From the NCBI GenBank assembly GCA_034190875.2, contig CM067348.1, forward strand, positions 22,864,222-22,928,221: DNA of 64,000 nucleotides, written 5' to 3'. The stretch is from Urechis unicinctus (Eukaryota > Annelida > Polychaeta > Xenopneusta > Urechidae). The first letter of the stretch is position 1; each line of letters opens with the position of its first letter. The position numbers were made by a program, and so were the translations under genes. This document shows positions 1-64,000 of the stretch, piece after piece. The notes under the pieces are model-generated. The model was not told the DNA's origin, made no database searches, and saw only the letters and a program-made list of their open reading frames with translations.

Positions 1-690
1 ATCAGGCCTGCTTAGATTAGTAGAGCTCATATAAGGACAGCTAAGACTAGTACAGATAAGATCAGGCCCGCTAAAAACAGTACAGACTGAGCCAGCTAAG
101 ATCAGGACAGCTAAGATCAGGCCAGCTTATACAAGGAAAGCTAAGACTAAGAGAGCTAAGATCAGGCCAGCTTATACAAGGACAGCTAAGACTAGTCTAG
201 CCAAGATCAGGCCAGCTTATACAAGGACAGCTAAGACTAGTCTAGCTAAGATCAGGCCAGCTTATACTAGGAAAGCTAAGACTAAGACAGCTAAGATCAG
301 GCCAGCTTATATAAGGACAGCTAAGACTAAGACAGCTAAGATCAGGCCACCTTATACAAGGACAGCTAAGACTAGTCTAGCTAAGATCAGGCCAGCTTAT
401 ACAAGGACAGCTAAGACTAGTCTAGCTAAGATCAGGCCAGCTTATACTAGGACAACTAAGACAGCTAAGATCAGGCCAACTTATACTAGGACAGCTAGGA
501 CTAAGACAGCTAAGATCAGGCCAGCTTATGCAAGGACAGCTAAGACTAGTCTAGCTAAGACCAGGCCAGCATATACAAGGACAGCTAAGACTAGTCTAGC
601 TAAGATCAGACCAGCTTATACAAGGACAGCTAAGATCGGGGCCAGCTAAGATCAGACCAGCTTATACTAGGACAGCTAAGGCTAAGATCA
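1..690. repeat. 45-bp minisatellite array
   Basis: About fifteen imperfect copies of a 45-bp unit built from AGCTAAGATCAGGCCAGC, TTATACAAGGAC and AGCTAAGACTAGTCT. It starts at or before the window edge and decays after about 690. Each unit contains two AGCTAAGA words, so an older 20-25-bp subrepeat is likely. It lies downstream of the last arrestin exon found, probably in an intron. Confidence 0.9.
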
Positions 691-2039
691 GTGCAGCAAA
701 TATGAGGGTCATCATAGACTAGGACTTCTATGACCAGCACAGCTTATTTCAAGGCCAGCTTAAGATGAGGCAGGTGTAGACTTGATCACACTGGGTAAGC
801 TATTCAACTATCATAATGTGAGCATGCCTAGATAAAGACAGTATCTAGGTTGATCTTGCCCTACTCCTCCACAGCCCCCATTAACGAGCAGCTTCCTTTA
901 AGGTGAGTCACATCAATATCTCCATCCATCAAGTCAGACACATAAATGTCGTCATCCTAAAGATACAGCAGCTGAGCCTGCTCTATACATAACTTCACTA
1001 CATCATACAGCAGCAATCAATATATACACCCTACACTACAGTCATCTCTCTCTAACCATCCCTGATAAAATCACTTATTTCGAGAAGATCCCTCTTTCAA
1101 TTTGATGCAAGCGAGAGAACACACTACTGATCACTGATAGATGGCCCCCTTTCACGGAGCTTGTTTATAAATCACGACGATATACATCTCCGTGCTCTTC
1201 CTCATTTCCCACAGGTTTTTCTTAGAAAGTCTGTGGTTATTCGCCATCCTGACCCACCTCACACAGCCCCCCACATGCCTAATTATCCAGACACATGCAA
1301 CATTCACGTAGGATGGGACTCCATGTACGCCATGAAAATCTAAACTCAGCTGTATGCTAATTACCTAATCTCCTGCCTTCTTGACAATGTCTCTTCCCTG
1401 TACATGCTACCCCCAGCACCCCCAGAAGCCTGCTTCCTCTCCTCAGCACCCTTCAAGAAGCCTATCTTCTTCACCTTAGCACCCCCAAGAACCCTGTCTT
1501 TTCTCTTCAGCATCCCCCAGTCTCTCAATAAATGAAACTGACACTTTTCTATCATGGTAAATGCTCAACCAATAAACAAAAAAGCACTCTTCAAAATGAA
1601 GTCGTGAGTAATTAAAAAATACTGGCGCTCCAAGATATGAAATCATGAATAATAAATAAACTGGCTCTGCTTGATATAAAATCATGAATAATAAATAAAC
1701 TGGGGCTCCAAGATATGAAATCATGAATATTAAACTGGCCTTCTTAGATATGACATGAATAAAACATACACTTGTACTCCTTGAGAGGAAATTATGAATG
1801 ATAGATAACTGGTACTGTTTGAATATGAAATAATGAACAAAATATAACCAAGCAATCCTCTATATGAATTGATAATTCATAAATATACAGTCACTCCTCA
1901 AATAGAGATCATATTTAATAAGCTAGTACTCCTCGAAGTGAAATCATATACAATAAATAAACTAGCAACCTTCATTAAAGCATCATGTGTAATTTGCCCA
2001 AAAAAACAACACACACACCGTAAAATAAAAAACACTGAC
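690..2039. other. Probable arrestin intron; degenerate repeats, no exon seen
   Basis: I looked on the minus strand for the next expected arrestin block (RQYADICLF-like) and did not find it, so it should lie beyond the left edge. The stretch holds a roughly 36-bp degenerate repeat (CAGCACCCCCAAGAA-like, about 1411-1515) and a roughly 43-bp AT-rich degenerate repeat (GATATGAAATCATGAATAAT-like, about 1595-1970). Open frames here are repeat-derived. Confidence 0.6.
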
Positions 2040-5000
2040 CTGAAATTTTTATCTTCTTCACACTTTTGTTTGTGTTGTTATCCACAAGGACATTCACTGC
2101 TATGGACTCGCCATGGTAATATTTCTGAATGCAACACAGCATACACAATTATTGTCTCTGGGTAACCTTGCAAACCTTCATGGAGAGGTCAAAGAAAATG
2201 TCAACGGCAAAGAGGTCTGAAGCCGTGCCAAATGTCGACTGAGAAATGCATCATGCTTAGTAATGTGACTCGGAGAACGCCTTTAAGAACCCCCATTAGC
2301 CTGAAGGTCAACTTGATGACTTATTGCAGACACTGGTGATTATATTTCCACACAATTAAACGCCAACCTCAATTATTAACGATTTCCAACCCAGCAGGAC
2401 AAATTGACAATTAAGGTCATCCATCACTTCCTTATAACGACATCTGAAGTTTACACGGATTCCTCATTTGATTCCCCCAATCCTGTCTTAGATGTTCACA
2501 GTCATTTCTTGACCTTCCAGTTAAAAAGTGAAATTAAACATCAATCTTTCATTTTGTTTCCTTTGTGACTGACCTCCTTGTCAAGGGAAGCCTCCAGACG
2601 GAGGTTTCCGGGACTCATCATGAACTCTTTGGTGGCCTCGGCACTGGGTTGAGGGGCGGGTTCCTCTGGTGCGTATGTCAGCTTCCGTATCGCTAGCCGC
2701 ACGGAGTTCCTATCATGACAAGACCAATTGTCATTTGGGTATGTTGGAAGTGATATGAAGGCATTGAGGGAGGGGATGTAACTGGTATTCACAATCACCA
2801 CCTTCATACGATCAATCCAGTAACTCTAATGCTCTGCTCTTGCTCTCATGTCAACTATTATTGTTTTGAGAAGAGAAGGTTTTGTTAATATAGTTGATGT
2901 AATGTTGAAATAAAAAGCAGTAATCTCCTTATAGCGGGTAAAAGTGTAGTAAAGCCACCTCTTATGAGGCTTCTCCTCCGGGTTGTCAGCCACGTAGGTC
3001 TTGAGTTCATAATCCACACCACACGGCTATAACACAGGCATAGTGACATCACAGAAATGCACACTATTGTGACATCACACAGTAACACACATATTGTGAC
3101 ACCACACACTAACACACATATTGTGACACCACACACTAACACACATATTGTGACACCACACACTAACACAAATATTGTGACATCACACAGCAACACACAT
3201 ATTGTGACATCACACAGCAACACACATATTGTGACATCACACACTAACACATATTGTGACATCACACAGCAACACACATATTGTGACACCACACACTAAC
3301 ACACATATTGTGTCACCACACACTAACACACATATTGTGACATCACACAGCAACACACACACACCATGCATCCAGCTTAAAATGAATATTTCTAGCCCGA
3401 ATTTAGGTCAGTATTGCATTCTAGGTTCCTACAAGCATGGGGTGTAGTAACCAGATGAACCCAGGGGCAGATATTAAATGTATATTTGCAACACAAAGAC
3501 AGAGTGTATTTATTATTTAAAAGACAGGGAGTCCTCTATTAACACTAGGAACGTGAGTGTGGTGCCCAGAACTGATGCAACATCAAAACAGTGATGTAAT
3601 GTGATGTTGATATTGCATGCTACAGCGATGACGTGTGGGTGATGCTCACTTTGCCCGTGTCCCCTGGCGCAGGCTGCAGTGTTACAGAGGCGGGAGAACA
3701 GGCCGGCAACTGTAACCATAGCAATAAACAGCCATTTGTATATCAGTAACATATAAACTGAAAGTATGACAACGACAAATGATACTCGAATACCATCATC
3801 CATCATAGCTCAAATGGGAAATAACACTTGGTTAATTGTTTTACCCTTAATGTATATTCGTCATCATGAAAAATTCAGACCACACTTTTTTTACTAGTGG
3901 AACAAGTGATATCACACATGATGCTAAAATTGCTATAAAAATGAGTTATGGTTAGAGCATAGCAAACATGCAAGAGGTATGATCCAAGCAAACCACTTAC
4001 CTCGAAGTTGAAAGGAAATGCATTGGGTCCCAGTTTCTTAATGAGTCTCTCCTGGAGCCTGGTCAGTGGTTTCTGCTGCTCTTTAACAGGAGGGTACACC
4101 TGGGTGGAGGCCAGGAAGAGGTCTTTACGGAAAGTGAGGCCGAGAACGTCCAGGTCCTCACGACCGTAGCGGAACGCTGCCAGAACATGGGCATACACCT
4201 TCCTATCTTTGAGGTACTCTGGGTCAACGAGAACAACGCCATCTGCATCCAGAGAAAAAGGTATTGATATAGGTCAGGTGAAACAGTTCTTAATGGGCTA
4301 GGGATGGATGGTTATATATGACAAATTATTGAGATAATATATTATCCTAAACGAGATACGGGCAGATAGGAGCAATAGGAACAAGCTATGCATGGGTAGG
4401 ATCAAATGTGATATGGACAGATATGATCAAAGGATACTGTAGATAGATGGAAGGGATCCAACATGATATGGACAGATATGATCAAAGGATACAGTAGATA
4501 GATGGAAGGGATCCAACATGATATGGACAGATATGATCACATGAGACCCGTGTCTGAGTAACGCCACTAACCTATAGGATCAATGTGAGACAAGTGATCA
4601 ATGAAGTCCCTCTTGCCAAGGTAGACTGTAATCTGTAACAACACATAAGATTACGGCAACCCAACACTGTTCAGTTACAACACATAAGACTACGGTAACA
4701 CATCACTGGTCAGTTACAACACATAAGGCTACGGTAACCCATCGATGGTCAGTTACAACACATAAGACTACAGTAACCCACTTAGTGATTTGATCATCTT
4801 CGGGTAGAAATGCCTTCACAAAATATAATTTGACTCGATTGTGTAATTCACCTCATTTGGATATGACTGAGCTTATGTATAAGCCAGCTTGAGGGAATCT
4901 TTACAACATCATCTCGGCTCCCTGGCTGCCATGCCAGTGAACACCACATGGCTGGTATTTAGGTTAACATTTAGGTACAGCTGTACTAGATAACACCCTT

Positions 5001-8000
5001 GTTGTTCTTGTTACTGGCAAATGCAGGGCGCGAGTGATACTAACAGCCCAGCAAGAAGGAGTGCCATAAATATCAAGCCGACAGTCAGACAATAACAGGT
5101 GGAGAAGCCTCAGTGAATGGGGTGAAAAATACGGAATTTTTGAGGATATAAGGCTATCATACAACCGACCCTGTGCATGTGCTGTATAAAAAAAATCAAG
5201 TGGTCAGGACATAATCCGATAAAGGCCACTTGTATGCGGGACTATAGATTACAATTACCCGCACACTAGGCCAAAACTTAAACCCAAACAATGCAGCAGT
5301 TGTCTGATCTCAATCAAGCTGGCTGTCTATGTAGGGCTGTTGCCATGAGGCGCGGGTGTCGCTATGTGATCCGACCCAGCAGCTGTTGAGCTGATCAGAC
5401 CACTTCCAGACAAGCTCCTTAACACCATTCCTATCAATATACAACTCTCTACGTACACAAACAATCCTCTAACAAGGCCCTCTATTGACCCACACATAAC
5501 CACCGTTTTCATACAGCCCCTGTCAGTGTGACCGACACGGTAAGGTGCGCGAACTAGAACACGGACGCTCGGCTCCCGATGCCAAACTTCCGCGCGACCA
5601 TCCGCTTCCGAGTTGCTATCTATATATACTTGTATATATAATACTTGTAGCAACTCGGCACTCGGAACCGGTACGCTGCTCGGAAGCTCGGCAACTGAGC
5701 TCCTGTGGGTACACGGACTCTCGGTTTCCAATACCAGTAACTCCCGGGTGGGGGGGGGGACACTTGGCCTTATTCTGGATAGGGGTATGCCGCGGGACCT
5801 CAAAAACCCGTACCCGTCGTACAAGGTCAAAATGGCCAAAAAGCATAACCCGTCGTACAAGGTATAATGCGAATGTATAACCCGTCGTACACATTGAACC
5901 TGAAAAACATACCCCGTCGTACAAGTATGAGGCCCAAAAACCCGTCGTACAAGTCGAGAGGCCGAAAATACATACCCCGTCGCGCGGCACATATATACTA
6001 CCTCTATACACTTAAGTGCCCCCCCCCCACCCCCACCCCGGGCAATAACTAAGCGGCTCGATACAAATATGCCTTGATTCAATCAATAACCCACATTCCG
6101 ATCTATCCGCTGAACGTGCAACCAGTGTCTTTCACACAAGTACACGTTCATAATTTTATTGTCTCATTTCCCAGACATACCTCCCTCAGACAGATGCTTA
6201 TATTGTGAGCTTCGAGACAAACAAGCCTTGTTCCTCTCGGACGCGGACCATCTCCACAGCCACATCCAAGATGAAAGTCGTCCACTTTATCCAAAATGAG
6301 GTTTTTGAAACCTCCCCCGAGCGTGACAAGTCACCGTGCATAAAGCCGCGAAGTGCGTGAGGAGCTAACTCTCATGGTCACAGAAGCCTAATGGAGCCGA
6401 CGGGACACTGCATTTGGCAACAGTAATTCCCAGCCTTGTCGTGCGCAATATCCACCAGAACACAGAGAACATCGTAGCATTAAAACCCATACTGCCTCGT
6501 CATATTGACTCGCTCCATCAATATAAGTAATAATATGATATGTATTATTGTTTTCCCACCGCAAACTGGTAAGACAAAAACCCATCCAAATGTTGTATAA
6601 GTGAATGAAGAAAGCGGCAAATTGTATCGAAACGATATGATGTAACATGAAGTCACACAGGACCGCAGCACGAGGAATGTGTGCATTGCTTTTATACGCG
6701 ATGACGGCTGCTGACATCCCGTGAGGTGTGGTATAGATGCGATCGCGCCAGTCATGGCGGCAGATGAATTAATCTACGGAAAACATAGGCCCCGTCGAGG
6801 GCGCCGATGTTTTTGCAGAGAGTACTCGGCATACAGCGCGATGACAGCGTGTCCACTAGGCTGAGAGTGTACGCCCGTACGCCATCCTCATGTGTTCACA
6901 TAACGTCGTGTGAGGGGGGGAGGCGAAGAGAACAACGTCACTGATTAGCGCTTGGGCTAGACCGTTATGATCCTACCATATCAGTTATTATATAGAATTC
7001 TATAGCACTACTGCATATAACTACCACCCATATAACGACGTGTAAACAATGACAATAAAAATTTGCCAAACAGCGTTAAAATTAATTCGATAAACAACAA
7101 ACATAAACAATTAAGGACGGTAAACAACAACAAACAAACATAGACAAGTAAGGACGGTAAACATAAACAACAAACATAAACAATTAAGGACGGTAAACAA
7201 CAACAAACAAACATAGACAAGTAAGGACGGTAAACATAAACAACAAACATAAACAATTAAGGACGGTAAACAACAACAAACAAACATAGACAAGAAAGGA
7301 CGTCAACAATTTCACAACACTGCACTACCATCCGTTCACTTGACATTTAATTATCCAGGTCCAGAAATCTAATTAACAAATCTAACAAAATAAACAAAAC
7401 CCTAGCAAAACATGAACATAATCTGAACCAGCCGTATCATAGTGACCATTATCTGAACCACCCTTATCATAATGACCATTATCTGAACCACCCTTATCAT
7501 AATGACCATTATCCGAACCACCCTTATCATAATGACCATTATCTGAACCACCCTTATCATAATGACCATTATCTGAACCACCCTTATCATAATGACCATT
7601 ATCTGAACCACCCTTATCATAATGACCATTATCTGAACCACCCTAATCAAAATGACCATTATCTGAACCACCCTTATCATCATAATCATAATCTGAACCA
7701 CCCTTATCACTATAACCTGAACCACACTTATCATAATAACCATTATCTGAACCTCCCTTATCACCATAACCTGAACCACCCTTATTTTAACAACCATTAT
7801 CTGAATCACCCTCATCAACATAACCATAATCTGAACCACCTTTATCAACATAACCATAATCTGAACCACCTTTATCAACATAACCATAATCTGAACCACC
7901 TTTATCAACATAACCATAATCTGAACCATAGTCCACCTTATTCGCCAATAACCAATTCGCCTTATTCATCATAACCATAGCCATAATCTAAACCGCTTTA

Positions 8001-11000
8001 TTCGCTATAATCATAATTGCAACCATCTTATTCAACATAACCACCTTTATAAACAAGACCATCTTTGTTTATCATAACCACAATTTGAACCATCTTATTC
8101 ACATATACCAGGGCTACCATATTCCATCAAGCTTGCATTCACCAGTACTATTTAGTAGGCTTTTATAAAAAATACTACTGCCTGCAAGCTTCTTGGTAGG
8201 ATCATAATGGTCTAACCCAATCACCTGTGACGTGGACCACCGTATCACTAAATAACCATTACCCACACTATCCATGACATGCCGGTTTTATCCAAACCAG
8301 CCTGGTCATATTAACATTATTCCAGACCAGATGAATCAAATCAAATGGTCTGGCATTGGATGAGGGCCTCAGTATAACCCTTCAACCGCTCCCCGAGTTG
8401 AAGAAGCCATGTGACAGTGAAGGCTGACAACAACTGACCTACATAAGTAGATGACAGCAGGTGCCCTGACACACAAGGCGGCCATGACACAGGCAACTAG
8501 ACACCAGCAACCAGGACATTCACAATGGCTTCCCATCCACTAGCGAGAGGCATACAGACAACCACCAGTCAGATTGAGAAGTAGCTTCATCAGCAGTAAT
8601 TGGGCCAATTAATCTGATAATGTTCACCTGGGCCCCATCTTACCCTCACCTGGCTTAATGATATGGCCCATATTTAGTTTATCAGGTAGATATCAAAATT
8701 AACAGAAAAGATTGATGTTGGTCAGATTGTGTTTAAATCCGACCAACAATCTGACCAACAAACAATACCATCAAACATTGGTGATATACGAGGGGCATGC
8801 GGATGAAGTCAACTCACCTTAGAATTAGGACTGCTCTTCTTAAATACTCTGAAGCAACAGAAAAATACCGCACAGTTAATGACAAGCATCTTCAACATTA
8901 ACTTTATCACAATCAATATCAGCATTAATGTCATCAATCACAATCAATTGTCATCATCTGTACGAGAGCATTATCACCATTGATGGTTTATCAAAGGCCT
9001 TTATCGCTGATATTGTATTTATCAATATCATCATCAGCAGCTGCAGTAACATCAACACCACCACCACCATCACCACCATCATCATCACCATCATCATCAA
9101 TATCATCATCAGCAGCTCCAGTAACATCACACCACCACCACCATCATCACCACCATCATCATCACCATCATCAGCAATATCATCAGCAGCAGCTGCAGTT
9201 ACACCACCACCATCCCACCACCACCAGCAACTTTTGCATAATCATTGACACAACTTTATATACAGAGCAATATCTCCATGCTGAACTTTACAATATAGCT
9301 TCAACATGGAAGTAATTCCCCACCCGTTAAACATCAAACATAATGGCCCATTCCACCAATTATTGTCAATGAGGTTTGTTGAGCAGATCGACAGGTAGCC
9401 CTACAAGACGTCTGCGTAGACGTCTTACCGTTTCTCGAAACAACGCAACTCAATTATTTTTAGATCGATTCAGACAACTACCAAACACCAAACATACACA
9501 AGTGATGGAGTTATAGAATGCAATGATGTTTTACGGACAATTTCATCCCTTTTCGGCTGGTGATTTCATCCGTGGTAATTATTTATAGTTCGATCAATTT
9601 GGGAAGCGGTAAAAAGTCAGAAACACAGCAACATGTTTGTTTACAAGTTCAAGACCACATGCATTGCGCGGGGGGGGGGGGCACTTAAGTGTAAAGATAT
9701 AGTATACATGTGCCGCACGAAGGGGGTGGTTTTTTTTAACATCTCGCCTTTTACGACGGGTAAGACATTCGCATAATACCTTGTACGATGGAGTATACTT
9801 TTTCTCATTCTCAACGAGTACAACGGGTACAGGTTTTCGAGGTCCCGCGGCACACCCCTATCCGAGTTAGGGTAGGGTAAGTGCCCCCCACTTGGGATGC
9901 TAAGGCAATGCGGGAAATCGCGAGAATTAATTGTTTCCAAAATGGCAGACATCGTATCGCGATTTGTTAGGAAACGAACTATCGATGCATTTATTGAAGA
10001 ATAACGTCGAGTGGTGGTAAGTTTTTTGGCGCGCAAAGTCTATTTTTTGTAAAGGCTCTTGATATTTGTTATTTTCTAGGTACGCAGAGTAGTCCTTCAA
10101 CCCAAACGAGAACTTGCCGACTGTGTTTGACGAACTCTTCGTAACGGTACAAATTCATGTTACCGTTACACCGGAGCTAATCGACAGGATACACAAACAC
10201 ACAATGTCTCCAAGCACCAATGCGCTGGACAAATGCGGTCAAAAACAGCCATCATTGAATTATTCACAGGATCATTAGGGCATAAATTACTAACAATGTG
10301 GTGGCTTTTTTTGGGGGGTGGGGGGGGAGCTCTTTCTTCACACCACATGGCCTGCAGCATCCCCCTGCGTAGCACCCTGGCAATATTATCCGGTTGATCT
10401 CTTCAACGACTAACATAATAGCCAGTGACATTGACTGATATAAATACAAGGTCATTTTAGCCACCTATTATTGCTGCACTTTACCCGCGATCAAAAGCCA
10501 TCGACGAGAATTAGCAGAGGAGAACTTGTAAAAGTCTTGCCGAGTGGTATGACCCATCAATCAAACGCAAAGCCTTCTGTAAAATACCATCGTATGCAAG
10601 CTAAATGGTAGGTTCATAATGTTCAAGTCCAATTGCCTACAATTCCTGCTGTCGGAGAGTAACTGCTAATCTATGCTGGAGCGAAAATGAAGCGTTACCA
10701 TTGATTCTGACATCTTTTATTCAGCAACCAGTGACCGTACACGACGCGTCGCGCCTACCTGTTGCGTGCCACAAACGGCCAGCTGTCTAGAGGGTGGCTA
10801 GCGACCCGCGCGTCGTGTTCGCTGATAAATGACGTGGCCGTTGATGAGCGTCTTAAAGGAGGGAGATATGAACTCATCTCGGAGAGGCACTCGCGTAAAC
10901 TCGTTCGTACATGAGCCGCGTGATCAATCGTATTGCTCTGGCTTGTTAACCGACTGAGAAAATCGCATCGCGTCTTGCTCCGGCTTGTTAACCGACTGAG

Positions 11001-14000
11001 TACATCGCGTCGCGTCTTGCTCCGGCTTGTTAACCGACTGAGAACATCGCGTCGCGTCTTGCTCCGGCTTGTTAATGCGTCGCGTCTTACTCCGGCTTGT
11101 TAACCGACTGAGAAAATCGCGTCTTCAGTCATCTTCCCAAGAAGTGTGGCTCGTCGGAAACGAAAACAAACGCTGCACTTCACAACTTGTATCACCATGG
11201 CAACAGCGCACAGGCATCAAGAATGGAATTCATCGTTGCGGTCATTTGTCTCCGATTACGGTCTGAATCACAGGAGGTAAATCACTCCTTGGTTAGCGGA
11301 TTTTAACAGACGCGGAATAACTGACGTGAAGACATTGACACGTCACAGCTGCCAGGGAGACAGAATAAACATTGTTTCCGCTTCGATTCGAGTCAGTGAA
11401 ACTTATAAAGTACACCAACGTTACAAAGAGTCACCCACGTTACAAAGAGTCACCAACTTCACAAAGAGTCACCCACGTCATAAGGTGATCCTCACCACTA
11501 AGAATCACCTGTGCCACTAAGAGGTTACCGTGCCACTAAGACTGTCACGCGCGCCACTAAGTCAGTAAGGAGTCGTGCAAGCCACAAAGGGTCGTCCAAA
11601 CCACGAAAAGTCACCCACGCCAAATACTGTATTGTTAACTATACAACAGCCCTAACCACACGATACATCACAGACGGCGTCTTATAGCACAAACCACGCC
11701 TCATTGCACAAACCACGCCGTATGGCACAGACTATGCCTTATAGCACAAACCACGCCTTATAGCACAAACCACGTCTTATAGCACAAACCACGCCTCATT
11801 GCCCAAATCACGCCGTATAGCACAGACTCTGCCTTATACGCCTTATAGCACAAACCACGTCTTATACACAAATCGCCTCATTGCCCAAACACATGACTCC
11901 GCCTTATATAAACCACAGCTTATTCATCATGCCTTACAGCACTAATCCCATTAGGCGCGTCATCGCGAGGAGAACGCCGTACGCCTGTTACATCATCACC
12001 GGTTCAATCATTTCGCTGGGCTCAACCCCCCCCCACACCATTAGTTTACCCCACCCCCACCAGAACGCCAGATGAACAACATCGTCGGAGCAACAGAATA
12101 CGCGAGTTATATACCCACATATCACGAGGACCACACACTTAACATGCAGTCGCATAGAAACAAATCGATAAAAAACAGCCAATTATGGCGTTACTAGTAG
12201 CGAGGAGCGGCCGGCTGGATGAAGGTACATCCGAGGATAGAGTGGAGGCCGAGGTGTGACGTCACATACAGGTGATGGCGCCGAAATCACATTTTATTCT
12301 TCCTTTTTTCTTAATTACAGAACATCAAGTCGTAGCACACATCGCTGCGGTTCAGAGTTGCCCTGGGAAAAAACTAAGTAATCCCATTACCTTTTGCTCC
12401 CCATGACGAAGGAAATCGCCTCGAAGACGATTTACTGTGACTTCTCTGGAATTACTCCTAGTTTTATCCAAAAATCGTCATTGGTAACTTGCAGCAGCAG
12501 CAGCAGCAGCAGCAGATGATGTTGGTGATTTTAACCACGCGGATGGTTGGACACGCGAAAGAACTTGATCTATTTACGTAGCTGCTACAAAACTTACTAA
12601 GTCTGCAACATCTTACGTCTTCTCCATCCCCGCGTCAATGCCTGGTTTAAAATCACGTTGAGGGTTGGTCGATAGAATGCAAATGCTTGGTTTATATCAC
12701 GGCCAAGTTTTGTTGATATTGCGTTGTCGATTGATTGATATCACACCGACGTTCGGTCGATATCACGGCGATTGTAAGTCGTAACTACGTTGACATTTCC
12801 CTGGTAATCAACGGTGTTATTTGGTGCATTTTCACTGATGTTTCGTTGTAATGAACACAAGCAAGGTTGTCTAGAAGCTTGTCGAATCCAAAGGCAAATG
12901 AACTACAAATATCAAGTGTCACGATGAAATGTAAGCTCTTGACACTCACATAGCGCTTATACACAGACTCCATCTAGCGGCAAGCACGGTTTAGCTCGCG
13001 ATGAGCCACCTAGCGGAGAAGTTGACAGTAGCACTCCATTTAACCTAATATGAGGGTGGTTGCTTAATATCTGTACAAAGAGGATGTACCATCGCCTCCT
13101 GGTTTCACTTACATAGATCAATTTATATCCGACTCATAACCACCTGTGGCAAAAGCATGGATCCGGTTTTGAGACGCCCCCGCAAGAAGACTTACCGTGG
13201 GACTAGCGAGGCGTGGCTGGGTCACCGGTCACGCAGCTCGCGCAGATAATCTCGTCAAATCTCGCAAACGTAGATCACAATTTTTAATAACACGAGCCAA
13301 TATTGTCCGTGGAGGTATGATATTTAATTTAGGCTGATAGTTCCAGAAGAGGATTTGGGACAATCATGGCAATGATTGCTGGGGACGGGCGAAATTTGGT
13401 GATGATTTAAAAAATATATCTACAGAACGTCAGCAAATGCCAAATATTTTATTTAGACAATAGGGATGGGACCAATCTTAGTATTGGGGGTCAACTTTCT
13501 TTTAAAGAGCCAATAGTGTCAACAGGAATGCAATGTGTTACCAGAGCCAATCTCAATTATGGGGTCAAATGTTTGGTCTGGGCCAATCTTCTTAACCATC
13601 TAATATCTATTCTGACTGAACTTGAAAAAGTGCTCTGGTTACCCTTCAAAATCAGATACTCAGAGAAGCTGTTAGAAGAGAAACACACCTGGCACCTTGA
13701 TGCACCCGTTTTAATCAGTGATGCAGACCAGCACGCCCATGATAAATGCCAGGTAATTCCCATCAAAGACAAAACAGTTGGTTTACAGCTACAACATGGA
13801 TCCTGGGAATAAGGTGATGCAGGCCCACAAACATGGCCATCACACCTTATTATTCCTGCGGCTTTGCTGAGATATCCCACAGCAGTATTTGATGCATGCC
13901 TTCTTAGCAGTGGCCCAGATAAGGCATGTATTGGAACATCCAGTGTCTGCAGTTCCATATCACTATACATATAGAAAATGTTCAATGTTATTATATGCAG

Positions 14001-15078
14001 GGGAGTGTCAGATTTTAGATTTCCATTTGTAAATTTTGAAAACCTTCCAAAACCATCTCTGAAAACTGACAAGAACCAAGGGGCTAAATTGTTCCACTCT
14101 AATTTTTAAATGTTCCATTAGTGTGATGATGTCAAAACAGTCTTCAAGACCCCTCCCAGACCCCTGCACCCCCTACTTCGTCAATAATCCCTCACAGAAC
14201 AGGTGCTTGAGGGAAATCAAAAGGGCGGGATCTAATGTAGTACACATTAACATGCAAACAAAACACGTGCTATCTCTTTGTTCATTGGCTGCTTCCATTA
14301 CCAGATGAGAACCATCCACGTCATCAGAAACCCACGATTCCCATTCACCAGATTATCTCTTCAATATGATTGTTTCCTCACCTATACCAGTCTCATTTGT
14401 CAATAGGTGACACTGTCTGGTCTGTGGGATGGGTAAATGCACATGACATTTAAATAACCACAACAAAACAGGACAAACACCTCTTGAAGATCCAGGGTAC
14501 AACAATGCAATATTCTTGTTCTAACAGATACCAATCAATCTAATTCCATCTTAGTGGACCGGTTATCAAAGAGATTATAACTACCTAAAGTGGTTGCCTT
14601 AACCAATCAGATGTGTCTATCACTTCAATATAAACAACAGTCCTGTGAGAATGGAGGAGCCACATGACGGTAGGCTGGAAATAATCACTGCATTAGCCAA
14701 TAAACCAACCACCTGCTAACTGGACAACCTGCAATCCACCCAGTACTTGCTGGAAAGGTATGTCTGAGTGAGCCCTCTCAGCATAGCAGCACAGGCACAT
14801 GGGCTGGACCATTATGATCCCATCATCAAGCTTCTAAATACTAATACTGCATGCTAGCTGGGAAACGGTTTCGTTATGATCCGTCAATGAATCGCTCTGT
14901 GTCGGAATAAATAAATACCTATGCGAGGCAGGTTATCCAACATATGCGATGACGGAAGCCCCAGCCACCGCACAATACGTTATGATTGATGTATGACGTT
15001 ATGATGGACTGACCTGGTTCCTTGCTTCTTGGAAGCCTCGTCGCCGCTGTCTGACGGCCCATTCACACCACTCGCCAT
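2040..15078 (-). CDS. Arrestin (beta/visual arrestin family), 5' part, eight exons, truncated by window edge
   Basis: Arrestins bind activated, phosphorylated GPCRs in the cytosol, stop G-protein coupling and recruit endocytic or signalling partners. Exons in transcript order: 15078-15014, 8848-8818, 4632-4572, 4242-4001, 3709-3650, 3026-2959, 2709-2574, 2124-2040. Phases match at every junction and all have GT/AG sites, giving 249 codons from ATG at 15078. Visible landmarks: [10 protein letters not shown] (23-32), [11 protein letters not shown] (35-45), [18 protein letters not shown] (about 76-93), [23 protein letters not shown] (177-185), [14 protein letters not shown]. Counting from bovine arrestin-2 with a 15-residue offset, K10/K11, polar-core D26 and phosphate sensor R169 correspond to K25/K26, D41 and R184, all present. 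The N-terminus is about 15 residues longer than vertebrate arrestin-2, and SPNGK reads SPNSK. The C-terminal half, including the lariat loop and any clathrin/AP2 motifs, would lie left of position 1, so beta versus visual type is undecided. Family assignment is secure. Confidence 0.93.
3057..3362. repeat. About 27-bp minisatellite in an arrestin intron
   Basis: Roughly eleven copies of a unit like ACACATATTGTGACATCACACAGCA, alternating CACTAAC and CAGCAAC endings. It sits in the 623-bp intron between exons 3709-3650 and 3026-2959. Long open frames on both strands come from the repeat and are not genes. Confidence 0.9.
4410..4790. repeat. Two short minisatellites flanking arrestin exon 3
   Basis: On one side of exon 4632-4572 a 55-bp unit beginning GATATGGACAGATATGATCA starts at 4410, 4465 and 4520 (last copy partial). 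On the other side, about 4636-4780, a roughly 39-bp unit containing GTTACAACACATAAGACTAC occurs four times. Both are intronic. Confidence 0.8.
5607..5655. repeat. Short inverted repeat (hairpin) in arrestin intron 2
   Basis: CCGAGTTGCTA and TAGCAACTCGG face each other around a TA-rich loop. The flanks 5560-5600 and 5660-5710 are also imperfectly complementary, so a larger fold-back element is possible. No clear target-site duplication was seen. Confidence 0.5.
5747..6033 (+). mobile_element. CCCGTCGTAC-repeat element, copy 1 (MITE-like)
   Basis: A dispersed element whose ends are a G-run followed by CACTT and, at the other side, CACTTAAGTG followed by a C-run, which is a short inverted terminal repeat. 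Inside, the word ACCCGTCGTACAAG recurs about every 29-36 bp, starting near 5812, 5848, 5879, 5911, 5940 and 5974 (last copy CCCCGTCGCGCG). An inverted relative lies near 9668-9895, and diverged relatives lie inside both halves of the 3.8-kb duplication. No coding capacity or clean target duplication was seen. Confidence 0.6.
7085..7300. repeat. 73-bp minisatellite, about three copies
   Basis: Units begin AGGACGGTAAACAACAACAA and are nearly identical, ending in a partial copy near 7300. The array is A/C-rich on the plus strand and lies in arrestin intron 2. Open frames over it are repeat artefacts. Confidence 0.9.
7420..8105. repeat. 30-bp minisatellite with diverged flank
   Basis: Core copies of a 30-bp unit containing ATCTGAACCACCCTTATCAT run from 7420 to about 7680. 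Variants with CATAACCATAATCTGAACC then run to about 7960 and degenerate copies to about 8105. A 175-codon minus-strand open frame across it is pure repeat ([10 protein letters not shown]-type) and was not called as a gene. Confidence 0.9.
9050..9235. repeat. CAC/CAT trinucleotide-rich tract
   Basis: Interrupted (CAN)n, mostly CAC and CAT, with two larger duplicated blocks containing CAGCAGCTGCAGT-like words. It translates as His, Pro or Ser runs in different frames and lies in arrestin intron 1. Simple-sequence origin. Confidence 0.85.
9396..10179 (+). mobile_element. TAG...CTA element family 1, long copy A, with nested insertion
   Basis: Starts TAGCCCTACAAGACGTCT and ends ACACCGGAGCTA. The identical 9-mer ATCGACAGG flanks both sides (9387-9395 and 10180-10188), a perfect 9-bp target-site duplication. 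The body matches the copies at 58544-59337 and 29542-30144, for example GATGGAGTTATAGAATGCAA and ACAAGTTCAAGACCACAT. A CCCGTCGTAC-type segment in inverted orientation (about 9668-9895) replaces part of the body. No transposase frame is visible, so it is probably non-autonomous. It lies in arrestin intron 1. Confidence 0.85.
9668..9895 (-). mobile_element. CCCGTCGTAC-repeat element, nested inverted copy
   Basis: Begins with a G-run and CACTTAAGTG, and ends GTAAGTGCCCCCC. In between are minus-strand CCCGTCGTAC-like words separated by about 30 bp. The sequence on both sides belongs to the surrounding family-1 element, so this segment inserted into, or recombined with, that element. The joins are CATTGCGC at the left and ATGCTAAGG at the right. 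Confidence 0.6.
10935..11118. repeat. 42-bp GC-rich minisatellite
   Basis: About four to five units containing CGGCTTGTTAACCGACTGAG and GCGTCGCGTCTTGCTC, the last ones shortened. In arrestin intron 1; no function inferred. Confidence 0.85.
11395..11930. repeat. Short tandem repeats (about 18-20 bp), two types
   Basis: About 11400-11620 carries degenerate units like ACAAAGAGTCACCCACGTT, shifting to CCACTAAG variants. About 11680-11930 carries units like CTTATAGCACAAACCACGC. Both lie in arrestin intron 1. Confidence 0.75.
12491..12515. repeat. (GCA)8 microsatellite
   Basis: Eight uninterrupted GCA units plus one base. No exon is supported around it, so it is treated as a simple repeat rather than a polyglutamine-coding tract. 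Confidence 0.9.
12516..15013. other. Arrestin intron 1, remainder: no supported gene
   Basis: Contains two opposing open frames (plus 13516-13812; minus 13557-14072, 171 codons). Neither has a recognisable family, conserved motif or splice context, and they are mutual shadows. A short sequence near 14807-14860 resembles inverted pieces at 8150-8210 and 10577-10622 (AAGCTTCTTGGTAGGATCAT-like), suggesting a small dispersed repeat. Nothing else identified. Confidence 0.5.
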
Positions 15079-15245
15079 ACTGGACTACAGGTATAACAAC
15101 GACACTGACTGCTGCGTTTACTCGTGGTGAGGCCGAGAGGGATGACCGTCCACTGAAGTCTCCCTGAAATACAAGCCACACACAGAGACACTGTAATGGA
15201 AGGCACGTCTGTTCACAAGAAGGCAAGCGCGAGAGGGACTGACGC

Positions 15246-15253
15246 TGACGTCA
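15246..15253. promoter_or_regulatory. Candidate CRE palindrome upstream of the arrestin start codon
   Basis: A perfect TGACGTCA octamer, the CREB/ATF consensus, lies 168 bp upstream of the proposed arrestin ATG in a moderately CpG-rich stretch. The match is seen directly; use as a promoter element is inferred and the transcription start is unknown. TGACGT-like words also occur inside several repeats here, so a single match is weak evidence. Confidence 0.3.
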
Positions 15254-15512
15254 GTGATAGGAGAATGACGGATGCATTCAATGAGGTTTAATATTGAAAA
15301 AAAAATATATTGGAGGTATGGAACCACCCGAATGCTTCACTTCCCTCGCAAAATTAATGTATGGGGTTGGGTGTTAATAGACCATTATGCGACGTACAGA
15401 AGGTGTGGCTACTGATGTGGTAATAGTAACGCTCCCTACAGGTATTCACCACGCCCCACTTGAAGCAAACAAAATCTAAATATACCACACCCACTTGATT
15501 CTAAATACTCCA

Positions 15513-15707
<195 letters not shown>

Positions 15708-17569
15708 ATTTTATTGCAAAATCTGCATCCAAGGCAAGCCAGAGTAAGAGAGGATCTGGCTAAATGGTACGGCATTGAAGTACACGGCTAAATGGTACGG
15801 CATTGAAGTACACAGCTTATGTCAATTACACACGTAACGCCCGCGGGTTGCGTCAAAAGCCCATCAAAAAGTATCTAGTAAAGTCTCGTTATCAGGAGCG
15901 GAACACGCCAAAAGTTACCTGAGGCATGGAGGGAGTGGAAGGGAGCGGGGGTGGGGGAATGGGGTCGGGGAACTCGGAACACCTGACCCGCAGGTTCTCT
16001 GCCCTCGTCCCCTCACGGCGAGAGTTCTCAGCCCGGTGTGGACCTCGGGTTTGACATAACCTGTCCGAGCTTATCCTCATCCGCTGTACTAGACGAAATG
16101 AATACCTCTGTGTGTCATTGCATTGTAAAGCCTGGAGGAAATCTCGCACACCCAAAAACCTCTGAGGGGTTTATATAAAAGACTCGCACGTCAGAGATAT
16201 GGCTACAGGCAAACCAGTTTTTGTGTTAACAGAAACAATGAAGACGCCCAGGAATTGGCAGCTGACATAAACACACACCGCAGCATAATTTAGTAAACCT
16301 CAGCTGGGGAAGATTCACGCATTTTCACACTACTTCACTCGGGAGAGTCAATGCTATATTAAGAGCCTGTATCAGAGTGACGATCGCCTACGCGTGGCGG
16401 GGGGCGGGGCTTGGGGCGTGGCGGGGGGCGTGGCGGGGGGCGATGGGGCTTGGCCTTATCCCGGTTACCCTCATGTGTTATAAGGTGCCAAGAAATGTTA
16501 ATAGATAGCATAACCCGTCGTACAAGGTATTATACAAATGTATAACCCGTCGTACGATGTGGAAATGGGGTATGCGGCTTGGACGCTTTATCATCATAAA
16601 TCAGATATGTTGGCGTCTGTGACAAGGATGTCGTAGATTCTTGGCGCTTCACATAGGGACACATTCATTGCATTTGCATTGACAACGATCGGTGGGAAAT
16701 GACGGGAGGAAATCTCGACATACTGGAACTAAATATATTATTTAACCCGTTGTACAGATGGGAAGAGAAAAACATACCACGATGTACAACACGAATCCCA
16801 AAAAAAATAACCGTACAGATTGCAGCTGGAAAATATACAAGCCGAGAGGCCGAAGATACATTCCCCGTCGCGCGACACAAGTATACTACCTCCATACACT
16901 TAAAGTGCCTATGATACCTAAAATATGATTTTTGAGTATAAACTGAACAAATCGATGCGGATCGAATGGTGTTGGAAATTGAACCACAAAAACAGAGTAA
17001 TTGCAACTTCGTCTTTCATTCGGTTCCATAAAAATTATCATGGAAATTTGGTGTGATAGGCACTTTAAGTGCCCCCCACCTCCCCCGCACCTACGAAGGC
17101 ACAGAAAACCACAATGTAACGCGGAATTTGAAGAAAACGGGTCAGAAAGAAAATTGCCTCGATTCCCAGCAAGGACAATTATTTGGAAGTTTTCAGAGGG
17201 GATGGGGTCAACGGAAAATATGACTCCAGGTAACCCGGTACTCCCCGTCATATAGATAATGAACGTTCCCTTACTGTCAATAAACGTTTGTATGCACGCA
17301 CCACGTCGCCAGCCACCGGACGTGCACTTAAACAGCCGTGTAATAATTCATGTCAGTGCCTGGAGTACGTGTCCCTTAACGCATCCACCAGGTGGCAACG
17401 GGATCTTTTCACTATGACAACCAAATAGTTCAAATTGATATCTTCGCCCGTCCGGCACCTTCAAGCTCACGCATAATTCACACGTGACCGGGACGTTCAA
17501 TGGGTCAATATCCAGCTACCAATTCAAGCCAGGCTCAATTAATACGCCCGACCTAATGTTTTCCCAAAG

Positions 17570-18015
17570 GTAAGTAAGGTAAGTACAGGGTTTAACGGCA
17601 CACCAACACTCATGTGTTATATGGTGCCAAGAAAGGTTAATAGATAAGATTGACCTGATTAAGCAGCCGCCTTCTAGGACAAACGTAAATGGAGATGGAA
17701 AAGATAAAAATGGAAACGATTATCCAAGGGCAAGTCACCACCAGCCTATTGACAGGACCAAGCCATTCCAGCCTCTCGTCTAGGCGAGATCCGGGCCAGA
17801 GTAGTGTGTCGCATACCTGGCCCTCATAAGGACTGCTCCACTCAACCACCAGGATCCCATTGTCCACCGACACGAGTCGCAACCCACGGCCAACAGGTGG
17901 CCCCCTATTATAGTCGCCTCTTACGAAATACAGGAGGATACAGTGTACCTTTTCTTCCCCCGGACACACAGGGCGGCTAATGTTTCCTAGAGAGCATGGA
18001 TTCCATTGATGCCGA
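17570..18015. mobile_element. SINE-like segment (also at about 21400-21840)
   Basis: Contains GGGTTTAACGGCACACCAAC, CTCATGTGTTATATGGTGCC and TAGTCGCCTCTTACGA. From memory these resemble words recurring in molluscan short interspersed repeats. A partial relative (CTCATGTGTTATAAGGTGCC) is at about 16470-16500. No tRNA-like promoter or tail was verified, so the class is tentative. Confidence 0.35.
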
Positions 18016-18432
18016 CACACGTGATACATACTTTATTCATTAGCTATCATCCAACAGTTCTAATAACGTCTTCCATATTCATCATTTGTCCTTCCGCATG
18101 TGGAAACTAATCCCATTCTTCTCACCACCACCCCCCCCCCCCCCCCCCCACCCCGCATCCCCACCACCACCACCACCACCAAACATCAACATCCCTCGCC
18201 TGGCCTCAACATCCCTCACTCACATACCATCAACATTCCTCATCCGGCCTCAGCATCCCTCACCCACCAAACATTAACATCCCTCGTCTTACATGTTACA
18301 CCCAACTTCAGCAACCTTCAATCTGAAGACAGCTGCACCATCCGCCTAACACACGACAGGTAGATTACCCAGGGCTCGCTTCTATCTAAGCCTCTTAATG
18401 ACAATGTTTTCAATCAGCCCTTAATTAACAAA

Positions 18433-18676
18433 AATGGCTTCTCCTATGGGCCAGATGATGACGTCTGCATTAAGACGGCTTCTCCTATAGGCCAGATAAT
18501 GACGTCTGCATTAAGACGGCTACTCCTATTGGTCAGATGATGGCGTCTACATTAAGACGGCTTCTCCTATAGGCCAGATGATGACGTCTGCATTAAAACG
18601 GTTTCTCCTATAGGCCAGATGATGACGTCTGCAAGACGACATCTCCTATAGACCAGACAATGACGTCTGCATTAAG
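18433..18676. repeat. 41-bp minisatellite, about six copies (repeated at 22261-22502)
   Basis: Units contain GGCTTCTCCTATAGGCCAGA and TGATGACGTCTGCATTAAGA. The array is present in both duplication copies with the same unit order, so it predates the 3.8-kb duplication. Confidence 0.9.
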
Positions 18677-19658
18677 ACTGCATCAGGGGGAAACCCCGGT
18701 ATGTATCTCACATTGCTACAGTCTACATTATAACCTCTCTGCAGTTTTCCGGTTGTCAATAGCAATTTCGGATTTGATGAAGTCTAACTGTCAGTATCAT
18801 GTGCAGCTTGGAAATGGGTCACACCGAGTGAAATGTAGCAATCACGTTGATAGGGTCTTATTACTGGTGACATAATAAGCGAACGCTCGTCGTAGATACG
18901 GAAGCGATAGTCCATCAACGCCGTCCATTGGACAAACGTAGCGAAATTACGCCGCCTAGACAAAGCGTATATACGCCGTCTACATGGCAGGCGCATTTCG
19001 AAACATAGACGTAAAATGCGTACGCCATTCATTTTACGGATGTAACGAACAATACATCGTCTGCTTAATAAATAACACGTAAAACCCACGACAGATGTTT
19101 AGACTCCTTAACGCTACAGGACGTCTACGTCCGCGCAGAGCTATAGACCCCTCTGCTTCGTAGGATACCCGTTAGACTATAGCGTGGCTCACGTCCGCAG
19201 AGGCACTTGTTAAACTGTTCGAAAACCAGTCGAGGGTAGTAGTCATTTGAGTGACGGTATTTCTATCCCTGCTATTAACAATACACAGCCATACAACTTA
19301 TTCAGCAAGTAATATTAACTTGACACAACCCGTGTCTCCAGCAACCAGAACCCCAACAAGCCACAAAACGTTTCCCAACTCACACCAACTTGCCATATTG
19401 TACATATTAGGGGTCGTATCAAAAGAAGACGTAAGTCTGACACGGACAGTCAGGCGTGACAACCATGACGTCGAGGCGAGGTGAACAACTCTCAAGTGTA
19501 GCTTTAACAGCGTGAACAAGCCGGCTAGGTGTTTCCGGGTATGAGATAAGTAGGGAGAGAGGAGAGGGCGACGCTGATAAGGTGATATGGTCGTGAGACG
19601 AGGCGCACGAATAATGAATGAGCAGAACGAGGCGACTGACACGTGACGAGGTGAAGGC

Positions 19659-22600
19659 CACGTAACGCCCGCGGGTTGCGTCAAAAGCCCATCAAAAAGT
19701 ATCTAGTAAAGTCTCGTTATCAGGAGCGGAACACGCCAAAAGTTACCTGAGGCATGGAGGGAGTGGAAGGGAGCGGGGGTGGGAATGGGGTCGGGGAACT
19801 CGGAACACCTGACCCGCAGGTTCTCTGCCCTCGTCCCCTCACGGCGAGAGTTCTCAGCCCGGTGTGGACCTCGGGTTTGACATAACCTGTCCGAGCTTAT
19901 CCTCATCCGCTGTACTAGACGAAATGAATACCTCTGTGTGTCATTGCATTGTAAAGCCTGGAGGAAATCTCGCACACCCAAAAACCTCTGAGGGGTTTAT
20001 ATAAAAGACTCGCACGTCAGAGATATGGCTACAGGCAAACCAGTTTTGTGTTAACAGAAACAATGAAGACGCCCAGGAATTGGCAGCTGACATAAACACA
20101 CACCGCAGCATAATTTAGTAAACCTCAGCTGGGGAAGATTCACGCATTTTCACACTACTTCACTCGGGAGAGTCAATGCTATATTAAGAGCCTGTATCAG
20201 AGTGACGATCGCCTACGCGTGGCGGGGGGCGGGGCTTGGGGCGTGGCGGGGGGCGTGGCGGGGGGCGAAGGGGCTTGGCCTTATCCCGGTTACCCTCATG
20301 TGTTATAAGGTGCCAAGAAATGTTAATAGATAGCATAACCCGTCGTACAAGGTATTATACAAATGTATAACCCGTCGTACGATGTGGAAATGGGGTATGC
20401 GGCTTGGACGCTTTATCATCATAAATCAGATATGTTGGCGTCTGTGACAAGGATGTCGTAGATTCTTCGCGCTTCACATAGGGACACATTCATTGCATTT
20501 GCATAGACAACGATCGGTGGGAAATGACGGGAGGAAATCTCGACATACTGGAACTAAATATATTATTTAACCCGTTGTACAGATGGGAAGAGAAAAACAT
20601 ACCCCGATGTACAACACGAATCCCAAAAAAATAACCGTACAGATTGCAGCTGGAAAATATACAAGCCGAGAGGCCGAAGATACATTCCCCGTCGCGCGAC
20701 ACAAGTATACTACCTCCATACACTTAAAGTGCCTATGATACCTAAAATATGATTTTTGAGTATAAACTGAACAAATCGATGCGGATCGAATGGTGTTGGA
20801 AATTGAACCACAAAAACAGAGTAATTGCAACTTCGTCTTTCATTCGGTTCCATAAAAATTATCATGGAAATTTGGTGTGATAGGCACTTTAAGTGCCCCC
20901 CACCTCCCCCGCACCTACGAAGGCACAGAAAACCACAACGTAACGCGGAATTTGAAGAAAACGGGTCAGAAAGAAAATTGCCTCGATTCCCAGCAAGGAC
21001 AATTATTTGGAAGTTTTCAGAGGGGATGGGGGTCAACGGAAAATATGACTCCAGGTAACCCGGTACTCCCCGTCATATAGATAATGAACGTTCCCTTACT
21101 GTCAATAAACGTTTGTATGCACGCACCACGTCGCCAGCCACCGGACGTGCACTTAAACAGCCGTGTAATAATTCATGTCAGTGCCTGGAGTACGTGTCCC
21201 TTAACGCATCCACCAGGTGGCAACGGGATCTTTTCACTATGACAACCAAATAGTTCAAATTGATATCTTCGCCCGTCCGGCACCTTCAAGCTCACGCATA
21301 ATTCACACGTGACCGGGACGTTCAATGGGTCAATATCCAGCTACCAATTCAAGCCAGGCTCAATTAATACGCCCGACCTAATGTTTCCCAAAGGTAAAGT
21401 AAGGTAAGTACAGGGTTTAACGGCACACCAACACTCATGTGTTATATGGTGCCAAGAAAGGTTAATAGATAAGATTGACCTGATTAAGCAGCCGCCTTCT
21501 AGGACAAACGTAAATGGAGATGGAAAAGATAAAAATGGAAACGATTATCCAAGGGCAAGTCACCACCAGCCTATTGACAGGACCAAGCCATTCCAGCCTC
21601 TCGTCTAGGCGAGATCCGGGCCAGAGTAGTGTGTCGCAGACCTGGCCCTCATAAGGACTGCTCCACTCAACCACCAGGATCCCATTGTCCACCGACACGA
21701 GTCGCAACCCACGGCCAACAGGTGGCCCCCTATTATAGTCGCCTCTTACGAAATACAGGAGGATACAGTGTACCTTTTCTTCCCCCGGACACACAGGGCG
21801 GCTAATGTTTCCTAGAGAGCATGGATTCCATTGATGCCGACACACGTGATACATACTTTATTCATTAGCTATCATCCAACAGTTCTAATAACGTCTTCCA
21901 TATTCATCATTTGTCCTTCCGCATGTGGAAACTAATCCCATTCTTCTCACACCACCCCCCCCCCCCCCCCCCCCCCACCCCCCCCCCCCCACCACCACCA
22001 CCACCAAACATCAACATCCCTCGCCTGGCCTCAACATCCCTCACTCACATACCATCAACATTCCTCATCCGCCTCCTCAGCATCCCTCACCCACCAAACA
22101 TTAACATCCCTCGTCTTACATGTTACACCCAACTTCAGCAACCTTCAATCTGAAGACAGCTGCACCATCCGCCTAACACACGACAGGTAGATTACCCAGG
22201 GCTCGCTTCTATCTAAGCCTCTTAATGACAATGTTTTCAATCAGCCCTTAATTAACAAAAATGGCTTCTCCTATAGGCCAGATGATGACGTCTGCATTAA
22301 GACGGCTTCTCCTATAGGCCAGATAATGACGTCTGCATTAAGACGGCTACTCCTATTGGTCAGATGATGGCGTCTACATTAAGACGGCTTCTCCTATAGG
22401 CCAGATGATGACGTCTGCATTAAAACGGTTTCTCCTATAGGCCAGATGATGACGTCTGCAAGACGACATCTCCTATAGACCAGACAATGACGTCTGCATT
22501 AAGACTGCATCAGGGGGAAACCCCGGTATGTATCTCACATTGCTACAGTCTACATTATAACCTCTCTGCAGTTTTCCGGTTGTCAATAGCAATTTCGGAT

Positions 22601-23484
22601 TTGATGAAGTCTAACTGTCAGTATCAAGTGCAGCTTGGAAATGGGTCACACCGAGTGAAATGTAGCAATCACGTTGATAGGGTCTTATTACTGGTGACAT
22701 AATAAGCGAACGCTCGTCGTAGATACGGAAGCGATAGTCCATCAACGCCGTCCATTGGACAAACGTAGCGAAATTACGCCGCCTAGACAAAGCGTATATA
22801 CGCCGTCTACATGGCAGGCGCATTTCGAAACATAGACGTAAAATGCGTACGCCATTCATTTTACGGATGTAACGAACAATACATCGTCTGCTTAATAAAT
22901 AACACGTAAAACCCACGACAGATGTTTAGACTCCTTAACGCTACAGGACGTCTACGTCCGCGCAGAGCTATAGACCCCTCTGCTTCGTAGGATACCCGTT
23001 AGACTATAGCGTGGCTCACGTCCGCAGAGGCACTTGTTAAACTGTTCGAAACCAGTCGAGGGTAGTAGTCATTTGAGTGACGGTATTTCTATCCCTGCTA
23101 TTAACAATACACAGCCATACAACTTATTCAGCAAGTAATATTAACTTGACACAACCCGTGTCTCCAGCAACCAGAACCCCAACAAGCCACAAAACGTTTC
23201 CCAACTCACACCAACTTGCCATATTGTACATATTAGGGGTCGTATCAAAAGAAGACGTAAGTCTGACACGGACAGCCAGGCGTGACAACCATGACGTCGA
23301 GGCGAGGTGAACAACTCTCAAGTGTAGCTTTAACAGCGTGAACAAGCCGGCTAGGTGTTTCCGGGTATGAGATAAGTAGGGAGAGAGGAGAGGGCGACGC
23401 TGATAAGGTGATATGGTCGTGAGACGAGGCGCACGAATAATGAATGAGCAGAACGAGGCGACTGACACGTGACGAGGTGAAGGC
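19659..23484 (+). repeat. 3.83-kb direct tandem duplication, copy 2
   Basis: Near-exact repeat of 15831-19658, joined head to tail with no spacer. Differences seen are few: homopolymer lengths (the poly-C tract near 21955 versus 18130, a G-run near 19775 versus 15945), small indels and scattered substitutions. It ends ACGAGGTGAAGGC at 23484, after which the sequence diverges. Very high identity means a recent duplication, ongoing homogenisation, or two haplotypes joined in assembly. Confidence 0.95.
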
Positions 23485-23667
23485 GCTACTTCATCACACT
23501 TAGAGTCACCGTGCTAGGAACGGATAGGGAGAGTTACAGCCACTCATAGCCGGACAGGTATTGTCAACTATACAGGGGTGAATATACCAATATATATATA
23601 TATGATAGGGAGAGTTACAGCCACTCATTGCCGGATACAGGGGCCGGATACAGGGGCCGGATACAGG

Positions 23668-24652
<985 letters not shown>

Positions 24653-25110
24653 ACAACCCGTGTCGCCCACAACCAGAACCCCAAACGTCTCCTAGCTATG
24701 TATATATAAAATAAATATATATTTATATATACATGTTTGTGTACGTATGTGCATATGTGTAATATACATATATCTCAAATTGCTAGGTGCATTAGCATCA
24801 CCAGAACAGATACACCCTTAACAAGTAATTCGTAACCAAACTATGTCATCTAACAGAGGTTATTGGCATCTTATTGAAAGCCTAAATATACAAACTATTC
24901 CACAGCTATCCTGAGCAAAATTAAAAGGTAAATGCTGAACACTACTCAATACTGAATATTATGACACTGTTATCAGTACAGGTGAACTATTCAGCCTTCA
25001 TATGGCAGAGTGCTGATTTTCACAATTTATCTCAGATTTAATCACACACAAACACAGGCATAAGCATCAGACAGTGCACAAAGAATATCTCCTCAGAATA
25101 ACTCTAAATA

Positions 25111-25296
25111 CCTCACCTGGTTAACCATACATCTCACTTGGTACACTAACCATTTCACCTGGTTAACCATACATCTCACCTGGTAAACCAACCATCTCAC
25201 CTGGTGAACCATACGTTTCACCTGGTTAATCACACACATCACCTGGCAGACCGCAAAGAACACGTTGTTCAACACAATCTCACCTGGTTTGTCACA
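25111..25296. repeat. CTCACCTGGT-based short tandem repeat
   Basis: About seven degenerate units of 22-26 bp containing CATCTCACCTGGTTAACCA. Open frames on both strands across it are repeat-derived. Confidence 0.8.
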
Positions 25297-25880
25297 ATTT
25301 CTCCTTGTCACCACCAATCCTCGAGCAGCGTGTATATCATATATATGTATAGATGTAGATGCGTTTATTATCCGTCTCTGATGTACCATCAGCTGCCACC
25401 AGCCATCTTCATGAGCTCACATTCGTAGAGATCAGCGTGAGATTCCACACGACGTGTGAGTGACAGCGGGGTATAACTCGCCCCACGACTTGATGTTTAT
25501 ATATGTATACGGTAGAGGCACAGTCGAGGTGGCGGCATGACGTATAAGCCAGTAAAGTAACAGGGACCTGGCATTATCGACAAAGTCGCCACAGAGAACA
25601 GATGCCTTTGACAAGGGAGGGGCGTGGACGGGACGGGGGGGGATAGGGGGAGCAAAGTGTCAGGTGCGCGTCGATTACCTTTTAAGCTGCGTCAGCAAGT
25701 CAGACACAGGTGGGAGAGAGCTATTTATAGCTCAAATAAACAGATTATGATATAGGCGACGACGCAATTTGGCTAATGATAATGAGAAGGGGTTCAAGGC
25801 AGGTTGCACAAGATGGAGGTTTGGCGGAGTGTGGGGATCGTAGGTACAGCGACGGGATTCCCACCAGATATATATAAATA

Positions 25881-25957
25881 TATGTGTGCGTGTACTGTTG
25901 TTGCCAATGCACGATCCAGAGCATGTAATGACCGAGGCATAGGTCGGGAAGCTGATT
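25881..25957 (+). repeat. 77-bp direct repeat, copy 2
   Basis: Identical to 24278-24354 over its whole length. Left flank is ATATATAAATA; after GATT it diverges (ACACCATACTTCA) before a (TA)n run begins at about 25971. No coding or RNA-gene signature is seen in the 77 bp. Confidence 0.9.
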
Positions 25958-25966
25958 ACACCATAC

Positions 25967-26430
<464 letters not shown>

Positions 26431-27462
26431 ACAAATATTCTACTGTTTTATCATTGACACCATACCAATACTATAATTAACGAGACGGGAGGTGGTGGTT
26501 CTTGAATCGACGGCTTGGGAGATGAGGTCGCAGTGGGTTAAGTGGAGGGCGATGATTGAGCGCGTTCCCAGGCATATACCACTATATTCACGCAGGTACT
26601 CTGGCTACCCACAAGCATATGCTCATACATGCTCACAATAACCCTTCTATTATTCCATGCATGTCATCAGCAAAGCAGGTTCAACAAACAATAGGGGCTA
26701 CCTGCTGTACAGATGACCCACTCGACGCATCAGAATAACCAATCGCTCTCCTCCAGAGAGGCGCGCACTCACTTCGGCCACTGTCCCAATATGCCTGACT
26801 AATTGGAATCAATGCCCCCGCCCCCACTCCACCTTTATGAATAAATTTGCTGTTGAACAAGACTAGTGTTGGGGCGATGCATGACAAGATTCCAGAGTAT
26901 GACGTCATAAATTATATCTATTTTTAGCCACGGCACTGGCTAGGAGCCACATATGGCGGAATATGCGGGAGTATAGGTGTTATACATCGTGACGAAGAGA
27001 AGAGCGCGTCAATGATTGGAAACGGAGCATGGCTTAAGTAGATCACCAAGCGTCGGATCGGTTGATCCGCCAGATCGATCATACACGGGTTTTGAAATGA
27101 TCCCTCCCGATATTGACACCTGTCAAGAGCCGTTACCCATCACGCATACGTCACAATATCAGATGATCGTTTTAATCAATGCGATATATTTCCAGAACCA
27201 CACAGGGGACAGTTGACATTGTACAATTGAAACCCAACCTTGGTCGCTCGCTATCACCAACAATATCATGAATGCATCTTACCCACACACGCACTTCGTG
27301 ACCTCTTGACACAAATGTAAGGCACACAGAAACCTCAGTAGGTGAAGACAGGACAACCGTTTAAGCTACTCTGAAAACCCGCAAATAAGCTATCGCTAAT
27401 CTATTGCGAATGGCGTCTATCTTGAATTGATATTATTTTACTTGCTCAAGATGTAATGAAGA

Positions 27463-27486
27463 ATGAGAGAGAGAGAGAGTATGCAA

Positions 27487-27554
<68 letters not shown>

Positions 27555-27588
27555 CATTTGCAATATATAGAAAATACACATATACACA

Positions 27589-27682
<94 letters not shown>
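27463..27682. repeat. (GA)n, (TA)n compound microsatellite
   Basis: Short GA run, then two long TA runs separated by an island of about 40 bp (AATACATTTGCAATATATAG...). Simple repeat. Confidence 0.95.
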
Positions 27683-27684
<2 letters not shown>

Positions 27685-28113
27685 TGCACATCATATGGCG
27701 GTGTTGCCATATCGATTGTACGCGTTTGATCAAACTTCCCTCCTCACATAACACATGCATACGCTGTCTAGCGACATTAAGAAGGTCAATTGAAGGGAAT
27801 CCGTTGAGATTAGCTAAATAATTACTCGGCCTCGCGTGTAGGTCTCACTGATTTACGCAAAAAGCAGACATGGGTATGCTTCACGGGGGCCGCTAGTCCA
27901 AGGTAATGCTTTCTAGGGGGGTGCAAATTGTCAGCAGAGGTTTAAGTAATCAAAGGACGGGGAACGAGAGATTAGCGAGAGCCTACGAGAACCGGTTAAC
28001 GTCCGGTATATGCATCATTAGGTTGGCACCAAAGCGTGCAACCATAGGGTTTTTATTATAAGCGGCTGAAGAGGGCTGGATAAGTCGACAAAAACAATTG
28101 TTGTAGAACTTCA

Positions 28114-28513
28114 TCAACAACACATTTTGCGAGCTTTAATCCTTTCCATTTGGATAGAATTAATTGATATGGTTCCATTGCGATCTATTGAATGGTGAGG
28201 AAGACCGTATTGCTTCATAAATGTCAGTCCCGAACCAAGAACGAAATAAATGTTACAGTAGTTCTGGTCTTTCCATGGGGACAAGTCTCCTATCGTACGT
28301 CTTACAACCAATGAAAATAACTACATCATGCGTGGACACATAGAGTTGGTGAAGCAATTGAACAGCATCGACACGTAACAGCGATTTGTATGGCAACGAC
28401 CCGAATAGGCTCATGAGCATCTTTTCATCTGATGAACGTTTCCAAAAGCCCTTCATCATAGATAATAGCAGGCCACGAACGGAAATAGGCTTCGTCATCA
28501 GACAACGTTTCAT
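28114..28513 (-). other. Two overlapping unrecognised open frames
   Basis: Minus frame 28513-28253 (86 codons; MKRCLMTKPISVRGLL...) overlaps minus frame 28311-28114 (65 codons) in another frame. Composition looks more protein-like than the nearby simple repeats, and a frameshift could join them. I recognise no family, and no splice or promoter evidence supports a gene. It could be a decayed exon, a transposon relic or chance. Confidence 0.15.
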
Positions 28514-28531
28514 TAGAGCTTCGTAAACCAG

Positions 28532-29237
28532 TAGTCTGCGTCCCAGACTCCAGGGGTTCCGCTACGCTTCTCGCCCTGGAGTCCACGACCAGACAAGGTC
28601 TAAAACTGGCGCGTCCGAATATTCATTAGACACGTTCGTTAATCTTCGTGACCAATCAACGCAAAGGTTGTGACCCGGATTGACCTTAATTGCGCGTGTC
28701 TGGCTCATGAAACTGGCTTGGGATACGCACCCTCGGTTTTATGTGACGTCATGTACATTGTGGTCTGCGTCCAATGAGAACACGTTGAATGTCTTCTGGA
28801 GTTATGGGGTGTCCCAAAAGTTTAAATTGGCACCACAACAAGCGTTTTAATCGCTTAGCGGCACGATAGTATGTTTACGTAATAGTCAGTTAAAAAGAAC
28901 CAGTTGTGTGTCTGCTTCTCTCGCCGACTGTGTGATTAACGGTGCCACTCAGCGTGAAACAACAAATCGGGGCGTAGTAGAATGTGTGCCCGGCTCATAA
29001 GAATCACTCGTCCAGTTGGACAAGATCTTCGGAAATTGTAGAACTGACCAATGAGAGACAACGACTCAAAAGTACCCGAGAGTGACCGAGAGACACGGCT
29101 TGTGATTGGAGCATCCCAAATCTGGGATGCCTGTCCAGTTCAAGACATTGAGGTCCCCTAGACCTGAAGGCGAGTCTATTGAATATCAGTAACATGTAAA
29201 CAGCGCCCGCAGCCATCGGGCAAGGGGACCTTGACTA
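28532..29237 (+). mobile_element. TAG...CTA element family 2, long copy (706 bp)
   Basis: Starts TAGTCTGCGTCCCAGACTCC and ends GGGGACCTTGACTA. The 9-mer GTAAACCAG flanks it exactly on both sides (28523-28531 and 29238-29246). Terminal inverted repeat is only TAGTC/GACTA. A 113-bp internally deleted relative lies at 50575-50687. The 70-codon minus frame inside (29216-29004) does not look like a transposase, so it is probably non-autonomous. Confidence 0.85.
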
Positions 29238-29541
29238 GTAAACCAGACTATTAGCCACATTTATGACTACATAGCCTTGGGCTAATTATTTAAAATATTC
29301 CAGATGCGCATATTGTGTAGAGAATGTTCTATCAGCGGAGAAAGGAATGAACTAACGCCGCCCAGGATTGTTTCACCGTGAATGTCGATACTCTTTATGG
29401 TCGAATTGAATGGTGATCGGAAAACGGAGGTTTATTTCTCAATGGGGGTACGGATTCCGTAAACCGCATGTCCAAAACTGTGGTACGGAGTAACTCTGGT
29501 CAACGAGTTACATAAGGTATATGTAACTTATTGCTCTGGTG

Positions 29542-30144
29542 TAGCTCCGGTCGTACGGTATTCCGTAATATGAATATAAACCGTTCTGCTTTAACATTTT
29601 TCGCGCGTCCAAGAAAACGCGTTTGGCTAATGTGCTACATAACGCATCTAGAAAATAACATTTATCAAGAGCTTGTACAAAAAGAAGTCCTAACGCACCA
29701 AAAAACTTAACCCCTCTCGACGCTAATCTTCAAGAAATGCCATCTATATATCATTTCCGAAAAATCGGGATACGATGACCGCCATTTTGGAAAATATTGG
29801 GTCGCGTGATTTCCCGCGATATCCCGCCACCTCGTCCGCATTGCCTTAGCATTAATCGTCGATGGGTCACATCATTCTGAGAATGCGCGATACACGTGGT
29901 CTTGAACTTGAAAAACAAACATGTTGCTGTGTTTCGGACTTTTTACCGCTTCCCAAATTGATCGAACTATAAATAATTACCTTGGATGAAATCCCCCGCC
30001 GAAAAGGGATAAAATTGTCCGAGAACATCATTGCATTCTAAAACTCAATCACTTGGGTATGTTTGGTGTTTGGTAGTTGTCTGAATCGATCTCATTTTTT
30101 TTACATTGAAAGTACGACGCCTACTCAGACGTCTTGTAGGGCTA
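29542..30144 (-). mobile_element. TAG...CTA element family 1, long copy B (603 bp)
   Basis: Reverse orientation relative to 9396-10179: begins TAGCTCCGGTCGTACGG and ends CAGACGTCTTGTAGGGCTA. Flanks GCTCTGGTG (29533-29541) and GGTCTGGTG (30145-30153) match at 8 of 9 positions. Retains the body segment missing from copy A, which defines where the nested insertion there occurred. No transposase visible. Confidence 0.82.
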
Positions 30145-33100
30145 GGTCTGGTGATGTCCAGAGGCTACTGCTGAGCTGGAATTCCAAACAGCTACGTACG
30201 GCGGTGACTATATCGTTGCCCGAATACTAAATGAATTTAACTTTTGGGAACGGAGGTATTTATGCAAGTGTTTGGCGTAGTCAGCAAGCGTGGAGGGACA
30301 CATGCTTTTAGCAGTAACTGAAGATCAAAAGGTCGGTGTTAATTGTTATATTGTCAATAATTTGACGGGTTTGGAATGTTTACTTCCAAGGGCTCTACTT
30401 GCATCACCGGGACTATATCAAGGTTTGGTATTTGAGGGGCGGGGGTTGGGGGGGGGGGGTGGTTGGTTATGACTCCACACTGGTGTCACAGTGGATGACG
30501 ACGCTTATTACGGTTAGTTCATTAAATCTAATTGATAAGGCTGGTCACCATTGAATAAGAATCGTAGCCTCGGGCATGCCACTTGGAGAGCATGCATCTT
30601 CCTTAACAAGAGGTAGTTCACATCAGTCTATCTGCCAACGTCATAAGGTCTTAAAACAACGAGAGTTTGACGTAGATGCTTTAGTTATTAAAAATAGATG
30701 ATAAATATGATGATGATGATGATGATGATGAGGATGGTGGTGATGAGGATGTCAATTATCATGGTGATGATGATGATGACGATGTTGAAGATGATGGAAA
30801 TGAGTAAGACCTCTACCTTCAAAATCATGCTGTTGTCCAGTTTTTTAAAGTTTGTTTTTGTTCTCAAAATAAATGGCGCCGATGCTCACTAGTTTCGCGA
30901 CTTCTACTGGTGAAAACACGCGGACATCTCACCAGTTCTCATCCTACCCGACTACTATGGATTGGCTTAACGGGATCTTGATTGAAGCCGGTTAACAGAA
31001 CAGGATACCGCGAGGCTGGGCAGGTGCCGAAGATAGCGCCGCCCCCCGGGGCGGTTTTTTTAACGTACCCAAGAAATTCGGACAGAAATAATCTGAATGC
31101 ATCTTGACGTCTGAATAGAATCTGGATACAATAATCAAGGCCCCCAGAAGTATTCTAGCCGGACCCTAATGGGTAAGAGAAAGTCCTAGACACCGCTCAA
31201 TATAGCAGTGAAAGGCAAAATCAATGCTTTATAAACAATATATTGTGTTGCTGTGGATGACTTGGGCATTTACGGAAAACAGGGTTGGGTCAGACCGTCT
31301 GACACACGTCCCGAACAACATGGTGGCATCCTTGAAAGAAGGAGTGGACACATCATCGTGGAAGTGACAAGGGAGTGCCCCGCCCCGACGCAATAGAGAA
31401 TGATTATCCTTAAGATATCTGGGGTGGGGGGGGGGAGGGAAGTGTGGGTAATTATGCGCTGTGAGGGATTCTCTCGGGGTCATGGAGAAGGTCGATGAAG
31501 AGGGGTTATTAATACACAGATAAGCGGATAATAAGTACAGATGGTCTAACCCCCCCTACAACAAGCCAACGCAGCCAGCCACCAATGACGTGACAAGGCA
31601 CGTGCCGTCCAATGTGATTTCCTTGCATGCGTCGTTACGCAGAGGCTGGCGACAATCTCTCCTAGCCGCATGGAACCTCGCACTCCAACCCCAATCCATC
31701 CCCAATCTGGCTTACACTAAATCCCGATGACAGGTTAGGCGCTATTCCCTAACAGGGTGTGGTCGGGATGACAAAGGCCATCTAACAATACCCAATGCAA
31801 ACCAAAGGGCAGGGATATCATGGGAAAAGGTAATATACTCTGTGCGTGTTATCCCGTAAATTATGCAAACACGACAGTACACTTATATTGGCTCTTTGAA
31901 GCACAGCGTGCATTCCCTCTGTCAACCCAGAAATAAAACTGTCAATCAGAGGTCGTCATTTATTCATAAGGGAGCATTAAAGCCTACATATGTCCCTGCC
32001 TGATCCAGGAGACCAGTATGTCGTCTTGAGTGCATCATTCAGTACATCATATTTCCATGATCGTAAAAGTAAGATAATTCACGGGGATGCAGTACATTCC
32101 ATTGTTGTCTGCCGTAATTGATCTCTTTAACGATATGTAAGATTCCATCATTCCAGTAATCGTTCGATATAATCGGAAACGAATTCCCCAACACAAAATA
32201 TCACATAACCCGTGAATGTTTAAGCGCAAATCCCCATGGGCTCATGCAGTTCGTGTAAGCTGACAAAGCTAACCCGACCCTTACGACACCAACTCTCTCC
32301 TCACTCTCGGCGTTCCTATGGCATTTGTAGGGAATAATTTCAGCCTCACCAGAGCACGACACAACAGCGCCTATGGAATATGGGGTTCGCGTCGTAGCTC
32401 TACCACATCAATGGACATTAGACAAAAGTCACCGTAAGCACTCTTACTCATCGCTTATGACACTAAACAAAGCTACTGGGATTCCTTGGCCTTTTGGGGG
32501 GACCACCCCTCCACACATCCGATTTTGGAATGTACCTAAAGGCGAAAAGGTGAAGTGAAGTGAACAGGTCGAAATCACCTGACCGAGACACGTGGGACTG
32601 CGTTAGGAGGAATGAAGCTTTCCCTCATTACAAGCTTACTCCGTGGTCGGATTGCCCTCTTGTTTTGACATGCCGCGTGGAGCACCAGCAGTGGTCCAAT
32701 AGTTCACAAGGGGTGGTATAAAAAATAGGTCGTCTATTCAAACTCAGCAGCACAGATAACACGACTCCCAGCTGCCGCCATAGTATAAACCAATAAACTG
32801 GCAATTAATGTGTGACAAAACCCACAGTCCATTAGAGACAGGTTGTATCTGCACCCGGAACCCCGCCCCGGAAAACAGTTACTGTTCCGGCTTAACCTGG
32901 AAGTAGAGGAGGTGTTTTTAATGTAAACAGGCCATAATACACCAAAGACAGTTGATGAAGCCAACAGATGAACACGTTGTCATTCTAATTCTCCATCACT
33001 CCATAACAGGAGATTTGATGAGGCGATTATCGCATCATGATACAAAGACTCGTTGTACACGGGATCATTAAATGAGGGGGCAGATCGTAAGTTATAAACA

Positions 33101-35441
33101 CTGAAGTTTAGGGGCGCCGGGCCGTGGGCGAGGTGGGGATGGGGGGGGGGCAATAAATCCCCTCTCTCTGTTATTGTGATGTGATGGTAAGTCTATTGTG
33201 TAAATACAAATGGAATCACTTGAGCGAGTTAAGCCAGGCGACCTTCCTCCAGTGGCGAAGCAGACACATGGGACATCCGCCTAATTGGGGAAGTAAGCCG
33301 GTGGGACCGGATGCACATTGTAACGGGATGAGAGATGATTAGGGTGACGGCAACGTACAAGTCTAGCAAGTAGCACAGGGACCAAGTGGGAAAATGGTAT
33401 GTGGGTGGGGTGGGGGGAGTGGGTTGAGATATGGAGCATGACAAAGGTGATTGAAGTACTGCTTGGTGAGGTTATTACAGCTATTTTATTTTTCAAACAA
33501 CCTGTGAAAGATGAAAAGACAGCATTTGGAAATATTGGGTCATTTCTTGTAACAATATGGTTGGAGTAGGTATTACTTTGAACTGAACTAGCTTTGATTC
33601 ATGGGAATATCTGCTGAAATAAGGTAGAATTTAAAGTGGAAAGAGGCAGAGTGGCAGAGAAAGTATGGGATGGGGTAGTGGGGTGATGAGGGCAATGGGA
33701 GGAGAGGTGGTTTATGGCAAGTAGTAGGGTGCAATTGATGGGTAATGCACAGACATTTGTCTATGAATGTGAGTCAATGCTTTTGATAGTAAAATTACCT
33801 ATACATCATTTAGGAAAAAGATGTCGTCAATTAAAGTTTCTACTACAACACGCATAAGAGGCACATCAGCTACATACAATTAAGTCTTTACATACATCAG
33901 TCAGTTTATAATGTCCTTAATATCCCAGAGCATGTCCAATCATATTAATTAGTTAGTTGACTATGAGATAGGATGAAAATCCTCGGGGATAAAAGTTGAC
34001 TGTTTAATATAGTAAATGCTAGAAACATGTCAAACTCACGCAAAAACATGTGTTCCATTTCAATAATGATTAAACCCAAAATACTCTGAGGGATTTGATC
34101 ACAGTATAACAAGTAGATGAACATCCAGGTGTGACTTAGCATATCATTCAGTACAGTAAAAGTCAACAATTTACACATAACCTAAGCCTCTAAAAGTCCA
34201 CAAGCACTATAAAAAAATATAAATAAAGACAGGTGACATGAAAATAAACACAATACGCCACTTAAGGGGCTCTACCAAGAACCTGGTTTTGCTATCAACC
34301 AGGGTGAACTTAGTCTGAGGGGACACAGTTCATGTCCTTATAAGTAGTTTACTGTGTATACTACATAGCATAGAAAGACAATTTTTCAACTCATAGCTGC
34401 CAAATAATTTTTTCATTATGGTTATTTCATCAGACACATACTCTTCATTACAATTTATAAAAACTCAATGATTTATATCCTCATTCACAGGAAAAAGCTA
34501 CCATGCATATCACCTGTAAATAACTGAACAGAATACAAGGTGGTCTTTAACTGGCACGGACGGCGTAAGTCTAGGAAGAATATCGCGAAACATTTTGCAG
34601 CAGTTGCTTAAAACAGGACACAACGGTGATCTATTCAAATCATTGAGCAAGGCAAGGTTTTTAAGAATAGGTATCATTCAATGAAAATGTAAATGAGTGT
34701 CGCCTGTCGATCCATAACGTTTGATTTAGCATAGCGCCAGATCCAACGTAAAGACACAGTCACCGGTAGGACAAAATCAACATCCCACACCCAACTTCTC
34801 CAAGTCCGTGATAATAAGAAAGATATCTCGTGTGGTCTATGAAACGCGGTTGAAACAAAAATACGCGCCTCACGAAAGGATCGTTCTAGGACCCTCGGAC
34901 CACCGCAACCTTTAACAAGCATGGATGGCCCCAGTCGAATATATCCCATCAACTCTCATCTCAACTCAAGATTCAGAACAGAATTTGACATCTGACATCT
35001 GGCAAGCCGATCTGAATTCCTAGAGATAGAGTCAATGCATAGGTAATTTTAACGATCGCGACAGTAATATAATATGTGCACCCACCTAATTCCTAATTCT
35101 TCGTTGTAATATACTCTTTCACAATGCGAGATGCGAAACCAGCATGCGATATGGAATCTACTAATGTCCCTGAAGATGTCAAAATAAATTCCTCGCCCGG
35201 TCGCGAGTGCTGTTGATTGTATTGAAGTGGTCACGTGATAGTTTGGGCTAATATATGAGTGACGTCAAAAGGGATACCCTCGTCTTGTGGGGAATTTCTA
35301 CCACACATGGGTTTTGTTTACATCGCCTGCGCATGGACCGACGATGACCACATCGTAATTTTACGTTTGTTGTGACGTCATCTGCGGTCGCATTATGAGC
35401 TCCAGTCCACTGAGATTTTCACTTCCGCAGTTCAGACGGGG
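30145..35441. other. Intergenic, no supported gene
   Basis: Apart from a GAT/ATG trinucleotide tract at about 30695-30790 and G-runs near 30437-30460 and 33133-33150, no repeat array or coding exon could be supported. Short open frames (for example 32373-32558 plus, 34674-34952 minus) have no recognised motif. Confidence 0.5.
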
Positions 35442-35498
35442 TAGCTCCGGTCGCAAGGTATTCTAAATATATACCTACTCAGACGTTTTGTAGGGCTA
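35442..35498 (-). mobile_element. TAG...CTA element family 1, 57-bp micro-copy
   Basis: Consists only of the two element ends: TAGCTCCGGTCGCAAGG joined through a short AT-rich middle to CAGACGTTTTGTAGGGCTA. Flanks CAGACGGGG and CAGAGGGGG match 8 of 9. Internal-deletion derivative, far too short to code. Confidence 0.8.
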
Positions 35499-35907
35499 CA
35501 GAGGGGGAACAAGGTATTCGATCCCACTGTTGGTCTGATGGGCTAATACGGGCATCAAAGTTCCATGGAGTTCACCACCCCATGGATTAATGTCTGATGA
35601 GGGATGCACCACGATTACTTCATAATAGTTCCAAACGACCGAAGTCTTCAACTGCACTAATTACTTATATAATGAAGTAATAATGTGCCTCTCACTCCGT
35701 GCTTACTATTTGTCAATGGCCTTGAAATTGAATAGGTTCCTACATCCATGACGGAGTTCTCGGGATGGTCTTCCATGCTATGACATAATTCCCCAATCCT
35801 AATCCCGTTCGCACACCCTCCTTCTTTGTCTCTTCAAATCAGTCGTCAGATGCCCTGTCCATGTAACAATGTCATTTTATTAACGACCGCAACACCATAA
35901 TAAAGGG

Positions 35908-35960
35908 TAGCCGCGCACGACGGTAACGTAAGTATATATAATAAACGTCGTGCACGGCTA
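35908..35960. mobile_element. TAG...CTA element family 3, 53-bp micro-copy
   Basis: TAGCCGCGCACGACG faces CGTCGTGCACGGCTA, a 15-bp terminal inverted repeat with one mismatch, around an AT-rich centre. Flanks AATAAAGGG (35899-35907) and AATAAAAGG (35961-35969) match 8 of 9. Different sequence from families 1 and 2 but the same TAG...CTA ends and 9-bp duplication. Confidence 0.75.
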
Positions 35961-35969
35961 AATAAAAGG

Positions 35970-38184
35970 GTTGCTTATCCGCAATTTCTGACTATGTGGT
36001 ACTGTGACATGTGTACGCATAATCAAGCTATCGGCGGTTTAAAAAAATAACCTGGGAGGACACCTGATGCGCCCTTTCCATTCTCTTTGTACCTGATTGT
36101 TTTTAGGAGAAAACATGACATCTGGATGTTTGCTGATATAACCTTCATGACCACTCATGAAATAAACACACTCATGGACACATGCCTTGAATTCAAATAA
36201 ATCAAATTTACAACCAATTTGTTTGATGAGTAAATACACTCATATTTTCTTTTTATATTTAGTCTTATTATTTCATTTACATTGGTCAACTAGTCTCTTG
36301 AAATACATACAAAAATATTTCTATATACAGACAAGAATTAAACCAGCACAACATATTGGGGCAACAAGCTGTATTATTCAACTCTTTTCCTTTTTGATTT
36401 TTTAGATTGAGTTTTGGGTATACCAGAGCAAATTCTCTGGCTACTCATTACAAATGCAATTTCTTGCTTAAAATAGCTTCTTAAACTCAAGTTTCACGGT
36501 TGGATCTTTGATGTTGATCTTATTGTTACTGACTGTACCAATTGTGCTTCTACCACTTGAAAGTGCTGAATCTATCATCAAACAAGATTAGTGAGTCTTC
36601 ACCGTTTTATATAGGTTATTCTTGTGAGATTTATGATCAGTCTTACACATTGCCCCAAAGGTTTGTTAAATGAACATCTTGCTTAAAATCTTACTTCGTA
36701 AGCTTCCTATCACCAGGAAATAAACAGTTTGGTCAACATTTGAGGATTCTAAATGAAACCTGATTAGCTTGCCAGATCTATGAAAATATGTCTGTTAATA
36801 AAGTTAAATATGATAGAGAGAAAAAACATGTTTACATACTTTCATTTCAGATGGAAAAAGCATTGTAATGTAAAGCATACTCAAGAAACTCAAGACATTT
36901 ATAATGGATATAGGCCCTGGTGTTTCAATATTCAAATGCATAGTCCTTGAACAGAAACACAAATGCCAGTATTTCAATATCTCATTTTTACATTTATCGA
37001 CATGTATGTACAACAAATTTATTGCAAACAGATGAGTTGCATATAAATACTGAAAGCACATAAAAATGCTGTTTGGAAAACATCACTCAACAGGCCTCGG
37101 ACAGGGATTGTTTTTAGCAAAATGCCGATTATCATATTTAATCAATTTGGCCACAAGAGCAACCTTATGATCGTGGCAGAGTGGGAATACCATTGTTTGA
37201 AACTATTTCATAAGGACAATGAACTCTCCAATCTGATGATATATATAATGAAGATTCCTCCCTGTTGACACTATAAATAATAAACAAGAGCTGCCTTGAA
37301 TTGAGAGATTTTTTTACAATAACAACTAACATCCCCAAGTCGATTATTGGCATTCCTGTACGGAACATTTCATAACTCATAATATACCTGCGACGTCTCC
37401 ATCACACTGGTATGTACTGGAACAGCGCATCTGAAATAGCGTCTGTAACGGATGTGAATGAATCAACAGTTGCTTTGTCTGAGGAAAAGCATGTTGCCCT
37501 GTGCCCGAACAGCAGTCGATGAATGTAATCATCATCACAACTGAAGACTCCTTCATGTCACAACATATCAGAGGAGTAGCTTACAAGGCAGGATACACAT
37601 CCAAGGATAGAAAGCTGACCATCATCATAATGTTCACCAAGCAGAGTTAAAAGTCAACCGGTGTGACATATTTCACCGTCCACTTGGATTGGTTTAAAAT
37701 GGTCACTCAGACAGCTACCTAATTCAGCAAAACCTGACCACAGCTCATTAAGTCTCAACATAGTTTGCTAGTCTAAGAACAAAATAAATGGTACCATTTG
37801 GAAGTTATGATGTTATATACAGTAGTAATATGGGGTCCTTTTGCTGAACTTCTCCTCATGCTGATAACAGAGGAACATATGAAAACATTCCCAGTTGCTG
37901 CTCGTGGTTTCTCTGCACTAGATATGGTTTGACCCTGCAATGACCCCATCACACACACACACACACTCATACATACACACTCCAGACATGTGCACTCACA
38001 TGCGTTCCATCCAGACCGTGACATTGCTTAAGAGAGTTGTATGTGCTTTAATAAGCCAGTCCTCGTTCTGTGGTAAACACATACAGTATAGCCAACAACC
38101 TTGTCCATGGCCCATGTAGGGTTTGCAGCCCCTGATAACAACACAGCACTAATTCACGGCCACGCCACTAGCAGGGGCAGCGTG
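35970..38184. other. 3' flank / possible 3' UTR of SAP130; no other gene
   Basis: AT-rich unique sequence with a (CA)n-like stretch near 37951-37980. An AATAAA hexamer on the minus strand at 37023-37018, 1.16 kb past the SAP130 stop, is the only candidate polyadenylation signal I noted. Assignment as SAP130 3' UTR is inference. Confidence 0.4.
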
Positions 38185-41100
38185 TTAAGAACGCTCTTTC
38201 TTTTTAACGGGTCGTTTCGAGTGATGTCTTGAGATGATGTCATTGATTCTTGACTGGTGATCTAGTACTTTGACGAGGCCCAGTTTAGCTTCCTGTAACT
38301 GGTCAACAACCAGCTGACTCCTCTGCAGGTTTCCCTGGATACCAGATGACACACAGCATCATCAACCATCGCATTATGCAAAGGAAGATAATTTACTTTT
38401 TCTGCCTTATTGTCTATCTTACAACTGTCAACCATTAAACTAAAGCAGTTTCAAAGTGCCGCTTCATGGATGAAATTAACTGATTCAGTTGATCATTTGT
38501 CAAACTGCTTTCAACAAGGAAAGGTATAGTCAATGGGAATGTTTTGATACGATCATCAACATGGATTGGAATATCTTTTTCAACACCGGATATATAAACC
38601 AAAGCATTAGGACACACAACATGATGTTTAAAATGCATGATCATTGATCAACATTTCTTCGTTACTACGCCACACCAGCATATATATATATATACCAGAT
38701 AAATCAATCCGACTCACCTGAGCCAGTTCATTCACCATGGTGATGTCATCTTCCACTGTCGGGTTGCTGGGCATTCTGGGAGAGACGTTTTCCTGTACGG
38801 ATGAGAGGTGGTCACACACGTCCTTCTCCAGATCCATCTGAGGCAAGATACACAAGATTGACAGATAGGGCCAGTACAGGCAGTGAGCTGGATCCCATCA
38901 CAAACGACTGATGTTGAAACACTAGATGATCAGAGCATTGTTTTAAAGGGGCATTTAATCCCGATTCCCCCCTATGTTTTGTAATGATATCCAAAAACTG
39001 AAGTAATCGGTGACCCTAGCCATGTTCATGGCCTTTGTAAAGTTTGAATTCTTATTGTGAATTTTAACCCAAATATGGCACATGGTAGACTCTACAATAC
39101 ATTCAAGTCTGAAAAGTGGAGGAGTTTGAGCCACAATACCAAAAAATGGTAGTTTTGCACATGCGTAGATACTGGTTCAGTTCGCTATTCATTTGAATAT
39201 ATTTGTAGACAAAATTTGGAGGCTGTTTTCAGCGTGCCTAAATCGATTAATCATCAATGATTTGGTGTTGCCAGTTACATGCACGGCTTAAAAACGAGCC
39301 ATTGTAGCAACTACACAAAGATGGAAGCAAAATAAAAATTGCACAGTGAACTGACACTGACCAGCTCTTCCATTTGGGCAGCCAGGTGGTATATTTTCCA
39401 GCCACTAGCTTTGGTATGTATTCCCCTGATGTTAGATAACTCATTCACTGTCGGCCTCCTCTCTTCTGTTCATCACAGTCAAAACAACAATATTCAAAAC
39501 ACAGCCTTCACAATTCACATCAAATTTCAAATAAAGATTTCTGTATTTTATAAGATAATTTCTCACCTTTGGGTTTGACTTCTGAGTATCTTTGGAAATG
39601 ATTATTGCGCGTTTTCCAGGAGCAAGTGTAGTAATTGAGGAGATTGAATCCTGGGTGTCTCCGTCGATCCTTCACCCAACGGATCCCTTCCTCGTCTACA
39701 TACTCCTCCAAGTCTACACCAACACACAGTCAACACCATGATAACTCTGGGGAAATTCTTCTCGTGTTCAGACCAAATATTCACATATTTCATACTCCTG
39801 ATTTCTGTATGAAGCTGCACAATAAAAGTCCATGCCTTAACTGAGTACATTATCAAGATGCTTCCTTGGTTCGGAGCAATAACTGCTTTGAATGATAATG
39901 ACCCCCAAACATTTTCAAATTCAGAATCAAACAATTCTTTTTATAGTCACTCGTTAATGCTGACTAAGACTAAGAACCATTCTGCAGAATGTTGATTGTC
40001 AGAACGTAGCCACGATTTGTAAATAAAACTGACCCTCTTTCTTGATTTCCTCCGCTACTTTTTCAAGTTCTTCATTGAAAGTAAGCTTGGAGGATGAGAT
40101 CATATCACCTTCATCAGATGAGCTGCCCTCATCTATCTGGAATTCCTCATTGGCATGTCTGCAAACACATGACCACATGGCATAGATGATGACATGGTTA
40201 TAACCACGGCATAACCATCAGGTGGGATCATATAACCACCGGGAAGTGGTCGTAGAAATATCTACAGCTTTGAATAACCTGGGAAATCAGGGCAGGATCA
40301 GGTCAAAAATATGAAATAAAGTAGCAACGAATATGAACATTACACTAAACAACGAATGAGATGGCAAGGAATGTTTGATTGAAACATATTTGGACATGGC
40401 ACAATGTCTCTATCCAGACAGTGTATCCAAATCAGAACAACATCAAATCTACACATCAATAGAGATCAAAACCGAGCAAAGCAGGTCAGATACTCACAGT
40501 AACTGTTTCCTGGGCTTTTTGCGGGGAGAAGCTTCTATACTGTTAGTAACTGAAGAACAGCCATACATCCACCCCATCATCATCAACGAATCAACACTCA
40601 CAAGTGACACCATGTCAGAGGAATATTACAGTTTGCATACTTCGATTGCAGCTAGATTTTGTTTACCATTTTCCACACCGTCTACTGGTTCCTGCTTGAG
40701 CTTGATTTCGGGGTTGATGGTTGTGAGTAATGGTGTGGACTCGTTGGAGGAGGCTGTGTCTGTGGAGGACTGGCTGTTCTCACGTGAGGGGTCCCTGATT
40801 CAACACAACCACGATACTTATAATCAGAGCCCTAATGTCAAGTAATGATATAGGCTACATAGAGAGGCAGACAGAGATTTATATCCTGTTCTGTGATTTG
40901 AATATAAGACTGTGATTTGAATATAAGACTGATTCAGATAAGGAAAAAGTCTTCCAATGGAATCATGCCAGGTGAATATATAAAATTAGCATTAACAGTA
41001 ACCTGACTTTGGTCAATGATTGCCCTGCTTGGCCTGAATTAATTTCTCATCATAGGAAATTATACCCTATCTGATGCTGTTGTGGTTGGGGAGGAATTTT

Positions 41101-44100
41101 CTTTGTCATAACAGCTTTTTGACTGGACTTTTATAGTTGAAAGTGAGAAGACATGATTCCAACAATAATATTTTGTTTTCATATCTGAATGACAGAATAT
41201 GACACCCAACTTCAGATGTGATTGCGTCCATGTGCAACCAATGAATTGCCGGTGCCAGCACACAGAAACAACATCCATCAAAAAATTTGTTCCACTAGCG
41301 GAAACAAAAATTCCACCTTCAAAAGTGAAACTTGCAAGTTCCAACGTTGACTGGCAACAATTGAAAAATGTGACTTCCGGGCGAGGCTTCTCCATAATGT
41401 TTATCCTTCAACAGTTAATAATAATGATTACATTTATTTTTAACTGAAATAGGATACTGATATTGAGTTTTATTCAATTGCACCAGGAGATTAAAATGCT
41501 TTTATGTTCCAATTAATCAGAAAATTTCCCCTCCATATTACAAAGCATGAATGCCAGTGGGTTAAAAACAGATACAGACAACATCAGTAAGCCTGCTGTC
41601 ATGGACATATATCAAAATTATTCTTTTGCAGTGAGATTATCTACGAACAAAACCATAAGAAGGCTCTTAAAAAGACATTCCGAAATACCATACTGAAAGC
41701 AAGCTTAATCAGATTTAGCAGGTTTCCATAACTGAATGCAATAAGCAGGTGAATGAATGCCATTAGCAAATAGCCCCTTGAGCTTTCCATTCCTATGAGA
41801 CACTGAATAAGAAAAAAAAATATAGCCTTACAGTATAGATTGCTTGGGTGACGTGGGCATCGACAGTGCCATGGTGCCATCAGCGGGACTACTCGTTTCC
41901 CGTAGTGACCCGCCAAGGAAGTTCTTCTTCACCATAGTAACACTGAAAACATGTCATTGTTGTCATGGAGAGAAAAAGAGACCTTCTACATAGAACTGAA
42001 TTCATGACTGGTATAAAAGGATCTCAAGATTTCAGGGGGAAACTGGGATGAGACATTATGGAGACAGTTTTGTATTGGTGTTTTACCCTTCATTTGGCCT
42101 TTTGCGCAGGATGCTCGGTCTGGCTGGGGAAGCAGGAGGCTGAGAAACAGACGTTTGTTGAGGTGTTGCCATGGAGATGTGTGTTGCTGAGGGCACTGGT
42201 TGAGCAGTGAGGTTAATGAGTGTATACTGCCCTCAGCTGTCACTCGAGGTCCTGCAAAACACATCCAAATACAACTTCTACTCTTACATCAAAACCACCA
42301 AATACATGACATTAATTAATGACAGCAAGTGTCAGTTATTAAATTATATTGTCATTCAAAGGCACCAATATTTAAGATTACATTTGTGGATGTCAAGGTT
42401 GATGACTAAGGTCATGATAAGTCTTAACCAGCAACCTCTTATCAAACTTAGTGAGGTCCTGACAAAGGTAAGGGCCAATTAATTAAAATTGATGACTAGC
42501 CTTCAGCACTGGCAGCAGAGAAGTGAGACTGAAGAATGTTGGGATGTCTGATGGGGTCAATGGGCATTAAGTTCACTTGATTGATTCTCATGCTCTGGTT
42601 GGGAGCTGCTGCTGCAACTGCTGGTGTTGTCACGGATACTGCTGTTGTGGCAACGGGATGCTGCGTGGCTGCTTGTAAGGAAGCAGCTAGGTTGGGGGTT
42701 TGACTTGATGCTGCGGCTGCGCCAGAGATGGAAACACATAATAATGATAACATGATAAAAATAGTAATCTTAATTGAATTTTATAGAGAATTTTTCATAT
42801 TGCAACTTATTCTTAGGGTTGGATCTTCCTTCAGCAAATTTCATACAAAAAAACACAAGCTCCAAACAAAGAAACAAAAGATTGTGATAGGTGGCTTGGT
42901 TTTACCTATTGTGGTGGGTCTGATGGCTGCAGAGAAAGGGGGCTGACCAGGCATGGGTTGAACAAACAGGTTATTGTAGATGTAATCTGGTGCTAGATTG
43001 ATTGGTATCTGAGGACCTGGAGCAAAACCCGCCCGGGATCCACTGAAAAGTACCAATACTCAACACATAAATGACATGAACTTGTTCATACATAGCAAAC
43101 AAAAACTTCGCTGAACTGAACTTCTTTACACATTTACAGAGGCGGAAGATTTGAATTACACTCAATGTTTGATAACAGAAAAATAATACAGAATGTATAT
43201 CAGAGGAGTGGATCGGGAGTTTTACCTGTCAGGGTTAGGATGAAGTTCACCACTGTTTGACACCACATTCATATTCATGTTTGTGGAAGAGATTGTAGTG
43301 ACAATAACTGGCTGACCCCGGTGACCTTGGTTGCCAGGTGCGGATGATGCTGGGATAGAGGTGGCATGAGAGATCACCTGACCACCGGAAACATGACTTC
43401 CAGTCTGACCCAACTGACCTGTTGTTGACCCATGACCTCCCGTTGAACCGACCTGATTACCAGCTGACCCTAAGAGACCAAATGATCCCAATTGCCCTGA
43501 AGATACGCCAGATTGGACTGAAGATGCAGTTGTGAGTTGAGGTCGGAGCTGCAGGGAGTTAGGGATGCCCTCCCGAGGAGGGTATGCATGCTGCTCTGGA
43601 GTACCTGCCATGGAGAGGCCTGAAGGCATCTGACGCTGTGGGGGCACTTTAGCTGAAAGTCATTCCGACACAAATTAAGACTCTTTTTAATAACATAATC
43701 TTGACACAAATGACAACTTGCACAAGATATTGCCACAATGTCTTTCAGATAAAGGAATCAGTAAAGTTTTTTTCACAATAGAATTTCAATGATTATGGAT
43801 GAAATTCACCTTTAAAGCAAAGACACGGAGGACATTAAAAAGGCCATAAAAAAGGTGATGAAATACTGACCAACTGGTATTGAATTGTTGCTTGGCCCCA
43901 AGGCTGCAGTACTTGCTATTGTAGCCAAATTACCCAAGGCAATGGAACTAGGTAGATTACTTCCCTGTGCAACTGTACAACAAAAGGAACATGTTGAGGG
44001 GAAGAAAATAATTTGGAAATCACACAAAACCATCACAATATGTAAGTGCTGATTACAGGCAAGTTAATTAATCAACTGACCAACAGTTACGTTGGAATGT

Positions 44101-47100
44101 CAAGGACACTATTCAAAACCTAGATCAAAACATCTTATTTCTTTTCCAGCATCTTTTCCATTACTCAATTAAATGATAGATGCTGCTTGCACAAATGAAA
44201 GCCGCACATTATTCATGAATGGCTATGATTACCTTGTTTGGGGAGAGATGAGGCAGTGAGTGTGGTGGGTGTAATGGTATTGGTGGGGATGAGGGCGTGG
44301 TGTTGAGGCCCCGCCTTCTGGGCTCTAGCCACGCCCTGTGTCAGATTAACTGCACCACTTGCACCTACAAATGAGAGCCAATTATTCATCAATGAACCAA
44401 ACTCTTTTGCTAATTAACAAACTGAACTAATTTTGTTAATCCTTCCTTCAGGCAGAAAAATCTCCCTTCACACGTTTTTCAAAAAGACAACTATGGTGCT
44501 CATTTTTTTCACAGCTTAATTTAACATTGCAAAATGAAATATTGATAGCTGCTGTATGACAGGATCTGTCAAGAAATGAAGCTAGATAACTTCCATCATC
44601 ATACACATACATTTATATATAATGTATATAAACATGACATTGAATTACCTAGCTTGGCAGCCATATTGGCAGCAGGGTGGAGCTGTGTGGTTGGGTTTTG
44701 GCAGACAACCACCTTATGTGGCCTCTGATGTGTCCCAACTGCACATGGTACAACCAGGCATAAGTACAGCAAATAATAGCCCTTACATCAACATACAATC
44801 GGGATACAGAATGTCTAGCCATTAGGGGATGTATTGGTGCTCACCAGTATTGCCGACGGTTGCTGCTCCAGGAACGATCGCTGCTGGCAGCTTCTGACCT
44901 CTCACTTGGTTCTGTGATAAGTTCAAGGCTAAACACAACAATTCAATTTACCAATTGATGAACTTGGCGACGAGATAAAAGCAAATTACGATACGATCAT
45001 CACATTCAAAATAAGTTTTACAACCACTATGAGGACAAAATCTTTCATTAGAACTGGCAGATTCATAGCCCGGCTCTGGGTGAATCGCCTTGATGACGAT
45101 CACCACCAATTTATCATTTGCTGAAGCGTTAATGCATTTCTTACCTGAAATGACGTCATCAATATCCATGAAATTTTACGATGCAACTAATGATGTCACT
45201 GACAACATTCAACCCAAATTTTATGGGCGTGTGACGGTTATCAACGATTTTAATCTGATGGATTACTTTTTTGTTAATTTTCTTAAAATCTTATGAAAAC
45301 TACTGATTTTTTATAACAGGATATATTCCGGAGAAATTTGCAATTGAATTAAGCTATAAAATGGTGTAAATTTTGTAAAGATAGAACAATAATTCCCAAA
45401 GATTTTCGAGGACCTTGACCTTATTTTGAGGTTAAGGTCAACAAAAAGGGTCTGGGTTCTGGGTCTGGGTTCGTGCCAACCTTTTAAAAGAAACATTTCA
45501 AAATTTCAGAAAAAAAAATTGCAAGCCAAATCACCTGCCCCCAAAAAAGTTTAATATGATACAGGTAAGAGAAAACACCAGGTATAGTGATTACCTGCAG
45601 TGACACGGGGTGTGGTAACGCTGACTATGGTGGCTGGTCCGGTGGTGACGCCTGTTAACTGCTGTGGTTGGTGAAGTAAGGGGGTTACCGACGACTGGGC
45701 TGGTACCATGAGCTTCTGGGTACCACCTGCTTGCCCCAACTGGTATACACAATAGGTACCCATCACTAACACACACTTGATGCTGTCAAACAAGACAATT
45801 CAACAGTCACACTAAACTTCCCAGGTTCATCTGGCCCTACACTCACCTGCAGGTGCTGCACTTGTCGCGAGGCAATCAGCGGTCTGGTAGGTACCTCCAC
45901 AACTGGTCGCTGAAGTGACTGCTGTTGGGTCATGGCCAACTGTACTGCTGCTGCTGCAGCCGTAGTTGCTGCTATGGCAACTGATGAAGAAGGATTCCCA
46001 GTGGCTTGTGCCATCATATTCACAGGGATAGCCCTACTGACATTCAATAAGGCAAACATAATCATTTCACACCTAGAACCGCAGTAACATAACATTTTCT
46101 AAAAAACTATTCACACAGAAACACCAACCGTTGGTTGTCATGGACACTACTGACATTAGGACCAGTTGCTATGGAGACAGCAGGGGAAGCCGGCCTCATA
46201 TTGGGAGCAGGTATTATTTGGCGTGGAGCAAGCTGCCCTGCTATATTGGGAATGAGTGTAGCCGGTGCCACGGCTGATGTGGATGTGATCTGTAACCCAC
46301 TGGGCTGGTTCTGCCGTAGTACATGAGTGGCTACGTTGGCGACTTTGGGTCCGGCTAGTGCCGAGGCAGCCACAGCGCCTGTCAGCAACAACATCATTCA
46401 TGGACTGGACATGTAAGGGTTTTATCACCTCATACCAAAGAATGCAAGTGTAATTTTAAAAACACCCCACTCTGTCATGACTGTGACATAACAACAAGAG
46501 GAGAAAAACTGATGGGGAAAACATGAGACTATATATGTATAGCAAGCTCAGATACACCCTGACAATGATAACTCAACAAATCACAGTAAGGACACTGACA
46601 TATAAAACACCAAGTGAGACAGATCTCTAACCTCTTGGCACATGAGTGGAGTAAGCCTGAACAATCTGGGGCTGTGTACCCGTGGCTTGAATCTGGTGAC
46701 CAGCAGAAGGAGTGTGTGAACCTGATACATGCTGTGCAACATGCTGTTGAGATTGGGGGAGTGACCCCCGGATCAGGGATGCCATCTGAATCTGAAAATA
46801 CAAGTTCCATTAAGCTAAAATCATTACAAATATTCAATGGGATGAAACTATTTTTCTATATATTTCCCACAAACTCATATCTACATTAGTATAGCAGAAT
46901 GGTGATTTAAGACTGGTAGGATGACTACTCACCGGGTTGATGATGCCCCCTCCAGATGTGTTCCCCGTGATATTGCCTGCCATGGTTATAGCCTGTATGG
47001 TAGGTACAGCAGCGTGGGGTGTGGAGGCCAACCCTCCTGATAGTGTGACTACAGGGGTGGCTTGAGCTAGGTGGGTGGCGTTAGTGGGAGTTAAAGCGCG

Positions 47101-48317
47101 TGTTGAGGTGGCCTGCTGGGCACCCACCACTGGCAGCTCCTGGGCAGTCGTGTTGCCCATCACTGCTATCATATTGAGAAGGTAACATAAGACAATTGGC
47201 AGATATATTAGGACAGCCCATCTAAGTCAAAATTGTGATACGTTTTATCCTCTATTAACGTGGTGATCAATACATCAAATCAAAAGATGTTCGAATAACC
47301 ACAGTATCGTCTCAATATTTAACAAGAATGGATATAAATCGGCTGGTTTTACATGCAATAAATAATGTTATTGACTCCACTTGGTAAAACCCTAGATCAT
47401 TTCTGTTCTACAAAATATGCTTAGGGAATCAACAAGTTTTTAAACTGCTATATATCCATAGCAAATATATGCTCTTATCAATACCACCAATAGTACTGCA
47501 TTTGTGATAAACTCCCAAACTCCTGTTTATTTACTACAAACAACATACATGCATAAACAAAGAATGACTGTAATAAAACAAGGTCAACAATAACAGATAT
47601 CCCCAAAGCTTACACTTTGGATTGATTTTTTTATAACAAGAATAACATACACGCCATAATATGATTTCATGATCATATAACGCCCTGATAATCTTGCATC
47701 ACTTAGCAAGCATCTATGAACCATTAGAAAGATCGTTCAAACACAGATATTAATATTTATTCTTATGAATGTACATGTGTGGGAAATGCATTATGGATGG
47801 TGATGATACATCAGTAACTCTCACCTTGGGGGTTGAGTTTGGTGACACCAGGGTGTGGTGAAGATATACTCAGCACTTTGGTGCCCGCAGAAGCTTGAAC
47901 TTGGGTCACCAGGTTGCCTGCTTGCCCCAAAACAGCACCTCCAGCTAAAGGTGCAGGCGCTAATGTCCGGCCCTGGCAAAGCAAATACAGCGCACAATTA
48001 CACTATCATCATACGGTAAGAAAAACTTAACATATGTAGTTTTTTTATACCTTATGCAGGGGAGCAGGGGAATATTCAAAAGAATGCCTTAAAAAGTAGA
48101 AATATTTACAAACATAAAACTCATTCAATGCAGCCATTACCTGTATCAGCGGTTTGTATTCTGGGTAGGCTGGAATATCAGGTCGTTGAGAGGTAGAATG
48201 ATGGACAGCCTTGCTGTGAAGTCTCTGTTGTTGCTGTTGCTGCACTGTGGCGCTGTCAACAGTGATGAGCTTGCGGTCAGAGGTCTCGCCCCGAGAAGAA
48301 AGACCATGACCACTCAT
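38185..48317 (-). CDS. SAP130: SAP130, Sin3A-associated protein 130 homologue, complete, 23 coding exons
   Basis: Nuclear subunit of the Sin3-HDAC corepressor; its conserved C-terminus contacts Sin3. Exons: 48317-48141, 47972-47825, 47165-46933, 46791-46632, 46378-46129, 46036-45847, 45739-45595, 44928-44845, 44738-44649, 44364-44233, 43972-43871, 43652-43226, 43042-42906, 42716-42501, 42231-42087, 41942-41832, 40794-40667, 40549-40498, 40158-40034, 39713-39567, 39465-39362, 38837-38718, 38334-38185. Total 3573 nt, 1190 aa (human about 1050), phases consistent throughout. Long Ala/Thr/Gln/Pro-rich disordered N-terminal part with Q6 in exon 1. Diagnostic blocks: ARPSILRKRP (exon 15), ASPRKKPRKQ (18), EEYVDEEGIRWV and HFQRYSEVK (20), ASGWKIYHLAAQ (21), LEKDVCDHL (22), VKVLDH and Lys-rich tail VKKKERS (23). 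In-frame TAA TAA just before the ATG supports the start. All introns look GT-AG except exon 14 to 15, apparently GC-AG. Confidence 0.95.
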
Positions 48318-48329
48318 GGTGCATTATTA
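48318..48329 (-). other. SAP130 5' UTR piece with upstream splice acceptor
   Basis: On the minus strand a tract ending GCCTGTGCAG is followed by TAATAATGCACC and the ATG. The CAG looks like the acceptor of a 5' UTR intron, so the promoter should be further right, perhaps 48500-49100 where CpG words become denser. Inference from splice-site shape only. Confidence 0.5.
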
Positions 48330-49299
48330 CTGCACAGGCAACATTTGAAAAAAGAAAACTATACATTAGGGTTAGAACATGCTTTTTGATCACTCCATCA
48401 TAAGATAATTGAATCTAATTCATAAAACAGATTTGATGGTATACAGAACATTGAATAATGTAATATCGTTGACAGAGGAAGTTAATGTGTCAGTCAATAA
48501 AACCATACAAAAATGACTGTCAAACCCAATGTGGCACAGCCTACCCCTCGATTAGCTCTTAGTAATCTGATTTGGTTTCGAGCCATGTCGGCAATAACAC
48601 GTGGTCGTTGTTTACATTTTCTAAATATAGCAAGATCGAGTAATGACGTAGAACCGCGCAAACGAGGTTGAATGTATGTGCGCGAAGGATTTCCCCCGTG
48701 TCGGCTGTTGTTGAACACTTTACCCAACCACTAACACTGACTAAAAACAGTTGCTTGATAAAATATTTCGACAGATGATCCACTACAAAACCCTGTCTGC
48801 TTTGGCGACATCCAGCGTGATTGAATACGAACGAGAAACAAGAAAATCAACTTCGTTGTCAAACCCCGTTCGGCATCCAACAACTGTCGATACCGAACGA
48901 AAACAGCTGTATGTTGCCAGCTAAGGCATAAAAATTGGTTCGATGAAAATAAAAAAATGAATGCTCATAAGGTTCCTTGTTCACTCTTTAACCGTTTATG
49001 GTAATTTCGTCTCACCTTTTACACGTAAAGGGCAAAAATTCTGAAAAATACGACGGAGGGCAGTTTGGCCTGGTTTCAAATGGCAGCACTTTTACAGCAG
49101 AAACGTTTATGTTAGCAGGTCTGTGATTCGTCAGCTTACTCGAACATCCGGTGGCTGGTTTTTTGGAATTGAGGTGCGATTGTATATTGTGTACATGCAA
49201 TATTGATGTGATATATCATCGCCAGATAATTATATTTTTTAACTTGCTTGTTATTGAATATTTTATGGAATGGCGCTTCTATAAACTTTGAATGACATT

Positions 49300-51335
49300 T
49301 GGTTATTCATTTTTTTTGGAATGGGATCAACACAAAAAATAGTTCAGCTCAATGATACAACAACCTAGCGGTTGACGGCTACGCATGCTTTGATTGTTTA
49401 CGTTATTGTCAAGGACCAAAATCGCATGGTAGTTTTTGTCGGTCACTGATTATTGTCATTACGAAACTGGTTCGACGGTCGTTAGATTGTCATTTTTATG
49501 CATCGTAGTCACGAATCGATACTTCAGTAGACTGTTGATTACGGAATTGCTGAATTGGAAACAGTTTATAAGCTTTTATCGGCAGTAGGGGAAAAATGAG
49601 ATTTTATCCATGTCACCAGACCTCACTATCATTGACTTTCTGTTACTGCGGATATTGAGGCTGATTGTAGGTCTACTATCATCTACGTCATGGCCATCGG
49701 GAATGACTGTCGATGCGGCACGTGGCGGCTACGACACCCCGGGAGTACGGACAAATACTGGTTTAACTTTAAGGCAGCATATGGGGGCCTAGGCTACTGT
49801 TGTAGTTCATAGGTTTCTGGTATCAGTACTTATTCAATATTGTTCAATGATTGGTCAATAAATTATACATATAATGTATTATCCACTGTTGATCATGGGA
49901 AGCAAACTTCAGATTTCAAAGACTGACGACAGGTGACACAGCCAGTACTCGTGGATGTCGGGTCATTAATTGGGTTCTGGTTATCTCAGGTTTACCCCTG
50001 TGTCCTGCTCTGAAAGGCTGTTTCTCTTTGGCTGCTTAGCTTGGACTGACCAGATATACTGCCCTCCGCAGGGAGTTAGTCAGATAAATGTACACATGGG
50101 CTATGATATGAGAAATGGAGCTTGCCCAAATTATCGAGACTTTGGTGAGATAACTTTGCTTTCTTATTGAGTCATCCGTTGGCTGAAGAAGCAGACGAGA
50201 CGGAGTTGCTGGAGGAGATCTTTACCAGGAGAGATATATTTTGCAATTGCTACCTTCGTGATATAGACGATGTGTATGTTGAAATAGCTCGGGGGTGTTA
50301 GCAAGACGTTTTGACGCATGTTTACTTGCTGTGAACACCACTCAAACGATTGAACAAAAGAAGATTTACTTTACTTGCAATATGTTCTGAACGAAGAAAT
50401 TAACATAAAACTTGTATGAGCCTCAAGCAATATCTTCAGCAATAATGAATGTGAACATAACATAATCATGACCTATAATGCGGTCGTGATATTTCTGTAC
50501 CGCAAATATAGTGCTGCCAGGTCTCACACTAGTGCGAAGAACTGCAGTCAGATCAAAGACGCAGCGCCCTAGTGTAGACTGCGTCCCAGACTCCAGGGGT
50601 TCCGCTACGCTTCTCGCCCTTGGCGCGACTATTGAATATCATTAACATGTAAGGGCCCGGAGCCAAGGGGCTAGGGGACCTTGACTAGCTCTGATGGTTT
50701 CCTTACCACATTGACGAGACAGAAAAACGCGCGTCATATACGTCAATTGCTCAGTGTTTTCTCTGAATGACGTTGAAGATCACAAATCTAAAGTCATTGC
50801 ATTGCAATCGAAAGCATCGATATGATATATTTTAGTCCGATAATGACGTCTGTTTGTTCAAATGGATACCTTATCCGAAGTTCAAGACTATTATTATTAA
50901 CAAATTTCTGACGGAATCGAAGTTTTGATAAAATATATCGATGGCTTATGCGGTACTGATCGGTTTTAGTAAGGTGTGTCAATTATTTAATTACAATGAA
51001 ATGATTGGTATCTTCCCGAGCGCGCGGATATGGTTTTGATCTGTCCGTGATATTTAAGGAATTGTGATAATGCAAATGTGCTTGGAGATGTGACGGAGTG
51101 GTTTTCTTGATAGTGAGGGAAAAGGAAATTCCTCAAGCCTAAATAAATGGCATTGTGATCCCTTCGAGTAACTGTTTCATTGCGAAGTGGCGAAGCTTGT
51201 AACTGTTTCATAGAGAAGTAGCCAGGGGTACAAATAATGTTATGTGAGCAAAACCGAAAATTAGAAACACATACGCTATCTGGCAACGTATAACATTTAC
51301 GATATCTAATGGATCGACTTGCATTGCGTATGGCG
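49300..51335. other. Intergenic; possible unrecognised plus-strand exon at 50072-50144
   Basis: A plus-strand segment with a pyrimidine-rich acceptor (CTGCCCTCCGCAG) and donor (TTTG, then GTGAGATAAC) would encode 24 codons, GVSQINVHMGYDMRNGACPN and five more. The peptide looks non-random but I cannot assign a family, and no neighbouring exon is convincingly linked. The rest of the stretch shows no gene; it also contains the element at 50575-50687. Confidence 0.2.
50575..50687 (+). mobile_element. TAG...CTA element family 2, 113-bp micro-copy
   Basis: First about 52 bp (TAGACTGCGTCCCAGACTCC...) and last about 60 bp (...GGGGACCTTGACTA) match the ends of 28532-29237, with the middle deleted. 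Flanks GCCCTAGTG and GCTCTGATG agree at 6 of 9, consistent with an older insertion. Confidence 0.7.
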
Positions 51336-51339
51336 TTGA

Positions 51340-53150
51340 ATGGCGAGTCGTGAGGAAATTGAGAAAATCCCTGGAGTATATGATCAATGGGAAAGAACGG
51401 TGTGACGCATATCTAGTCGTGAATAAATTCAGCAAATCATCACTGGGTAAGAATGGTGGGACGCATGGTGAGTTGTGAGTACGTTAAGTATATCATCACC
51501 ACCATGGAAGAACGACGTGACGCACGGTGAGTTGTGAGTACGTTAAGTATATCATCATCACCATGGAAGAACGACGTGATGCACGGTGAGTTGTGAGGAC
51601 GTTAAGTATACCATCATCACCATGGAAGAACGACGTGACGCACGGTGAGTTGTGAGTACGTTAAGTATATCATCACCACCATGGAAGAACGACGTGACGC
51701 AAGGAGAGTTGTGAGTACGTTAAGTATATCAGCATCACCATGAAAGAACGACGTGATGCATGGTGAGTTGTGAGTACGTTAAGTATATAATCACCATGAA
51801 AGAACGACGTGACGCACTGTGAGTTGTGAGTACGTTAAGTATATCATCACCATGAAAGAACGACGTGACGCACTGTGAGTTGTGAGTACGTTAAGTATAT
51901 CATCATCACCATGAAAGAACGACGTGACGTATGATGAGTTTTCAGTACGTTAAGTTTATCAGTAACACGATGAAAGAACGACGTGACGCACTGTGAGTTG
52001 TGAGGACGTTAAGTATATCATCATCACCATGGAAGAACGACGTGACGCACGGTGAGTTGTGAGTACGTTAAGTATATCATCATCACCATGGAAGAACGAC
52101 GTGACGCACTGTGAGTTGTGAGTACGTTAAGTATATCAGCATCATATCAGCATCACCATGGAAGAACGACGTGACGCACTGTGAGTTGTGAGTACGTTAA
52201 GTATATCATCATCACCATGACGATGAAAAACTGTGAGTTGTGTGACACACTGTGAGTTGTGAGTACGTTAAGTATATCAGCATCACCATGAAAGAACGAC
52301 GTGACGCACTGTGAGTTGTGAGTACGTTAAGTATATCATCACCATGAAAGAACGACGTGACGCACTGTGAGTTTTGAGTACGTTAAGTATATCATCACCA
52401 TGAAAGAACGACGTGACGCACTGTGAGTTGTGAGTACGTTAAGTATATCATCACCATGAAAGAACGACGTGACGCACTGTGAGTTGTGAGTACGTTAAGT
52501 ATATCATCACCATGGAAGAACGACGTGACGCACTGTGAGTTGTGAGTACGTTAAGTATATCATCATCACCATGAAGAACGACGTGACGCACTGTGAGTTG
52601 TGAGTACGTTAAGTATATCATCATCACCATGGAAGAACGACGTGACGCACTGTGAGTTGTGAGTACGTTAAGTATATCATCATCACCATGAAAGAACGAC
52701 GTGACACTGTGAGTTGTGAGTACGTTAAGTATATCATCATCACCATGAAAGAACGACGTGACGCACTGTGAGTTGTGAGTACGTTAAGTATATCATCACC
52801 ATGAAAGAACGACGTGACGCACTGTGAGTTGTGACGTTAGTATCATCATCACCACGACGTGAAAGAACGACGTGACGCACTGTGAGTTGTGAGACGCACA
52901 TGTGAGTTGTGAGTACGTTAAGTATATCATCACCACGAAAGAACGACGTGACGCACTGTGAGTTGTGAGGACGTTAAGTATATCATCATCACCATGAAGA
53001 ACGAACGACGTGACGCATGGTGTACGTTAAGTGTGAGCACGTTAAGTATATCATCATCACCATGAAAGAACGACGTGACGCACGGTGAGTTGTGAGTACG
53101 TTAAGTATATCATCATCACCATGAAAGGACGACGTGACGCATGGTGAGTT
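51340..53150. repeat. 56-59-bp minisatellite array, roughly 30 copies
   Basis: Unit contains GTGAGTTGTGAGTACGTTAA, GTATATCATCATCACCATGA and AAGAACGACGTGACGCAC. Length varies through 1-3 ATC trinucleotides before ACC. Units are degenerate before about 51463 and highly uniform after. Each carries TGACG next to ACGACG, so it is CpG-rich for this AT-rich region. Lies between SAP130 and MED11 with no coding potential. Confidence 0.95.
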
Positions 53151-55923
53151 AATATCATAACACAGAAGGCCAGTTGATCAGTTGCATCACAATTAATTTC
53201 TTTTATGTTTTAGTTCTATATTATTGTTTAGTTACAGCCTTACTTTGAACTGTTATATAAATCAGGACCGGTTCTTAACCGGATAAGGGAGTTCAATGGA
53301 TTCGGACGAACACCCTGTCCACCCCTATCAGAATAATGAGGAAGAGAGGTCAACCCTACCGCTGATAAGCGCCCAATACACAATGCAACTGGTTCGTTCT
53401 CCACCTTTTCTTTGAAGCATTAAAGTCATTTTAAAGGGTTTATCGCTAAAAAAGCTTTGGATGTTACATGTCTCATACTTTAATTTTCTTGATAATGCGC
53501 GCTCCTTCGTTATAGTTTTCGTTGCTGCTTGTTATTGCTTGAGTGGGGACTAGCCACAGAAGTAGAGTTCGAGTCCAGGAGTAGAGTTCTTGTTGTTTAT
53601 TGAAGTTAAGCGTTTTAGCTTAGCTGGGATCTCGGTCAGAATCGTTCCACAATTTCTTATTCTCGTCTCTTTGCTAGGTAGCTTTCCCAGAACCAGCGTG
53701 TGTAGCCCTTATATCGGGGTTCCGGGCGTTGGATTCCGACCCAAACCGTTCGATCAGCTGACACCTCATTGGTTCAGGTAAAGCCGGTCCATTCCACACA
53801 GGTCTTGACCCAATGGTCCACATGGGGCGTGGATTAGTGAGGTCATTGGCCAATGGGGATGGTACCAGCCAAGACTACTTATCAGGGTAACACCCCCACC
53901 ATATGGGCGGAGGGTGACCCGGGCTAGTGTAGACATGTCGTACTGATAATTATGAGTGGGGATGGCTTTAAAAGTCAGATGAGCTCGATTAATATCATAA
54001 GACATGAATTATGCTTACATTCCTATATATCACAAAAAGCAGGCAAACAAGAGTACTCCAATCACAAGGACAAAAAAAATGCAATATAATATATTCTTTT
54101 ATTACTATAAATAAATATGTAGTTTATACTGTTGAAGTTACTGTCCAATAATAACAATGTATAGAACTACGAAAATCCAAAACTACAATTATCCACAGGA
54201 TCTGATCTTAGTCACATATTGGTCTCAATATCAATTACAAACGAACTTTTACATTTTCATTATCAGGATTGCTGGGGGATATATATTTGTGAGTAGAAAA
54301 CACTCGGGGAAAAGGAAAATACTGGAATCCATTAGTAACGCAGCGTCCCTCGTTCCATACTATAGGGTACCTTGCCTTACCTGACTGTTTACTGTTTACT
54401 TTTTAGTTCTTAAATCGACCGCCCTTTATGTACTTCACTGAATCACACCGTGACTTATATGTCAAATAACTGTGACTGATGGCAGGATACTTATGAGCTA
54501 AATATACTTATATGATATGATGATCCGGGTAACACGATGCCTACACTGTCTAAACCTAAACGGGTTAAACTAAGTGTGTTTGTAGAATCATGGGATGAAA
54601 AATATAGTTGTATTTTTTCAGGAATATTATGTGATATTATTGAAAAACACTGCCCCGTGTATAGCCCCAGTCGAAAAGTAATATAATATACTGGGACGTA
54701 TTGTTGGGCTAGCCTGTGTATAACAACAACCGCAGGAGGTAAGTGTCTTTATAGCTGATTGAACTTTCGCCTTTTTGTGGCGAACTTCAGAAATAGTTCT
54801 CTCTCTCTCTCACTCCTACAACTACAAATCCAGCCTACGGACCTGAGTGCGATTTCTCACTTCTCTTGGGTGCCGTAGTGGTGGGTGCCGCAACAGTGAG
54901 ATGCCCAACTTGCAAGGGCCGATCAACCGGCTACCGACATAGGTAACGTGATAACCAGCGCTCGTGGTCTATTTCTGTACACAGCCTCGGATTCCTGTGG
55001 TCATTAGTCGTGTGTCATAAAGAAACACAAGTATCTGTGTGATACGATTTACTTCGCCACTAAAAATTAATTCTGTATTGTGAGCATGGACATGCGTGCA
55101 TTTGATCACTTTATTTTGACCTAACCCAAATAAAATTTAAACTTGTTAGACTATCTAAGTATCTGCTTAGGTAGGTGTTGAGTAAAATGGGGTTTTTTTT
55201 ATCTGTGTGAGGATAGAAAACGAAAATGAAACAAAATAGATGAATTGGTTTAAAAAACAGAGGTGAAATCAGCCGATTAGTAGGATAGGCAATTATTTTT
55301 CGATGTGTTTAAAGGTGGGGTGCACTTTTCAATATCTGGTTAACGCCTTCCTGTAAATACATAATGAACATTCCCTTCTGATGATCAATGGTCCACACTG
55401 CATGTGGTCTACCCTCATCGAGCTGCAGAAAACGGTTTTATAATATAATAATTTCACTGACCATAATTGCAATGGAGGATCATCAATTACAAAAATCCTA
55501 CAAAGGAAGTCTGTAAATATGCTGTATTACAACTATTAAATATGCCATTCATATAAAGCTAAACAAGTTGATTAATGTACAGATCTGCCATTTGGAAAAA
55601 ATAACCCACATTACATTACAACAAATGAAAGGACAACTATTTTTGAGGATTGCTTGGGGATAAACATGCCCTCACAATAGGTAAATGAAATTGTCCACAG
55701 AATGAGCAGAAGGGATAAAAAAATCCTGAAAATCACCTAGGGATCTATTACAAAACCAAATTCAGAGTAATATTTTCTTTATTACACCAACAGACACACA
55801 ATATGTTATTTTTTTTCCACAGCAGTGACCATATATAGTTTTTTCATATTAATGAGCAGCCATTGAAACAGTATGATACTTCATCTTTGGCCATAGTCCA
55901 TCACTTTAATCCCACAACATCCA
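53151..55923. other. Intergenic; weak plus-strand exon candidates, no confirmed gene
   Basis: Three plus-strand segments look mildly exon-like: 53296 (ATG; MDSDEHPVHPYQNNEEERST...), about 53652-53779 ending at AG before GTAAAG (peptide with GVPGVGFRPKP), and about 54832-54951 ending before GTAACG (peptide with VRCPTCKGRSTGYRHR). They do not assemble into a family I can name, and phases were not shown to match. Otherwise AT-rich unique DNA. Confidence 0.2.
55778..55783 (-). terminator. Candidate polyadenylation signal of MED11
   Basis: AATAAA on the minus strand, about 140 nt downstream of the MED11 stop codon. Position is typical for a short 3' UTR; cleavage site not determined. Confidence 0.45.
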
Positions 55924-58900
55924 TCATGAGATATCTTGAGATTTGTGCATTTGTTGACTTTCCCCTTCATTAATTGGCCGGGGCAATATTCCACTGGTTT
56001 GCGCTAGAGTTCGAGATTGCTGCAGTCTCTGTTGCATTTTCAGTTTATCTAGCTCATTGAGTCGACTCTTGATGTGCTCAACTCTGTGAAGAGCCATAAG
56101 TGCATCTTTGAGGGCCCCATAGCACGAACCTTCATGTGGCTGGCCTAAAACATCAATACACACATTGTTAACATTAGGTAATTGACACTGTCAATCAACA
56201 AGAGCAGTACTTGGAACATAGCAAATAAATAATTGAAGTCAATAAAACATTTTGAAGATATAATTTCTTTCCTGATGAAACCAACAGGCCAAACTGTCTT
56301 TGATATGAATTGATTGAGAGCAAGCTGGGTTTCATTCAGAATGATGCTGTGACAACATCTCCTGCTATGAATTTGTTGTTGTATCTAATCAAAAGTATTG
56401 TGCACAAAGATTGTATAGGACTACAGCACAAGGAAGTGGTCCACAGACACTCAAGATATGATTTCCTCACAAAGGTATTGTTAGAAAAATCACAATTCCC
56501 TAAATGCCAGTTTGGGTAAATCATGATTGTTTGACCCAAGGGCCAGTGATGCATACAAATTCGAATTTGGCTGGCATACATGTATTGGATCCCCATACCA
56601 TATGTGCACGCAAAGTTAGGAGTACTGAAAATATTGTCACGCCACATGCCATTTAGTTTGGCATATTACGAAATGCCAACATCAAAATAAAAAAATTTAA
56701 TACAAAATGACTGAGAGACAGGTCAGTGTGTCTGCTAGCTAACATGATGACAAAACGTGCAATCAAAAATTTAAGGTCCTGGAACGCTCTGCCTTATACA
56801 TTCGGCATAGTATTTGGATCAGCATAAACACATTTCCAGCACAAGCAATTATATCATCACACATTCACTTCACAAACATCAATACAATATGTTCATATAC
56901 CAAAGACATGAATGATGATTATCAGCATGACTCACCTGTAGACACCTGGATCAGGTACTTCAGCTGCTCATTCATTTCCTTTTCCACATTCTGTAATGTG
57001 TCAAGGAATTGGGAAGAATGAGATTCCACTTGTTTTATGCTGGGTTTGTCTTTTGACAACTCTAAGAGGGCATGACCTGCGCAACAAAATGAACAACATG
57101 ATTCAACTAATGCATGTAACACAATGCATGGTGGAGATCTTACTAAATACCACACATGTGAATGAATAAAGTTGATCACTGAGATATAGCTGATAAATCT
57201 ATCTTTGCAAAACTGTTGTATTACATGAATAATGAGTGACAGTATACTTTTCATAAGTTCACATCTTCCTTTTGTTAAACATGTACAGTCGGTAATAGCT
57301 ATTCATCCCAATTTTAAGTATACATGCAATATATGTTATGCAGAGGCCTTGGGTCCAGCAATAGACAGCAAAGATGAGGTCATGTGACAGTTGTTGTTTG
57401 CTCATAACCTTAAGTGCCTTCATGGTAGATACAGGTCAGAGAAGCACTTAAGTTGAATTAGATCAATAGATGTGGTTTTATCCACAAATGAAACTAGAAA
57501 CCAATAACCAGATAACAGGCGTGTGTTTCACATATTTTCACCATCAACCCACAGCACAGCTGTTCACCTAAACGGCCCTTTTGCATGTATGGATGCTTGC
57601 TTTACAACCCTGTGTAAATATTTAAAACTACTCAGCAGGGTTTGAAATTGGCATGCGTACCGGGGCCCTGATACCTAAAAGTTGTCTCAGGCCTCCTGAA
57701 TTTGCCAACAGGTGGCCCACATACTCAACCCCACAAACAATCGACTCCCGGTGATAGGATAGCAATATTTTTTAGCAAACAATGTATACTATAGTGGATA
57801 CTTCACTTTACTTAATGAAATCTTGTTAAATTGATCATTTCATGTACACCAAATAATTTGTGGGACACCAGCTTTCGTGGCCTCCAACAAAATAAGTTGA
57901 AAGCAACTCCTGCCTGGAGATGGTTCACCTGAGGAGTTCGCAAGTGCACCAGTTTGGGCTTGGCGTGGAATAGGACCTAACATTAGCTAGACTGGGTACC
58001 TAGCACTTTGATTTGAGCTCTTTTGAACCAAGTTCGGTAACCAGTGCTCCTTCTTCAACTAAGCAATCAAACCGGCTGTTGGGCTATCGGTACTTGGCTA
58101 GCCCTACAGGACATCTGAGTAGGTATATATGCATACAGCCCTACAAGATGTCTGAATAAACGTTATACGATGTTCAATCAAAACCCCACATACATCAAAA
58201 TATTCATCTCAAAAGCTCAGTTGCCTCTTTTCTTTAAGGAATTAACAGTAAGCAGGATGTTGTTGATAGCTCAAGTGATAAAATTGTTTGCGATACGTTG
58301 TGAAAAAAAAGGATTCTGCGCGTCCGCAGGGCTAATCTAGATGGATACGAACTTTCGACACCAGAAACTGATATATATGCGCAGCAACACAGCTCTTGAG
58401 TGATGGCATCCGGAGACACCGAGTGGAACCCACTCCACGAGCACCTAGGGAACGGAGAACAAACCATGTGAACTTATATTTACCTAAATGTGTTCATCGC
58501 ATCTGGATTTCTCGGAAATCTATAGTAAATGGCACTTAGTATATAGCCCTGCAAGTAGACGTCTTTCTCTGTTTGAAAACGATGCAATGTTATAAATTTT
58601 GAGATCAATTCAGATAACTAACAAACACCAATCATACCCAAGTGATGGAGTTTAAGAATACAATGATGTTCACGGACAATTTTATCCCTTTGTGGTGGGA
58701 GATTTCATCCATGGTAATTAGTTATAGTTCAATAGATTTGGAAGCGGTAGAAAGTTCAAAACACAGCACCATGTTTGTTTTCAAGTTCAAGACCACATAC
58801 ATCGCGCATGCTCAGAATGATGTGACCTATCGACTATTGCTTCCAGCGTCTGAAATCAATAAGATACAGCAGATTGTATTCAAAGCGCGTTGACGTGCTT

Positions 58901-59575
58901 CTCAAGATTAGCAGGTAGGCAATGCGGATGAGGCGGCGGGAAATCGCGGGACCCAATATTTTCTAAAATGGCGGTCATCACATCGTGATTTTTCGGCCAC
59001 ATGGCGAGTGAAAATGAAACTGCGTAATGTGACGTCATATCTCCAAAAAATGATGATAACCAAAATAGTCCGGTTTAGCGGATATTCATCTTTTTTTGTG
59101 TACACAACATTGATGAGAAGCTATGCAGATGGCATTTTGGTGCACGACATTATCGAAAAAAGAATAGCATCGATCGGTAGTGAGCTTCAGGTGTGCCGAC
59201 TTTTTTTTCACAGGCTCTTGATATATGTTGTTTATTAGATGCCAAACCCAGCACTGTAGTCAAACGCATGTTTTAGTGTGCGCCCAAAATATCGGAGCAG
59301 AACGGAATATTTTTATATTACCGTTAGACCGGAGTTACTTAGTGTAGTGCAAGAGAGTAGTTGTGAAGGTGCCTTAAAGTTTAAATAATCTGGTATTATC
59401 GCTATTAATGACGAGGTGGACATTATGTTGATGCTGCAAAATAAAGTAAGTTTATGTTATTCAGAGAAAGCGGACAAGTGTATTTTATTTCACCTGCACT
59501 TTGCATGGCTGCCGCAATCTGATGCTCAATGGCATCTAGTTGCTGAAGTTTTTCTATCGGGGGATTCGCCGCCAT
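55924..59575 (-). CDS. MED11: MED11, Mediator complex subunit 11, complete, three exons
   Basis: Small helical subunit of the Mediator head module, which bridges activators to RNA polymerase II and TFIIH; in other eukaryotes it pairs with MED22. Exons: 59575-59494, 57076-56936, 56144-55924; 444 nt, 147 aa, phase 1 at both junctions. Exon 1 MAANPPIEKLQQLDAIEHQI, exon 2 LLELSKDKPS and EKEMNEQLKYLIQVSTG, exon 3 QPHEGSCYGALKDALMALHR match the family in order. The human protein is 117 aa; the extra length is a charged C-terminal tail after RLQQSRTLAQTSG. Intron 1 (2.4 kb) contains a complete family-1 TAG...CTA element. Divergent from DHRS12. Confidence 0.93.
58544..59337 (+). mobile_element. TAG...CTA element family 1, long copy C (794 bp), in MED11 intron 1
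   Basis: Starts TAGCCCTGCAAGTAGACG and ends TTAGACCGGAGTTA (final CTA mutated to TTA). Flanks CTTAGTATA (58535-58543) and CTTAGTGTA (59338-59346) match 8 of 9. Body colinear with copies A and B, including GTTTTCAAGTTCAAGACCAC. No transposase frame. Lies about 156 bp from the MED11 exon 1 donor, so it may influence splicing or carry promoter-proximal signals. Fragments of similar left ends are at 58099-58150. Confidence 0.82.
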
Positions 59576-59578
59576 CTT
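59568..59578 (-). promoter_or_regulatory. YY1-like AAGATGGCGGC overlapping the MED11 start codon
   Basis: On the minus strand the MED11 ATG lies inside AAGATGGCGGC, which matches the YY1 core found just downstream of transcription starts in many housekeeping genes. The match is direct; regulatory use in this organism is inferred. Confidence 0.4.
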
Positions 59579-60156
59579 TAACTTGGCCTGACCCGCCATA
59601 CTCTAGATGGCAGTTGGCCGTTGTTGTAACTAGTTGTAGTATAGACGTTATGATATGTTAATGATTCCTGTATCGTTGCATTGATTGGTTATTTAATTTC
59701 ATGGCAGGTTAGTGACTCGTACTACATCGTCCCAATATTTTGGCTCGTTTAGACATTATCATCTGTGTCATGTTCTAGCATTCAGTGATCGATATTTGTG
59801 AAGCGAGTTGGTACTTCATAACGTCATGATGAGATCTATAGATGAGACCATACATGAGGCAGATACCGACGGTTTGCACCGTTACATAATATGCGGGACT
59901 GTGACCTGTGCGATTCACTTACACAAGCCGATAAACGCTTTGGCTTGATGCGGGTTATTGACGAACGGTTTTCTTCAAAGTGGGGCTGTGTTTCAGTTGA
60001 ATCACCCATACTGGATTAGAATACAGCTCAGCTGGACTGTAGATACAAACACAAACGTAGCCCGACCGGACAGCAATATACATATAAGGTCTACTCAGAC
60101 GTCATTAGCACCTGATTAGTAGGGCTAACGCAAACCTACATCTAAAAATTGTAGAA
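59576..60156. promoter_or_regulatory. Shared 5' region of divergent MED11 and DHRS12
   Basis: 581 bp separate the two start codons on opposite strands, fitting a bidirectional promoter. No TATA box is obvious at a useful distance from either ATG. The right part, 60058-60127, is occupied by a 70-bp transposon-like element, so part of the DHRS12 leader or proximal promoter may be element-derived. Confidence 0.5.
60058..60127 (-). mobile_element. TAG...CTA element, 70-bp micro-copy just upstream of DHRS12 start
   Basis: Begins TAGCCCGACCGGACAGC and ends TAGTAGGGCTA, with a TAGCCC/GGGCTA inverted end and the internal CTACTCAGACGTC shared with family 1. Flanks ACACAAACG and ACGCAAACC match 7 of 9. 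Ends 29 bp before the DHRS12 ATG. Confidence 0.65.
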
Positions 60157-63100
60157 ATGTCATTCTTTAGGAATGCAATTTGGTTTGTAAAGGGCCTCAG
60201 TGAATACACAAAGTGAGTATATTTTCCTGATACTTTTTGCACTCTGTTACATTCAAATGGAAGTATAGCTCCGGTCGTAACGGTAACATGAATTTATACC
60301 AGACGTCTTGTAGGGCTAATGGAAGTAATGTTGAAGTTTTGCAACCCATGCTGTGATTGATTTCATGAAATGAGACACAGAGTTGTACCTCCTATTTTAA
60401 CCTTGATGATATGTCTCGGGTAATTATTGGATAGTGATTATTTATATATCTTTAATTCTTTTCGTATAGGTCAGGATATGCGTCGGCCAGTAAACACTTT
60501 AATGCTGCTGACCTGCAGGTCAGCTGCTCTGGAAAGTCCTACATGATAACTGGTGCCAACAGTGGCATTGGAAAAATTGCTGCCATTGAAATAGCCAAAA
60601 GAGGTGTGATGTTATGTTGAATGTGTCTTTCAGCTCATTTGAATGACTGATAAATTGACCATGCATTCACATGATACTTGAATGTAACGTTGCAAGTTTC
60701 TGCACTTATTGATACTATATGCTCTGTCTATGAATTATATTTGCATATGTATTAGAACTAATATTTCTGATACATTGATAGTTTTTTGCTATTGTTGGTG
60801 TTCATTTTTGTTACTTTTTGTGCAGGAGGTGTTGTACACATGGTATGCAGGAGCAAAGAAAGAGGAGAGGAGGCAAAATCAGAAATAACAACAGCTACAA
60901 ATAACCAGGTTATTCAACATTCATTCATGGTGGCTCATTGTTTTCCTTGATGGCACCATTGTGGTCTGGCCCCAGGATTTTTAATGACCTCTATAGGAAG
61001 ATATAACATAAAGATGCACACTGCATGTTCATTGCCCTGAGCTACTAGTTGCTATCCCCTGATTCTCCCTTGCAAAACGCTGGCAGTAACATATCGTACT
61101 GAAATGTGGAATAAATTAACTTCTTGGTGAATCTCGTTAATTAAATCCTGGCACACTGCTCTATTCTAAGTCAGTTTGTATGATAATATAATTTCTTTCC
61201 TGGCGTGTTGTAATTCAGATTTTAAGTATCTTTCCGGAAGTAAATGATATGAAAATAGGATAAATTCTGCCTTCATGATGTGTATGCATTAAGATCACAC
61301 ACCATTTTTGACCTTACTTGAAGGATAAAAAATTAAATGTTATTCATTATACTCATGCTCACACCAACATTTTAGTGGGTTATTTTCTAAAAATGTGTAG
61401 TGTTTCTCGTTATGAATAGAATTCAACATATTATCATTTCTGTTAAGGAAATACATCTTCACATTTTGGACATGTCACAACCTCAAGCAGTGGTGCAGTT
61501 TGTCAAGTCATTCACAGCATCTGGGCAAGGCCTAAATGTCTTGGTTGGTATTTTACGTTTCATTTCTTACGCTTCTTGCAATACTTTCTTTGTTGTCATG
61601 ACATTTTATTAAATCATTCAATACAGCATTTCAAAAGTATTTGATCTCACTGTGCATTAAACACTCCATAAACTGTTTTTGACTGTGAATGAGGACAGAT
61701 AATGTTGCTGTTAATTTAGATCAATAACGCAGGATGCATGGTGAACAAACGCGAAGTCAATGAGGATGGACTGGAGACTAATTTTGCCACCAACACCCTT
61801 GGTAAGTCACTTACTCACTATCCTAAATTTTGTATTACATCGAACATAGGAAGAATACAGAGGGGGGGAAACGGAAAGAAAAAAAATATTGAAACTGGCA
61901 TGGACAAAATGTATGGTTAATATTGTTACATTTGTAACGTATGTCTGCTTCAGGAACACATCTGCTGACTGTTGGTCTTGTTCCCTTGCTTCTCAAAAGC
62001 GACAAACCCAGAGTGGTATGCATTATTAATTATATGAAGGGACATATGTCATATATCATTGGTTGTAGACTAATACAGTTCCATCCTGACATATTGAAAC
62101 CGGAATATAGTTAAAGTCTATAGGTAATAGATTTTGCCACTCACTGGTCCCGGGAATTTATAAATTATTTGCATATAAACCAATGTTCAAAACCTGAAAA
62201 CAGTCAGTAAATCACAATGTTTCGTCATATTGTTTCAGGTGGTTGTGTCATCAGGCGGTATGCTCGTACAGAAGCTTAATTTAGCAGACCTGCAGTCAGA
62301 GAAAATGAACCCATTTGATGGTACCATGGTTTATGCTCAGAATAAGCGTCAACAAGTTATCATGACTCAGCAGTATTCCAAGATGTGGCCAGCCATTCAC
62401 TTCTCTAGTATGCACCCTGGTTGGGCAGATACACCAGGTACTGTGATGATGTGATCGGGGTTAATTAGGGCTTTCTTTTTAAAAAAACATGCTTCTTCTG
62501 GTAGGTTTGAGCCTATGATAATGATGATGACGATGATAGAGAATTGGTCAGCATAAAATTATGTATGATACTACTACCAATCCTATAATCTACCATCATT
62601 ACAACAATCAAGCAATGTTTTCAACAATATCAGGAACCTCAATATTATCATTAAACCCACTGTCCTCATAATTTTCATTTTGATAACTGTCCTCATTCGT
62701 ATAATTATTATTGCCATTATCTTGTAGCTCTGCATGATGTCTAGTTGACTGTATATCACCATTCGACTATGATCACCACATGCTTTTTGCCATTTACCTT
62801 GCAGCTGTCAGATCTTCCATGCCTGATTTTTATGAGAAGATGAAGGATCGTTTGAGGACAGCCGAGGAGGGAGCTGACACCATGGTGTGGTTAGCTCTCT
62901 CTGATGCCGCTCTAAGTACAAAGAGTGGTTCCTTCTTTCAAGGTGAGTTCTTCTCGTCACAGGCATTCGAGTTCGGACATCATGATTTTCCTACACTAGC
63001 ATTATGATATATCATAATGCAAGGGAGATAAAAAAATCATGATGTCCGGAATCTAGTGCCTGTGCTTTCAGTCAGTATGTCGCGTTTAAAGCGTTATGAC

Positions 63101-63707
63101 AACAACGCTACAGTCATAATGCCGAGTGAAAACCTTCATGCGCTCCCAACCCCGCAAGTTTATGGAATTGATTAAGTTTGGACGTCGCGGATTAAATTTT
63201 TCAACCGTTGAACTCAATGAAATGTTTACTTGTCTGCAACTGATATTACCAATCGGAGAATAGCTTTAATTTGTGCACAACTAAATCAGCCAATCAGAGG
63301 ACTGCTTTTACTTGAGAGATTAATCTACTAATTAGTGTTTAACTTCCGCGCAACTAATTCAGGATGCCCAGCATGAGACTGGTTAGGGGCAATTGGTATT
63401 GATCTTAGTGTATAAACACGTGTTTCCGTTTGATTTATGGAGAGTTACCCACCGGCTTAGTGAATTTAATATGATATTGTTTAATTCAAAGGGACAAATA
63501 ACTTATTACTATTGTAAGTGTAATAGTATACACACATTTGCCTGCTGCACACATTAGCCAGATGATAATTTGAGGTGATGATTGTTACCCACAGATCGTA
63601 AACCTGCTGCCACCCACCTGCCACTGGCATGGACCACCAGCAAAGATCAAGAAGAGAAAGAATTCATGAATCAACTGAAAGTGCTCTCAGATAAATACTC
63701 TTCTTAA
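60157..63707 (+). CDS. DHRS12: DHRS12, dehydrogenase/reductase SDR family member 12, complete, nine exons
   Basis: Short-chain dehydrogenase/reductase, predicted NAD(P)(H)-dependent oxidoreductase; the physiological substrate is not established. Exons: 60157-60212, 60470-60603, 60826-60908, 61448-61543, 61720-61801, 61954-62015, 62239-62437, 62805-62942, 63595-63707; 963 nt, 320 aa (human about 317), phases consistent. Motifs: cofactor-binding TGANSGIG (46-53), NNAG (125-128), active-site Ser in VSSGG (174-178), catalytic YAQNK (203-207). Also DHRS12-typical CMVNKRE, GGMLVQKL, FDGTMVYAQNKRQQV, HFSSMHPGWADTPG and DRKPAATHLPLAW. N-terminal MSFFRNAIWFVKGLSEYTKS matches the family start, supporting the chosen ATG. 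All catalytic residues intact. Intron 1 contains a 53-bp transposon-like element and intron 8 a hairpin beside the donor. Confidence 0.95.
60266..60318 (-). mobile_element. TAG...CTA element family 1, 53-bp micro-copy in DHRS12 intron 1
   Basis: TAGCTCCGGTCGTAACGG at one end and CAGACGTCTTGTAGGGCTA at the other, with almost no middle. The 9-mer ATGGAAGTA is present exactly on both sides (60257-60265 and 60319-60327). Cleanest short copy of the family. Confidence 0.85.
62958..63064. repeat. 107-bp fold-back repeat in DHRS12 intron 8
   Basis: CACAGGCA...TTCGGACATCATGATTTT pairs with AAAATCATGATGTCCGGA...TGCCTGTG around a TGATATATCA centre. Looks like a palindromic MITE. Starts 15 bp after the exon 8 splice junction at 62942, so a hairpin in the pre-mRNA could form right beside the donor. 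No clear target duplication. Confidence 0.75.
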
Positions 63708-63866
63708 AGTACATCTGCTACATGTGGGAACAAAATGTCATTAACTTTGTACTTCATATGTTAAATTGTTTTTGTCATACCTGGTACTCATTCTCTCTTT
63801 ACACATTCCTGATGCACAATATGGACTGATCATACCTTTTCTGTAGATTGACCTCTTAGGTATGTG

Positions 63867-63913
63867 TATGTATATATATATATATATATATAGATATATA
63901 TATATATATAGAT

Positions 63914-63966
<53 letters not shown>

Positions 63967-64000
63967 CATACATACATACATACATACATACATACATACA
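63867..64000. repeat. (TA)n and (CATA)n microsatellite at the right window edge
   Basis: TA dinucleotide with a few GATA interruptions to about 63961, then ten CATA units to the last base, continuing beyond the window. Lies 160 bp past the DHRS12 stop; no AATAAA was seen between. Confidence 0.95.

Follow-up and report, generated by a model that had tools for sequence, protein, structure and literature searches.

A genome-wide family of nonautonomous DNA transposons with TAG/CTA ends and 9-bp target duplications in Urechis unicinctus, and its very short nano elements

The window analysed here, a 64,000-bp stretch of the Urechis unicinctus genome, contains MED11, of which exon 2 was assigned by Pfam and the remaining exons are frames read by eye. 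Beside it, holding copy F below and next to copy E, lies a gene which we take to be DHRS12; Pfam returned no match on the exon so labelled. The following copies of a transposon family, given with their target duplications (TSDs), were located in the window.

9396..10179, plus strand: long copy A, 784 bp; TSD ATCGACAGG/ATCGACAGG, 9/9
29542..30144, minus strand: long copy B, 603 bp; TSD GCTCTGGTG/GGTCTGGTG, 8/9
35442..35498, minus strand: nano copy D, 57 bp; TSD CAGACGGGG/CAGAGGGGG, 8/9
35908..35960, plus strand: nano copy H of a sister family with TAGCCGYGCACGACG ends, 53 bp; TSD AATAAAGGG/AATAAAAGG, 8/9
54662..54711, minus strand: old nano copy G, 50 bp; TSD 7/9
58069..58153, no strand: degraded family ends, three LE-like motifs with no clean pair
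58544..59337, plus strand: long copy C, 794 bp, within MED11 intron 1; TSD CTTAGTATA/CTTAGTGTA, 8/9
60058..60127, minus strand: short copy E, 70 bp; TSD ACACAAACG/ACGCAAACC, 7/9
60266..60318, minus strand: nano copy F, 53 bp, within DHRS12 intron 1; TSD ATGGAAGTA/ATGGAAGTA, 9/9

Copies A to F had been reported in an earlier note on this DNA, and all six were recovered at the coordinates given there, each with a 9-bp direct repeat of at least 7/9 (9/9, 8/9, 8/9, 8/9, 7/9 and 9/9, in order of position); copies G and H are additional. The TAG/CTA boundaries of the six also hold, except at the right end of copy C, which reads TAACTCCGG. The same note had placed three copies around the MED11/DHRS12 promoter, and this stands for copy E, which precedes the DHRS12 start codon by about 30 bp, but not for copies C and F, which are intronic. 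Within copy A lies a nested insert (about 9670-9890), the best relatives of copy B elsewhere in the genome are 89-94% identical to it, and copy F is the prototype of a 53-bp class. Two open reading frames within copy C (91 and 108 aa) gave no Pfam match over the cut-off, and its interior, used as bait for a longer relative, returned one full match (copy C itself) and 39 partial ones, with 40 of 2621 candidates scored.

No length or register other than 9 bp fits the direct repeats. In the six copies first reported, alternative flank repeats of 4-8 or 10-14 bp gave at most 7 matches (best 7/13, in one copy), a right flank shifted by 1-6 bp in either direction left 0-5/9 matches, and mispaired left and right flanks from different copies matched at no more than 4/9. 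Among the 720 permutations of the flanks the observed sum of matches was reached by the true pairing alone. The earlier note had staked the family on finding the same duplications genome-wide, and it survives, as they were present both in the 53-bp class and in long relatives. The 53-bp class gave 22 non-redundant loci in the 1.19-Gb genome, after the removal of 8 of 30 that repeated the 9-mer of another locus, and 21 of the 22 had TSDs of 8/9 or 9/9; full-length relatives of the 603-bp copy B had TSDs of 9/9 (14 of 20) or 8/9 (3 of 20). TAGC...GCTA pairs of up to 900 bp, taken from 22 loci that the 53-bp copy retrieved and allowed at most one TSD mismatch, gave 24 of 630 at 9 bp and 3, 3, 0, 0, 0 and 0 at 6, 7, 8, 10, 11 and 12 bp, respectively. 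A paralogous empty site was seen in the comparison of L087 with L089, which hold one and two copies of GGTTGTTTC. An origin of TAG...CTA pairs with 9-bp matches by chance or from simple repeats, as illustrated by the 15 spurious pairs of a 45-bp tandem array (window positions 198-587) and by two unrelated 7/9 pairs (3719-4731 and 26925-27398) admitted under a looser cut, is refuted by the recurrence of the duplications genome-wide and by control patterns with no matches, and deserves practically no credence. The data thus support a genome-wide transposon family that is bounded by TAG/CTA and makes 9-bp TSDs. Its members are nonautonomous cut-and-paste DNA transposons, of which the genome holds thousands of copies.

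Each element is built from one left and one right end, and the two are unlike; in both, TAG is followed by a palindrome specific to that end, with a 4-nt loop on the left and an 11-nt loop on the right. In copy A the ends are as follows.

9396..9426, plus strand: left end, TAGCCCTAC, then the palindrome AAGACGTCT-GCGT-AGACGTCTT; fold z -3.0
10139..10179, minus strand: right end, TAGCTCCGGT, then the palindrome GTAACGGTA-11 nt-TACCGTTAC; fold z -2.3

Inversion between the ends is confined to the outer 4-6 bp, as had been described. Across 20 long copies the left palindrome was perfect in 13 (mean 8.5 of 9 pairs), while the right, taken in its best register, formed 7/7 pairs in 11, 6/7 in eight and 4/7 in one. 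In the sequence examined, element pairs with a TSD of at least 8/9 comprised 49 left-right, four sister-family and one composite pair, with no left-left or right-right pairs. The palindromic ends are probable binding sites for a transposase. A hairpin formed by the whole element was ruled out as an explanation, because sister copy H (z -3.7) is the only short window copy with an unusually good fold, and the ends of copies B and C fold barely better than shuffles (z 0.1 to -1.8). A search of viral contigs with two exact end patterns gave no matches.

Exact left-end 19-mers occur 2977 times in the genome (control 0), and about one third of that number, 917 places (433 + 484; control pattern 0), hold exact nano elements of 41-67 bp; the next size bin, 68-98 bp, holds 22 (11 + 11). 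The pattern searched joined 19 bp of left end to 10 bp of right end over at least 41 bp, so that lower size limits are set by the search, and these counts cover the two bins named, with 99-400 bp outside them. Among the first 100 of the 917 places (contigs C1-C2) nano lengths ran from 42 to 64 bp, with 61 distinct sequences; long copies at the loci examined measured 427-821 bp. Short pairs of like ends were found in at most four (left+left) and six (right+right) places, some of them a nano within a nano, against 917 left+right. The 9-bp TSD was kept by nearly all nano elements whose flanks were inspected.

The junctions inside these elements recur on different backgrounds. Junction ATACCCAGACG was found with all four right-end variants, and ATACCTCAGACG and ATACTACTCAGACG with three each; since two of the variants, a and c, are a single CpG-type change apart, this amounts to three clearly different lineages for ATACCCAGACG and two for the others, and recurrence between a and c could reflect later mutation. 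For right-end types a-c, 26-38 bp of the right end were retained in 36 of 38 combinations and 16 bp in two; junction counts end at the second mismatch, which overstates the diversity of type d. The ends also keep the parental subtype, an ACGC left loop being present in 7/8 GTAAC-type elements versus 1/28 others, in a test of 41 hand-picked sequences out of the 61 distinct ones; the remaining 20, judged by eye, gave two for and none against. The recurrence of junctions in different right-end lineages, together with the 61 sequences, indicates that internal deletion happened repeatedly, and nano elements seem to have formed by the same route, with breaks inside the palindromes.

A serious contender, although one we lean against, is that nano elements are themselves mobile, a few ancestral deletions having been pasted many times and then varied by later mutation and gene conversion. 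Such pasting would suit the identical 53-mer that several sites (L001, L006, L007, L010, L011, L014) hold between different duplications, the large share of nano places relative to exact left ends and the closeness of variants a and c. It fits less well with the sequence variety of the first 100 places, where many elements retain different lengths of each end, or with junctions common to right-end lineages with many base differences between them, and two identical 47-mers on C1 also agree in their outer flank, which suggests a segmental duplicate.

We favour, with good but not full confidence, repeated shortening as the best overall explanation: nonautonomous elements were moved in trans and were cut down to nanos, time and again, through their end palindromes. 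A DDE-type transposase, most likely Mutator-like, would mobilise the elements in trans with a 9-bp staggered cut. Internal deletions repeatedly shorten long copies, at breakpoints that lie inside both end palindromes and frequently show 1-4 bp of microhomology, and leave a nano element that retains both ends (42-64 bp among the first 100 places). The likeliest cause would be interrupted gap repair after excision, during which synthesis would stall in the palindromes. Nano elements may be remnants formed in situ and not jumping units, between which the duplications alone do not discriminate. More tentatively, nano elements could be excision scars and not ordinary MITEs: after a longer element had left, two-sided repair would have stalled in the palindromes and the stubs would have joined, with both ends and the original duplication kept.

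Mutator-like mobilisation is likely. The MULE DDE domain (PF10551) has at least 150 matches in the genome, with 150 of 354 candidates scored, and the 8-11 bp TSDs of MULEs include the 9 bp found in the window and genome-wide. The long terminal inverted repeats that are typical of MULEs, if not universal, are absent here, where inversion spans 4-6 bp. The ends begin with TAG, whereas excerpts of PMC13359780 report G/C in the first three bases of most arthropod MULE termini; excerpts of PMC6446971 describe Mutator groups that lack inverted ends and make 9-bp duplications. The long transposase-encoding relative for which the earlier note had proposed a search did not turn up: among 30 PF10551 loci of about 3.3 kb each, a scan that reached ends within 1.5 kb of the domain, there was no copy with these ends that carries a transposase. 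Family ends were seen at four of the 30, in two of which (L043, L044) they belong to separate nano copies nearby and in two (L036, L040) to nano elements in which a different MULE is nested. The latter (L036/L062 and L040/L061) first looked like MULE-bearing copies with TAG ends, and were rejected as partners when flank comparison placed other copies of the MULE, with its own ends (GGCAGAGG.../...CCACTGCG), in unrelated flanks. The L061 MULE, lying inside the nano element, is flanked by a 9/9 duplication of its own, ATTCATATT; the L062 flanks, ATTTATATT/ATTTTATAT, match at 5/9 ungapped. Two further MULE groups, L087/L089 (FLYWCH, weak PHD match) and L035/L037, were set aside as having no TAG end at the single boundary that was visible, and none of the three MULE groups with a visible boundary had TAG ends.

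It is conceivable, though we think it the lesser prospect, that the driver is instead Merlin, P-like, hAT-like or of an undescribed superfamily, as the failure to find a partner in the MULE loci scanned would allow. hAT transposons make 8-bp duplications, against the 9 bp that alone fits here, and 8-bp flank repeats matched at no more than 4/8 in the six window copies. Merlin also gives 8-9 bp duplications, so that TSD length agrees, but its ends are reported in excerpts of PMC8101967 as a conserved 5'-GG, which is absent from the TAG ends. The 8-bp duplications of the P element (excerpts of PMC7776569) and its long inverted ends likewise differ from what is seen in this family.

Neighbouring ends are often one duplication apart. 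A second TAG end lay exactly 9 bp off in 22 of the 100 listed places, with 19 distinct 9-mers among the 22, and in 17/95 after repeats were removed by eye (P ~1e-8 versus uniform spacing). Spacing 4 was also in excess (11 of the 100 listed places), which simple targeting of one duplication does not account for. The excess is statistical, and from it we infer end-steered insertion, by which new copies would often land exactly 9 bp away from an end already present. Recombination between copies or tandem duplication, and not insertion beside ends, would be an unlikely source of such neighbours. Some of the listed pairs do repeat one event, as the 19 distinct 9-mers indicate, tandem right-end duplications are present in L008 and L071, and full flanks were inspected for few pairs only; on the other side, the neighbours in L062 and L007, although of different families, have 9 bp in common that are identical or almost so, and the 17 of 95 persist once repeats are removed.

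The derivation of miniature transposons from longer ones has long been in question, and is mostly argued from few deletion junctions. One genome with seemingly many junctions (61 distinct nano sequences in the first 100 places) in two palindromes opens interrupted gap repair to direct testing. The minimum length of DNA transposon that a transposase can handle would be tested by complete elements of 42-53 bp, and the excess of neighbours at exactly 9 bp is a measurable sign of end-steered insertion. If nano elements are excision scars, their counts would be a genome-wide readout of past excisions, and scars with both ends could still jump and attract insertions one duplication away.

The openly licensed literature yielded no account of the family or of a comparable nano class; Repbase or Dfam may list the family. 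Like MITEs, its elements are short, noncoding, of high copy number and constant in TSD length; unlike them, they have no real terminal inverted repeat, and the 42-64 bp class stands apart from the size bin that follows and apparently arose repeatedly. The P element, in excerpts of PMC7776569, resembles the family in having left and right ends of different internal spacing and internally deleted derivatives, but has 31-bp inverted ends and 8-bp duplications. Muta1 of Aedes aegypti shares 8-9 bp duplications, many short derivatives and a palindromic terminal motif, and differs in its 145-bp inverted ends and tandem subterminal repeats; excerpts of PMC5225508 describe no 42-64 bp derivative class. 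Curupira and some VANDAL and Phantom elements, some of them animal, come close in the little or no terminal inversion and, in several, the 9-bp TSD (excerpts of PMC6446971), but those are known from transposase-bearing copies, whereas the present family is seen as nonautonomous copies alone, with TAG and two unlike palindromic ends.

The six copies that the earlier note had assigned to the family were all recovered in the window, their 9-bp flanks agreeing at 9, 8, 8, 8, 7 and 9 bases in order of position; they are listed here with a sister-family copy.

9396-10179: long copy A, caught by the strict scan
29542-30144: long copy B (603 bp), caught by the strict scan
35442-35498: short copy D, caught by the strict scan
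58544-59337: long copy C
60058-60127: short copy E
60266-60318: short copy F (53 bp), caught by the strict scan
35908-35960: sister-family copy, caught by the strict scan

The claimed 9-bp target duplication was borne out, since only 9 bp in exact register fitted, while other lengths, slides and cross-pairings lay near background; among 720 permutations of flank pairing across the six copies, the observed match sum was reached by the true pairing alone. The strict scan, for TAGC...GCTA pairs at most 1000 bp apart with no more than one mismatch in the 9-bp flanks, returned 20 pairs, of which 15 from a 45-bp tandem array (198-587) were excluded, four were family copies and one was the sister copy. 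C was missed because its right end is TTA, and E because its flanks match at 7/9; a looser scan added E, a short family copy at 54662-54711 and two unrelated 7/9 pairs. A 706-bp TAGTC...GACTA segment (28532-29237), with a 9/9 flank repeat, GTAAACCAG, and small terminal palindromes, may represent a further family of this group, although chance alone is expected to give about one such match in the scan.

The window's own 1.19-Gb assembly, in which it lies on contig C7, was searched with two of the copies. The 53-bp copy gave at least 43 matches (40 of 1369 candidates scored), and from 30 loci of this class eight were dropped for repeating another locus's 9-mer, leaving 22 including the window's own. 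The duplication predicted genome-wide was present at 9/9 in 16 of these and at 8/9 in five, and was not readable in one, L008, where the right end is multiplied. Over the same 22 loci, 24 of 630 pairs had at most one mismatch at 9 bp (two elements being combined in one of them), and 3, 3, 0, 0, 0 and 0 pairs did so at 6, 7, 8, 10, 11 and 12 bp. The 603-bp copy gave at least 42 matches (40 of 2857 candidates scored); in the long class, all 20 other matches covering it fully among the matches listed, the duplication was 9/9 in 14, 8/9 in three, shifted by one or two bases in two and without clear form in one. Two long-class pairs with a common duplication may be duplicates. An empty site was also found, a short copy in L089 lying between two GGTTGTTTC where L087, 98.6% identical, has a single GGTTGTTTC. 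Across 47 hand-typed sites, any preference of the target 9-mers was no more than mild, for T/A at positions 4 and 6.

The three long window copies (603-794 bp) have interior sequence in common, A also carrying a nested insert, and the ends are built as follows.

Left end: TAGCCCTAC, then the palindrome AAGACGTCT-GAGT-AGACGTCTT
Right end: TAGCTCCGGT(C), followed by a palindrome with one arm such as GTAACGGTA, its complement and, between the two, an A+T-rich loop of 11 nt

Among 20 long copies taken from the genome, the left palindrome averaged 8.5 of 9 pairs and was perfect in 13, and the right one, in its best register, had 7/7 pairs in 11, 6/7 in eight and 4/7 in one of 20; in L068 a right-end pair is altered on both sides. 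Folding energy gave a less clear picture, being exceptional for the ends of A (z -3.0 and -2.3) and unexceptional for those of B and C (z 0.1 to -1.8). The sister family has an identical layout in different letters, its left end in L021 being GCACGACGTT-TATT-AACGTCGTGC. Two open frames in C had no Pfam match above cut-off. The interiors of B (CCAAAATGGCGG or TTTCCCGCG) and C (GCGCATGC) hold housekeeping-promoter-like motifs of putative function. A nested insert with poly-G/poly-C ends was seen inside long copies (window 9670-9890; L062 ~6620-6840), with related stretches at 5718-6035 and 16507-16909, and the L062 long copy has an apparent GT...AG intron.

Copies of about 40-65 bp that keep both ends, here called nanos, form a distinct size class. 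The pattern TAGCTCCGGT-N(12-38)-CAGACGTCTTGTAGGGCTA occurred at 433+484 places (control 0) and TAGCTCCGGT-N(39-69)-CAGACGTCTTGTAGGGCTA at 11+11, more than half of the latter being, by eye, duplicated or nested ends; together these counts cover sizes of 41-98 bp. As the left-end 19-mer occurs at 1507+1470 places, nanos own about one third of exact left ends. The first 100 places held 61 distinct sequences of 42-64 bp (the pattern admits 41-67), 53 places having 53-55 bp. Of the left end, nanos retain 19-28 bp (the pattern requires at least 19); of the right end, 36/38 combinations of right-end types a-c retain 26-38 bp (type d is fuzzy). Within each palindrome, these breakpoints lie in its loop or its inner arm. 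The junction ...ATACCCAGACG was seen with all four right-end variants, and ...ATACCTCAGACG and ...ATACTACTCAGACG with three each; since a single CpG-type change separates a from c, these represent two to three clearly different lineages, not four. Both ends of a nano belonged to the same subfamily (7/8 vs 1/28, Fisher P = 7e-6, in 41 of the 61, hand-chosen). The nano deletion thus most likely arose many times, in several subfamilies. Left-left end pairs occurred at no more than four places and right-right pairs at six, some being a nano inside a nano; because parents carry one left and one right end, this scarcity agrees with an origin by deletion and is not on its own proof of a pairing rule. 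Two 35-bp units resembling joined left and right ends were seen, at window 19109-19143 (8/9 flank repeat, region duplicated at 22936) and L088 4868-4902 (6/9, by eye).

Identical 53-mers with different duplications suggest that nanos jump. Recurrent junctions at microhomology would yield an identical picture without jumping. In-place deletion retains the 9-bp duplication, and either reading may hold.

Elements also lie one target length apart. L062 holds, in succession, a sister nano, a second sister nano into which a MULE is nested, and a long copy of the family; CCCTCACCC and CCCCAACCC lie between them, and CCCCCACCC and CCCCAACCC form the outer flanks. In L007 two nanos that differ from each other share three occurrences of GGGCTAGGT, the first of which overlaps an older end. 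Genome-wide, TGTAGGGCTA-N(0-30)-TAGC occurred at 510+517 places vs 75+59 for the control. Among the first 100, spacing 9 accounted for 22, spacing 4 for 11 and every other spacing for 0-5 (mean 2.3); with repeats removed by eye, spacing 9 stood at 17/95 (P ~1e-8 under uniform spacing). Where the spacing is 3-4, the 9-bp target of an insertion may have overlapped an old end, as in L007.

A MED11 match (PF10280, E 1.7e-7) lies at ~56937-57083, and a minus-strand frame at ~59489-59575 resembles the MED11 start; C, lying between them, is thus placed in a MED11 intron. E is ~30 bp upstream of the frame MSFFRNAIWFVKGLSEYTK (60157-60213), which we take to resemble the DHRS12 start, with F in the intron that follows. 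Nothing in the present data points to an effect of the family copies on MED11 or DHRS12. The window also holds a ~3.8-kb direct duplication (15500-23500, by eye), in which one set of open frames and repeats is seen twice, at ~15.9-19.1 kb and at ~19.7-22.9 kb, and a 59-bp minisatellite of ~28 copies (51460-53150).

As drivers, Merlin and P elements fail, on the partial descriptions available, on terminal bases or duplication length. The MULE domain PF10551 had at least 150 matches in the genome (150 of 354 candidates scored). In 30 MULE loci of ~3.3 kb no MULE-bearing copy with the family ends was found: at two loci apparently joining a MULE to TAG ends the MULE owns separate ends, the one in L061 has, within a nano, a 9-bp duplication of its own, and two other MULE groups differ from the family ends at their single visible boundary. 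A MULE with GGCAGAGG/CGCAGTGG ends (L061:4340-6428, L062:2655-6288) is nested in nanos of both families at A+T-rich 9-mers, and two nestings of this kind are seemingly many for 30 MULE loci. L087 and L089 carry a Mutator-like protein with a FLYWCH match and a PHD match below cut-off; these copies have long open frames and subterminal GGTTGTTTCGTACAC repeats, and the element is possibly Rehavkus-like. Mutator groups without inverted ends are described in the excerpt of PMC6446971, and together with the 9-bp duplication and the many MULE genes they make Mutator-like mobilisation our best guess, one we moderately favour. Tandemly duplicated right ends, in two or three copies (L008, L071, G000:C3:61150340 and G000:C13:8550274), are comparable in kind to plant Mutator elements with tandem ends, as far as the excerpt of PMC3310237 describes them.
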